From contig CM077159.1 in the NCBI GenBank assembly GCA_039583875.1, positions 100,367,707 to 100,431,706 on the forward strand: a stretch of DNA of 64,000 nucleotides, read 5' to 3'. This stretch comes from Platanthera guangdongensis (taxonomy: Eukaryota; Streptophyta; Magnoliopsida; Asparagales; Orchidaceae). Every line of letters begins with the position of its first letter. The stretch's first letter is position 1. The notes below the pieces were generated by a model. That model saw only the letters and a list, made by a program, of their open reading frames with translations. It did no database searches and was not told the DNA's origin. Below are positions 1-64,000 of the stretch, in pieces. The translations under genes were made by a program, and so were the position numbers.

Positions 1-1450
1 ATGGCCAGCAATCCGGGCTCCTTCAGCTGCCTGTTCAGTATATATCCATTGGAGAAAAGTCAACATGTCCAACCAACAAAAAAGATCATGTAGAGATTAG
101 CACAACTAATCCTAGCCCCTCCACTAAATTTGTGGTGAGAAGCTACAATCATTTTGAAATTCCTGACAGGATTGATTGGTATCAAAAATAGCCCTCAATC
201 CACTTCCCTTAGGCTATATACATGCCTTTTAAAGGAACTATGGGGAAAATGAATGCCTTATCTCAAAGTAGCTGTAATTGTTTTTGATCGATTAGCCAAA
301 AAAAATGTCATGCAGATAGGAAAACTGCAAAGTATGATGTCAATATTCATCTTATGCAGGTCAATTCGTAGAGAAACTATGATGCCTTTTCTCATAAATA
401 TCACAAATGAAACCTGTATTGTTTTATAACTTTAAGAGAAACTATGAATATACGGTTGCAATTGGAACATGTTCATATTCATCATTAAAAATAAGTGACA
501 AAAATACTTGAGACCCTAGAAATCATGCAAATTTAATTGGTAAAGTCGTTCAAGAAGTAGAAAAATGTTGTGAAGTCTGGCGTAATGGCATTCTATATTA
601 CAAAAGGCTGATAGTGCAGCAGCTACTCTAACAATCAGAAATGAAAAGATCAAAGATGGACCAGCGTGTTCTCTAGCAATCAGCATGTATATAAGATGAA
701 TATACATGCTCTTGGTTAACCAACCCCAAGATGAGAGAAGATTCAGAGTCTTCTCTCCAATTTTATAACTTGTTAAATTATTATTTTAAACAAGTATTAC
801 ATAACGTCTACTTTGAGCCATTCCTAACAATTTAACATTGACTTCAACAAAGTGATAGATTGGCACTTTATCTCAGTAGACGGAAAGTGTCCTTATCAAA
901 AGACAAGAGGAGAAGGCACAAACCATCAACTTTCACTCTTACACAGATGAAATGCTTTTAAAAAGACTTATTTGCTTGCAATATGTATCCACAAAAAAAT
1001 ATAATAAAGTGAAAGATGAATCAATAAGGAAACTCTAAGCCCCAATAACTCCTAGGACAATCCGAATGAGTTTTTTCATTTATGAAATATTTTACCTAAA
1101 ACACAAGCATCAAACATATTAATTTTTTTGGAGAGCCCAACTCTCTGCTCCCTCATTCGCTCATCCAATAAAAATTTGTTTTCATGCGCAACAACTTTTC
1201 CCAACATTGACAATGGTACGCTGAAAATCATTGCAAATAACTCCTTTTTAAACCCTCTCAAAAATCATAATTTCACTTATAAACTTTAAAAAAATGAAAT
1301 AAAATCATTGATTTAAAAGCAAAAATGATGCACTTAAAGAAACAGATCAACAAATCTCGTGTGAAAACAACAATGGAACGCCGCACAAAAAAGAAACAAA
1401 AATAAGGAGATCTCACAGCAAATGATGCACTTAAAATATCAGATCATTAC
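1..1450. other. No recognised gene; AT-rich sequence
   Basis: No convincing coding exon, RNA gene or repeat was recognised on either strand. Short open frames are scattered and have no family signature. It may be the interior of the CACTA-type element whose right end is at 2329, or an intron of the leader proposed at 1451-1990; the sequence alone does not decide between these. Confidence 0.4.
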
Positions 1451-1990
1451 CTCTACGGCAGAAGCAGAAAATGGAAAGAAGACGAAGAATTGAAGATCCC
1501 TCCAATCAAAGTAACTTGGGTTGTTCCTTCTGTTGGAAAATATGGATCCTTCAATTTCTGAGAAATCACAAAAATTTAATACAAAATTATGCAAAACTAG
1601 AGCACTACATATCAGAGAAGAGAACAAAAAAAAAACTCACAGTGCTGGAAGTAATTTTGGACATCCAGAGAGGAGAGGAGGGCGCAGATCTGGATTTCCT
1701 CTGAGGACAGTTCTGGAAGGAGTTGTGGCTGCTGCGCTTTGATGGAGAAGAGAAAGAAGAGAAGTATAACTCTTCGATGGAGATCAGGAGAGGTGATCGA
1801 GCTCAGATCTGGCTTTCCTCGTCGAGATCTAGCGCTGAGCACGTGCTAGATCTTCGGAAGATCGTGAGACGCCACAGATAAATAGTGAAGGAGAATCCCT
1901 AGCGTCAGTGCAACCAGGATTATCGGAAAATCACGAGTTGCTGCCGTGGAGGAGAAGCCCAAGCAAGATGGAACAATGAGTCGAAATGTC
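1451..1990 (-). other. Possible leader exons of a minus-strand transcript
   Basis: Read on the minus strand, an exon-like stretch from about 1990 ends at 1641 and is followed by a good donor (GTGAGT, 1640-1635) and a T-rich stretch. An acceptor (TTTCTCAG) lies at 1558-1559, and a second exon 1557-1451 is followed by GTAATG. The frame in the first exon (up to 76 codons, ending in the presumed intron) matches no family I know. The pattern fits 5' UTR exons, either of a host gene or of a gene segment carried by the CACTA element ending at 2329. This is an inference from splice-like signals only. Confidence 0.25.
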
Positions 1991-2085
1991 AAGGAGGAAG
2001 GGGAAGCACAATTTAGATTAGGGCACAGGATGGGCGGCGGGTATTAATATTTTTTTGGCGATAGAATTAGGGAAGTACGGTTGAT

Positions 2086-2102
2086 GGGGGGGGGGGGGGG
2101 GG
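2086..2102. repeat. Poly-G run of 17
   Basis: An uninterrupted run of 17 G on the plus strand sits just inside the CACTA-1 terminal region. No function is visible. Confidence 0.9.
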
Positions 2103-2104
2103 TT

Positions 2105-2329
2105 AAGATGAATGGTTGTGATTGTTTAGATGATGGCTAATACTAAATATTAGCCACACTTGTTTGCTTTTAATGGCTAATACAAAAGTATTAGCCATGC
2201 TTTTATAGCTGTGGCTAAAACCTAAATATTAGCCACGGTTTTGCGATCATGGCTAATACTTGTGTATTAGACACAATTTTTGAACCATGGCAAAAAAACG
2301 TGTAGTTAATACTAATTTTTCTAGTAGTG
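2105..2329. mobile_element. Right terminus of a CACTA element (CACTA-1)
   Basis: The sequence ends at 2329 with ...TTTTTCTAGTAGTG; its reverse complement starts CACTACTAGAAAAA, the terminus typical of CACTA (En/Spm) transposons. Inside it, 2135-2280 carries about eight copies of TGGCTAATA or its complement TATTAGCCA, mostly as back-to-back pairs. That is the usual form of the subterminal transposase-binding repeats. No matching left terminus was found in 1-2100, so the element probably begins before the window or has lost that end. It differs from CACTA-2 in terminal and subterminal sequence, so it is a separate family. Confidence 0.75.
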
Positions 2330-2640
2330 ATATGATGATACAATTATGAGTTATGACGAATTTGAATAGTGCCAGACATACACATTGGTGACAATAACTT
2401 TTATGGCTAATGTAGTTCACAAAGCAGCATGTTTGATTCTTTTCTTTTTCTACCATACCTACATGATTAGGTATAAAATTAAATTAGTTAGTTGAGGAAT
2501 TTGATTATATGTCTATGCATATATATTTCATTCGTATTATGATCATATACAATATTTTTTCAGCAAATTATTCTCCCTTTCCATTACTTAATATAGTCTT
2601 TTGTTGTTAAATTTTATACTACCAGCTCAAACATATGGAT
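2330..2640. other. Intergenic, nothing recognised
   Basis: AT-rich sequence next to the CACTA-1 terminus. No gene or repeat family was recognised. Confidence 0.4.
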
Positions 2641-3355
2641 CAAAATGTCATGCATCGTAGTAAATGTCGCCCCAACTGCAAATGTCACCCCTACGATAAA
2701 TGTCACCCCCTACGAAAAATGTCACCTCACGACAAATGTCGCACCTACCCTATTTTGCAGATGATACGTTTTGTTAGATGATTAAGAGACTACACTTCAT
2801 TTGAGTTAAAAGTGATGAATATCTATTGTGGTATATGTTCCAGTAAAGTTCAAGTTTGTTTTTGTTAATGTGATTTGGAATGAGTTTATATTGATATAAC
2901 ATCATCATAGTTTTATTCAATTCAGAAACTCTTTTGTCAATTGTCTCCCACAAAAAATATCGCCGCTCACAAAATATTCCACATCCACAACAATTATCGT
3001 CCTCTACGACCAATGTAGCACCCATGACGACCAATGTCGCACCTATGATGACAAATGTCACACTCATGATGATAAATGTCGACCCATGGCAAGTGTCGCT
3101 CCCACAACAAATGTCGGCCGCACGACAAATGTTGCCCCCCACGACAAATGTCGCCCCCATGACAAATGTCGCCCCCACGACAAATGTCGCTCTCACGATA
3201 AATGTCGCACCGACGACAAATGTCGCACCCACGACAAATATTGCCCCCATGACAAATGTCACCCCCACGACATTTGTCGCCCCCATGACAAATGTCACTC
3301 AAACGACATTTATCACCCCCATGACAAATGTCGCTCAAACGACATTTGTCGTACC
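2641..3355. repeat. 18-bp minisatellite in two blocks
   Basis: Degenerate tandem copies of an 18-bp unit (ACGACAAATGTCGCCCCC) occupy about 2641-2755 and 3000-3355, separated by unrelated AT-rich sequence. Each unit contains the inverted repeat CGACA-AA-TGTCG. In the last copies (from about 3268) the core alternates with its reverse complement CGACATTTGTCG. The long open frames that cross it on both strands follow from the period being a multiple of three and are not genes. Confidence 0.9.
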
Positions 3356-3418
3356 TCTGCTGAATGCCCCTCGGGCCGAATGCCCCTCCCCTTGGGCCGA
3401 AGTCCCGTGCCTATCACT

Positions 3419-3452
3419 CGTGTGTGTGTCTCTCTCTCTCTATATATATATA
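3419..3452. repeat. Compound microsatellite (TG, TC, TA)
   Basis: Consecutive dinucleotide runs of TG, then TC, then TA lie directly downstream of the minisatellite. Confidence 0.9.
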
Positions 3453-3753
3453 CTAAAATTTTGGTGGTAAGACTAGAAAATCCTTTTTGCATGCTAGCAA
3501 ACCATTACTACTAACAAACCACAAAATTCAAAAATGGCTATTTGAAAACCAACTTGTTACTAGCAAACCACTGGAAAATGAGGTTCCGCAGCTGGTTGGT
3601 CCTCTTGCCCTCCGGTTTCTTCATCCCCTTCATGTTTCTCTTCACAACCTTCTCAATCTATTCGTTGGAGATCGGCAGGGGGTCTCGGCTGCCGCCTAAA
3701 CTTGCACACAATTAGTTCACGCTAAAATGAATTTTCATATCGCAAATCATGTA

Positions 3754-4084
3754 TTTTGGGATTTTGAGTTCTAAATGTATCTCATTTGAAAAAGTGATCA
3801 ACCTTAAAGCTAGAGATCTTATCAAGATTTGTAACTTTCATGTTTATCACTTTTTGATTTGAAGCAGTTTACGCCCCCGATTTCAGCCCCGAAAAAAGTC
3901 ACGCCAAAAATCTGTACAGATGATTCGTTGCTGGCATGACTTTTTTCAGAGCCCAAATCGGGGGCCTAAACTGCTTCAAATCAAAAAGTCGTCTCCATAA
4001 AAGTTGTAGATCTCGATGAGATATACAACTTTCATGTTGATTATTATTTTAAATGAGAAACATTTGAGGCTCAAAATCCCAAAA
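3754..4084. repeat. Long imperfect inverted repeat, foldback or MITE-like
   Basis: The outer 15 nt (TTTTGGGATTTTGAG, 3754-3768) are the exact reverse complement of 4070-4084. The arms stay complementary with mismatches through GATTTGAAGCAGTTTA and CCCCCGATTT on the left against AAACTGCTTCAAATC and AAATCGGGGG on the right, and meet near a small palindrome (ATCTGTACAGAT) at about 3910. A transcript would fold into a hairpin of roughly 150-bp arms. There is no coding potential. It could be a foldback MITE or an inverted duplication; no clear target-site duplication was identified. Confidence 0.75.
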
Positions 4085-4142
4085 AACTGAACTAGCGCTT
4101 TTTTTCTTGTTTTAGCTCTATTATGTACTCTCAAACCCATAT

Positions 4143-4345
4143 ATAACCGTCACCACCCAAGTCAAGGACAGCCCCACTAAGCTTGCCAAAATCGTGATCC
4201 AGAACTGTCGCATCGTGCCGAACATCAGCCTCTTCCCTGACCGCTTCAAGATCCGCAATTACCTCGGTCGGCCATGGAAGAAGTATTCAACCACGGTCGT
4301 CAAGTCCACCATCAGCGATCTCATCAGGCCTGAGGGGTGGATGAC
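4143..4345 (+). pseudogene. Pectinesterase gene fragment
   Basis: The plus-strand frame reads a segment of the pectinesterase catalytic domain (PF01095 family; demethylesterification of cell-wall pectin). It contains an IQNCRI block, then YLGRPWKKYSTTVV with the family-conserved Arg and Trp of LGRPW, then a DLIRPEGW block. The match stops abruptly after GWM and the reading frame then runs into unrelated Lys-rich sequence, so the terminal WNG.FAL.T..Y part is missing. There are no upstream exons with the earlier active-site regions. It is about 65 codons out of a normal domain near 300, so a dispersed fragment and not a working gene. Confidence 0.8.
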
Positions 4346-4610
4346 AAACCTATTGCTACCGCCGAGCAAGAAAACAAAAGGGAGGAAGGACCGCTGAGTA
4401 AAAATCTCAAACAACCGGAATGAACAAGATTGATTTGCTAGTAATATTATTTGGGAAGAGAAAAATGCAAAAAATTGTTGAAACTATTTTTTTCTGGTTT
4501 GCTAGTAACAGAAATGAGTTTGCTGATAAAAACACCCTAAAATTTTAAGTTGCAATTAATTTAATTTTATAAGATTGTTAGTGACACTATATATTGGAAC
4601 ACAGTGCCGC
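4346..4610. other. Intergenic, nothing recognised
   Basis: AT-rich spacer between the pectinesterase fragment and the CACTA-2 left end. The final bases before the element (cgc) differ at one position from the three bases after its right end (cac). Confidence 0.5.
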
Positions 4611-4870
4611 CACTACAAGAAAAACATGAATTAGCAATGAAAATTAGAAAGACAAACTAGTTCGTTGCTAATTAGGAATGAATTTAGCAACGCATTAATA
4701 TTTGTCTTTAGCTACAAAAATAACAACAAAATATTTTGTTGCAAAAATAGCAACGAAATATTTTGTTGTTAAATACTTGTTGCTAAATTGCAACGAAATT
4801 TTTCATTTCAAAAATTTCATGCTAAATTTTTTGCATTAAAATATGGCAAATGTTATGTGCAAACCGAATT
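4611..4870. repeat. CACTA-2 left terminal and subterminal repeats
   Basis: After the CACTA terminus there are several copies of a roughly 10-bp motif in both orientations (TTAGCAACG, GTTGCTAAATT, GCAACGAAATATTTTGTTG). These are the expected transposase-binding repeats. Confidence 0.75.
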
Positions 4871-5539
4871 TGGATACGTGCAAATCAATTTTATGTACAG
4901 ATCAAAATATTCTAAGTGCAGACCAAATTGTTACGTGCAAACCACAAATAAAATTTGAAAAAATCATTTTAATAAATATAAGATAAAATGAAACACATTA
5001 AATATTTGTGAAAGTTATACATTTGGTGACACATAGTAAATCAATCATGTAACTATCACAAGCATGATCAGATAATATATAATGGCTTCTTTGAAGGGTC
5101 GATCAGATAATTTCTCAAAATCAAACTAAAAAAGAATGGAGACGGATACTAAACATTCATACTTGCATTGTCATTACCGATGCCATTAACCCATTTGAAT
5201 CTAGACCGATGAAGAACAAAATGATATTACGTACAGGACTGTCCCAATATACATATTTATTTTTGAAGATAAATAATTCATAAGAAAATTTTAAGAGACA
5301 AATATCGTTAATAAAGTTACAAACTTCTGTGTGAGTGATGCACTTTATTTAAGTGTTAATAATTTACAAATTAATAAAGTGTTAATAATTGTACATATTT
5401 AATTCTGAAATCAAAATTACCAAAAAAAGAATGCAATTTATGGAGGGAAATTTTTGTTTCCCTCCAAATTGATTTCATTAACTAGCCACTCAAATAAAAA
5501 AAATGAATTGATATATATATATCAAAACCTAAACCTAGC

Positions 5540-5842
5540 AGTGGAATCAAGCCCAAACATTCCGGTCCTCTCCCGAGAAATATCGCCGAGCTGCATCTCT
5601 CCCGTGCAATCTCGCCGTTGTGCAATCTCGCCACCAAGCTTGTTATACTCCGACGGGATTTTTCGGCCCTGCTCTAGAGTGATGTGACTCTAGCTTCTTC
5701 CTCCAGGTGAATCTGCCTCCATATCCCACAGTCCAATCGATCTTGGTAAGCTCTGCGTGATCTCATCTCCCTCTTCACCATTCAGTGATTCTCGAACTCA
5801 TCGGGGTTCGTCCTTCTCATTCCGAGCAGCCAGGGATCATCC
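5540..5842 (+). other. Leader-like C/T-rich sequence in CACTA-2
   Basis: Pyrimidine-rich sequence (CTCTCCCG, CTTCTTCCTCCAGG) resembles the 5' UTR and first exon/intron border of a plant gene and precedes the 30-bp repeats. It could be the leader of the captured gene or of the transposon transcript. No conserved protein was seen. Confidence 0.3.
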
Positions 5843-5976
5843 TTCCCATCCCGAGCAGCAGAGCCGAAAACCTTATCCCTAGCAGCAGAGCACACCGGAA
5901 CCCCATCCCGAGCAGCAGAGCACACCGGAACCCCATCCCGAGCAGCAGAGCACACCAGAAATCCCATCCCGTGTAG
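5843..5976. repeat. About 30-bp tandem repeat
   Basis: Four to five degenerate copies of a unit containing CCCATCCCGAGCAGCAGAGC followed by ACACCGGAA. Open frames on both strands simply repeat a 10-residue unit and are not genes. Confidence 0.85.
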
Positions 5977-6329
5977 CAGAGCACAACGAAAATTAAATAT
6001 ACTCTTGTCCCCTCCACTTCGTTGACATCGACAAGGTATAATATTCCTCCCCCTTGCAACTCCCATTGCCAGCCATTTTGATGTATTTTAGCTTCTTTTG
6101 TTTCCTCTTTTTCAACACGCTCACATTTTGTTTGATCAAATGCCCAAGAGAATCTTTAAATTTTTTTGTCTTTTTTTTGTTTCCATCAATGTGCTTTAGA
6201 TGTTAAATCAATTAGCAAGTTGTAATGATGCTAGATTTTTTTGATAACATAAGGGCTTGGGTTTTCCTACTTTAATATAGAAATATTTCATTATGTAATA
6301 TTGCTCTACACTAATCAAGTTAAGTAGAA

Positions 6330-7304
6330 CAAATCTTGAGGGTGATGACGATTTAGTGAGATATCTCTCTGCAAAGATACCTGAAGTGTGCGCGGAAGAT
6401 AAGTGTGAAAGTGACGTTAAGCGGAACAAATCATTTTGCTGTCTAATCGAACAACATTAGAATTTAGACCAGTTCTACAATTTCAGTTCCAGCTCATTGA
6501 ACAGACCCTTATGAATTGTTTGTTTTTCTCAATGCTAGTTGTGTCACACATGTTTTACGTTTTGTTCTCCGAAATAATTTTATCTTGCTTTGATTCTCCA
6601 AGTAGTTTCTTTTATATTGTATAACATCAATTGAAACCATTTAGTGCTATTTTATTAAACAATTTAAGTGATGCCCAGTTTTGTGGCACTTGTTTTGGTG
6701 TGCCGCAATTCTGTTAGTCCCTTAGTTGTCTTTAACTTGGGGGTCTTAGAGTGAGAGAGGTTTTGAAATTTTTCTTAGCATTTCCATTTGAGTGCAACCA
6801 CCGAGAATCCCGAACGATGGCCTTCTCTGTTGCAGCAACACCTCTTGATTCTTGATTAAGCAAAAATAAAACATTATGACCTTTGAGAGATATGATTGCC
6901 AGATTACAATTGCGGGTTGGTTCTCTGCAAAACAATTGGCCGCATGATTATGTTTATATTCATTTTGTTGTAAAGGTTTCTGCAAGCCTATCGTTCTTGT
7001 AGATACTTTTACTGAGGTCAAAAAAGTCGATGAAATGTTGCATGATGAAAGCATATCAATTACCATTATAGATAGTTATAATAATTATTCTGGAGAATGT
7101 CAAACAACTTATGACAGAATGGGTGGTAGAATTTGGAAAAATAATCAGCTTTTGAGCCCTCATGTGGAGAAGCATCAATGTTTACCTATTGATGTTGTTG
7201 GAAATGTTAATGCTACTGGACCACCAACTGAACAACTCGATCAGAATAGTCGTGGAATGATTATTGGTGCAGACGGTAAAAAAATTTATCTAGGTGTTAT
7301 TTGA
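6330..7304 (+). other. Coding-like segments of unknown origin inside CACTA-2
   Basis: Two plus-strand stretches look exon-like. About 6331-6470 is an acidic frame with EGDDDLVRYLSAKIPEV. About 7018-7304 is an 89-codon frame following EVKKVDE and containing YDRMGGRIWKNNQ and GMIIGADGKKI. I recognise neither. They lie just upstream of the RS-rich captured segment in the same orientation and may be further exons of that gene. Frame breaks and stops separate them. Confidence 0.3.
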
Positions 7305-7570
7305 TGAATGTAGCTCCAAGAGCATTACTGCTGAAGCCTGCCAATTCAATGCTACTCAATTGACATCCCTCCTTTTCAACTCACATGAGACATCTAACGA
7401 GTTGTTGCCATCCAAAATTTGTGCATCAGTCAATATGACGATACTTGTGCAAATGTGAAGGTGGATGATAGTAACTCTTACATCTTGAGTGGTGAAAATT
7501 TGAGTTTATACAATGCTGCTTCTCCTCAAACTAAAAGTACAAAGCTTATTAATTCAGTTCAGAAGAAATA

Positions 7571-9003
7571 ATGGTGGATACAAAGGCTATTCCATCATTA
7601 TTGATTTCTCATGGGGAATGCAGAATCCCTCGAAATGTTCATGTGGATAACTCGGAGAAAAGTTCGTTAGAGCTTCATTTCGACTATGAAGAACATTCAA
7701 GTGATGATTCTTTTGTACCTTCATCTATTAATGGTGAATCTGCAAGAACGATAGGCTCAGCCATGAAGAGGGAGTTTGCTTCAAGAGTTCAAATATCAAA
7801 GTCTTCTGAAGTATCTTGCAGGAAGGAAGTATCTTATGCTAGGGAAAACATGTCAGTCCTTTCCAAGAATTTAGTTGACAACTTCTGTTTGATTCTGTTA
7901 TTATATTATTTGCTTAATATGCTATATATAGTATGTCCAGGAAACATGACCAGATTGTTTTTAATGCTGAAAGGAGTACTGATGCAAAGATTATATTAGA
8001 TGGAAGATGCGTACTTTTCCATTCACATGGTAGAGGCAGAGTTTGGGTGGATCCTCCAGATCATCATGACAAGTGGATTCTTCTTAGTGGCTGGCATTGC
8101 CTGTAAATATGTAATTAATTCTTGCGGAAGAGTGTATGCTGAAGCCTACCAAGTTTTCCCAAAAATAGTAAAACCTGCGGCCCACTTTTGCGGTCTGAAA
8201 TTGTTGAAGAGCGATAGCACAGGAAATAGCAAAAACTTCAGACAATTTGTGCGGACTGCAATTGTGCGGACTGCAATTATGGGGACTGTACCTCCTCTAG
8301 CAGCTTGCATAAGCGTGACAATGTTGAGTCAATCTAGAGAGCTGCGGACTATTTATTGCGAGAGCTTAGAAAAGCAATTTCTGCGAACAGAAATCTGCAC
8401 GTGAACAGTAGCAAGAAGAAGTGTTGCGGCTTCTCATTGGCGAATAGTAAAACTCCTTATAAACGCTTCCAACAATCTTCAACCCATTTTTTGTTTACAA
8501 GAAGGGGATCATCCATAGATAGTGATGGAGATTTTCACATGTTGGCTGAAGTTAGCAATTCTAGGAACGTTAGTCCTGGAAAATGCTTTAATGCAGGTAG
8601 GGGAAGGGATAGTAGATATGGTTTAAGGTTATTCAGCCCAGGTCATGCAAATAGGTATCATTACCTTATACTTGATAGCAGGATTGATTCTCAGTCATTG
8701 CAGCATTCTTCATCTAGAAGGCAACATAGTTTTTCTGCGCATAGAAGACCCCCACAGTTATCACGTGAGCGTACAAGATCACCATCAAGATCTAGAACAC
8801 GGTCCCCTCATACTCGGACATCTCCAAGGGGAAGAAGCGATCAAAGGATAAGTGTTATTCATAATGTGAAGAGACAAAGTAGGTCTCCCCCAATTTTAAG
8901 CCTCAAAGAAGGATACCTAGACAGAGATCACAACAATATCGCGGTTTTCCTGCTGAAGACTTTTCCGATTATGCTTCTGTATCCAGATGATATTCTCTTG
9001 TAG
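7571..9003 (+). pseudogene. Captured RS-rich host gene segment (SR-like nuclear protein)
   Basis: Several frames on the plus strand together resemble the C-terminal part of a plant protein with arginine/serine repeats. Around 7950-8090 an alternative frame gives AKIILDGRC followed by HGRGRVWVDPP. The 8356-9003 frame contains GRGRDSRYG and then an RS block (RERTRSPSRSRTRSP, TSPRGRSDQR) and RQSRSPP. RS domains are typical of nuclear splicing-associated proteins; the exact family is from memory. Stops and frame changes break the sequence and introns may remain. The position inside the CACTA element, upstream of and in the same orientation as the transposase, indicates gene capture. Confidence 0.55.
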
Positions 9004-9569
9004 AGAAGACCATCCAGATTGGTGGTTTTTGGCGGCGGTGGCGGTATTAACGCCGGTTTTTGCCACTGATTACACGATCAGCGATAGTCGGGGGCGGACG
9101 ATTGGGGTGGACTATTAGGGATTAGCTTTATCTAATTAGTTTATACATGGCTGATAGGTAAAGTATGGATGCATAGTAATTTTCTTAATGTTGAAAGTAT
9201 GAAGCTTGTGATCAATGTTTAGCATCAGAACTTGTGATGAGATGTCTTATCTCAATGCATAGTGTGTTACAATTCCTTTTCTTGGAAGCTCAATGCTACT
9301 CTCTTTGGAAATCTTTGATGATTTGAATAAGTTTATGTTTCTTAAAAAATGTTAGCTCTAAAATTTCTTTAAAAATGGATAAAGTTTATACCATTTCTAC
9401 TTCTATTATTGAGCACGATATTAAAAAAAATCAACATACATTACTTTGACCATCATAGAATAAATTATTTATTATTTGAAAGTTAATGTCTAATTTGATA
9501 CAATATCATAGTTATTGCATTTACCAAAAGAAGACATTGTTGTTTTATGTAATAAGTAATCATTTGTTT
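9004..9569. other. CACTA-2 spacer, probable intron sequence
   Basis: AT-rich sequence between the captured gene and the TNP2-like exons. It ends in a pyrimidine-rich acceptor-like stretch (TTGTATTTGTAG) just before the exon at about 9584. Nothing else was recognised. Confidence 0.4.
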
Positions 9570-9583
9570 TGTTGTATTTGTAG

Positions 9584-10396
9584 AACAACAATTATGCATC
9601 CAGATAGAAGTTGGATCAATAATCATGTTTGCCCAGATGGATATGGTATTACAGATGAGTATCAAATGAGGGTTAAAGGATTCATAGAATTATGTCAACA
9701 ATATCCAAAATATGTGGACCGAGAAAAAATTTGATGTCCATGTTATGATTGTAGAAGCTAAAATTTCTTGTGCCTGATATGGTTAAGTTTCACCTCATTT
9801 CCAGAGGTTTTGAGCGTAGTTATATTAATTGGGTAAGGCAAGGTGATCCGCATTGGGATGAACCATCCGTTAAAGCACATATTAGTCATATGCAAGAGCA
9901 AATAATATCTGAGCTGAGAGTTATTGAAGAACAACAAAATACTTTGATTGATATGATTGTTGATGTAGCTGCTCCTGAATTTGAATGAGATACTAGAGAT
10001 CATGAGCCAGAAGACCCTAACATAATTGCTAAAAGGTTCTTTGAACTGAAGGATGCTACAGAAAGTCCTCTTTGGCCTGGTTGTGAGGAATATTCAGAGT
10101 TATCAGCATTGTCAGAACTTCTAAACATCAAATCTGAATCAAACTTGAGTGAGAGACATTTTAATCGGTTTTTAAAGGCATTTGGTCGGATGCTCCCGAA
10201 GGGACATAAACTAGCCGATAGCTTTTATTCTAACAAGAAGGTTGTTGCTCCACTCGGTCTTAGCCTTCAAAAGATTGATGTTTGTGAAAATGATTGCATG
10301 TTGTATTGGAAATATGATGAAATGTTGCAAGAATATAAGGTATGCCAACACCCTAGATTCATCCCTGATGAACATTTCATTAAAAGTCTACAGTGA
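9584..10396 (+). pseudogene. TNP2/TNPD-like CACTA transposase, N-terminal fragment
   Basis: The first part (from about 9594) has HPDRSWI, a mid-segment MRVKGFIELCQQ and then a cysteine motif, with VKFHLISRGF after a frame break; this is the transposase-associated domain (PF13963-like). The second part (9985-10396) has LPKGHKLADSFY, GLSLQKIDVCENDCMLYWK and VCQHPRF, the start of the Transposase_21 (PF02992) domain with its zinc-binding cysteines. Stops at about 9733 and 9985 and a frame change interrupt it. The catalytic remainder is missing: the frame ends exactly where the hairpin array begins. The normal protein is 700 or more residues, so this fragment cannot be active. Confidence 0.8.
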
Positions 10397-11130
10397 TCTG
10401 GGCGCTGGACAATGCCCAGTTGGCTGTTTTACAGCGAACTAGGTGTTGTCCAGTGAACTGGGCACTGGACAGCGCCCAATTCGCTGTTTTTCAACGAACG
10501 GGGTGCTGGATAGTGCCCAGATGGCTGTTTTTCAGCGAGCTGGGCGCTGGACAGCGCCCGTTCACTATTTTTCAGCGAACGGGGCGCTGGACAGCGCTCT
10601 CCAGCGCCCAATTCTTTGTTTTTCAGCGATTTGGGCGCTGGACAACGCCCGGTTCGCTGTTTTCAGCGATCTAGGCGCTGGATAGCGCCCGGTTGGCTAT
10701 TTTACAGCGAATTGGATGCTGTCCAGCGCCCAGTTCGCTATTTTTTCAGGGAACTGGGTGCTGGACAGCGCCCAGTTGGCTATTTTTCAGCGATCTGGGC
10801 GCTGGACAGCGCCCAGTTGGCTGTTTTACAACAAACTGGGTGCTGTCCATTGCCCAATTCGTTGTTTTACAGCGATCTGGGCGCTGGACAGTGCCCGGTT
10901 GGCTTTTTTTGCTGAACTGGGCGCTCGAAAGCATCCAGTTGGCTATTTTTCAGCGAACTGGGCGCTTTCCAGAAGGCGCTGGACAATGCCCAGTTGGATG
11001 TTTTTCAGTGAATTGGGCGTTGTCCAGTGCCCAGTTGGCTGTTTTACAGCGAACTGGGCGCTGTTACAGCGCCTAGTTGGCTATTTTACAGCGAACTGGG
11101 CGCTGTTACAATCCAGTTGGCTGTTTTAAG
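10397..11130. repeat. 41-bp hairpin-forming tandem array, about 17 copies
   Basis: About 17 degenerate units of 40-42 bp. The consensus begins GA[AT]CTGGGCGCTG-GA-CAGCGCCCAG, a near-perfect 22-nt palindrome with a 2-nt centre, followed by TTGGCTGTTTTACAGC or TTGGCTATTTTTCAGC. In some copies the centre GGAC is replaced by GTCC or other bases. The array directly replaces the rest of the TNP2-like transposase domain. All reading frames through it are shadows of the repeat. In DNA it could extrude cruciforms; in RNA it would form a string of stem-loops. Confidence 0.92.
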
Positions 11131-11483
11131 TTGTGTGTGAGGGTTCTATTCGATAGTACCTCCTCCCAAATGACTCCGGAACATGGTTACTTTGCAATGG
11201 TTCTACTTATTTTTGACTACATGATAGTGTCATCCATGATGAAGTAGCTCTGACTATCTCTAACTTTAGTCTCTTTCTCAAGGAGAACTCTATCTGGAGT
11301 TATGTTTACAATCATTGTTTGGGTGTTCTCCCTTGTCATTCCCTTTCTCATTCAAAGAATTAGGCCTTGATTTTTTGTGTGTTTACATATATGTTGAACA
11401 CTGATACTCTCATCTTCAATCTCTTAAAAGCTATGATTTTTTAATGACATGCAAAATTGTTAAGTATTTTTTTTGTACTGTAG
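11131..11483. other. CACTA-2 interior, nothing coding recognised
   Basis: AT-rich sequence between the hairpin array and the TNPA-like exons. It ends in a T-rich acceptor-like stretch (TGTACTGTAG at about 11475-11484). It is probably intron. Confidence 0.4.
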
Positions 11484-12180
11484 GCCAGGGATAATGGAGG
11501 AATTCCGGTGCCTCATGAAAAAATTTTTACTCGTACCCATCGAACAAATAAAGGGAAAGGGCCTTTTGTAGATGATAAATCAAAAAAGCATTTGTAAGTT
11601 TTTTATTTATTATTTTTTGAAGAAATTGTAATGTATTGAAATTATTTAATATATTTCAATTTATTTTATAGGAGATTTATACTTCTAAGCTAAAGGAGAA
11701 GCAATCTAAATAGAGCTATTTACTTTCTACTCAAGGTTCATGCATATATTATCCTGAAATGTGGGTTGAGGCATCAGGGGGTCCAAAAATGGCCGTTGTT
11801 ATGGATTTGGTAATTCATATAGTGAAAATATGGCTCTTTTTGATACTAGCTCAAATAATAGTGTACAAGTTGAAAATGACAAGTACAAGGACCGTCTTAA
11901 AGATTTAGAGAATCAACAAATGGAGATGAATAATAATTTTGAACGAAGAGTTGATGAAGCTGTTCAAAATATTGTTAAGAATTCTATTTCTACAACTCTA
12001 GAGATGCACGGTATTTATCAAGGTCATCAATTTTCTTTCGGGCAGTTTCTTTCTCTAGGACTATATAATTCTTCAGGTCATTTCTCTGCTCTAGGTCTTT
12101 GCTATTTTTTAGCTGCAGCTCCCGGATATTATACTTCTCATGGTTATTTTCCAATACCAAGTCAACATCCTCATGCTTAA
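11484..12180 (+). pseudogene. TNPA-like (Transposase_24, PF03004-like) second CACTA protein, 3' exons
   Basis: One exon at 11485-11594 reads ARDNGGIPVPHEKIF followed by RTHRTNKGKGPFVDD, resembling the RTH.K..G.FVD segment of the Ptta/En/Spm-type protein. After an AT-rich interval, a second segment (about 11730-12180) reads YYPEMWVEASGGPKNGRCYG and then FGNSYSEN, matching the W...GG.K.GR.YG.G motif. It continues into a coiled-coil-like region (KYKDRLKDLENQQMEMNNNF) and a Tyr/Ser/Gly-rich tail ending at 12180. In En/Spm elements this second protein binds subterminal repeats. The N-terminal exons are not recognisable and a stop lies close to the exon start, so it is judged defective. Confidence 0.6.
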
Positions 12181-12360
12181 TATCAAGTTGAAAGTCAAAC
12201 TCATGCTTCCACTCAACTTCAACCTTTTGAAAATCGTCATTTTTCAGATCCACAAAATACTCAATCATAGTTGTTGATTTTGTTTATTTTTTTGTAGTTT
12301 TGGGGTTCAATTCTAAGTTAGATCACTTTATTTTTGTTATATTGATGTTTTGATTATATA

Positions 12361-12470
12361 TTAAATTTTGATGATCATGATGTATGAAAGTTTGATGATT
12401 ATGATGTATGGAAGTTTGATGATGTATGGAAGTTTGATGATGTATGAAAGTTTGATGATGTATATATAAA
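12361..12470. repeat. 18-bp tandem repeat (GAAGTTTGATGATGTATG)
   Basis: About five copies of an 18-bp unit containing TTTGATGATGTATG lie in the 3' part of CACTA-2. Confidence 0.85.
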
Positions 12471-13234
12471 TGATTGATGATATATATATATGTAATTAGT
12501 TTGTTCATGTATGAAAACAAGTTTCATGTTATATTAAAGTTTGTTAAAATATATGAAAATTTGGTTATATGAACTCGATATTGAGTGTGTAGTTTGTTAA
12601 TAAATATGAAAATTTGGTTATATGAGCTCGACATTGTGTGTGCGTGCATCGTATATATTCAATCACGTGTCTTTTAATTATAGTGCATGTCACTAAAAAT
12701 TTATGAGCATAGCTTTAATGAAAATAGTATTGTACATCATAATTAATTAAATTTTTAATTTTGCTTAATTAAAAATTAAATTAATTAAAAATTATTTGTG
12801 ATATATAGTGTTATTATTAAAATAAAATTGATACCAAATATTTTTATTATTAATTATTAAAAAAATGATTCATCATCAATTTATTCATGAAATAATGTAT
12901 TATAAATATATTAATTTCTTTGATTTGACATTTATTAACATCAAAACTTGCAACAATTTTAATGCTAGGTAATATTAGGATCAAAATTATTTGATGGTGA
13001 TTAGCAACGAATTTTTTGTAGGTATTATCTCTTGCTAAATTAGCAAGCAATATATTTGTTGCTAAAATATTCTTGCAAAATAACAACAAAAAACATCCTT
13101 GCTGAATTTAGCTAGGCTCAATATAAAAAAGAAGTTGATTTGTTGCTAAATTCCTTGCTAATATAAATTAGCAACGAATTTTTTGATTTAGCAAGGGATT
13201 CTTCCCCTAGCTAATTATGATTTTTCTTGTAGTG
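12471..13234. repeat. CACTA-2 AT-rich tail and right subterminal repeats
   Basis: Very AT-rich sequence. From about 12990 it carries repeated TTAGCAACGAATTTTTTG, CTTGCTAAATTAGCAAG and TTGTTGCTAAA motifs matching those at the left end, then the terminal inverted repeat ending at 13234. Confidence 0.75.
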
Positions 13235-13686
13235 CACTGCGACAGTACCTCAATCACGACGTTATCGCAGGGCAGCTTCACTCGCACCCCCAAATACACT
13301 CCAGTGGTGTGAGTGGAGGGAGCATCGTCACGCCACGACACCGTTATGATCGGGTACTATCACGGCGACAAGGGGTTCCCCTCGTTATCATAAACCTTAA
13401 AAAAAATTAGATTTGCAAAATTTTACGTATCATTAAAAAAGAACATTGTTGTTGTCAAACATCTCCAACAAAATGAAAATGAAACTACTAAACTCAGGTC
13501 TACTACAACAGAGCTTGATTTGGGATTGCGGATCAATCTTACTCAAATATTAAGTTATTTATGTTGGCTACCTACAACCCAACTCTAATCCGGAGATGGT
13601 AATATGACAAAATGAGATGTATTTGAAATATTGGTGTCACGCTTGAGGCTTTGACTTCGTTTGGGGGAACTTATTTAAGGTGTGGT
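13235..13686. other. Host flank of CACTA-2, nothing recognised
   Basis: A GC-richer stretch (13235-13390) gives way to ordinary sequence. A short plus-strand frame ends GYYHGDKGFPSLS, but I recognise no family. Confidence 0.4.
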
Positions 13687-13996
13687 TCATGTGGTCATAA
13701 CCGCTTGACCGGTGAAAATAACTCCCCCAAACAAAATCTTTGTTTGAAAGAGCTGTTGCGGATTGAAAATCTGCTCATGGAATAGAGCTAATTGAAGAGA
13801 GTTCTTTGAGAAACGTTTTTGAAAAGCTGTTGAATGTTTGGATCTCAACTTGTGCTTTCGCCCACCTTTGGATTCCCGCAATCGAGAACCACCACTACAA
13901 CTATTCACCACTACCTGCTTCCTAAGCCTAACATTCAACCCAAGGAGAATCTTGCTCACCGACGGTGGAGACGCCGGCACCGGCGTCGCTCCAGAT
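13687..13996 (-). other. Possible host coding exon, minus strand, interrupted by hAT and Copia-1
   Basis: The minus-strand frame reads ATPVPASPPSVSKILLGLNV and continues to 13687 with a basic, unrecognised sequence. On its upstream side it meets the hAT element at 13996. Beyond that element, 14622-14680 reads KVQRYDVDEGREKDDIAFG on the minus strand, and beyond Copia-1 (20933 onward) the frame continues acidic (EDEEEEENEK). Removing both insertions and one copy of each duplication leaves a continuous minus-strand frame across the two sites, though the frame entering 13996 then differs from the PVPASPP frame. It may be a decayed host gene; no family was recognised. Confidence 0.35.
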
Positions 13997-14621
13997 CAGT
14001 CATGGGCAAAAAGCCCGATCGGGCTGAGCTTAGGTAGGCCCGGGTTTTTTGCCAACCGGGCTCGGCCCGGGCTCAGTGTGAACCGGGCCAGGCCGGTTTC
14101 GGGCTCCCTCTCAAAGAGGGGGCCCGATAAGGCCCTTCAGGCCGGCCCGGGCCAAGCCGGGCGTTGCCTGGCCGTGCCGGGCATTTGCCGGGCCGGCCTG
14201 AACAACTAGGAGAGATTAATCCCGCTTAATCATAGGTAGGATTAATTGCACCTAATCATAGGCGGTATTAATCCCGCCTATTAATCAAGCGGGATAGGCA
14301 GGATTAATCCCCCTGATTAATAGGCGGGATTAATCCCGCCTATAATTAGGCGGGATATTAATCCCGCCTAAATAGGCTGGATTAAAATCCCGCACCGGGC
14401 TTCTGCCACCCAGGGTGCCAGGCTTAGGCTAGCCCGATGCCCGTGCTTTACCCGACCAGGGCCGAGCACCAGGCCGAGCAACCAACAAAAATGTGGGCCC
14501 GGAAAGGGCCCCAAGCTCGACCTTGGCCCGAGCAGGGCTTTTCCCAAGCCGGGCCTAGCCGGGCTTTTGCTGGCCCGAGCCCAAGCGGGCTTTCCAGGCC
14601 CGGGCTTTCTGCCCATGACTA
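13997..14621. mobile_element. Non-autonomous hAT-type MITE, 625 bp
   Basis: The terminal inverted repeats are about 21 bp: left CAGTCATGGGCAAAAAGCCC, right (reverse complement) TAGTCATGGGCAGAAAGCCC. The flanks carry an 8-bp target-site duplication, CTCCAGAT at 13989-13996 and CTCCAAAT at 14622-14629 (one mismatch). Both features are diagnostic of hAT elements. The interior is GC-rich GGGCC/CCCGG sequence, with a central AT-interrupted block of GGCGGGATTAATCCCGCC-type palindromes (14215-14395). There is no transposase, so it depends on a trans-acting hAT enzyme. Confidence 0.85.
14215..14395. repeat. Palindromic array inside the hAT MITE
   Basis: Alternating copies of TAATCCCGCCTA and TAGGCGGGATTA (about ten half-units) form nested palindromes such as GGCGGGATTAATCCCGCC. 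Confidence 0.85.
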
Positions 14622-14680
14622 CTCCAAATGCAATGTCATCCTTTTCCCTCCCTTCATCAACATCATACCTCTGCACTTTT

Positions 14681-14855
14681 TGATGGTATTGCTCGAAGCA
14701 TCTGAGTGATGATCAAAGTGGAATCCCATACCTGTTGCCCCTAGGTGGATATAAACATGCAAACCCTAAGAGAAACTACGGGTATCAGATATCCGTGTAT
14801 CCGAACTGACCCGTAAAGATACTGAACCCGATATTTATCCAAATATACATTAACT
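14681..14855 (-). repeat. Copia-1 3' LTR
   Basis: 175 bp, collinear with 20758-20932. It contains a GGGTATC/GATATCC palindrome. The inner end is followed by TATCTCCTCG, which in the element's sense is the purine-rich GAGGAGATA, a plausible polypurine tract. Confidence 0.75.
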
Positions 14856-15640
14856 ATCTCCTCGTATATTTGTGACAAATAACGTGTACGACTCGGAGTG
14901 CAGAAATTAGAGAGTACTAAAAGAAAGAAATTTTGACTTTACACATTTTAATAAGAGTTAGCACATTTGAGTATAAGTAGGAGTTTACCAAAAAACAGTA
15001 ACATGAACATCCAAACATACAGTGCTACTCAAAAAAAAAAATATGAAAACAAAATAACAATGGATCAAAAACGTATAACAATTCTACTCAGAGAGTAGAT
15101 CATCATCATCCATGTCGAAGTCTACTTTCTCTCCTCCATCTTCACCAGTGCCTACAAGGAATTTCATGAGTTAGAACCTATGAATTCATAAACATATGCA
15201 GTGACGTATCAAAGTAAGCTAGCTCTACCTAAGTGATCTTAGTACTTGTAGTAGTAGTGATGTAACACTGTCAGCATCTTTATCCTGTCTCAGAAGGACC
15301 AGTCAAGTTATGATTTTAATAAATCACACATTGTTATCTTACTCATTAGTGACCACTATGTAACTTATCATATTAATTGGCACACCATCATTTGCAATAT
15401 TATCAAATGTGGAATAATGTGTTATAAACATTAATATTAGATTAACTCGTACAATGACTTTCTATTTCCAGTTGAATAATTCTCAAATCAACTTACAATG
15501 AGAAAGATGTTTAAGTCATCAAATGTGGAATGACTAATATCCAACCATCTTGGGTTTCATCAAGAAATTATTTGTGGTTTTCACTTTGTTATTAGATGCT
15601 TGAATGTTGTACCTATAAGCTATTACTATTTCAACATAAA
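14856..15640. other. Copia-1 3' untranslated region, no gene
   Basis: AT-rich sequence between the 3' LTR and the plastid-derived segment. No coding signature was recognised. Confidence 0.45.
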
Positions 15641-15831
15641 CCACATTCTAGGAGCCCAAACGATGTGATTGAATAAATACTCCTCTATCTGTTACGGATC
15701 GAGGGCCCCTTCTTTAAACTCCGATTCGTATTTTTCATATAGAAATCTCTGATCAACGATAGAATAAGATCCATTTTGAATCATATCTAACTGATTCCTT
15801 GGTTCGGACCGAAGAAGTAATGTCTTTCAAT
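15641..15831 (-). pseudogene. ycf2: Plastid ycf2 fragment in the nucleus (NUPT)
   Basis: On the minus strand the frame reads [33 protein letters not shown], then a stop replacing Gln, then QIEEYLFNHIVWAPRMW. This matches the plastid Ycf2 protein, a very large protein of the chloroplast genome. Only about 60 codons are present, with an internal stop and substitutions, so it is a decayed copy. It joins psaB sequence head-on at about 15830, a junction that does not exist in plastid genomes, where these genes are far apart. Confidence 0.85.
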
Positions 15832-16170
15832 GAGCAGATTGTATCTATTGGGCAAATATGGGTACAATTAAGATTTGTTTTTCCGGAGTACCAAAAGCAA
15901 GCATGACGTCGTTATGAACATAAAGGCCCAAAGTATGGAACCCCAGGAAAAGGCTGGCCCAACTTAAATGAGATATTATAGCTTCTTTATGATCTAACAT
16001 TCTTAACAATACAGTATCCTCATTCTGTTCCGGATTATAATCCCTTATGAAGAATATAGCCCCATGAGCAAAGGCTCCTGTGATGATAAAACTAGCGATG
16101 TATTGGTGATGAGTATATACCACAACTTGAGTAGTAAAGTCTTGTGCTATGAATGCATAAACCAGGAAAG
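15830..16170 (-). pseudogene. psaB: Plastid psaB fragment in the nucleus (NUPT)
   Basis: The minus-strand frame reads [65 protein letters not shown] and [14 protein letters not shown]. It is clearly the photosystem I P700 apoprotein PsaB, about 110 of its roughly 734 residues. A Trp codon near the end (PIFAQW) has become TAG. Several substitutions (for example VVV for the usual AAL) show an old nuclear copy. It begins within about ten bases of the Copia-1 pol stop codon and is in the same sense as pol and as the adjoining ycf2 piece. Confidence 0.93.
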
Positions 16171-16172
16171 TT

Positions 16173-19100
16173 TCATATTTCTATGAACTTTAATCCCATC
16201 TCCCCCGATGTTTTGATTGTGAGAGCTCTATTTAAGTCTTTTGTCAAGGCGTCTGCAAGATTATCTTTCGACCATACATCAAGTAGGGTCATAATCCCTT
16301 GACTCGTGAGGGAGGTCAATCAGGCTTGTTTCATCCTTAATTGTCTTATTTTGCCATTGAATAAAGTGTACGTAGCAACCATTTTAGTAGCCTGATTGTC
16401 CTAGTAAACTGTAACAGAACTCAATTTCAGGCTCGATAGTGGAATGTCCATCACCAAATCTCTTATCCACTCTGCTTCATCTGCCTCTGAAGCTAGAGTG
16501 TAGAATTCAGATTCCATAGAAGATAGTGCAATACATGATTGCCTCTTGGACTTCCATGCTATAACTGCTCCTCCTAGTGTGAATATAAATCCACTTGTGC
16601 ACTTGCTGTCGTTTATTTCTGAGCACCATAATACATCAGAATATCCTTCCAGGAATGAAGGATGATCATGGTAACATAAAGCATACTTTTTGGTGTGTTT
16701 TAAGTATAACATTAGCCTATCGAGGGTATCACAATGTTCTTGGCTAGGATTACTAGTGAATCTACATAACATGCCGGCCATAAAGGCTATGTCAGGTCTA
16801 GTGTAGACCATAGCATACATGAGACTACTAATCAATTTAGCATAATCTAACTGTCTAAGCGCAACTCCTTCATTGGGGTTTAAGCGGTTGTTATAATCAT
16901 ATGGTGTCTCTAATGTTCTACTTTCATTGTATCCCCACGTATCCAACATGGATTTAATGTAGTGACTTTGACTTAGGGAAATATCATATTTCCTAAAGCT
17001 CACTTACATGCCTAGTATAGTCTCAGTTACACCGAGGTCTTTAATGTTAAACTCTTTCATTAGTCCTATCTTAATGTCATCCACTTCGGATTGATCAGAA
17101 CCAAGAATCAGCATATCATCTACATATAAGCATATTATAACGACTTTATTTGTTCTATGACGTATGTAAAGACATTTATCCGAGTGGCTCGACATGAATC
17201 TCATGTTCTTTACACTATAGTCAAACTTATCATGCCATAATTTTGGTGCTTGTTTTAATCCGTATAGTGGCTTGATTAACTTATAGACCTTACTTTCGTG
17301 ACCTACTATGAAGCCTTCAGGTTAGCTCATGTATATCTCTTCGGTCAGATCTCCATTCAAGAACGTAGTCTTAACATCCATTTGATGAACAATAAAGTTC
17401 TCAAAAGATGCAATAGTAAGGAGCATCCTAATGGTTGGTAAGTGACACACTGGTGAATATACATCAAAGTAATCTACCCCACTAACTTGTATGAAACCTT
17501 TAGCCAGCAAACGTGCTTTATACTTAGCTACACTACCATCAGAAATATGCTTCTTTTTCAGAACCCACTTACACCCTATAGTTTTAGCTCCTTTTGCCTT
17601 TTCAGCTAACATCCAGGTGTTGTTCTAAAGTAGAGAGTTTATCTCTTCATATATGCCTTCTTTTTAGAGTAGTGAATCCCTTGATCTCATAACTTCCTTA
17701 TATGTAGATGGATTAGCCTCGACCTGGTAAGTGACAAAATTACTACCGAAGATTCTGGGAGTTCTCTCTCTCAGCAAAGTCCTTCTAGACTCTAGGCCAC
17801 TATTGTCTACTAGAACTGAATAGGAGGTGCTCGTTACTAATTCAGATTCTTCCTTAGTAATAGTTGCTTGCACACTTGGGAATGACAAATTCTTATCCTT
17901 AAGGAATTTATTCTCAAAAAACATTGCATCCCTAAATTCTATAATGATGTTATTAGAAATGTCTAAGAATCTTTATACAACACTATCCTCAGCACAACAT
18001 AAGTAGACACAGGTGTTGGTCCTAGGTCCAAGCTTAGACCTTCTAGGGTCAGAAACCCTAACATAGGCTATACAACCCCAGGTCTTAAATCTGGTTATAG
18101 ACGAGGTCTATTATCAAAGCTCGTAGGGTATGACCTCTAACTTAGTATGAGGGACTTCGTTCAAAATGTGGTTTGCAGTTAAAACTGCTTCTCCCCAATA
18201 AGCATGACAGCAGTGAGGAGCATAGAATTCAACATATCTATTAATGTTTTATTTTTTCTCTTGGCTACACCATTCGATTGGGGTGAGTAAGGAGCAGTGG
18301 TTTCTACAATGATTCCTTGAGAGGCAAGAAAACATCTAAACTTACTAGACATGTATTCTCCTCCTTTATCACTTCTAAACATTTTTATCTTCATGTCTAG
18401 ATGGTTTTCTACCATAGTTTTGAAAAGACAGAACTTTTCAAACGCTTCATCTTTAGTTTTAAGAAGGTAAATGTGACAGAACCTGTAACAGTCATCTATA
18501 AATCTGATCATATACTTCCTTCCTCCTCTAGTGACAAAACTTTTAAAGTCACAAATGTCGGAATGTATAATCTCCCGGGTGTTGTACTCCTAGTAAGCAC
18601 ACTAAAAGGTTTCCTAGTGATCTTAGTCTAAGCACACACTTCACATTTCTCAGGTTGGTTTTTCACGTCTAATGTGATCTGGTGAGTTCTAGCTATTTGG
18701 AACATTTTTCTATAGTTCACATGTCCTAGTCTCTCATGTAGAGTATTAGGGTTAACTAAGTTTGATTATACTTGTTGAACTATCTCGTTTGCTAGACTTA
18801 GTCGATACATCCTATTTTGGACGTGTGCATATCCAAAATAGTGAGAGTTAACTGACAGTGTTGTTCTATCGCTATAAAAAGTAAAAAACATGCCAGCATC
18901 ACATAACAAACTTATAGACACTAAATTAGCAACTAATGAAGGAATGAATTTAACATTCTTTAAAGTTAAAGTCTTACTTGAGGATAGTAGCAGAGTTGCT
19001 TTCCCCACCTTCAGCACGTCAGCTATCTTGTCATTTGTCACCGTCATAGACTCTCTTGTAGTAGTGAGTCCTATCTTCAGATTAGCATTGTTGCAAACTT

Positions 19101-19251
19101 GGTATGTTGCCCCCGAATCCAGGTACCACTCAGTGTTGGCCTTCACATTTCCAACCATAGCAACAAAGTTGGATGACTCAGTGAGGCTAACACTATTGGT
19201 CTGGTTACCTAGTTTTGGTGCTCTAGTCCTTTCCTTTTTGGGAACCTGCAA
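16173..19251 (-). pseudogene. Copia-1 pol (protease, integrase, RT, RNase H), broken
   Basis: Domains in order on the minus strand: protease with WYLDSGAT (about 19130); integrase core with RFIDDCYRF, RSDKGGEY and PQSNGVAKRKN (18179-18511); reverse transcriptase with KWVLKKKH, VHQMDVKTTFLNGDL and LYVDDMLI (17004-17612); RNase H with SSMESEFYTLASEADEAEW (16401-17003), ending [10 protein letters not shown] and TGA at 16173-16175. The integrase motif normally reads NGVAERKN; here the catalytic Glu is Lys. Stops and frame changes separate the blocks, so the enzyme is dead. Confidence 0.85.
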
Positions 19252-20015
19252 TTAAATGCACTGTGTCCCCACTTGTTGCAGTTGAAACACTTTCCCTTAA
19301 ACTTTTTAATCTTTTTATTCGGGCATGCAACTTGGGACGGTTTGGGTTTTTTAGGATTGGGCACGCATTTAGAGCTAGTAATCATATTAGGCGCAACTGT
19401 TTTGCTTACGAACAGCTTTAACACGTGCCTGGTCCTATTTTCATCCTCAATGCATATGAAGCGCTTGAGGTCATTCAGAACAACCTGCATCTTCTTGCGG
19501 TACATTTCAGTTTTGAAATTATACCACGTGGAGGGCAATTTGTAAACAATCGTGCTCGCAACAAAACTATCTGGTAAACTAATGTTTTCACTGTGTTAGG
19601 AATCAACTAAGTTTTCAAATTCCAATACCTGAGGGAAAATGACTTTCTCCTCGTCGAACGTGAAGGAATGAAACATGTCTACCAGGTGTGCTTTTGACAG
19701 GTCCTCCTCCTGCCTGAATTGCTCCTCCAATGCCTCCCAGATCTCCTTGGCAGTCTTCATCTTGAGGTACGTCTTTGATAGGGTGGAGGACAGATAATTC
19801 AACAAATATTCTCTGCAAAAGTCCTCGTCAGCGATCCACTATGCCTCATCGTCAGTCCCCATAACATCAGCACGATCAGACTGAACTGTGTAGAACATGT
19901 TCAGGTACTTCATCCCAAACTGGGTATTCAACTTACAGTCGTTGAACTCTGTTGCCGTAAACTTTTCCAACTTGATTATTGGCACTGGAGACGAGAAATT
20001 GTTCCCCTTCATCAT
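19209..20015 (-). pseudogene. Copia-1 gag, broken
   Basis: The minus-strand frame starts with ATG at 20015 (MMKGNNFSSPVPIIKLEKF) and contains the copia-type Gag core (KEIWEALEEQF, FHSFTFDEEKVIF, YRKKMQVVLNDL). It ends with a zinc knuckle, CFNCNKWGHSAFNC (CX2CX4HX4C), and a basic tail. Stops at about 19853 and 19596 interrupt it. It packages RNA into virus-like particles in intact relatives. Confidence 0.8.
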
Positions 20016-20757
20016 CTTGTATTCCTTTCCAAATCGCAGGATCTATAGGTGATGAGAAAAAAAATCCTCTTTTCCAAGATCTTGGAAACTCCAGAACTTG
20101 CACAATGGTCCTCAAGAACACCACAGAGCTAGAAACAACAGCAGAGGTGGTCAGATATTCTTTGGAAAAACTGAATGAGTAGATGTAACCAATGGTAGAG
20201 TAACGATCCCTCTAAACAAAACTGGTATGAGATCACAGTTGGTAACAACGATGAAGACCGATCGACGGCAGAGTAACCAGCGATGAAGATAATGGCTCAA
20301 ACCCTAGAATCGGTGCCTTCCTCTGTTGAGCGGCGCAGGAAAAACAATATCTCGATTCTTAATCCGGCGGCTTCCTCACAGGCATCAGAGCCTTCGTCTC
20401 TACCTGCACGATAGAGAGCAGTGGGATGATTTTCCCTGTCGGCGACGAAACAATGCAATGACGGCGCTACGCAGGCAGCGAATTTTTCCACCGACAAACG
20501 TTTCCTTGTTTCTCCTTGTCCCGGTTCCTTCAACTGATTGAAATAGTGACGGCTTGTTCTTGCAGTTGGCGATGAAATGTTTTTTCCTATTAGCGATCGA
20601 AAACTATAGCCAACAGGAGATGAAATCCAGGCAGCGGTTTGCCATCTTCCTTCCCTATCAGGTCATCGACTGCCACGATCATAAGGAAAAAATAACTAGA
20701 ACAGTAAGAAGATGGTTACATGATTTTTTCAGAGCGACGGGGCAGTTGCTTCGAGAA
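20016..20757 (-). other. Copia-1 leader between 5' LTR and gag
   Basis: A leader of about 740 nt with no recognised protein. The first bases after the 5' LTR (TTCTCGAAGC in element sense) do not match the usual TGGTATCAGAGC primer site. An 8-bp inverted repeat, GCTTCGAG/CTCGAAGC (20748-20755 with 20769-20776), spans the LTR boundary. Confidence 0.5.
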
Positions 20758-20932
20758 TGATGGTGTCGCTCGAAGCATCCGAGTGGTCATCAAAGTGGAA
20801 TCCCCTACCCGATGCCCCTAGGTGGGTATAAATAGGCAAAGCCTAGGAGTAAATATGGGTATCAGATACCCGTGTATCCGAACCGACCCGTTAAGCCTCC
20901 GAACCCAATATTTGTCCAAATATACATTAACA
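20758..20932 (-). repeat. Copia-1 5' LTR
   Basis: 175-bp direct repeat partner of 14681-14855. In element sense it begins TGTTAATGTATATTTGG and ends CGACACCATCA. The right flank ctttc pairs with ctttt at 14676-14680. Confidence 0.75.
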
Positions 20933-21170
20933 CTTTCTCATTTTCCTCCTCTTCTTCATCCTCCTTTAATTTTCATCCAGTCCGTTGCATAAGTTCCGGT
21001 ATTGGTGTTTTCTTCTCAGGCTCTGACACTGACATTGCCTTCAGTTCAGGTTCTGGTGTCGTGACGGGCATTGGATCCAGATTCGGCTTCTGTGGCGTTG
21101 TTGTAGGCTGCGTATGGGTTGGTGGCGCCGATGTTGGTGGCGTGGGCTTTATAGGTTCCTGTATTAGGAA
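20933..21170 (-). other. Possible host exon, proline/threonine-rich, minus strand
   Basis: The minus-strand frame reads QEPIKPTPPTSAPPTHTQPT, then PKPNLDPMP-like and KKTPIPELMQRTG, then a stop, then an acidic run EDEEEEENEK reaching the Copia-1 insertion site. The composition is low-complexity and the family unrecognised. Its frame continues through the target site into 14680-14622, which supports a pre-existing host sequence. Confidence 0.3.
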
Positions 21171-21429
21171 AATTTTTTGGGAACGAGTCTCGTTCCCAAA
21201 TGTAGGAACGAGTTTAAATAAACCGAGAAGAAATCTAGTTGTATAGACTAAATTAAATACAGTTGGATAAGAAATACAAAGAACTTGAAATACAACTATA
21301 TTTCAGATAGATATATATTGAAATACAGTTAGTTATAAAAGATAGAAAACAGAGTAGATCATCAAAATTGAGGATTTATATAAATAGAATTGTCCAAAAT
21401 TCATTTATACACAATTCCAATCCACACTC

Positions 21430-23808
21430 TTAGAACTGTCTTCATTCTTTAGCTTGATGTTGTTGTTGCTGTTGCTGTCTGTCCTTCTTTTCTTGTTACC
21501 TTCTCTGATAGCTGTATGACTTTGGGTAGTATTTAGGAGGTTTTGGAGGTGCAGCAGGATTATTCCTTCCATGTTCTCGATCATAGAGTCTTCTTTTGGT
21601 CATAGAATTCTCATACAAGTCCCACTCATGGGAGCTGTAATGATCATGTCTATTCTCATTAAAATCCAAAACTCACTTAGGGTTATCAAGTATTAGTGAC
21701 TTTGAGGTAGGACTCCAAATCTCTGCAAATTCATGAGCTTTTCTTTTCTCTGCCTCCGGAATTGGAATGGACCTGCTGGCAGAAGCCCCATAACCATACC
21801 TTCTTTTCTTTGTAATATGAATCTCAGGAGGAGCTTGAAGAAATATATCTGCTGGATCTGATTCCCAAACCTGAGTATAAGTTTCTGGAGGAGGGGCTTC
21901 AGAGCCTTCAGGTCTTGGAGAAAATGTAGGCTGAGGAACTGGAACTGGAGCTAGAGGAGCTAGGGGATTCAGATGATGGGGAATAATATTTGGATCTGCT
22001 TGAAAGTCAGGGAGGATCTGGTTGTGCATCCACACAGCTGTATCATAGGTGTTAAATTTTACACTATAGATCCGATTCTGAACATCATCATGAATTTCCT
22101 TCATCTTTGCTTCCAAGAGAGTTTGCTTAGCAACATCTGAGGTTTCCAAATATTCTTTGAGTAATGTCTCCTCCTTTCTGACTTCTACAGTTAGTTCCTT
22201 GATGACAGATTATTTGAAAGTACCCACTTCGTCACAGATTTTGAAAGTGTGCCCTTCACCTAGCTTTTCTACCTGTATCTGATTATTAGCAAGAATAATA
22301 GATTGTTCCATCACTTTGCCAACACTGGTAATTGTGTGGTCCAGTGCTTTTCCACCTATTCTGAATAACTATCTCAGCTCATCAGTGTTGTGCTGAATTT
22401 CTGCAAAGCCTCTGCTTATCACTTTTTCAAGAGCAGTAACTTTCTCTTGAACAACCTTCAAGGAGTCATCAAAATATTTTCTCTGGTCTAGTAGCATCTA
22501 TTCTATCTTACCTAGAAGATCATTGGCAGTAGGAATTGGAGTTGCAGTATGAGGAACTGGAAGAGGAGGAGCAGACCATGGAGTTATCTCTTCAATGGTC
22601 ACTGAGCTCTTAGCTCTGGTAGTGTGAATCAAAACATCTCCTTCTTCATTAATGAAGGTGGGAAGAGGAAAGTCCAAGCTCTTCAGAGGAGCTTCAGATG
22701 TTTTGGGGTCTGTTCTTTCTCATCAGAAATCAATATTGTCTCATCTTACTCTTTCTTAACAACAGGAGATTGGGGAACAGGGGATCCTAGAGATGTAGTA
22801 TGAGAGGGTGATGGTACTGGAGTTGGTTCCTTGGATGGTTCAGTAGGTTGGTCTACCTAGAGGGGAGGAAGAGGCTCTTCACAGCTTAGTTCTTCTATCA
22901 TCTGGTTAATGTCTTCTGTAGTAGAGAGTATGGTTTCTTGAACTTGAGCATCTGATGGAATTTCTTCTGAGGTGGTTGGAGGGAGAGAAGCAACAACAGG
23001 TGGAGTAGGTATCCTTTCTTATTGAACAGAAGGAGCAGACTCCCACTCAGAAGCTGTACCAGATGTGCCAGTAATATGAGGTTGAGAGGGAGATGGAGTC
23101 TTTTCCTCTACAACTGGATGTTCATGAGCTATAGCAGCATGGGCAGGATTCAAAAACTTCAGTTCCCATCTCTGAATGAAAGAGATGGATACTTTCTTCA
23201 TATGGTGGAGAGTTGTTCCTTTGGAGAAGTCAAAAACTTCTGGATTTATCTCATGCAGTATCAGAGAGATAATCTTGGCATAGTAAGGAGCCTTGATGCT
23301 CTCCCTTATTTTATCATGAATCAGCATACCAAATTGAAATCTTTTTCTGCAGATTATGACAGTCATGATATCAAATAAATCAAAAGAAATGTCCCTTATA
23401 GAACTTTTCTTACATATAAGAACCTTGCCAATGATGTCCACAAGGAGTTTGCTTTCATGGTTGAGGTCTGGTCGACGAATGGAAAGAACTTCTGGTGAAA
23501 GTCCACAAAACATGCAAGCTCTGTCAAAATCTTCATAAGTTAGAGCATCTTCTTCATCAACTACAGATAGCCGAAGATGTGTGGAGACAGAGGTTTTTGT
23601 GAGCTTGATCTTAATTCCCTTAATTCACTTGGATATTTTTAAAGAATTCTTCAACTTCAGGGAAGAGAATCTTACAGGGCTGCTGGAGAACGAAGGTCAA
23701 GCTGGCGGTGTCGTGAAGAATGAGAAGATTTCGGAAATCATTTGAGAGTTCGACAATATTGGCGACAACGAGTTCACTACCAATCCCAATTTTGGAAGAC
23801 AATGTCAT
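21430..23808 (-). pseudogene. Copia-D third ORF (3' of pol), broken
   Basis: Minus-strand segments from an ATG at 23808 (MTLSSKIGIGSELVVANIVE) through LLVDIIGKVLICKKSSIRDI and FDLFDIMTVII (23019-23513). These are followed by a Pro/Ser/Glu-rich middle, a segment with coiled-coil character (21673-22149) and a Gln-rich tail to about 21430. It occupies the place of the env-like ORF of SIRE elements and is collinear with the third ORF of Copia-E (compare DVVGKVLLAKHSAHDTIS there). Its helical core resembles the 'putative plant transposon protein' type of domain, but I cannot confirm this. One frame change and multiple stops are present. Confidence 0.6.
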
Positions 23809-24095
23809 TGTCCAGAGAGATGACAGAAATTGACTGCGGGGAAGAAGACGGCGGCGTGCAGTGCGACAGCGGCGGAAGATAAAAGGACTTTCTTCTTTCT
23901 CAAGAGAGAGGGTTTTGAAATCGTGTAGAAAATTATATCCTGTTTTTCTATATATATAACCATAAATATCGATGATTTAAGAAGTAATTAATCAAACATA
24001 CCTTAGAAAATGGCGATATAAGATTCGGGTTGCGAATAAAGAGATTTGAACAGAATTTGAGAAAATTGTCTTCCGGTTTCTTGAGTGGACCAGCA

Positions 24096-24250
24096 GTACT
24101 CGAGTGAGAGAATGATAGTACTCGAGTGATATCTTCATACTTCTCGAGAGGAAACTCATTAATTGAGTGGTATTACTCGAGTGACTTTGCTGAGTTCTCA
24201 AGTAGTCTAGGTATCATACTCGAGTAGTCATTTTCTTACTCGAGAAATTA
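24096..24250. repeat. CTCGAG-rich array in the Copia-D pol/ORF3 spacer
   Basis: Six CTCGAG palindromes, mostly as TACTCGAGT, occur in about 150 bp between the end of pol and the third ORF. The equivalent spacer of Copia-E carries its own TCGACGA array. Confidence 0.85.
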
Positions 24251-27200
24251 AGTCTGAACTTGAGAAATTTCGACTTTTGAAGTTATTCCTTGATCTCTGA
24301 GCTATGTTGTCAGTCCTCCTCCTTAATTCTTCTTTGTTGAGCATTCCAAATTCTATTTTGAAGAACGAGAACTTGGCCTCATCCAACGGCTTCGTGAATA
24401 TGTCTGCAATCTGCCTGTCAGTTGGGACATATTGGAGATCTATGTCCCCATGCTCCACATGCTCCCAGATGAAGTGGTATCTCAGCTCTATGTGCATTGT
24501 CCGGCTGTGAGAGACTGGGTTGTTGGATATTACAATCGCACTGGAGGAGTCTCAAAACAAAGGGATGTTTCGGACTTTGAGATTGTAATATTCCAGTTGA
24601 TTCTTTATCCATAGTAACTGTGCACAACAACTACTTGTAGAGATATACTCTGACTCAGCTGTTGAGATTGCAATATAGTTCTACTTCTTACTACTCCAAG
24701 AAATGAGCCTTCTTCCTAGGAATTATCATGTCCCGGAAGTGCTCTTCTTGTCATCTTTGCTACCTGAAAAATCTGCATCTGAAAAACCAATTAGTTCGCT
24801 ATCATTACTTCTTGGGTACCATAAGCCAAGATTTGGTGTACCTTTAATGTATCTCAAAATCCGCTTTGCAGCAGCATAGTTAAATTCCTTAGAGTTCACC
24901 TGAAATCTAGCACATACACATGTTGTGAACATTATGTCTGGTCTACTGGCAGTAAGGTAGAACAAGGATCCAATTATGCTTCTATACTTGGTTTCATTAA
25001 AAGGTTTCCCTTTCTCATCCTTGTCCAGAGACACAGCTGAACCCATTGGAGTCATCATAGAGGTTGCGTTTTTCATTCCAAATTTCTTAATTAGCTCCTT
25101 GGTGAATTTTGTCGCCGAGATGAAAATTCCATCTTCAAATTGTTTCACCTGAAGCCCTAAGAAATACTTCAGCTCTCTCATACTGCTCATTTCAAATTTC
25201 CCTTGCATAAGTTTTGAAAACTTCTTCCAAAGGTTGTCATCAGTAGAGCCAAAAATAATATCGTCGACATAGATTTGCACTAGCAAAATCTTGCCTTTTA
25301 TTTCCCTAAAAAATTATCTTATCTATCTTTCCCCTTGTGAACTTATTCTCAAGAAGAAAGCTAGACAGTATCTCATACCAAGCTCGAGGAGCTTGTTTCA
25401 AACCATATAATGCTTTAGATAAGAATTAAACATAATCAGGAAAATTAGAGTCAACAAAACCTGGAGGTTGTTCCACATACACTTCTTCCTTTATGTCACC
25501 ATTAAGGAAGACAGACTTCACATCCATCTGATAGAAAGTGAAGCCATTAAGAGCAGCATATGCTAGGAACAACCTGATTGCCTCCAGTCATGACACTAGA
25601 GCATAAGTCTGGTTAAAGTCGATTCCTTCTTCTTGGCGATATCCTTTGGCGACGAGTCTGGCCTTGTTCTTTATGATTGTTCCATCCTCTTCCATCTTGT
25701 TCCTGTAGATCCAATTTGTCCTGATGACAATCTTACCTTTGGGTCTTGGAACAAGTTTCCAGACTTTACAATGCTTGAACTGATTTAGTTCTTCTTTCAT
25801 TGTCATTATCCATTATGCATCTGAGTTTGCTTCCTCAAACTTCTTCGGTTCAACCTGTGAGAGAAAATTCAAGAATAAATTCTCATTAGCTATACCTCTA
25901 CAAGTTCTGACACCATCCCGGGGATCTCTTATGATTTGGTCCATTGGGTGATCCTTTAGATGTCTGAGCTCTATTGTCCTTGCATGTGGAGCGTCTTCAA
26001 CCACTGGAGTGAATTCATCATCTTGGACGATTTCTTCATCTTGATCACCAACCTCTCCAATTGGGGCTAGCGTGGTGATCTTGATGAACTTTTCACCCTT
26101 TTCTTCAGTCGGCTCACCCAAGTTAAGTTCTTTCATCTTTGAACCTGCATCTTCAATGAACACACTAGAAGAGTTGTTTTTCAGTAAGCTCGTCTCATCA
26201 AATACAACATGAATGGATTCTTCTACAACCAGAGTTTTTCTATTAAATATCATATATGCCTTACTATGGCTACTATACCCTACAAAAATACCTTCAAAAC
26301 TCTTTTTGCTAAATTTGGTAGTGTGATACTTGCCATTGTTAAGAACGAAGCACTTATAGCCAAAGATTTTAAAATTTGCAAAAGTCGGTTTCCCGCCCTT
26401 TAGAAGTTCATATGGTGTCTTTTTATGGTTCTTACTTATGAGTGCTCGATTTTGCACATGACACATAGTATTGGCGACTTCATCACAGAAGTATTCCGGT
26501 AGTGAAGCATCACTCAACATGGTCCTGCAGGCCTCTATGAGTGTTCTATTCCTTCTCTCAGCTACTCCGTTCTATTGAGGAGTGCGAGGAGAGAAAGACT
26601 CATGAAAGATACCTAAGCTTTCACAAAATTCTGTCATGGCCCCGGACTTGAACACTGTTCCATTGTCACTTCTGATTTTGACTACGGAACAGTTGTATTC
26701 ATTCTGGACTTGCTTGATAAAATTAGTAAAGATATCAAAGGTATCTGACTTGTGTTTCAGAAAGAACACCCACGCAAAGCGTGAGTAATCATCAACAATA
26801 ACCAATGTATAATCCTTACCTCCCAAACTTCTAACTTGCAGTGGACCGAACAAGTCCATATGAAGTAGATGTAAACATCTATAAGAATCTTTGCCAATAA
26901 CGCTTTTAAAGGTATCCCTTGTTTGCTTGCCTTTTACACATATGTGACCAGGTCTATCCTTAGCGTACTTTACATTTGGGGCATCACATACTAAATTCAG
27001 AGAAAATAATTTATTAATAGTTTTGAAATTAATATGTTAGTCTCTTGTGCCATTGGTCACCAAGAGATGCACTATCTTTAGCCAAAAAGCATACTGGTGT
27101 AGAAGAGTCTATACAAATAAAATTCAAACAAAATATATTTCTGCTTCGAGTGCCTGATAGAATCGTTTCCATATTGTCAACCGATTTTATCAAGCACTTA

Positions 27201-27500
27201 TCTGCATGAAATTCAACAACATATCCTTTATCGCAGAGCTGACTTATGCTTATGAGATTGTGTTCCAATCCTTCAACATAAGCCACATCTAAGAAGGATA
27301 CACTACCGTTAGTGATCATACCATAGCCTTTTGTAATTTCTCGGTCTGAGCCTCCAAAGATGACCTTTGGCCCGTTCAAGGCTGGAGAATAGTTCTAAAG
27401 AAGGCTTCTTGTCCCGGTCATATGCCGAGAGCATCCACTGTCCAAATACCAGATAGGAGTTTTGGTTGCTTTTGGACATACCTGCAATCACAAATCAATT
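24228..27500 (-). pseudogene. Copia-D pol (protease, integrase, RT, RNase H), broken
   Basis: Minus-strand domains: protease WYLDSGCSRHMTG (about 27410-27450); integrase with VIVDDYSRFAWVFF, RSDNGTVF and NGVAERRNRT (25813-26859), with a TAG stop inside the usual TPQQNGV; RT with TNWIYRNKMEEDG (25588-25806) and MLVQIYVDDIIFGS (24726-25286); RNase H ending DIFTKPLDEAKF (24228-24497). The domains lie in at least three frames. The DSG, DD and E catalytic residues themselves survive, but the frame breaks exclude activity. Confidence 0.88.
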
Positions 27501-29807
27501 TGCCTTAGGAACCCAAAAACGTTTGGGTCCTTGGTCTCTTGTTAGAAACCCCCCTACGAGTATTAGCATTATGAGTGGTATTTCTCATATTGCTAACTTG
27601 AGGAGTTATATAGTTCCTGGGATTAAACCAGCAGTCAATGACAAAGTGACCAATTTTGCACAGTACCAACAGTCAACGCTATTGTATCTTTGCCTTAAAT
27701 TCTCCTGCTTGACCTTTTGAGAAGGTGGTCTAGCAGGGGCAACATTCTTAGAGGAAGAAGCTTCATGGTGATGACAATCACATGTCTTCTTCTCCTTGAG
27801 AGGCTTTTCTACAATAGGCCTTACCTTTGGTGCCTTCTTAATATTATGACCATGATTATAAGGTCCATAGCTCTGAAGAGTAATTTCTTCATAGGGTGCC
27901 TTAAAGACACTTTCACCAAAGTTACGGGGACGAGTTCATCCATGGTAACGAGACTTGGGCTCTACATAAGTAGGCCTAGCAAAGTGACCATAGGATGAGT
28001 CAAGATCAAACTCGTTTGATGGAAATATGACCTTCTTAAAAGAAGTCTGATCTTGAGGAGCTTTCCCCTTCTCTTTGGCCAAAGCCTTCTTGGCCACCTT
28101 ATTCTTTCTCTGAGTCTTATTCCTCCTAAAAGATTTACTAGGAGCTTCAACATGGCCTAGCCCACCACCTTTGGCCTTAGCTGAGAATTTAGCAACGAAA
28201 GGAAGTACAGTCTTGGGATTCGAGAAAATTTCAACAAGTTTCTTTTCTACTCCAAGTTGTGCTTCCAGTTCTTTTATGATCTTCTCTTTTAGGTCTAGGT
28301 GATCAAGCGCCTTATTGTATTCTTCAATGACAGCATTGAAGTTCTCTCTGAGTGAGTCCGTCTTAGCAACTTCCTCTCTCAAAGTGCTCTCTTCAGCCTT
28401 GAGAGACTTTATCTCTTTGGCTTGAGTTTTCACGGCACGTCGACATTTGTCGTAAGCCTTGATTAACTCCTTGTACTGGGCCATGAGTTCAGACTCATCG
28501 TCAGAAGAACTATCCTTATCATCATGTTCAAAAACATCAGTTTCAGAAAGAGGAGTATTAACATTTACCTTCCCAGTAAACTGGGGTTCTTGTTCATCAT
28601 CAGTCTGAGCCATTAGCCCAAAATAGGCTTCCTCTTCTTCACTTGGCTCAGATGAGTCAGAGTCGCTAAGAGTCTTTCTCTTCTTGGCTATAAGGCTTCT
28701 CTCTGTTCTCTTCTTATTGTAAGAAGTTTTCTTCTCCTCTCTTTTTCCACCCTCCTTCTTCTTATGGGGGCAGTCAGCAATAACGTGACCTGGCTTATTA
28801 CATCAATAACAAACGATGTTAGCAGAAATATGTTTGTTCTGTTTAGAGTTATACCTGTCTTGGCTGCCAGAGCCTTTCTTGTGTCGATCACTATCATGAC
28901 GTGATCTTCTATATGAGACATCCTTGCCTTGCTTCTTCTTGTTCAAGAATTTCTTGAACTGTCTTGAGAGTAGAGAGAACTCTCCTTCAGATAGTTCTGA
29001 GCATGAGGTACTTGGCTCTGAGGGTTCTTCTTCACTTTCTTCTTGTGCTGGGGGAGGAGAGGCAACCTTGGGCTTCCCTGTGGTGTCTGCCTTGAGAGCT
29101 ACAGACTTTTCTTTGGATGAAGACCTGTTCTTCTCTTCTTCAACTTTTCTTGAATTAAGTTGCAACTCATATGACATAAGCTTTCTGAAGAGATTTTGCG
29201 AGTCAGTCTCAGCTAGCTTTCCAAATTCCCGAATAACACAGACCTTGTTATCCCATTCCTTAGTCAAGGATCTCAAGAACTTATCATTCAGTTCTCCGTT
29301 GGTGAAGACTCGGCCGTAGACGCTTAGGCCGTTAACTATCTTGAAGAAGTTTTCAAAAGTATCTGCAATTGTATCCTTGGGTACTTGTCGGAAGGCTTCA
29401 TATTTTTGATTAAAAAGGGATCTTCTGTCATCCATAACTTCTTCTGTGCCTTCCATTAAGATGACGAGGGACTGCCACATTTCCTTAGCGGATTGGCAGT
29501 GAATCAGGTTTTGCAGCTTCAAGTCATCAATTGCACTTGAGATAATATTTGTGGCCTTCTTAACTGAATAGACAAGTGCAATCTCGTCTTTGTCAAGATC
29601 CATCAACTTCTTAGGAACTTTCTTTGTAGGATCTATAGTGGAGACGGTCATAGGAACATAAGGACCTTCTTCAACAATCATGAAGATCCTTGGATCTACA
29701 GCTTCCATGAAAAATTTAATCCTCTCTTTCCATATGAGAAAGTTGTTCTTTGTACACAAGGGAAGCTTAGCAAAATCCTTGGCCTTGTCCATGCTTGGAT
29801 AACTCAA
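27500..29807 (-). pseudogene. Copia-D gag with two zinc knuckles, broken
   Basis: ATG at 29807 (MSYPSMDKAKDFAKLPLCTK). A long Gag core follows (FLIWKERIKFFMEAVDPRIF, AKEMWQSLVILMEGTEEV, LRSLTKEWDNKVCVIREFG). The first zinc knuckle at about 28765-28815 reads CY-stop-CNKPGHVIADC, with TGA where an Arg is expected. An acidic and coiled-coil region follows (28613-27936). The second knuckle, CWYCAKL then GHFVIDC at about 27625-27680, is split by a one-base frameshift. Two knuckles and a long spacer are usual in SIRE-like Gag. Confidence 0.8.
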
Positions 29808-29861
29808 CAGACAACTTGGGTCAGATCAGATCAAGGTGTTAACCTTTTAATGCTCAACCTC

Positions 29862-30005
29862 CCTCTGATACCAATTGAAGTTATTAGTTGTGTACCTAAA
29901 TCACTTAGAAGGGGGTGAATAGGTGAGTTGAGCGTTTTTTGCAGAATAAAAATTTTAGCGGTCTATGCACACAATAATAACCAAGAAATCACAGAGGACA
30001 CATAG
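29862..30005 (-). repeat. Copia-D primer binding site and 5' LTR stub
   Basis: 29862-29873 is the complement of TGGTATCAGAGG, matching the initiator tRNA-Met 3' end. Two bases later the LTR (plus-strand reading TGAAGTTATT) starts at 29876 and continues to 30005, where a different LTR begins. Only about 130 bp of the LTR remain. Confidence 0.75.
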
Positions 30006-32275
30006 TGAAAGTAAGGGTTAGATCTGAAATACTCTATCGGGGGGGGGGGGGGGTTGAATAGAGTATCTTGAAAACTTAAAATTTTTTGCTGTAAATAAAA
30101 AACAGACCTAAGATAAAGTAATCTAGCACAGTATATCACAAACACAACAACCTAGCTAGTACAGCCACAACAAGAACAAAAGAAAAAGTAAAACCAGACA
30201 ACATAAGAATTTTATAGTGGTTCCCCAACTTGGGTACATCCACTCTTCTACCACCCTGGTAGGAATCCACTAGCAGTTTTTTGATCAGGTGACTGCCACC
30301 AATGAGCTTTTGATCAGGTGCTCAAAAACCAACCCAAGTCTTTTGATCAGGAGACTTGCAACCAAGAATAACTTTTGAAGGGAGTTAAAAAACCCTTTAT
30401 ACAGTGGGGGATGAGATAGTGATTATGTCTTCTCTTTCTCAAATACAACTGAAAAGACTTTAGGTGATCTTGATTTTGACAAAGCTCCCCCTGAGATCTA
30501 GATTTGTTCAGGAAGGATGGAGTTTTGCTTCAGGGTGAGTAGGCCTTCAATATTTCAGCCTTGACCAGCAAATATCCAGGTGCTTATTGACTTATATAGT
30601 AATTGTTGTCCTTTGAGGAATCCTGGGATGAAGACAGAAGAAGACTCTTGATTTAAATGGTTGTTCTTCTTCTTCTTCAGCTTGTTGTTCTTTCTCTGGT
30701 CCAGGGCTTCTGATTTTGTTGTGTTATTGCCCTGTGTATTTTGTTCTCTGTGTTCAGACGAGAAGGAAAAAGAAAAGACTATTCACTGTGTTGTTGTCTC
30801 TATTCTACTGAAGGAAGAAAAAGAAAAATCCTTTTTATATTTCTGTGTAATCTTCCTTCTGAATTTGAATTTCTTCCTTCATTCAATGCTGACGGCTTGG
30901 AGAATATTTGCATTGATTGATTTCCCCAACTGTCCTATGGGAAAATGACAAGAAATAATCCTGATGAAGAATGTAATAAATGCTTGCTTCTAACGGTAAT
31001 ATTCAGAGAATATTTAAGCATTGATTACTCAGGAATTATTGCAATAGAAAAGGAACAGAGGGAGGGAAATTTCCAAGTCTGGAACTTTACAGAATTCGTT
31101 GAGCAGAGAACAGAATTCGTCGATCTGTGTCTAGAGTTCGTTGAGCAGAGAAGTCAAGTTCGTCGACCAGATAATCTTTGTTCAACGAGCTGAGATCCAA
31201 GATCGTCGAACTAAGAACGGATAACTGTTTTCTCTAGATCCTTGCCAATTCTGTACATCAAGATCGTCGAGCTAAGAGTATAACTTCGTCAACTGGAGTT
31301 CAAAATTCCATGTTTCTTGGACTTAAGAATGTTGAAGTAACGTGTCCAGAAATCATCGACCTCAGAACTGGGTTCGTCAACCTGAGATCTAGCATCGTCA
31401 AGCTGAGAGCTTCTAACTGCTACTTGATAAATCTTACCAAGAATGTGGTCTAAGTTCGTCGAGCTGAGAAGGTGAGTTCGTCGACTGGAGTGTGATACTG
31501 GACTTAGAATACTTAGATGTTTCTGGAATAAGATGTTGAAGTAGAATACCCAGCAATCGTCAGCCTAGGAACAAAGTTCGTCGACCTGAGAACTAAGTTC
31601 GTCGACTGGAGTTAAGTGTGAAGAATTCTGGACTTGCAATGTTGAAGTATACTCTGGAAATCGTCGACCTGAGATTCAAGTTCGTCGAGCCCAGCTTAGA
31701 GAATTCTCTGATTTCGTCAAGTTGAGCACGAATTTCGTCGACCTGAGTTCGACGAACGTCAAACTCATTTTCTGAGTCTTTGAAATTTCTCTAAGTCTTG
31801 AGTCTTTTGCAGTCTGTTGATGGCTTGTCCATGTAGTGTTGACTCTAAGGACATGGCCTAGACTCTAGGACACATACATGACCCTAGCTATACATGTTGG
31901 GTCAAACATCCTAATTTAGTGAACCTAGCCCAAATCCAACCAGGGATCCAACAATCTCCGCCTATTTGGGAAAGATCACTAATTACAGACTCACATTAAT
32001 AACAAAGCAATAAAACATATATCTGACAGGAATTTTAACATATGCAGCAGATATATATATACAAAGAGCTTTGTATCATAATATAAACAGACAGTTTTAA
32101 AATAATCAAAAGACTTAAACAGTTTTAAGTTCATTTCTTTTTCTTGGGCTCCTTTGGCTTATCCTCCTTAGTTTTGTCACCAGGCGGTGTAAACTTGATT
32201 TCCCTGTTAGGATCAGCTGCTTGAGCTTTTGTCATTGTCATGTCAGCAGCTCCAATGATATTCAGGGAGGTAGCC
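30006..32275 (-). mobile_element. Element E' remnant: 3' LTR plus the end of its third ORF
   Basis: A complete LTR runs from 30006 (TGAAAGTAAGGG) to 31953 (...CCAACA). It is followed at once by ATCTCCGCCTATTTGGG, the complement of a polypurine tract (CCCAAATAGGCGGAGAT). The next 300 bp match the end of the Copia-E third ORF and its 3' UTR, for example the Lys-rich C-terminus near 32110-32200. The rest was cut off by insertion of Copia-E at 32276. The LTR contains a poly-G run at 30042-30056 and a long array of CGTCGA-type short repeats (31090-31760). Confidence 0.75.
31090..31760. repeat. GTCGA-type short-repeat array in the E' LTR
   Basis: Many degenerate copies of TTCGTCGA[CG]CTGAGA, spaced irregularly at about 20-60 bp. 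Confidence 0.85.
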
Positions 32276-33775
32276 TGAAAGTGGGGATAAGATCTACCTT
32301 AACTCTAGAGGGGGGGGGGGGTGTATAGAGTTTATTAAAATAATTTTCAAGTTAAAAAACGATTTTGCAGTGGAAGACTTAATTTAAATATATGTGTAAG
32401 GTGCTTGCAGTAAATAAAAAAACTGTGAAAACAAGAAATAAAAATACAGCACACAGCAAACAAGATGTAGCAACCAGAAGACACAAGGAGCTATAGTGGT
32501 TCCCCAATCAATCTGGGTACATCCACTCTTCTAACACCCTAGGTAGGAATCCACTGCAGGATGAGTTGATCCGGTGTCCTGAGCACCAATGAGCTTTTGA
32601 TAAGGTGCTCAAAAACCAAACCAGATTTTTTGATCAGGTGTCTTGCCACCACTGAGTTTTGACAATGTCTCAGAAACCAGCACAAAACTTTTGAAGGGAG
32701 TTTTGAGAAACCCTTTTACAGTAGAAAAATAAAGAGGTGAGATGTTCTTCTCTGTCAACAATCAGAGAGAAGACTAGTGGATGATGTTGTCAAAGCTCCC
32801 CCTGAGATCTGGAAGTTGTTCAGGAAAAGAAGCTTTGCAGTAGGGTGATAGGCCTTCAGTAGATGAGGTCTCCAGCAAAGGATGATTCCAGCAGTTATTG
32901 AAATGTGTAGTGTCTGGAGTCTTGATGGATGAGACCTTTGAACACTTGAGTCAAAAGAGATCTAGAAAATCTTCTTTTCTATATGTTGATCTCCTTCAGT
33001 GGTGAGTGTTCTGAATGAATTCTGTTTGTGTGTGTCTGTCTGTGACTATTCTTTTTCTGTGTATGACTGTTAGGAGTAGTAGAATAATATGCTCTTTTAT
33101 TCCCTTAGATCTGAAAAGAATGAAATGATTCTCTGTCTCCAAGATAGCCGTTAGCCACTCATTAATGACTTCCTTAAATGAATTTTGTCTTTGGAGGAAA
33201 GTCCTAGAAAACATTCCTTTAAATCTCCCTTGAAACTTGCTCCAGATTAATAGAAACGGCTACAAGATCCTTGGAATAAATGCTGAGAATAAATAAGATA
33301 GAATTCCATAACTGTCTGAATTTGAATCTAGAGAATCGTCGATCTCTCCAAAAAATCGTCGACCTGAGCTCAATAATCGTCGACCTGAGCTCAGAGACTG
33401 GAACTAGACTGGAAACTGAAATCGTCGATCTGAGCTCAACTATCGTCGACCTGAGCTCAGAGATTGAGAAAACAGCTAGAGATAGAAACGCCGATCTGAG
33501 CTCGAAGATCGTCAAACGGAGTTCAATGACTCGTTGAACTGAGCTCAGAGATAGTCGAACGGAGTTCGACGACTCGTCGACCTGAGCTCGACGAAAATGT
33601 CTTAGTCTCCTGAAATAGAATATCTGATCTGAGGGTCTTGGGGGCAGCTTTCAGGCCTAAATTCTAACCCTTAGACTCAATCTAATTGACCTTTAAAAAC
33701 TATACAAGGAGGTCAAAGCAAATTTCCTAAGGACATAGTGATCCTTGCCCAAATTAGTAATAGGGTGTTCCAACA
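32276..33775 (-). repeat. Copia-E 3' LTR with GTCGA array and polypurine tract
   Basis: 1500 bp, TGAAAGTGGGG to GTTCCAACA. It is related to the E' LTR (same poly-G position, 32311-32320; same 'tggttccccaa...gggtacatccactcttct' block). 33330-33600 holds repeated ATCGTCGA[CT]CTGAGCTC. Immediately right, ATCTCCCCCTATTTGGG is the complement of the polypurine tract CCCAAATAGGGGGAGAT. Confidence 0.82.
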
Positions 33776-33924
33776 ATCTCCCCCTATTTGGGTTAGGATT
33801 ACTATTTACATGATATAGGAAATAAAAGCATACAATGCAGATATAAAATCAAAAACAACATTACAGAAACACAAATAGAATCACATCAGAAATTCAGAAT
33901 ATATAACACTGTCAGCTTACATGA

Positions 33925-36756
33925 TCATTCCTTTTCCTTGCCCTTTTTGAGAACTATTTCTCTGTTAGGGTTAAGAGCTTCTTTCTTGGATCTTCTGTCA
34001 TCATCTGCACCTAGAAAGGTTTGATGTTTTGCCCTGGGGACTAGAGCTTCTGGGTGCAGCTTCATATAGCTTTCTGAGTCAAAGAATTTACTGGAAGAAT
34101 ATCTTTCAAGTTCTTTCTTTCTCTGTTCTGATAGAGTGGTGAATTGTGATGTATCTCTTCCTTGTTCTTTTGCCTTTTTAATTTGATCTAGAGCAGCCAA
34201 CTCTTTCATTCTTGCTGTCCAGGAATTAGGATTATTCTCTGGGTCTTCAAATGGAACAGGAGGTTCATATCTATTTGAAGAATCATTAGGAGTAGCTCTG
34301 GAAGAAACTAGATCTCTTAACTTATAAGGGAAAGGACCAGATGTGGTGTCAATGCAACATTGTCCTTCCCTATGATAAGGATGCTGCCTAGAATAACCTT
34401 TGGAATAAACTTTGAATTCTCTTTGATTTCCCCTATATTGTCCTCTTCTGGACTGGTAGCCTCTTGATTGATATTCTCTTGATTGAGATCTTCCTTGAAA
34501 TTGAGAGGTGCTTTGACTCTTAGCAGCAGATGACTGAAAAGCAAAACTTCCACCAGTACTTGCATCTGGTGAAGGAGGAGGAGGAGGAGGATGATTAAAG
34601 TGAGATGATCCTTTATCATATTTCCTCTTTTTCTTCATTGCCTTTAGTTGATTTCTGGAGAACTGCATCCATGGTTTTGTAATTGGACAATTGTGCAAAA
34701 TATAGTATGGAATATCATTTGTATCTTTAATTTTCTCCTGGGGAACTCTCTTTAGGGCCTTGCTTCTAGCTTTCCTCTTCCTTACAATGGTTGTAGAGGA
34801 ATCATCAGAATCAGTTCTAAATTGATCACTATTTAAGCTCTGAGTATTGTAATATAGTTCATCAAGCCTTTTGATGGAATCTCTTTGTTGTTGGGATGGA
34901 ACAGAAGAAACAACAACAGCAGTAGCAGTAACAAAAACAACACTAACAGATGTATCAACAGATTCAGAAATAACAAAAATAGCAGGCTCAGAGTTATTAG
35001 CCTCTGTCATAAGCACATCAGCAGAAACTAAAACAGCATCAGCAGCAAGAGCAGGAACAACAGAAACTGAAGGAACACTGTCCACAGCTTTGAGAGAATT
35101 TACATAAGAAGATATTATGCTGGGCTCACAGCTAGAAATAGGCACAATGGCCTTAGTAAGATATTCCCTAATCTGATCTGGAAGACAACTGAGGTAAACA
35201 ATATCAAATTTTGACAGCAGTGACCTAAGGTCAACTATTATAACTGGAACTAGAGCTAGAACAGGAATCTCTAAAGCAGGCAATCTCTATACTTCATATG
35301 ACATCTCCCCCTACCTAGATTCATTAGTTACTGGATCAAGGCACCCAACAGAAGGGATTGCCTGAGGAGGATAAAAGGAAGAAAGCATGTCAGATAACTT
35401 CTGAACTGATTTCAAAAGTGGAGCCAGGGAAGTCTCCAGTAGGAGTGATAGCCTTGGAGCTAACATCTCATAGAGCTTATCTGCTATGGCTGAGAGATCT
35501 ACTTGCTCAAGTGGTGCTTGAGTAGAGGTAGAGATGGATGGAGGAGGAGCTATAGATGTGGTTGGAGATGGTGTTAAGGTGGATGGTAGAATTGATGGTT
35601 GAGATATAGGAATGGTGGAGATGGAAGTTAATGGAATGGAGATAGATGGATTGAAGGATGGTTGAGCAATGATTTCTTATAGGAGTTGTTGATATGATGT
35701 AGAAGAAGATGGTGGCTCAAGGGGTGAGGAAGGAGAATCATCCATATAGGAATCATCTAAGAGAGTGAAGGATGGAATGAGAGATGATGAGTTAATGGTT
35801 ATGTGTGGAAAAACATCTTCAGTGGACATTGGTGTTGGGGAAGGAATTGAGTTTGGAGATGTAATGGATATGGGGGATGAAATTGAGATGGTTATGGTGG
35901 ATGTGATAATTGTTGAGGGAACAGGAGGTGGAGAAGGTGGAGATGAGGAGGCAGACAGTTCTTCTAATGGGGCAGTTGCCTGAGGGGAAGTGACTGAGTC
36001 AGTCCTGGTGCCTGAAGATGAGATGACTGCAGAGGTTCTGCTTGGCTTTGCAATTTGCCTGTCCCATTTGCCAAAGAGGGCACTGGTTAACCTCTTAGAG
36101 GAATTGATATGCATCCCATTTAAAACAAGCAGCTCATGGCATCTGCTATGAAGAAATAGCCCTAGAATCCTTCCAAAGTTCACAAAGTTCGTATTCACTT
36201 TCTTCTTAATGAGATCAAAGAAAACTTCTCCCAAATTTAACTATTTCTTATCCATCAAAGCACCCATTAAACAAAATTGATACCTAGATATGGTGTCATG
36301 GGCAGAATGTTTTGCTAATAGGACCTTGCCAACAACATCTGCTAGAAACCTGTATTCCACTGACAGATTTTTCTTAAGCAGCTTGTTAGGGTTTGCTGCT
36401 GAATGACCCATCCTGTCAAGCATACTTGCAAACTCTTCTCCAGACAATTCAAGAGAATCTTGACCAGTACTCAATTGAAAAACCTCTGTTAATATAGCAG
36501 GAGTAAGGGATACCTGATTTCCTGATATAGTTCCAATCACCGTATTTTGATCTTGATTGTGAGCAGTATAAACCAATTCTTTGATTTCATCTACAACCAG
36601 TTTTATCCTTGTGGTCATGATGTGTACTAGCTATTGATCTTTGAATAAATCCAGAATATCCTTGAAAATCTGATCACTGTTCTCAAACGAGTCTATATCA
36701 ATGTCGAATCCAGTGTCAAATTTCATTGCTGCCAAAACTGCAACAGAAATGACCAT
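33925..36756 (-). pseudogene. Copia-E third ORF (about 944 codons, five in-frame stops)
   Basis: One continuous minus-strand frame runs from ATG at 36756 (MVISVAVLAAMKFDTGFDID) to 33925 without frameshifts but with stops at 36631, 36241, 35677 and two near 35290-35315. An N-terminal helical domain (IKELVYTAHNQDQNTVIG, EYRFLADVVGKVLLAKHSAH, GEVFFDLIKKKV, FGRILGLFLHSRCHELLVLN) is followed by a long Ser/Thr/Pro-rich region. The C-terminus is basic and Gln/Arg/Ser-rich (QFQGRSQSREYQSRGYQSRR) with a final Lys-rich tail. The function is unknown; it lies at the env-like position of SIRE elements, but I see no signal peptide or clear membrane segment. Confidence 0.65.
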
Positions 36757-36894
36757 TTTTTCCTGCAAAAATGAACAAACAAAAGACCAAGTGTAGAAAA
36801 GTTTGGAGGGAAAGAGAAATCCTGCAGAGAGTATGAAAGCGCAAAGGGAGAACGACGGTCGAAAAATGAATTTTATATTAGGGTTTGACGCAGA

Positions 36895-37125
36895 AAAGGA
36901 AAGATCGTTGAACTCCGTTCGACGATCTGGGCTTCTAAAGGAATCTGAAAGGTCTTTAACATCGTCGATCTCCGTTCGACGATATTGGAGAGCGTCGAGC
37001 TCCGATCGACGATCGCTGACCGGAAGAAGATAGCTTAACACTATCTGGAAAGCGCTGAACTCCGGTCGACGATTTCTAAGAAACGTCGATCTCCGTTCGA
37101 CGATCTTTGGGAAAAGCATCGAGCG
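36895..37125. repeat. TCGACGA array in the Copia-E pol/ORF3 spacer
   Basis: Five copies of CTCCG[TAG]TCGACGAT in about 200 bp. Its reverse complement (ATCGTCGAACGGAG) also occurs in the Copia-E LTR (near 33505-33590). Confidence 0.85.
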
Positions 37126-37217
37126 CATTTCAGAGACCAGAAACAACCTATACACACTAGAAGAATCAAATTGTTTGCCTAGTCTTGGTCAATTTTAGAG
37201 TTTTAAAATCTTGAGGC

Positions 37218-38376
37218 TTATTTTAAACTTCCTCCATCTAACATTCCTAATTGATTCAGGAAGAATGTATGTTTCTTTTCATCCAATGGTTTGGTGAAAA
37301 TATCTCCCCTTTGCAAGTCAGTTGGGATATATTGAAGTTCAATTTTATTTTTCTCAACATTGTCCCTTAAAAAGTGATGCCTAATTTCTATATGTTTTGT
37401 TCTACTATGGAGGACTGGATTTTATGCTATAGAAATAGCACTAGTGTTATCAGATAAAATATTTAACTTCTCTAAGTTGTACCCATAGTCTAGGAGCTGA
37501 TTTTGAATCCACAAGATCTGTGAGCAACAACTACCTGCTGCCATATATTCATCTTCAGCAGTTGAAGTGGACACAGATGTTTGTTTCTTGCAAAACCTGG
37601 AGACAAGTCTGTCACCAAGAAACTGGCAAGTTCCACTGGTGCTTTTCCTGTCTATTATGCATCCAACATAATCAGCATCTGAAAATCCAGTTAAGTCAAA
37701 TGCTGAGTCTTTTGGATACCAGAGACCTAGATTTGGACAACTTTTCACATACCTAAGAATCCTTTTTACTAAGGTTAAGTGTGACTCTCTAGGGCTCACT
37801 TGGAATCTAGCACATATGTATATAACAAACATTATGTCAGGTCTACTAGCTGTAAGGTACAATAAAGAGCCAATCATTGCTCTATATGTTATCTGATCAA
37901 CAGGTTTCCCATGTTCATCAACATCTAATACAACATTAGTAGGCATATGTGTTTTCATACATGATGCTTCAGACATACCAAATTTCTTAACCAGTTCTTT
38001 TGCATACTTGGTTTGAGTGATGACTATGCCTTCAGCATGCTGTTTGACTTGCAATCCTAGAAAGAAGGAAAGCTCACCCATGCTACTCATTTCAAATTTA
38101 GAATGCATTAGGTTGGAAAACCTTTTGCACAGATTTGAATCAGTAGAACCAAAGATAATGTCATCTACATAGATTTGTACTAGTAAGGTATTGGACCTAT
38201 GAGTTCTAATAAAAAGAGTTTGGTCTACTCTACCACTTATAAAATCATTTTTCAGAAGAAAGCATGCTAGGGTCTCATACCATGCTCTAGGAGCTTGCTT
38301 TAGACCATATAATGTTTTATGCAATTTGAAAACATAATCAGGATGAGTTGGAGAAATAAAACCTGGGGGTTGTCTA
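37218..38376 (-). pseudogene. Copia-E pol, C-terminal RT and RNase H
   Basis: Minus strand: PPGFISPTHPDYVFKLHKTL, YGLKQAPRAWYETL, LLVQIYVDDIIFGSTDSNL (RT with YVDD), LTASRPDIMFVIYICARFQV, GFSDADYVGCIIDRKSTSGT and an RNase H end DIFTKPLDEKKHTFF, with the stop at 37218-37220. One in-frame TAA at 37422 interrupts it. The 5' side stops at the Gypsy-A LTR (38377). Confidence 0.85.
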
Positions 38377-40687
38377 TGTAACACCCCTATCCGTCACATA
38401 GCATATAGCAGTAGGTCCGGCCGGGGCCCGACGCCGTATGCCACAGACAGACCGGGTGGTTACTTATGGAAACCATCCAACCAATCTCAACGTCCTACAC
38501 AGAGCATTCTAGCGGAAGCAGTTTATAAAAGTTGAAATAAAGAACTCAGCATTAGAGCATGAATGTCCACTAGTACAGAATAGGAATGTTATACAAAATA
38601 CCCAAAATAAGCCTTAAGGCCTTACAAAATGTTTCACTTCCAATTGCATGTTTTACAAACCACGGCACGCAGGCCGGTCACGCATGAATAAAGCAGTAAA
38701 CACTTCCAAATAGGCCTTCAAGGGCCGGCTTCGCATTCGGGCTTTAGCCCGCTATTGACCGCTTGGTCCATCTGCACCTGCAAGCAACAAACCACCGCAC
38801 GGTGGCACAACAAGGCAACGGTCAGCAATGCTGACCAAATTATAACGATCCCGCCCCCAACTCGGGGCGGCGATGCTCCTTCCCTGCATTTCATTAGCAT
38901 AAGCGAGCAATATATATACTTAGCCATTTTATCACAGACGTTGGCTCGCACGACCACACGCCCCGTGCTCTCAGGGCACATTCTCGGTGAACCGGTCGAT
39001 GTCACGTCAATTAAATCCATAGACATTCCGGACTCACCACCGCCACTTGGACGGCCAAACCTATGAGCAATTTGTCTTCTTGGCCTGGGTCACGACAATT
39101 TAAGTCATCAACCGCCAAAGACCATAATCTATGCCAACGGTAAGTGCCACGTTCCTTTAGGTCTCTTTAACCGAACGACATAGAATGGGTACGGTTCCAT
39201 CTAACCCGTGCTCACATTGCAACGACAATTTAAGCCATATGCGCGGGTCAAACTTCCACCGAGTCCCATATCCATCACAATTCACATAACCCGGTTATGT
39301 TCAAGTTGGCGCTCAGGCCACCAAGTTGGCAAGATCTCGTATCCGCCCAGTTTTCCGGGTGCACCTTTGGGTTAGTCCCCAAGTCTCCCTGCTGCAATCT
39401 ACCGGGTAGAAAACCCGAAAAACAACCAATAGCACGGAGTCTTCTCCGGCATTATGCAATGCAACATCACCGATCCAGACCAACATGTCCGGGTAGGCTT
39501 CACACATCATGCCTATGTCCGTTCTTGCTTACGGACTCTAAACAACGGGGACTTCACATATCTACCCGAAGGAACACCTCCAACTCTCCGCAAACTCGCG
39601 AGAGCGGGCTTCCTATGCAAAGAAAGAGAGCTACTCATGCTCAAGATGAGGATCGTTACCCTAGCGTTCCTCTTTGGCGCCATTGCAAAGTAATCGGATG
39701 AAAAGCACCGCACTAGCTTTGCCTCCGTGGATCCGGAGTCGGCTCGCGATTCGGAGCTTCGAAGCTCCTCCAATAGAGGGATCTAGCTCCTTCTTCCTCC
39801 CTTGTCTCTCCTCTCTCTCTAAGGTTTTAGAAAGATAACACTTGAGAAAAAGTGAGGGTTTCTAAGTCCAATCCCGGGTATATACCTTCAGGAACAACCC
39901 CCAGCCGTTGGATCTCAAAATAAGGAAACGAACGGCTTTGATTCGGGACTGAAATGCCCAATCTAGACCAAACACAGCCTGGCACACGCCCGTGTCCAGG
40001 GCCGTGTGCCTCATTTGCCGTCAAAATCAAATCACCTGGAACCTCACACGGGTATCGAACACTCCCGTGTTCGAGCTGACACGCCCGTGTTCCACCTGAC
40101 ACGGCCGTGTGGCCGGCCGTGTACCCCATCATTTTTCCCCAAAATCAACCCGAGCACTACACGGGTTCTAGGACACGCCCGTGTCCTTACCCGTGTCACC
40201 TCAACATGCCTGGACCCCAGGCCGTGTACACGGTCTCGACACTCGACACTTCGTCGAGCAAAGATCGTCGACCTAATGACACGGCCTTGAACACGCCCGT
40301 GTCCTAGGCCGTGTGCCTTGTCTCGACACATTGTCGACACTAAAGTGTCGACTTCCCGGGACGAGTGTCGACACGGGTCGACACGCCCTGCGACACCCCC
40401 GTGTCACAGGCCGTGTGCCATGACTCGACACTTCGTCGAAGCAGAGTGTCGACTTCGCGGCTAAGTGTCGACACGGGGTCGACACGCCCTGCGACACGCC
40501 CGTGTCGCAGGCCGTGTGCCCAGTCTCGACACAATGTCGAGACCAAAGTGTCGACTTCCCGACAGAGTGTCGACACAGGCTTGACACGCCCTAGGAAACG
40601 CCCGTGTCCCAGGCCGTGTGCCTGCTGCCAGAACCCAAACTGGCCCAAAACGTCCCCCTTTGCTCCTTTGAGTTTCGGGGCGTTACA
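38377..40687 (-). repeat. Gypsy-A 3' LTR (2311 bp)
   Basis: The plus-strand start is TGTAACACCCCTATCC and the end GGGGCGTTACA. In element sense, the U3 part (39930-40620 on the window) is an array of GACACGGGCGTGTC- and GTCGACAC-type palindromes. A TATA-like GGTATATACCC lies at about 39880. The ATG exon described separately (39683-39660) follows about 200 nt downstream. In this sense the LTR end resembles the Gypsy-B LTR end (GGGCCCCGG.CGGAC, then TATATG..ATGTGAC). Confidence 0.88.
39660..39683 (-). other. Gypsy-A LTR mini-exon: gag ATG plus seven codons and splice donor
   Basis: In element sense the LTR reads MAPKRNAR from ATG at 39683 and then GTAACGATC (donor G at 39659). Joined to the gag acceptor at 45352/45351 it would continue VTRSGVGPSE in the same frame. 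The equivalent exon in Gypsy-B has the same length (24 nt) and the same donor. In this copy it survives only in the 3' LTR, because the 5' LTR is truncated before it. Proposed from sequence; no transcript evidence. Confidence 0.6.
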
Positions 40688-43600
40688 ACTCTCCCTCTCT
40701 TAAAAGAATTTCATCCACGAAATTATATAAAGGAAAGACATGTACAGAACCAAAATTTGTATCTGAGCGGAATAACTCCGGATACTCGTCAAGCATAGTC
40801 TGCTCTCGCTCCCAAGAGAGCTCCTCACGACCGCAATTGTCCCACCGGACCTTGACCATCCTGATCTCTTTATTGCGTAGCCGCTTGACCTCCGAGTCCT
40901 CAATCCGCACGGGCTTGACCTTTGTCGTTAGCCCACTATCCACCGACACTTGATCAACCGCGATTACTAGCGTAGGCTCTTGCACCGCCTTCCGAAGCAC
41001 CGAAATGTGGAATATATCATGTAAACCACTTAGCTCCACTGAAAGCTTCAACCGATAGGCCGCGTCACCAACTCGCTCCAGAACCTTAAACGGTCCAAGG
41101 TATCTCGGGCTTAGCTTTTTCAATCGCCGCACCCGCGAGACACCCTTGAACGGCTTGATCTTTAAGTATACATAATCGCCCACAACGAACTCCACATTCC
41201 TGTGCTTGACATTATAGTACTTTGCTTGCCGGTCCTGAGCGATAAGCAACCTCTCCCGAATGGTTCGCACCAAAGAAGTAGCACCCTCCACTTCAGATCG
41301 CTTATACAACCTTGACTCACCCGTTTCTAACCAAGACAACGGCGTGCGACATTTTCTACCATATAGGGCCTCGAAAGGCGCCATCTGAATACTCGTTTGG
41401 TAGTTATTGTTGTATGCGAACTGCACCAAATAAAGGTGGTCTTCCCATTGCTTTCCAAAATCCAAGACACACATGCGAAGCATGTCTTCCATAGTTCTAT
41501 TGACCCTCTCGGTCTGCCCATCCGTTTGCGGATGGAAGGCTGTGCTGAATTTCAGCTTTGTTCCCAACATTTGCTGCACCAGCCTCCAATCATTGGACAT
41601 GAACCGCCCATCTCGGTCACTCACGATGCTGCGGGGCACACCATGAAGCCGTACTATATTATCCACATAAAGCTTTGCCAATTTCTCCACCGGATCATCC
41701 TTCCTATGCGGAATAAAATGCGACACCTTCGTTAATCGATCAACGACCACCCAAATGGCGTCGTTTCCCTTCTGCGACCTTGGCAAACCGTGCACAAAGT
41801 CCATAGAGATGTCGTCAAATTTCCACTCCGGAATAGGCAAGGACTTAAGAAATCCTCCCGGCTTTTGGCACTCCGCCTTCACCAAGGCGCAAGTTTGGCA
41901 CTTCGCTACGTATAGCGCCACATCCTTTTTCAAACCCGACCACCAAAACAGTTTCTTCACATCACGGTACATCTTCGTGCTTCCCGGGTGAATCGAGTAC
42001 TTGGTATGGTGTGCCTCGTACAACAACTCCACCCGCAAATTGCCCACACTTGGGACGCACAGACGACCGTCTTTCCAAAGCAATCCGTCCTCCACGACGA
42101 ATTGGGAATTTGACCCATCCAGAGCCTCTACCATGAACTGCTTCATATGAGCATCCATATCCAAAGCCTGCCGAATGCGATCAGCCAGGTCATATTGGAC
42201 TTCAGTCCAATTCAGAACTGCTTCAGCACTCGATTGCCTGTCCACACAAACAATTTCCAACACCTCCAACTCTCGCACCAACCGCTCATCATGCACCGAT
42301 AGCCAATTGGCTTGAGCTGGGGCTCGGTGACTCAACGCATCCGCAACCGCATTCCCTTTGCCAGGCACGTAGTGGATCTTGAATGTATAGTCCCACAGGA
42401 ACTCCATCCATCTACGCTGCCGCATATTCAGATCCTTCTGATCAATAAGATACTTCAGACTCTTGTGATCGGTGTAGATATCAATCTTCACACCGTACAA
42501 GTAGTGTCTCCACAGCTTCAAGTCAAAAATCACGGCCGCTAACTCCAAGTCATGGACCGGATAGTTCCTTTCATGCACTTTTAGCTGTCTCGAGCCATAA
42601 GCTATTACACTTCCGTGTTGCAGTAGCACGCAACCCAAACCGCTGCCCGAAGCATCACTATAAATCTCATAGCCTTCAGTCACACATGGCGAAATCAGCA
42701 CATGCACCGTGGTCAACCGACACTTCAACTCCTCAAAAGCTCGTGCGCACTCCGGCGTCCAAACGAACTTATGCTCCTTCCTCGTCAAAGTAGTGAGAGG
42801 TAACGCTATCCGCAAGAAGTTTTCTACGAAGGGCCTATAATAGCCGGCAAGCCCCAGAAAACTCCGGACTTCCGCTACTGTAACAAGCTCAGGCCACTCC
42901 CGTATCGCAACAATCTTCGCCGGATACACAGCAATACCCTCTCCACTTACTATATGCCCGAGGAACGCCACTGAGGATAGCCAAAACTCGCACTTCGAGA
43001 ACTTGGCATACAACTGATTTCTCCTTAGCATCTCCAACACCAAATGAAGATGCTTGAAGTGATCTTCCTCACTTTGCGAGTACACCAAAATATCATCGAT
43101 GAATACGATCACGAAATGGTCCAAGTACTCCCTGAAAGTCCTGTTCATCAAATCCATGAACACTGACGGCGCATTAGTCAGCCCAAACGGCATGATCGTA
43201 AACTCATAATGCCCGTATCTCGTACTAAACGCTGTCTTTGGGATATCACTCTCCCTTATTCGCAGCTGATAGTACCCAGCCTTGAGATCTAACTTCGAGT
43301 ACACCATCGACCCGACTAACTGATCAAAAAGATCATCAATCCGGGGGATCAGGTACTTGTTCTTCTCAGTCAGCTTGTTGAACTCCCGATAATCAATACA
43401 TAGCCTCAAGCTTCCGTCCTTCTTCTTAACAAAGAGGACAGGTGCGCTCCAGGGCGAAGAACTCGGGCGCACATACCCTTGCTCCAACAACTCTTGCAGT
43501 TGAACTTTCAGCTCCTCCATTTCCTTAGGCGCTAGCCGATAAGGAGATCGTGACACAGGCTTTGCACCTGGCAATAGGTCGATTGTAAAATCTATCTCCC

Positions 43601-44131
43601 GCTGAGGCGGGGCTCCAGGAAGATCTGCGGGGAACAAATCAGGGTATTCTGATACCACTGAAATGCAATCCAACACGGGCTTCGGCTTTGCAACCTCCAC
43701 TAGTGTAAAGAACAGTTCTGCTCCGGCAGGAACCACCTTCACCACCTGAAGAGCAGACATCAACATCTTGCTCGACCCCTTTAAGCCCGTAAAAGTCGTC
43801 TCACGACTTGCTCCCAGCTTGACTTCCTTGCTACCGCAATCTATATGGGCCTGCTGCTCCGAGAGCCAGTCCATGCCAAATATGACATCGAACTCCACCA
43901 ACGGAAGTAAAGACGCCCGCAGGTCGAACTCCTGCTCCCCAATACGAATCTTAACATCGCAGATCCTATCCGATCGCATCGAACACCCGTTGGGCAACAA
44001 TACATCCAACTTATCCTTCGCCATCGAAGAAGGGACTCCGATGCGTGTTATAAATCCTTCAGACAAGAAGGAGTGTGAAGCTCCCGTATCGAAGAGTGCT
44101 CGTGCCGGATTTTCACAAATCAATACAAATC
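40683..44131 (-). CDS. Gypsy-A pol: protease, RT, RNase H, integrase, chromodomain-like tail
   Basis: An open minus-strand frame of about 1148 codons after the proposed splice acceptor (the frame extends upstream to 44168 but has no ATG). Protease [34 protein letters not shown] and [12 protein letters not shown]; RNase [17 protein letters not shown]; integrase with [38 protein letters not shown] and [14 protein letters not shown]; then a [10 protein letters not shown] domain and a C-terminal [22 protein letters not shown] segment typical of Tekay-type chromodomains. All catalytic residues are present. The stop TAA (40683-40685) lies in the LTR and the last codons lie in the polypurine tract. 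It would be made as Gag-Pol from spliced RNA. Confidence 0.9.
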
Positions 44132-44207
44132 CTAAACAAGCAGTGGTAAGGTAACATGTGCATAACAAGTATTGAAAGAAATCGACTTGCTATAAATTAA
44201 ACCGTAC
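44132..44207 (-). other. Gypsy-A gag/pol intron (76 nt)
   Basis: In element sense, GTGACAG is followed by GTACGG, then T-rich sequence and GCTTGTTTAG, then GATTTGT. Removing 44207-44132 joins gag (DVVTG) in frame to protease ([16 protein letters not shown]), where related elements have an uninterrupted VTG...ARVLFD. If retained, Gag ends at TAA three codons into the intron and pol has no ATG. Gypsy-C has a GT-AG interval at the same codon. Confidence 0.75.
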
Positions 44208-45351
44208 CTGTCACCACATCGGCCTGTTTAATGGCCTCCTATTGGCCAAGATTGTAGACCCTTGGTTGGGCCGGAGCATAATGGGATGCGGTCGACTCCA
44301 CCGCCTTTCCCTTCTCTTCATAAGTAGCTCCCGGCTTTCTCTCGGACTTAGGACGTCCACTCCAACAGTCACGGGCAAAGTGCCCCGTCCTTCCACAAGT
44401 AAAACACGCGCCCGGGGTCCGACTCGTAGTCGCCCCAGAAGCGCCAGAAGGAGCTGGACCCGAAGTCCTATGCTTCTTGAAAGACCTCCGATAGCCGGTC
44501 TTTGAAGTAGTCGGCACTTTAAATTCAGATTTCTTCTCACCCATGCTTTTCTTTGCTTGTACATTCTTCATGTCCTTCTCCAAGGACCGGGAAGTATTGA
44601 CCAAGGTTAAGAAACCCTGCGTCATCGGCCCCGAAAGTAGTAGTCTCAACTCATCCCTCAAGCCTTCATAGAATCGATTAGTCTTGCGCTCCTCATCCAC
44701 GATGGTGGAGCTAGCATAACGACTCAGACGAGTAAACTCGTGGAGATATTCATCCACGCTCCTCTCACCCTGTAAAAACTTCAGGAACTCATTCTACAAC
44801 GCTATCTTCTGCGTCAAAGGGAGGTATCTAGCCAAAAATAATCTCGAGAACTCCTCCATCGAGACATCACCAAGTTGCCTACCTCTCAGTAAGTGCAGCT
44901 CCAATCCTTCCCACCACATCCTCGCTTCTCCGTCCAAAAGGAACGTAGCGATGGTGGTCATTTGCCACTCCTCCATCTCCGTCGCTGTCATGACTCTCTT
45001 CACCCTGGAGAGCCAGTCTTCAGCCTGAGATGGGGTTCCCAACCCCGAGAATAACGGAGGGTTAAAGCTCATTACATGCTTGAGCTGCCTCTCAGTAGCC
45101 CTCCTTGGCACCACCGGTTCCACAACCACTTGCTCCACTCTCCTTGGCTCGGCCTCTTGAAGAGGTTCCTGCTCCATCACAGGAGCGGGCTGCTGCGCTT
45201 GCCTTGCAAGATGCGCATTTATCACGACCAACACCGCTTCAGCCACCAATCGAATATTTTCAGCCGACAGAGGTGTTGTAGGAGCAACATCCAGTGCACT
45301 ACTAGCCTCAGAAACGCGACGTTCTGACGGCCCAACACCACTTCTGGTCAC
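44208..45351 (-). pseudogene. Gypsy-A gag, two in-frame stops
   Basis: The minus-strand frame begins at a GTG directly after an AG (45352-45353), read as VTRSGVGPSERR. The Gag core (DWLSRVKRVMTATEMEEWQ, ATFLLDGEARMWWEGLE, DEYLHEFTRLSRYASS, RKTNRFYEGLRDELRLLL) is followed by a zinc knuckle, CFTCGRTGHFARDC. TAG stops at 44794 and 44239 both sit where Gln or Glu is expected, consistent with single transitions in CAG. It is homologous to Gypsy-B gag throughout. Confidence 0.85.
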
Positions 45352-45562
45352 CTATAATGGTACAAAACACCGTTAAGCGACCAAATAAATTGCAAACAGC
45401 AATTATAGGAACACGCAGGTTCCTCAAACACGAGTATTTTCATTCCTAAGTGGACATTCATGGGTTCGTTTTACTGTTATTACGATGACGCACACAATGT
45501 GCTCACCACCCCTTAAAAAGAATTCGCCCACGAATTCACTTTAAGCCCGACCAAAACCAGTA

Positions 45563-45674
45563 GTCTGATACCAAATTGTAATACCCCCTATCCGTCACAT
45601 AGCATATAGCAGTAGGTCCGGCCGGGGCCCGATGCCGTATGCCACGGACAGACCGGGTGGTTACTTATGGAAAC
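45563..45674 (-). repeat. Gypsy-A primer site and proximal part of 5' LTR
   Basis: 45563-45573 is the complement of TGGTATCAGAC (initiator tRNA-Met type). After a 3-nt spacer the LTR starts at 45577 (TGTAATACCCCC on the plus strand) and runs to 45674, where Gypsy-B is inserted. The last five bases, gaaac, are the target-site duplication. Confidence 0.85.
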
Positions 45675-47723
45675 TGTAACACCCCAAAGTTCTGGGTCCA
45701 TTTTAGCAAATTTGGGTTCAGGCATGGGTGACACGGCCTGCGACACGGGCATGTCGCAGGGCGTGTCAGGCCTGGGTTGTGTCGAGTCGTCAGGTCGACG
45801 AATTTTGCTCGATGATCGTCGAGTGTCGAGTGAGGACACAGCCTGTGACACGGGCGTGTCACAGGGCGTGTCAGTGGTCGTCGAACTCAGCTCGACGTCT
45901 TGAGCCAGGGCGTGTTTGCGGGACACGGGTGTGTCCAGGTGCACACGGCCTGGAACACGGGCGTGTCCAGGGCCGTGTGATTCTCGGGTGAAGTGGAGAT
46001 TGGGCTGTGTGAGTGACACGGCCAGCGACACGGGTGTGTCGGAAGGCGTGTCAGGTGACACGGCCAGCGACACGGGTGTGTCAGAAGGCGTGTCAAGTGA
46101 CACGGCCTGTAACACGGGCGTATCCCATGGCCGTGTACTGTTGGTTTTGAGTCGGTTGACTGCCGCTTAGAGGGACACGTCCTGTGACATGGGCATGTCA
46201 GGCCGTGTTTTAGCTTTTCTGGCCAAATCTGAGCCGTTTGTTTCCCTCTTCCTGGATCCGATGGTTGGGCTCTGTCCAGGTATTGTGAAGGCCGAGAAAA
46301 AGGGGGATTTAATCCCTCTTTTCATCTTCTTCTTCTTCTTCTTCATATATTCCAAGAAAGGCAAGAAGAAAGGCCTAAGGCAAGAGGGAAGGGAGGAGTC
46401 TACCAGCTGCTGGAGGAGCTGCGGAGTGCGGATCGAAGATCCGAGAGCGGATTCGTGAAGGCAGAGCCGAGGAGGTGATTTCCATCCAGCTACTTCATGG
46501 CGCCGAAGCGATCTTCAAGGGTAACGATCTCCTTCTTGGACATCGAAGTCCTTCCTTTATGCATGTGCTTGGAATCCTCCACCAAGAGGTTGATTTGCGG
46601 AAGTGATTCCTTTGTTGAGTCTGCATTTGGAGCCGGAAATATGGAGTACGGCATAGGCATGCTGTGTGAAGCTCCTGGTTATGATATGATCAATTGGTAG
46701 CACGCCTGGGGAGCTCGAGATAAACCCGGCCTGTTACACCACTAGGGTGGGTTGATCTAGTTAGGTAGGGATCGATTGGTGGCAATGCTTGGGGAGCCAA
46801 GTTAAACCCGGCTTGCTGCACCACATTGGTGGGTCGATCGGAATAGGAGGGGGGGTCGATGGGTAGACATGCCTGGGGAGCTTGGATAAACCCGGCGTGC
46901 TACACCACATGGTGTGGGTCGACCTGCTCTGGTTGTTATTGGATGTTGTGAGGTTGTACCTCTGAGTGGTTTGGGCGGGATGTCGCCAGCTTGCGAGACT
47001 GGTGGACTAGATCCGGTCAACCAAAAAGTTAAAACCTCGGATCGGCGGTGTATGACTGGTGGATTCTGGTACGCCAAGAAGGTGCCCTGAGTGCACGGAG
47101 CGTCTGGTGGATTCCAGCGTTTGTGATGTAATGTGTTTGCTAGCGGGATAAAGAAAATGATATACATATGCTGTTTGATGATACTTGATGATAGATGATA
47201 GCACTGTATACAGGGAATGAACCACTACCCCGGGTAGGGGGTAGGGTCGTTATAATGGGTCAGCCAAATGCTGAACGTTACTTTGTTTTTGGTGTTGGTT
47301 TGGATGTCTACTTGCAGGTGTTGTGGCGTGAAATGCATAAGTGGAAAGAATGGCTTGCTTGCTGCTATAGGCCCTTGAAGGCCATGCGAAGAGTTGTGTT
47401 TGGATTTCATGTGTGGCCAGCCTGCGTGCCGATGTACGAAATTGTTGATGTGTAAAGAGGAACCTGTAAGGCCATAAGGCCAGGGTGTGTGGGTTGTATA
47501 CATTCCTGGTGTTGTTATATATAAATGTGGTATTTATATATTGGTGGACATTCTGGTTTGAGTTCATGCTAACATAAAAATATGCTGCGCTAGAATGGAA
47601 TGAGTTAAGGATACGCATAGATTTTGATTCCCGCACGTAATTTCTTCTCTTGTCTGTGATATATGGCGTGGGGCCTCGGCCGGACCCACCGTTATATGTC
47701 ATGTGACAGGTGGGGGCGTTACA
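45675..47723 (+). repeat. Gypsy-B 5' LTR
   Basis: 2049 bp. 45720-46210 is an array of GACACGGCCTG, GACACGGGCGTGTC and GTCGACGA palindromes. A GATTTAAT element at about 46305 is at the position of the Gypsy-A TATA-like box and is followed by a CT-rich initiator-like region. The ATG mini-exon is at 46497-46520. The last 150 bp match the Gypsy-A LTR end. Confidence 0.9.
46497..46520 (+). other. Gypsy-B LTR mini-exon: gag ATG plus seven codons and splice donor
   Basis: Reads MAPKRSSR, followed at 46521 by GTAACGATC. Splicing to the AG at 47888-47889 joins it in frame to VARDGAGPSEPQ of gag. Unspliced, this ATG opens a 67-codon frame ending at 46700. The same exon occurs in the 3' LTR at 50218-50241 and, with silent and conservative changes, in Gypsy-A. 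Confidence 0.65.
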
Positions 47724-47889
47724 AAGTGGTATCAGAGCCAGGTTTAGATTGTTTGGGAGGAGAGAACATAATTGAACTCATGAATGTCCGCTAGGAATGT
47801 ATGTCATGCACATGATGTGCGTGAGTGTGTAGTCAATGTAGCAGTACCGTTATGATTTGATGTATTAATGGTGTTCTGTACATTGATAG
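46521..47889 (+). other. Proposed Gypsy-B intron 1 spanning U5 and the primer site
   Basis: 1369 nt from GTAACG to ...TTCTGTACATTGATAG, with a branch-point-like TATTAAT about 30 nt before the AG. It contains the end of the LTR and the primer binding site, so a spliced RNA could not be primed by tRNA-Met. Inferred from frame, conserved boundaries and the lack of an ATG at the start of the conserved gag frame. Confidence 0.6.
47727..47739 (+). promoter_or_regulatory. Gypsy-B primer binding site (initiator tRNA-Met)
   Basis: TGGTATCAGAGCC, three bases after the 5' LTR, is complementary to the 3' end of plant initiator tRNA-Met. Confidence 0.92.
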
Positions 47890-49053
47890 GTGGCGAGGGA
47901 TGGAGCTGGGCCGTCTGAGCCCCAGCGGTCTGATGAGAGTGCAGCACCCGTGGAAGTGCCTATGCCTCCCTCGGCAGAAGCCATACGGGTGGTAACGGAG
48001 ACAGTGCTTGCAGTGTTACAGACACAACCAACTGGACAGGCAAGGCCTGGTGCAAGGCGAGAGCATGCTGCAGTGGTGGTGGAGGCGCAAGCAAGTGACG
48101 ACTCATTGACACGTTTTATGCACTTTCATCCACCTACGTTTGGTGGAGCGCTTTCACCAAGGCAGGCAGAAGATTGGTTGGCAAGGGTAAAAAGGATCCT
48201 AACTGCAATCCGGACGGTAGAGGAGCAGAAATTGACGTTGGCCACTTTTCTGTTGGAAGGCGATGCGAGATTATGGTGGGATGAAATTGAAGTGCATCAC
48301 TTGGCAGGTCGAGGTTTAACCGAAGTTTCAATGGATGAATTCTCCCAAATATTTTTAGCCAAGTATGTGCCGGTGTCGCAGAGGATTGCGATGGAAAATG
48401 AGTTTCTCCGTTTGGTGCAGGGTGAGCGAGATATTGATACCTACCTGCATGAGTTTACGAGATTGGGGAGATATGCGGGATCTACCTTCGCGGAGGAAGC
48501 ACGAAAGACAAATCGGTTTTATGAAGGATTGCGGGATGAATTGAGGTTGGCACTTCCGAGTTCAGTGATCCAAGGCTTCCAAGCGTTGGTTGATACTGCC
48601 CGTGCCTTGGAAAAGGATATGAAGCGAGTCCAAGAGAATAAGAGACTGGTAGCGGAAAAGGCAGAATCTAAAGTGCCGCAATCAGATCAATCGGAGTTCA
48701 GATGACGAGAGAAGAAAAGATTTAGGCCTACGGAATCAACGCCGTCGACTGTTTCTTCGGGGGCTACTTATGGGCCAGGACAGATTGATACGCGTATATG
48801 CTATAACTGTGGGCAGCAAGGACATATAGTAAAATTCTGTTGGAATGCCCCTCCAGGGAGTGAGAAAAAGACAGGTGCGTCATATGAAGAAAAGGGTAAA
48901 GCAGTGGCCGAATCATCTGCACCCCGGACGCAACCTCGATTTCATGCTATGGAAGTGCAAGAGCCGCAAAGCTCAGTTGGTGAAATTCAGCCTCGGGTGT
49001 TTAATTTGTCTCTTAATCGTGAATTTCAAAATTGGGAGGCTGAGCGGAAGTGA
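47890..49053 (+). pseudogene. Gypsy-B gag, one in-frame TGA
   Basis: One plus-strand frame of 387 codons beginning GTG (VARDGAGPSEPQ) directly after an AG. It has Gag core motifs DWLARVKRILTAIRTVEEQK, LEGDARLWWDEIE, DTYLHEFTRLGRYAGS and RKTNRFYEGLRDELRLAL, and a zinc knuckle CYNCGQQGHIVKFC (48799-48840). A single TGA at 48703 sits where CGA (Arg) is likely. It ends NREFQNWEAERK-stop, close to where Gypsy-A continues to the gag/pol intron; pol and that intron are absent. The first internal ATG would remove the conserved GAGPSE segment. Confidence 0.85.
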
Positions 49054-49372
49054 AGTGTGATGTGAATCACTTCGATGCTATGACTGAAAAGTAACTTGCT
49101 GAATTGTCCATGGTTGTGTATGTAAACTATGTTTATATCTATAGTTGTGATGAATAACACCTGGTGTACATATTGATTGTGAGGAGATAAATAAATCATG
49201 TTGTTTTGTTTTGAGGTCTTCTGTGACAGATTGTGCACAGGTGGAAGTTAGGGATGTATGTTTGTGTTGTATGTTTGTAGTTTGTGCGGAGGCTTGGGGT
49301 GTAAGATTTTGTGATGTTGTGGCTGATTGGAGTCAAATTTCGAGGACGAAATTATTTGAAGGAGGGGAGGAT
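49054..49372 (+). other. Gypsy-B 3' untranslated region and polypurine tract
   Basis: No coding sequence. It ends with TCGAGGACGAAATTATTTG (a remnant of the typical gypsy pol end) and the polypurine tract GAAGGAGGGGAGGAT at 49358-49372, directly before the 3' LTR. Confidence 0.8.
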
Positions 49373-51444
49373 TGTAACACCCCGAAGTTCTGGGTCCATT
49401 TTAGCAAATTTGGGTTCAGGCATGGGTGACACGGCCTGGGACACGGGCGTGTCGCAGGGCGTGTCAGGCCTGGGTTGTGTCGAGTCGTCAGGTCGACGAA
49501 TTTTGCTCGACGATCGTCGAGTGTCGAGTGTCGAGTGTCGAGTGAGGACACGGCCTGTGACACGGGCGTGTCACAGGGCGTGTCAGTGGTCGTCGAACTC
49601 AGCTCGACGTCTTGAGCCAGGGCGTGTTTGCGGGACACGGGTGTGTCCAGGTGCACACGGCCTGGAACACGGGCGTGTCCAGGGCCGTGTGCTTCTCGGG
49701 TGAAGTGGAGATTGGGCTGTGTGAGTGACACGGCCAGCGACACGGGTGTGTCGGAAGGCGTGTCAGGTGACACGGCCAGCGACACGGGTGTGTCGGAAGG
49801 CGTGTCAAGTGACACGGCCTGTAACACGGGCGTGTCCCATGGCTTTGTACTGTTGGTTTTAAGTCGGTTTACTGCCGCTTAGAGGGACACGGCCTGTGAC
49901 ACGGGCGTGTCACAGGGCATGTCAGGCCGTGTTTTAGCTTTTCTGGCCAAATCTGAGCTGTTTGTTTCCCTCTTCCTGGATCCAATGGTTGGGCTCTGTC
50001 CAGGTATTGTGAAGGCCGAGAAAAAGGGGATTTAATCCCTCTTTTCATCATCTTCTTCTTCTTCATGTTATTCCAAGAAAGGGAAGAAGAAAGGCCTAAG
50101 GCAAGAGGGAAGGGAGGAGTCTACCAGCTGCTGGAGGAGCTGTGGAGTGCGGAGCGAAGATCCGAGAGCGGATTCGTGAAGGCAGAGCCGAGGCGGTGAT
50201 TTCCATCCGGCTACTTCATGGCGCCGAAGCGATCTTCAAGGGTAACGATCTCGTTCTTGGACATCGAAGTCCTTCCTTTATGCATGTGCTTGGAATCCTC
50301 CACCAAGAGGTGGATTTGCGGAACTGATTCCTTTGTTGAGTCTGCATTTAGAGCCGGAAATATGGAGTACGACATAGGCATGCTGTGTGAAGCTTCTGGT
50401 TATGATATGATCAATTGGTAGCACGCCTGGGGAGCTTGAGATAAACCCGGCCTGTTACACCACTAGGGTGGGTTGATCTAGTTAGGTAGGGATCGATTGG
50501 TGGCAATGCTTGGGGAGCCGAGTTAAACCCGGCTTGCTGCACCACATGGGTGGGTCGATCGGAATAGCAGGGGGGTCGATGGGTAGACATGCCTGGGGAG
50601 CTTGGATAAACCCGGCGTGCTACACCACATGGTGTGGGTCGACCTGCTCTGGTTGTTATTGGATGCTATGAGGTTGTACCTCTAAGTGGTTTGGGCAGGA
50701 TGTCGCCAGCTTGCGAGACTGGTGGACTAGGTCCGGTCAACCAACAAGTTAAAACCTCGGATCGGCGGTGTATGACTGGTGGATTCCGGTACGCCAAGAA
50801 GGTGCCCTGAGTGCACGGAGCGTCTGGTGGATTCCAGCGTTTGTGATGTAATGTGTTTGCTAGCGGGATAAAGAAAATGATATACATATGCTGTTTGATG
50901 ATACTTGATGATAGATGATAACATTGTATACAGGGAAGGAACCACTACCCCGGGTAGGGGGTAGGGTCGTTATAATGGGTCAGCCAAATGCTGACCGTTA
51001 CTTTGTTTTTGGTGTTGGTTTGGATGTCTACTTGCAGGTGCTGTGGCGTGAAATGCATAAGTGGAAAGAATGGCTTGCTTGCTGCTATAGGCCCTTGAAG
51101 GCCATGCGAAGAGTTGTGTTTCGATTTCATGTGTGGCCGACCTGCGTGCCGATATACGAAATTGTTGATGTGTAAAGAGGAACCTGTAAGGCCATAAGGC
51201 CAGGGTGTGTGGGTTGTATACATTCCTAGTGTTGTTATATATAAATGTGGTATTTATATATTGGTGGACATTCTGGTTTGAGTTCATGCTAACATAAAAA
51301 ATATGCTGCGCTAGAATGGAATGTGTTAAGGATACGCATAGATTTTGATTCCCACACGTAATTTCTTCGCTTGTCTGTGATATATGGCGTGGGGCCCCGG
51401 TCGGACAGACCGTTATATGTCATGTGACAGGTGGGGGCGTTACA
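49373..51444 (+). repeat. Gypsy-B 3' LTR
   Basis: 2072 bp, collinear with the 5' LTR with scattered substitutions and small indels. It includes the second copy of the ATG mini-exon (50218-50241). Confidence 0.92.
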
Positions 51445-52127
51445 GAAACCATCCAACCAATCTCAACGTCCTACACAGAGCATTCTAGCGGAAGCAGTTT
51501 ATAAAAGTTGCAATAAAGAACCCAGCATTAGAGCATGAATGTCCACTAGTACAGAATAGGAATGTTATACAAAATACCCAAAATAAGCCTTAAGGCCTTA
51601 CAAAATGTTTCACTTCCAATTGCATGTTTTACAAACCACGGCACGCAGGCCGGTCACACATGAATAAAGCAGTAAACACTTCCAAATAGGCCTTCAAGGG
51701 CCGGCTTCGCATTCGGGCTTTAGCCTGCTATTGACCGCTTGGTCCAGCTGCACCTGCAAGCAACAAACCACCGCACGGTGGCACAACAAGGCAACGGTCA
51801 GCAATGCTGACCAAATTATAACGATCCCGCCCCCAACTCGGGGTGGCGATGCTCCTTCCCTGCATTTCATTAGCATAAGCGAGCAATATATATACTTAGC
51901 CATTTCATCACAGACGTTGGCTCGCACGGCCACACGCCCCGTGCTCTCAGGGCACATTCTCGGTGAACCGGTCGATGTCATGTCAATTAAAGCCATAGAC
52001 ATTCCGGACTCACCACCGCCACTTGGACGGCCAAACCTATGAGCAATTTGTCTTCTTGGCCTGGGTCACGACAATTTAAGTCATCAACCACCAAAGACCC
52101 TAATCTATGCCAACGGTAAGTGCCACG
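51445..52127 (-). repeat. Gypsy-A 5' LTR, second part
   Basis: Starts with the GAAAC duplication and then CATCCAACCAATCTC, continuing the Gypsy-A LTR from the break at 45674. It stops at ...GTGCCACG, where Copia-3 begins. In the intact 3' LTR the sequence continues TTCCTTTAGG at 39152. Confidence 0.9.
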
Positions 52128-53267
52128 TGTTGGGTTTCTCTATGAGGATGGCACAACACTTGTGCACGCAGCGGAAAAATAAAATATCAAGAAAACCCAA
52201 AAGAAATTGGATCGGGCCATGATAGTTGAATCAAGAAGTTAACATATAACTTAGGCAAAAATTACCTCGGTGGCATTGAGTAACAACTCAACGGAGATGC
52301 TCCAAGCTTCATGTTCTTGCTGGTGGCGAGTTCTACGTGAAATGATGTCCACGTCTCTGCAGAAATCCACACGAGCGGGAGAACGCCGATCTTTCCGTCG
52401 CACGGAAAATCGAGAAGGAGAAAGACCGCACCTTGCTTTCCCACAGACTGCTAGGTTTGCGCCAGGGATTGAAACGCCAGCGACGATCGCCGGAGAGGAG
52501 GAGGTCGACGGAGCGAACACGGCGGCGGAACCTTTCCGTCGGCGGGATTCGGGATCGGCAGAATGAAGGGCAGAACGGCTTCCGTCGATTTCGATTTGAT
52601 CGGCTGCCAAAAGCGTTAAGCATAACTCCCGAAAACCCTAAGTGTCCCTTTTATACCGAAGGCATAAATAGACTTAGGTTTATCGCTATCCGCAGACCAC
52701 CCAGAAAAATAGGGTCCCAGAATCGGCGAGAATCAGCGACAATCGGCGAGAATCATCAAGCAGATTCGGCGAGAATCATCAAGCAGATTCGGCGAGAATC
52801 AGTCGGCGAGTAACACCTAGGATCGGCGAGAATCAGAGTACAATACTCGACGATTCTCGCCGAACGCGGAGTGGACTATAATCGTCGACCGTTGACCTGC
52901 GGTCGACGATTCTCGTCAATCGTCGAGAATCATAGTAACGATTCTCGTCGATCAGCGAGAATCAGAGAACCATTCTCGACGATTCTCATCGATCAGCGAA
53001 AATCAGAGAACCATTCTCGACGATTCTCGTCGACCTTCAGTCGACTATTCTTACTAGTCCTTCAGGGCAACATTTGCCCAACCCGATGATTCTTTAAGGC
53101 AACACTTTGCCCATAAACCCATTCAGGTCGGTGATTGGTAACCTTTACCAACACAGTCAATCATCCAACTTCTCCACATCTCTTATGTGCGACCCTGCAG
53201 ACTCATATCGCGTTGGCAGTGAGATTACATGTTTGACCACTTTCAGATCACCATGGTAACTCCAACA
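52128..53267 (-). repeat. Copia-3 3' LTR (1140 bp) and polypurine tract
   Basis: TGTTGGGTTTCTC to AACTCCAACA. 52690-53040 is an array of CGATTCTCG/CGAGAATC palindromes. In element sense a TATA box (GGTATAAAAGG, 52657-52647) is followed by a 119-codon frame (MAADQIEIDGSR..., 52610-52251) also open in the other LTR. The polypurine tract complement GATTCCCACTTGAT adjoins at 53268-53281. Confidence 0.9.
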
Positions 53268-53281
53268 GATTCCCACTTGAT

Positions 53282-54250
53282 CTTTAAAGTATCAAACCAA
53301 AAACCTCACAAACAATGAGCGGCATCTAGCAATGCATCATTGCTCCCCAAGCAATAAGAGTTTATAACTCATAAGCCTTTATGACCAATGTATCAACGTT
53401 GTCTTTGTCCCTTTATCCCTTACATCCGGAAAGAACTAGAGGCATGGACCGTGTCACCCTCGTAATAGCTCAATCCAAGTTTCTTGATCCAGGACGGACT
53501 TCTAGAGAATGGTGAGTCCAATATCACATATTGACTCAACCAAGCATGGCCATGCATTTCTCAGTCCAGTTCCATCAAGGGGCCCATGGATGCAACTCCT
53601 GTCATACAGAAGGACAAATCCCATATCTGATCACACACAAATACCCAAATGATTCGTAACATGCCCAACAACCACCCTTATCATCAACCTTTCTCAAGGA
53701 AGACTTTAGATGGCATCAAAGCACGCTCTTCCTCACTTGATGAATGCTGTGACTTCAGGTCAAAGGACCACAACACCATTGTCAATTGAGACCTACTCGT
53801 GACACGATTGGATGACAATCCATAGAGTAATCTCAGGTTGGGTCTGTCCAGTACAACTTGTTCACTAACAAGTACCCACGTGATGACTTGATATCACAAT
53901 ATCATGACCTGTGAGAACCTGTCATCAGTCAACGCACGTGCTAGCCTTCATGTACCATCATCACCCTTAGCTTCTATGATGATACTCGACCAGGGACCTT
54001 TTAAGAATGAAGCTTCAAATAAATCATAGGCTCTCACATTCAAGTCACGTACTTGATGTCCCATGGAAGCAAACATTCTAAGGGTATCTATTATGTTAAC
54101 ATTTAACTATCATATAGAAAGAAAAACTCATAATAAAAGAACTTGCCATTAATTGTAAAAGAAAAACTAGGTACAATGTTCATCATATGAACAAATGGCC
54201 AACAAAATACAAGTTTACATGCAATCCACAAGATTCTCACTAGAGTTGAT
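53282..54250 (-). other. Copia-3 3' untranslated region
   Basis: About 970 bp between the pol end and the polypurine tract, with no coding signature recognised. Confidence 0.6.
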
Positions 54251-57200
54251 CATTTAGGTATCGTATACCCATCGATCTAGTATGACCATCATGCTTTCTC
54301 TGCGCGAGAGGCTTTGTCAGTATATCCGCAATATTCTCCTCAGTCGGCACTCTGCAAATGTTTACATCTCCTCATTCGACAATCTCACGAATAAGATGAA
54401 ACCGCCGAAGTATGTGCTTGGAGCGCTGATGGGATCTAGGTTCCTTAGATTGTGCAATTGCACCATTGTTATCACAGTAGAGAACTACGGGACCAACAAT
54501 GGTAGGAACTACATCAAGCTCGCCGATGAATTTCCTAATCCATACAGCCTCCTTCGCCGCATTAGCTGCGGCGATATACTCGGCCTCTGTTGTAAAATCA
54601 GCAACTGTCTCTTGCTTGGAACTCTTCCAGCTCACAGCTCCTCCATTCAGGCAAAACACAAAACCTGACTGAGACTTGGAGTCGTCTCTATCAATTTGGA
54701 AGCTAGCATCCGTGTAACCACTTACAACGAGCTCTTCCTCTCCACCATACACCAAGAACACATCCTTAGTCCTTCTCAAGTACTTCAGGACATTCTTGAC
54801 TGCAATCCAGTGACACTCACCGGGGTCTGACTGATACCTGCTAGTCATGCTCAAAGCAAAGGAGACGTCGGGTCGAGTACATAACATCGCGTACATGATT
54901 GATCCAATTGCCGAAGCATATGGAATCAACTTCATGCGGTCCTTGTCTTCACAAGACTTTGGACACTGGTCCTTTGAGAGATTCACACCATGAGATATGG
55001 GCAAAAATCCTTTCTTGGACTCAAGCATGTTGAACCGCTTCAACACCTTTTCGATGTACGTACTCTGGGTCAAACCTAGCAACTTCTTCGATCTATCTCT
55101 ATAGATCTTAATACCGAGTATGTAAGTCGCTTCACCCAGATCCTTCATTGAAAAGCAGTTCCCTAGGTTGTTCTTAACAACTTTAAGGTAGGAATGTCAT
55201 TCCCAATCAACAGTATGTCATCTACATACAATATCAGGAAGACAACAATGCTCCCACTGATTCGCTTGTAAACACAAGGCTCATCTTCATTCTTGATGAA
55301 ACCAAACTCTTTGATTTTCTCATCAAAACGAAGATTCCAACTTCGAGAGGCCTGTTTCAGTCCATAGATGGACTTATTCAGCTTGCATATTTTAGTGGCT
55401 TCATCTGGGGATACAAAACCCTCGGGTTGTGTCATATACACTTCCTCAAGGAGGTTTCCATTAAGGAAAGCTGTTTTGACATCCATCTGCCAGATCTCGT
55501 AGTCATAATACGCAGCAACAGCAAGCAATATCCTTATGGAGTTTACCATGCAATAGGGGAAAAGGTCTCATCATAGTCAATACCATGAATTTGCTTGAAA
55601 CCCTTAACCACCAGTCGCCCTTTGAATGTCTGTACATTCCCATCCATGTCGGTCTTCTTCTTGAAGACCCACTTGCACCCTATGGGTCGTACCCCTTCAG
55701 GTGGTTCCACCAAGTTCCAAACTTGGTTTGCATACATGGAGTCCATTTCGGATTTCATAGCCTCAAGCCATTTGTCGGAGTCCTGTCCATGCATAGCCTC
55801 TTGGTAGGTTGTTGGTTCATCATCATGATCCATAAGCAACACATTACCTATTTGAGTCACGAGAAATCCGTATCTCTCAGGCTCAAACCTTGGTCTACCA
55901 GATCTACGTAGGACTTGTGTTCCTTGAGCAGGTTCTCTAGCTACAACATCTTGTAGTCCGGTCTCAGAATCCAATTCCGGTTCATTCACTACATGTGGTT
56001 TTTGAACTTCTTAAAGCTCTACCTTTTCAGTCTTTCTTGATAAGAACTCTTTCTCCAAGAAGACACCAGTCCTTGCGACAAACACTTTGCCCTCAGACGG
56101 TAGGTAAAAGTAATACCCTTTCATTTCCTTAGGATATCCCACCAGATAACATTTATCCGATTTGAGTTCCAGCTTGTCAGGCATTTGACGTCTCACGTAT
56201 GCCTCACAGCCCCAAATTTTAATGAACGACATACTAGGACGCTTCCCAGTCCATATCTCATATGGTGTCTTCAGAACCGTTTTCTTTGGAGCGCGATTCA
56301 ATGTCATTACAGCAGTCTCTAAAGCAAAACCCCAAAAGGAAACAGGCAAGTCTGCATGACTCATAATCGAACGTACCATGTCTAACAGAGTACGATTTCT
56401 CCTCTCAGACACACCATTATATTATGGTGTTCTAGGTGGAGTGAGCTGTGATACAATACCACACTCTTTCAGATGATCACGGAACTCATGACTCAGGTAT
56501 TTGCCACCTCGATCAGATCGGAGTGCTTTAACCCTTTTACCCAACTGGTTTTCTACTTCATTCTTGAACTCTTTGAACTTTTCAAAGGTCTCAGATTTGC
56601 ACTTCATAAGATGCACATATCCGTATCTACTGAAATCATCAGTAAATGTAACAAAGTAGAAATACCCACATCTAGCCATGGAACTCATGGGTCCGCATAC
56701 ATCACTATGTACAACACCCAAGAGATCCTCAGCCCTCTCAGTATAACCAGTGAAAGGAGCTTTAGTCATCTTGCCTAACAAACAAGATTCGCATCGCTCA
56801 AATGATTCATAATCAAATGAGTCCAAAAGTCCATCTCTATGGAGTTTGGATATGCGCTTCTCGTTGATATGGCCCAAACGACAATGCCAGAGAAACGTAG
56901 GGTTCGAGTCATTTGTTCTTAGTCTTTTATTATTTTCAACATTACAGATCAGATGGTCCAAGTTCAAAACATAAAGACCATTAAACAATTGGGCTACAAC
57001 ATAACAAACATCATTCTTAAATATAGAACAACAGTTGTTCTTAATTATAAAAGAAAATCCAATCATGTCCAAACATGAAATAGATATAATGTTTCTAGTT
57101 ATGGCCGGAACAAAATAACAATTATCTAGTTCTATTACAAGCCCACTGGGCAAAGAAAGACGGTGAACCCCGATGGCTACAGCAGCAACTCTTGCTCCAT

Positions 57201-57330
57201 TGCCGACACGGAGGTCCACCTCCCCTTTACTCAGCAATCTTCTCCTTCCTAGTTCCTGCACATTTGTACAAATGTGATAACCACATCCGATATCCAATAC
57301 CCAAGATGAAGGAGCAGAAAGGTTTATCTC
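54251..57330 (-). pseudogene. Copia-3 pol (protease, integrase, RT, RNase H), broken
   Basis: Protease WVLDIGCGYHICTN, where Ile replaces the catalytic-loop Thr of DTG; GAG-pre-integrase WHCRLGHINEKRI with CESCLLGKMTKAPF; integrase FVTFTDDFSRYGYV, RSDRGGKYLS and NGVSERRNRTLLDM, with a TAA (56422) in the usual TPQ.NGV; RT WVFKKKTDMDGN, WQMDVKTAFLNGNLLEEVY and LILYVDDILLIGND; RNase H SSKQETVADFTTEAEYIAAA, ending GIRYL near 54253. Stops at 56422 and 56011 and frame changes near 55545 and 55160 inactivate it. Confidence 0.9.
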
Positions 57331-58197
57331 TATAACGTGAATATTTGAAGCAGAAGTCATACCTCCCTTCAATTTCTGCAGACCTTCAATGTACGAAGGA
57401 CAGTTCCTCCTCCAATGACCAGCCTTGCCACAGTGGTGGCATTTCCCTTCCTTCACCGTGCTTTTCTTTTTCATCAGTGCAGAAGACTTGGGCTCAAGAT
57501 ATGACTTAGGTCCCACCTTCGTCTTCTTAGAGCCCTTGGCCTTGCCCTTGCCCTTATGCACCATCAGTATGGGGCTGGCAGGCTTGGCCTTCTTCATGTT
57601 GATTTCGGCAGTTCTCAACATGCCTAGGAGTTCGGGCAGTGTCTTGTCTATTTCATTCATGTTGTAGTTCAAGACGAACTGCTCATAACTGTCCGGCAAC
57701 GATTGCAGGATCAGATCTGTGGACAACTCTTGACCAAGAGGAAAACCTAGCCTTTCAAGGTTCTCTATATACCCAATCATCTTGAGTACGTGAGTCCCTA
57801 CTGAGTCTCGAACTCCCATCTTGCACTGAAACAACGCTTTTATGACGTCGAACCTCTCTTGACGAGCTTGCCCTTGAAACATTTTCTTGAGATGCTCGTC
57901 AATCTCCTTGCACCCCATGTTCTCATGTTGCTTCTGAAGCTCAGAGTTCATAGTGGCAAGCATAAGGCATTCGACATCTAAAGCATCATCAGTATGCTTC
58001 TTATAAGTATCCTTCTCAGCACGGGAAGAGTTCCTGGTCGGCACCTCGGGGGCTTCTTCTTCCAAGACATAGAGCTTTCGCTCTTGCCTGAAAACAATTC
58101 TCAGGTTACTGTACCAGTCCATGTAATTAGTCCCACTGAGCTTATCCTTCTCAAAGATGGCTCTCAGAGACAAAGTGGAGTGTGAAACACTTGCCAT
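57331..58197 (-). pseudogene. Copia-3 gag, open frame joined to a broken pol
   Basis: ATG at 58197 (MASVSHSTLSLRAIFEKDKL), core NYMDWYSNLRIVFRQE, LQSLPDSYEQFVLNYNMNE, a Lys-rich linker and a zinc knuckle CHHCGKAGHWRRNC at about 57390-57432. The frame runs without a stop into protease and integrase down to 56422 (591 codons), so Gag itself is intact. It belongs to a Gag-Pol single-ORF design, so Gag would be released by the protease. Confidence 0.85.
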
Positions 58198-59175
58198 GGA
58201 ATTCTACAAGAATTTATGCAGAATAAAATCAGTACCAAAATTTCAAATACAATTATTTTAATTTGGACTTCAATTAAAACACTCCCACTATTTTATTCGA
58301 AATGATAGCCCTCACTAACAATTCAGAGAGTTCATGCGAGCTACTCTCTTAGTGGACAAGATCCGTATTTCACCAACACAATGAGTCAGTTTTGGCTTTC
58401 CTCTCACGATGCGATTATTTAGGTAGGCAACGCTTGCCAATTGCATCCTCATGCAATTCTTGTATGGTTGGTGAATAACTCCTTATTCGCATCCATCATA
58501 TGGTGCATGCCAACCCTATGCCTCTAGGCACTCAACCTTTGAGGTCACCTAGTTAAGTTGGACCCGATGTCGACACTGGGATATCACAATTATCCGCTCG
58601 CACCCTTACCAAGATAGATTAATGCACCTTGCTTTGGCAAGCCCACACTTCATCGATCGAGGCAGGAAGAGTGTCATCCATCGGAAGGCATCCGAACACT
58701 TAATATTTGATGAAGGGATTTTGATTATAGGTTAACAGTTAACCATGATCAACATTTGATCAATGTGCACATCCAAAGAAAAACAATATCTAAACCACAT
58801 GCATCCCTTATGTGCACATCCTGACACCATCAACAATTGATAGAAGGAAGGGCTAAATCTGAACATCCGGAAACTTCCAAATCCTCAGATTTACATGCAT
58901 TGGACAAAGGCAAAGACAACTCAACTTAAAGCAGTAGACAAGCTCATCTCTCTATGTTGGATTCAAAATCCAAAACAAACTCAAGGGATGGTTACTGCTA
59001 AGGAGACTACAATTTCTAACAATTAGAAATTTCCACGCAATTCCAGAAGTTCTTGGCGGGGTGCCAAGATTAAATCTAGACATTTAGAACACTTTTAAAT
59101 CCCTAGGTTTACACGCACTGGAATAACAAAACTTCCAATACAACAATCATGGCCGAAACCTGGCTCTGATACCAC
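58198..59175 (-). other. Copia-3 leader and primer binding site
   Basis: About 960 nt of leader without a recognised gene. At 59161-59174 the plus strand reads TGGCTCTGATACCA, the complement of TGGTATCAGAGCCA (initiator tRNA-Met primer site), one base from the LTR. Confidence 0.85.
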
Positions 59176-59938
59176 TGTTGGGTTTCTCTATGAGGATGGC
59201 ACAATACTTGTGCACGCAGCGGAAGAATAAAATATCAAGAAAACCCAAAAGAAATTGGATCGGGCCATGATAGTTGAATCAAGAGGTTAACATATAACTT
59301 AGGAAAAAATTACCTCGGTGGCGTTGAGTCTCAACTCAACGGAGATGCTCCAAGCTTCGTGTTCTTGCTGGTGGCGAGTTCTACGTGAAATGATGTCCAC
59401 GTCTCTGCAGAAATCCACATGAGCGGGAGAACGCCGATCTTTCCGTCGCACGGAAAATCGGGAAGGAGAAAGACCGCACCTTGCTTTCCCACAGACTGCT
59501 AGGTCCGCGCCAGGGATTGCAACGCCAGTGACGATCGCCGGAGAGGAGGAGGTCGACGGAGCGAACACGGCGGCGGAACCTTTCCGTCGGCGGGATTCGG
59601 GATCGGCGGAACGAAGGGCGGAACGGCTTCCATCGATTTCGATTTGATCGGCTGCCAAAAGCGTTAAGCATAACTCCCGAAAACCCTAAGTGTCACTTTT
59701 ATACCGAAGGCATAAATAGACTTAGGTTTATCGCTATCCGCAGACCACCCAGAAAAATAGGGTCCCAGAATCGGCGAGAATCGGCGACAATCGGCGAGAA
59801 TCATCAAGCAGATTCGGCGAGAATCATCAAGCAGATTCGGCGAGAATCAGTCGGCGAGTAACACCTAGGATCGGCGAGAATCAGAGTACAATACTCGACG
59901 ATTCTCGCCGAACGCGGAGTGTACTATAATCGTCGACC
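59176..59938 (-). repeat. Copia-3 5' LTR, truncated
   Basis: 763 bp, collinear with 52128-52890. It breaks off after ATCGTCGACC, where the 3' LTR goes on to GTTGACC. The promoter-proximal TATA box is retained but much of U3 is lost. Confidence 0.9.
59695..59705 (-). promoter_or_regulatory. TATA box of the Copia-3 5' LTR
   Basis: In element sense GGTATAAAAGT, about 25-35 nt before a likely transcript start and upstream of an AACCCTAA-type (telobox-like) motif complement at about 59683. Confidence 0.6.
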
Positions 59939-59975
59939 ATCATGTATGAGATGCTAACTGAGTCGGCTGGACATC

Positions 59976-60843
59976 ATGTATGAGATGCTAACTGGGATCC
60001 CGTGCCCGCGGGAGGAGAGAGTGCCCTTGGTCGTCTCTTGCTTAGAGTCCCATGCCAAGAGATGGTGGAAGACTTCGCTGGACACGACGTTTGCTGACAG
60101 AGTGATTGCTGAGATAGCTTGGGGGGAATTCAGGGCCGCACTATTGGAGCATTTTGTTACGCATTCGGCCAGAGACGAGCTGGAGGATAGATTTCTACAG
60201 TTGAGACAGGGTAGCAAGACAGTGTTGGAGTATCATCGGGAGTTCAACCACCTAGCCTGGTTTGTGGATTCTTATCAGTTGGATGAGTCAAGTTACACTA
60301 AGAGGTTCTATAAGGGCCTGCGGGAGGATCTGAGGGAGGCTCTGTTGCTCGTGTCCGATGGGCCTATTCCTCGGATATTGGAGATGGCGAAAAGGATCGA
60401 GGCAGATTGGCATACTACCCGAGGCCGGAAGCGGCCAACTGAGGATCAGGGCTGGGGAGCCAGAAACGATCAGCAACAGGGCAGCATCACAGATGGGAGA
60501 AGAGCAGAAGATCAGCATCGCTAGGGGGTGAGACAGGAGCAGAGGGAACCAGTAGTGGTGGCCCCTCAGCCACCCCAGATGAGGGAGGTGCAGAGACACG
60601 GGGGTATGGCATATCCCCCACCAGAATGCTTCAACTGTCATCAGGTGGGGGATATCCGGAGGAACTGCCCCATTAGAGGGGCACCACCACCCGTACCACC
60701 GCCTGCCCCGCCAACTCAGTATTTTGGAGGATGAGGACGTGGCTGAGGTCGTGGATACCAGGGCAGAGACTGCAGGTAGGAGAGGGAGCAAGTGTATGCA
60801 CTGGATCTGACTCAACAACGGAATCCGGAGCAAGTGATCACAG
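59976..60843 (+). pseudogene. Gypsy-C gag, N-terminally truncated
   Basis: The plus-strand frame reads MYEMLTGIPCPREERVPL, LESHAKRWWKTSLDTTF, DRFLQLRQGSKTVLEYHREF, KRFYKGLREDLREALL, then a Gln-rich basic region. The zinc knuckle CFNCHQVGDIRRNC (about 60630-60671) has Asp where the zinc-binding His should be. Three or more in-frame stops (for example 60523, 60732) are present. It ends VYALDLTQQRNPEQVITG at the intron donor. Confidence 0.8.
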
Positions 60844-60959
60844 GTACGCCGGTTAACTTCAAGTTTTCTCTTTCTTAGATAATTACAGTTATGGATATGG
60901 AACAGATAAATGAAGAAAAAAAATCACAACTAGATTTCTAAGACTTTAAACTACCCCAG
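60844..60959 (+). other. Gypsy-C gag/pol intron (116 nt)
   Basis: GATCACAG is followed by GTACGCC, and the interval ends CTACCCCAG, then GCATAG. Joining the flanks fuses VITG to IVFISGKPAYTLFD in frame. The reading frame of pol is closed upstream by a TAA at 60947. The donor context ACAG-GTACG and the codon position are the same as in Gypsy-A, although the intron sequences are unrelated in length and composition. Confidence 0.75.
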
Positions 60960-63900
60960 GCATAGTCTTCATCAGCGGCAAGCCCGCCTATACACTATTC
61001 GATATGGGTGCTTCGCACTCGTTCGTGTCGGAAGCCTTCGTGGAAGGGCTGGAAGGCGTGGAGCGATTCACAGGCCTGATGATGAGGATACGGCTATCAG
61101 ACGGATCAAAGTTATTCACCACCGCCCGCGACAACATGGAGGCGGAGATCGACAGGAAGGCATTTGAAGCACCAGCAACGATCCTGAAGATGCCAGTCTT
61201 TGACTTGATCCTGGGCATGACATGGTTGCATTGGAACCATGCTCCGATTGATTGCCTATCAAAGAGGGTCACCGTGAGGCATGGGGATTCCTACATCGTC
61301 ATCGAAGGTATTAGACCTATTCCCCCTCTCTTGTTGTCATCTGTGCAAGACGTCAAGGCCCACTTAGAGGGGGAGGAAGTCTATGAAGTGTTGTTTGAAA
61401 TGGATGAGGCCAAGAGTTCCATCTCGGATATACCAGTAGTACGACATTTTGCTGACATATTTCCAGAGAAGCTACCAGGACTACCCCCGCACCGGGAGCA
61501 GGATTTTCGTATACAGCTGGTGCCGGGGGCTAAGCCAGCATCTAGAGCCCCTTACTAGATGGCCCCAAAGGAGTTGACAGAGTTTCGAAGCCAGCTGCAC
61601 GAGCTAGTGGAGGCCAGATTTGTCCAGCCAAGCTCTTCACCATAGGGAGCCCCGGTGTTATTCGTCAAGAAGAAGGACGGGACACTCAGATTGTGCATTG
61701 ACTACCGGGCACTGAACCGACTGACAGTCCAGAATACCTATCCACTACCAAGGATAGATGAGCTTTTTGACCAGCTGGAGGGCGCACATTTGTTTTCAAA
61801 ATTGGATTTGAGGTCGGGCTACTATCAGCTGCGGATCTATGAGGAGGACATACCAAAGACTGCCTTCAGTAGCAGATACGGGCTGTTCGAGTTTACCGTG
61901 ATGCCCTTCGGGCTTACGAATGCACCGTCAGCATTCATGAGCCTCATGAATCGGGTGTTCGAGGCATATCTGGATGTGTTCGTCATTATGCTTTTTGACG
62001 ACATCCTCATCTACTCGAGGACAAAGGAGGAGCACAAACGACATTTGATGCTGACCCTGGAGAGACTGCGGGAGCACAAGATTTACGCGAAGTTCAGCAA
62101 ATGCCAGTTCTGGTTGAGGGAGGTGGCTTTCCTAGGCCATATCATCGGTGGTGTTGGGTTGGCAGTGGACCCGGCCAAGAATCAGGCAGTTCGGGATTGG
62201 CCGCAACTGAAGTCGGCCTCAGATGTGCAGAGTTTTCTAGGACTTGCCGGTTACTACCGGAAATTTGTGGGGGGATTTTCTCGTATTGCCCTTCCACTCA
62301 CATCCCTGACGAGGAAGGATGTGCCCTTTGTCTGGACCCAGCAGTGCGAGGTGGCTTTTCAGGAGCTGAAGGATCGACTCACCTTGGCTCCTATACTTGC
62401 CCTCCCTTCGGGGAAAGAAGGATTCCAGGTCTACAATGACTCTTCCTACCAGGGCATGGGTGCGGTGCTGATGTAGAATGGTCGTGTGATAGCATACGCT
62501 TCTCGACAGCTGAAAAAGCATGAGCAGAACTACCCAGTTCATGACTTAGAGATGGGAGCATTCATATTTGCTCTGAAAGTCTGGCGACACTATCTGTACG
62601 GTGTCTAGTGCGACATTTACTCCGATCACAAGAACTTGAGGTATGTGGACACGCAAAAGGAGCTGAATATCAGGTAGAGATGATGGGAGGCATTTCTAGC
62701 AGATTACCAGTACGAGATGCACTACCACCCAGGGAAGACGAACGTGGTGGCAGATACGCGGAGCCGGAAAGCCACAAACTCTAGAGCGGGTATGCAGTTG
62801 ATGGCCTTGGAGTTAGTTCAGATGTTAGAAAATATGCAGATATCCTTGGTGTCCAAGGACCACCCTGAGCTGTACCGGGAGTACCTAGCATCGTTGGTTG
62901 CCCCAGATGACATTCGAGACCGAGTCAGAGATGGGCAGAGGCAGGATGCCCAGCTAGAGTCGATATTCTGGGCATTAGAAGCAGGCACATCTGGAGATTA
63001 CTCGCTGAGGGATGGTCTAGTGTGTTTCAGAGGACGGATTTACATACCAGAGGGAGGCTAGATCCGGGAAGATATCATGACGGAGGCTCATTGCAGTCGG
63101 TATTCAGTACACTCCTATGTTACGAAGATGACTGCAGACCTGAAGAAGACCATGTACTGGCCAGGCATGAAGAAGGATATCACCTACTTCGTGACCCATT
63201 GCGAGGCATGCCAGCTAGTGAAGGCAGAATGCAGAAACCCCGCAGGATTGTTGCAGCCACTCCCAGTGCCGGAGTGGAAGTTCGATGATATCGCAATGGA
63301 CTTCGTACATGGGCTTTCCCGATCGCAGACAGGAAATGATTCGATTTGGGTAATCATCGACCGGCTGACGAAGGTAGCCAGATTTATTCCGATCAAGAAG
63401 GATGACTCAGTTGGTGTGCTGGTTCGGAAATTCGTGGAGTAGTTCGTCCGTTATCATGGCATACCCAGGTCTATTGTATCGGATCGGGATGGACGGTTTA
63501 CGTCTAGGGAGTGGAGATCAGTGCAGACTTACTTGGGAACTCGGCTAACATTCAGTACAACATTTCATACCCAGACTGATGGGCAGAAGGAACGTACCAA
63601 CCAGACGCTGGAAGATCTGTTACGACTTTGCATATTGGATCGCGGTGAGCCTTGGGAGAAGCTGTTGCCACTAATTGAGTTCTTGTACAAAAACAGCTAC
63701 CAGTCTAGCATAAGGATGGCTCCTTATGAGGCCCTATACGGACGGAGGTGTAGGACTCCGCTGTCATGGATATAGGACGAGGATCCGAAGGCTTTAGGTT
63801 CGGAGTTTGTTGAGGACACTGAGGCTCGGATGAGGATGATACATGACAGGATGCTAGAGGCACAGAGCTGACATGCTAAGTATTACGATGCTCTACATCG

Positions 63901-64000
63901 TCAGGTGGAGTTCCAGGTGGGGGACCAGGTGTTCTTGAAGATCGGACCGATGCATGGGGTTTCACGGGTACGCGGTTGGAAGAAGAAGCTCAGCCCAAGA
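60960..64000 (+). pseudogene. Gypsy-C pol, broken and incomplete at the window end
   Basis: Protease LFDMGASHSFVSEAF (Met for the Thr/Ser of the catalytic triplet); [36 protein letters not shown] and [11 protein letters not shown]; RNase [16 protein letters not shown] and [17 protein letters not shown]; integrase [44 protein letters not shown] and TDGQKERTNQT. In-frame stops lie near 61556, 61643, 62474, 62607, 62675, 62681, 63059, 63440, 63773 and 63869. Most are TAG where Trp, Gln or Arg is expected. Confidence 0.88.

What the first reader, a model, noticed from the sequence alone, without database searches (positions are those of the whole stretch)
46497..47892. Gypsy-B: the gag start codon appears to lie in the LTR and to be joined by splicing out U5 and the primer site
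The gag frame is conserved upstream of any ATG and opens right after an AG at 47888-47889. An LTR mini-exon (MAPKRSSR, 46497-46520) followed by GTAACGATC joins it in frame with phase 0. Splicing would remove the tRNA primer site, so translated RNA and reverse-transcribable RNA would be different molecules. The join gives a Met plus basic N-terminus like that of related plant Gag proteins.
Basis: partly seen in the sequence, partly recalled or inferred. Interest (0 to 1): 0.88.

Follow-up and report, generated by a model that had tools for sequence, protein, structure and literature searches.

The report
Gag start exon in retrotransposon LTR
In three related orchid retrotransposon families a short open frame that reads as the first eight codons of the capsid gene (Gag) lies inside the terminal repeat, about one kilobase or more before the rest of the gene, so the RNA would likely have to be spliced to make Gag, and that splice would discard the site needed to copy the element.

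Summary
Gypsy-B is a complete gag-only LTR element (LTRs 45675-47723 and 49373-51444). Its gag frame opens directly after a TAG whose AG is 47888-47889, and an eight-codon ORF in the LTR, MAPKRSSR (46497-46520), ends at GTAACGAT and joins it in phase 0.

In the same genome (probably Platanthera guangdongensis) ATG and GT are intact in 34 of 34 distinct Gypsy-B LTRs and AG in 17 of 17 gag copies. Mini-exon variants seen in three or more LTRs are all synonymous. Two divergent gag/pol families share the layout: MAPKRN.R|GTAAYGAT (mini-exon found in 22 of 26 copies) and MAPKRSSR|GTAAYGAC (2 of 2 copies read). In the first of these, gag codons 1-24, upstream of any Met, have dN/dS 0.26 (1.06 and 1.42 in the other frames).

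Splicing itself is inferred: no RNA was available, the donor is mediocre, several other LTR blocks are as conserved, and inside Gypsy-B codons 1-24 show no constraint. Best reading: Gag comes from a spliced RNA lacking U5 and the primer site, while the unspliced, copyable RNA offers only a short ORF at its first AUG. I found no such report in the library searched.

The parts
45675..47723 (+). 5' LTR of Gypsy-B (TG...CA)
   Evidence: 95.8% identical to the 3' LTR over 2076 aligned positions
46497..46520 (+). proposed exon 1: ATG plus seven codons, MAPKRSSR
   Evidence: ATG in 34 of 34 and MAPKRSSR in 30 of 34 distinct LTRs; homologous mini-exons in two other families
46521..46528 (+). proposed splice donor GTAACGAT
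   Evidence: GTAA in 34 of 34 distinct LTRs; mean identity 0.95 to 21 second-family copies; rank 16 of 128 GT sites with a recalled plant matrix
46521..47889 (+). proposed intron (1369 nt) holding the rest of the LTR including U5, and the primer site
   Evidence: richer in T (0.30) than flanking exons (0.18 and 0.20)
47727..47739 (+). tRNA-Met-type primer binding site TGGTATCAGAGCC
   Evidence: sequence; tRNA assignment recalled
47887..47889 (+). in-frame TAG whose AG is the proposed splice acceptor
   Evidence: AG in 17 of 17 distinct gag copies; rank 4 of 97 AG sites, TTAAT branch-like words upstream
47890..48702 (+). proposed exon 2: gag frame up to this copy's TGA at 48703
   Evidence: Retrotrans_gag 4.6e-16; translation
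47962..47964 (+). in-frame ATG at gag codon 25, the rival start
   Evidence: kept in 16 of 17 copies; not Met in the five relatives aligned
49373..51444 (+). 3' LTR, with its own copy of the mini-exon at 50218-50241
45670..45674 (.). target site duplication GAAAC (other copy 51445-51449)
   Evidence: sequence
44242..45351 (-). gag of the minus-strand relative, opening after TATAG| with VTRSGVGPSE; interrupted by a stop at 44794-44796
40683..44189 (-). pol frame of the minus-strand relative (PR, RT, RNase H, IN)
   Evidence: Pfam matches
39660..39683 (-). mini-exon MAPKRNAR|GTAACG in the 3' LTR of the minus-strand relative

Best explanation
In Gypsy-B and two related families a conserved eight-codon open frame inside the LTR (MAPKR..R, then GTAAYGA) would likely be the start of Gag, predicted to be joined by pre-mRNA splicing to a gag frame that begins after an AG beyond the primer site, so that U5 and the tRNA primer site would be removed. 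Shown from DNA: the layout, its conservation, and coding-type substitution in gag codons upstream of any Met. Inferred: that transcription starts upstream of 46497; that the splice happens; that the spliced RNA is the Gag (in the third family Gag-Pol) messenger; and that the unspliced RNA, whose first AUG opens only a short ORF running into the intron (67 codons in Gypsy-B; 16 in 19 of 21 second-family frames), is the RNA that is copied. A mediocre donor would leave part of the RNA unspliced.
For: Gypsy-B: ATG 34/34, GTAA 34/34, AG 17/17; variants in 3, 3, 6 and 17 LTRs all synonymous, non-synonymous or stop variants only in 1, 1, 1 and 2 LTRs (one of the threes is a single tandem locus, L028). 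Second family: mini-exon found in 22 of 26 copies, ATG in 21 of 22, GT at the exact column in 20 of 22; acceptor AG at the exact column in 20 of 26, shifted by indels in 3; codons 1-24 dN/dS 0.26 against 1.06 and 1.42 (19 of 26 copies), bootstrap 0.16-0.44, third-position excess p=0.0004 (20 of 26 copies); no Met in codons 1-42 in 26 of 26. Third family: MAPKRSSR with only synonymous differences in 2 of 2 copies read, mini-exon 0.88-0.92 identical to Gypsy-B while 60 nt upstream are 0.55 and 58 nt before the acceptor 0.46-0.49, random 0.45; codons 1-19 dN/dS 0.35. The leader 46400-46496 has no ATG, the unspliced path to codon 25 has 52. P. zijinensis P0006, P0007 and P0008 are annotated with other first exons that all switch exactly before the V. 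16 of 123 retrieved proteins begin M[A/P/V]P..[K/R].
Against: No RNA evidence at all. Within Gypsy-B codons 1-24 have pN/pS 1.34. The mini-exon alone is too short for significance (dN/dS 0.38, bootstrap 0.14-1.1, p=0.10; frame 2 gives 0.53). Between Gypsy-B and the second family the contrast is small (mini-exon 0.71 against 0.58 and 0.63 in its flanks; exon 2 0.60 against 0.55 before the acceptor), and 234 of 1679 windows are more conserved than mini-exon plus donor. Donor rank 16 of 128, U1 pairing rank 13; three other AG sites outscore the acceptor. No annotated protein seen starts MAPKR..R|V. No exact spliced-junction copy in the genome, though none is required. Seven of 21 second-family copies have an ATG within 110 nt upstream.
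Confidence: 0.85

Rival explanations
1. Gag starts at an internal Met on unspliced RNA (codon 25 in Gypsy-B, codon 43 in the relatives), and the LTR mini-exon is a conserved upstream ORF or regulatory island.
For: Codon-25 ATG kept in 16 of 17 Gypsy-B copies and no codon constraint before it there; P0001 is annotated from the codon-43 Met.
Against: In the second family codons 1-42, all before the first Met, have dN/dS 0.31 against 1.01 and 0.87. The codon-25 Met is absent from the five relatives aligned. Unspliced RNA from 46400 carries 52 ATGs before codon 25. An upstream ORF would not need a phase-0 match, nor an end at AGG|GTAA.
Confidence: 0.08
2. A non-AUG start (GUG at 47890 or a nearby codon) opens gag on unspliced RNA.
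For: The first codon is GTG in 23 of 26 second-family copies and in Gypsy-B.
Against: TTG replaces it in L037, whose frame is otherwise open over codons 1-42. It would leave unexplained the LTR mini-exon with synonymous-only shared variants, and scanning would have to pass dozens of AUGs.
Confidence: 0.03
3. The start exon is spliced on, but it is another one: the annotation-type exon in U5 ([M]AGLRAE|V or [M]TGLRAE|V) or other first exons as in P0006 and P0008.
For: P. zijinensis annotation, whose pipeline used RNA-seq among other inputs, joins such exons exactly at the gag acceptor.
Against: The three annotated first exons disagree. The U5 ATG is present in only 6 of 22 rows and absent in Gypsy-B, whereas the LTR mini-exon ATG is in 34 of 34 and 21 of 22.
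Confidence: 0.06

Closest known systems
TR-GAG non-autonomous LTR retrotransposons (passages of PMC9784723)
   Same: Two LTRs around a single gag ORF; no pol in the window copy.
   Different: The passages seen do not describe a Gag start codon in the LTR or a splice upstream of gag.
Tekay/Del chromoviruses (Neumann et al. 2019, PMC6317226, passages)
   Same: The relatives carry PR, RT, RNase H and IN with a weak chromodomain match at the C-terminus.
   Different: Clade placement not tested by a tree; many other plant Gag-Pol proteins retrieved start with M[A/P]P.. in the annotated frame, not from an LTR exon.
Diaspora, soybean Ty3/gypsy (PMC1142308, passages)
   Same: Splice donors predicted in a long LTR, acceptors predicted around the gag start, 1.4-2.2 kb apart.
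   Different: Gag has its own ATG; sites were predictions of unknown relevance; the authors state that no intron upstream of gag was then reported.
BARE1 and EVADE (PMC3735527, PMC12786077, passages)
   Same: Plant LTR elements with alternative splicing that separates RNA pools.
   Different: Splicing lies in or after gag and raises Gag over Pol; gag start and primer site stay on the same RNA.
Rice tungro bacilliform virus ORF IV (PMC5902531, passages)
   Same: Splicing joins a short leader ORF, with its start codon, to a distal frame.
   Different: A plant pararetrovirus; the product is P4, not Gag.
Drosophila ZAM/Beagle Env (PMC12992720, passages)
   Different: The product is Env.

Membership tests
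TR-GAG element | Two LTRs with target duplication, primer site and polypurine tract | tested here: met
TR-GAG element | Only gag between the LTRs, as a family trait | tested here: met
   window internal part 1649 nt; in 11 of the 20 stretches gag lies between two LTRs whose mini-exons are 3.86-3.96 kb apart; the other stretches hold partial, lone or overlapping copies
Tekay/Del chromovirus (relatives) | Chromodomain at the integrase C-terminus | tested here: inconclusive
   PF00385 18.4 bits (cut-off 25.1) in the window relative, 13.2 bits in P0007
Tekay/Del chromovirus (relatives) | Position in an RT tree | not tested
   no reference set loaded
LTR element with spliced gag leader | Donor, acceptor and phase conserved across families | tested here: met
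LTR element with spliced gag leader | Coding-type substitution on the exon 2 side upstream of any Met | tested here: met
   second family 0.26, Gypsy-B against third family 0.35; not met within Gypsy-B (1.34)
LTR element with spliced gag leader | Coding-type substitution in exon 1 | tested here: inconclusive
   shared variants all synonymous, but dN/dS limits 0.14-1.1 and p=0.10
LTR element with spliced gag leader | Spliced transcript | not testable with these tools
   no RNA reads held

The most novel reading that the evidence does not exclude
A whole orchid gypsy lineage, gag-pol elements included, has made Gag synthesis and reverse transcription mutually exclusive on one RNA: the only messenger for Gag or Gag-Pol has lost U5 and the primer site, and the copyable RNA cannot make Gag. 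Cis-preference would then be impossible, every genome would be packaged in trans, and gag-only passengers such as Gypsy-B would follow naturally.
Probability: 0.6. Interest if true: 0.9.

Novelty: new variant of a known kind. Interest (0 to 1): 0.8.

Why it matters
How one retroelement RNA serves as both messenger and genome is an old question. The plant solutions seen here in print (BARE1, EVADE) splice in or after gag. If the reading is right, the two roles are split by a splice whose donor lies in the LTR, which predicts full trans-dependence and gives a reason for part of the length of very long LTRs. Annotation would miss the true Gag start in such elements. RNA-seq for both Platanthera species exists (21 samples, PMC9023349), so the question is directly testable.

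Tried and rejected
Middle exon: a conserved acceptor-like TTGCTTGCAG|GTG (gag-side base 47318 in the window) with GTAAGG about 150 nt further looked like a cassette exon, but its frames carry stops and indels and show no clear codon constraint (dN/dS 0.71, 0.83, 0.59 in the three frames, 19 copies). Spliced retrocopies: an exact junction pattern covering Gypsy-B and the second family gave 0 matches in the genome; it does not cover the third family, and the positive control (mini-exon plus donor) did not complete, so the zero has no sensitivity estimate. Annotated spliced proteins: gag searches gave 3 and 1 proteins, none starting MAPKR; of 7776 pol matches only the best 120 were listed and their starts read: one, P0032 of Tanacetum, begins MAPKRTTRKR, contiguous in its own annotation and not this junction. 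Centromeric-retrotransposon paper PMC3059260: no splice, intron or start-codon words. Literature: the nine answered searches listed no paper that I recognised as reporting a gag start codon in an LTR joined by splicing; I judged listings and passages only, and most subscription papers are not held.

Rows dropped: (mini-exon columns) and 59 used 21 of 26 second-family copies (L035, L036, L039, L047 without a mini-exon hit, L053 out of frame); dN/dS of gag codons used 19 of 26 and 20 of 26; one search used 16 of 26. Of 36 Gypsy-B LTR rows two were duplicates (overlapping stretches), giving 34; of 18 acceptor rows one, giving 17.
Full report
What the element is. Gypsy-B is a complete LTR insertion: 5' LTR 45675-47723 (TG...CA), 3' LTR 49373-51444, 95.8% identical over 2076 aligned positions, target duplication GAAAC, primer site from 47727, purine tract just before 49373. 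Between the LTRs lies a gag frame with a Retrotrans_gag match and, further on, a CCHC motif seen in the translation; this copy has a TGA at 48703. A 504-nt LTR probe gave 40 scored candidates in the genome. In 20 stretches fetched, 11 show gag between two LTRs whose mini-exons are 3.86-3.96 kb apart; the rest are partial, lone or overlapping copies. So this is a gag-only family. The genome is probably Platanthera guangdongensis: contig C12 has the same length (244893213) as the contig of P0009 from that species. This is an inference.

The observation. The gag frame opens at 47890 directly after TAG (47887-47889), so without a splice no upstream ATG can be in frame. The mini-exon 46497-46520 encodes MAPKRSSR, has an in-frame stop at 46476 in 36 of 36 LTR rows, and is the first ATG from 46380 on in 31 of 36 rows. 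The stretch 46400-46496 has no ATG; 46400-47961 has 52.

Family test. Of 34 distinct Gypsy-B LTRs, 34 keep ATG, 34 keep GTAA and 30 encode MAPKRSSR. The four variants found in 3, 3, 6 and 17 LTRs are synonymous (one of the threes is a single tandem locus, L028); the four non-synonymous or stop variants are in 1, 1, 1 and 2 LTRs. AG is kept in 17 of 17 distinct gag copies. Against: within Gypsy-B, codons 1-24 have pN/pS 1.34, where 47962-48500 has 0.15-0.45 and 48501-48702 has 1.08; the codon-25 ATG is kept in 16 of 17. Taken alone, Gypsy-B could use Met 25.

Second family. P0001 (P. zijinensis; 54% identity over 77% of the Gypsy-B gag) gave 118 scored places in the genome. In 26 copies read, the acceptor AG of ...TATAG|GTGACC is at the exact column in 20, shifted by indels in 3, lost or unrelated in 3. 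The mini-exon (typically ATGGCGCCAAAGAGAAA...AGG|GTAAYGATTCTC) was found in 22 of 26; ATG is intact in 21 of 22 and GT at the exact column in 20 of 22; 1098-1527 nt separate donor and gag. None of the 26 has a Met in codons 1-42. Codons 1-24 have dN/dS 0.26 against 1.06 and 1.42 in the other frames, codon bootstrap 0.16-0.44, third-position excess p=0.0004. Residues upstream of any Met are therefore very likely translated. The mini-exon gives 0.38 within the family and 0.40 against Gypsy-B (other frames 1.08 and 0.53; 1.30 and 1.24), with limits 0.14-1.1 and p=0.10. Nucleotide contrast with Gypsy-B is modest: mini-exon 0.71, donor 0.94, flanks 0.58 and 0.63, exon 2 0.60, before the acceptor 0.55. 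In a window scan 234 of 1679 windows exceed mini-exon plus donor. The window itself holds a member of this kind on the minus strand: gag from 45351, pol 40683-44189, mini-exon MAPKRNAR at 39683-39660 in its 3' LTR. Gypsy-B is inserted in its 5' LTR, since matches to a relative's LTR resume at 45674 and 51445.

Third family. P. zijinensis Gag-Pol P0007 is 67% identical to the Gypsy-B gag and has 31 scored places in the genome, most with an open frame near 1525 codons; each of the 29 separately listed gag matches contains at least one TAG (position not shown). Two copies could be read: ATGGCACCGAARCGATCGTCAAGG|GTAAYGAC, again MAPKRSSR, and ...TTGTCCACCTTTAG|GTGACTCG. Against Gypsy-B the mini-exon is 0.88-0.92 identical with synonymous differences only; 60 nt upstream 0.55 (L056), 60 nt after the donor 0.61-0.69, 58 nt before the acceptor 0.46-0.49, exon 2 0.77 (L055); random 60-mers 0.45. 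Codons 1-19 have dN/dS 0.35 (0.67 and 1.29 in the other frames). Here similarity falls off at the proposed exon edges.

Mechanism (inferred). Transcription would start in the LTR upstream of 46497; there is one TATA-like word at 46344. A fraction of RNA would be spliced 46520|47890 and make Gag with a Met-plus-basic N-terminus, as in other plant Gag-Pol proteins (16 of 123 retrieved proteins begin M[A/P/V]P..[K/R]; many of the rest are melon copies annotated from an internal Met). The rest would stay unspliced, keep U5 and the primer site, and be copied. On unspliced RNA the same AUG opens 67 codons in Gypsy-B and 16 codons in 19 of 21 second-family frames, so it would not yield Gag. The donor is mediocre (rank 16 of 128; U1 pairing rank 13; matrix recalled) yet its GTAAYGA form is shared by the three families, as if a weak site were favoured. 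The acceptor ranks 4 of 97. The proposed intron is richer in T than its flanks in Gypsy-B (0.30 against 0.18 and 0.20) and in the second family (0.31 against 0.21 and 0.22). The copies read keep the intron, as expected if only unspliced RNA is copied; an exact junction was not found in the genome, without a sensitivity control.

Annotation. P0006, P0007 and P0008 (P. zijinensis) have different annotated first exons that each switch exactly before VTRSGAG or VTRSVAG; P0009 (P. guangdongensis) starts with Met at that position (its DNA was not examined). An ATG for the P0007-type U5 exon is present in 6 of 22 rows and not in Gypsy-B. That gene set combined de novo, homology and RNA-seq prediction (PMC9023349, passages).

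Known background. [quoted passage not shown] BARE1 and EVADE splice in or after gag (PMC3735527, PMC12786077, passages). RTBV joins a leader ORF to ORF IV by splicing (PMC5902531, passages). Drosophila ZAM Env uses a short peptide exon upstream of gag (PMC12992720, passages). The parts are known. A Gag start exon in the LTR whose use discards the primer site was not recognised in the searches named under Tried and rejected.

Noticed in passing
window 47762-47800: A block just downstream of the primer site is among the most conserved between Gypsy-B and the second family (32-nt windows at about 0.85 mean identity). It lies in the proposed intron, so a packaging or dimer signal there would mark unspliced RNA only.
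   Followed up: no
window 47309-47466: Conserved acceptor-like TTGCTTGCAG|GTG and a GTAAGG about 150 nt on, inside the proposed intron; not coding in any frame.
   Followed up: partly
window 46644-46675: Another conserved LTR block between the families (up to 0.87), of unknown role.
   Followed up: no
L028 and L024: L028 holds LTR-gag-LTR-gag-LTR and L024 LTR-gag-LTR-gag in one stretch, tandem arrangements of the family.
   Followed up: no
window 52128-59475: A copia-type element (LTR-like direct repeats 52128-52427 and 59176-59475; gag_pre-integrs and rve in 56425-58203 minus) lies directly beyond the interrupted LTR of the minus-strand gypsy element.
   Followed up: no
window 40278-40663 and 45800-46160: Many ACACGGGCGTGTC-type words in the LTRs of both gypsy elements.
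   Followed up: no
P0001, P0004-P0009: Retrotransposon Gag and Gag-Pol frames are listed as Platanthera hypothetical proteins, with inconsistent first exons.
   Followed up: partly
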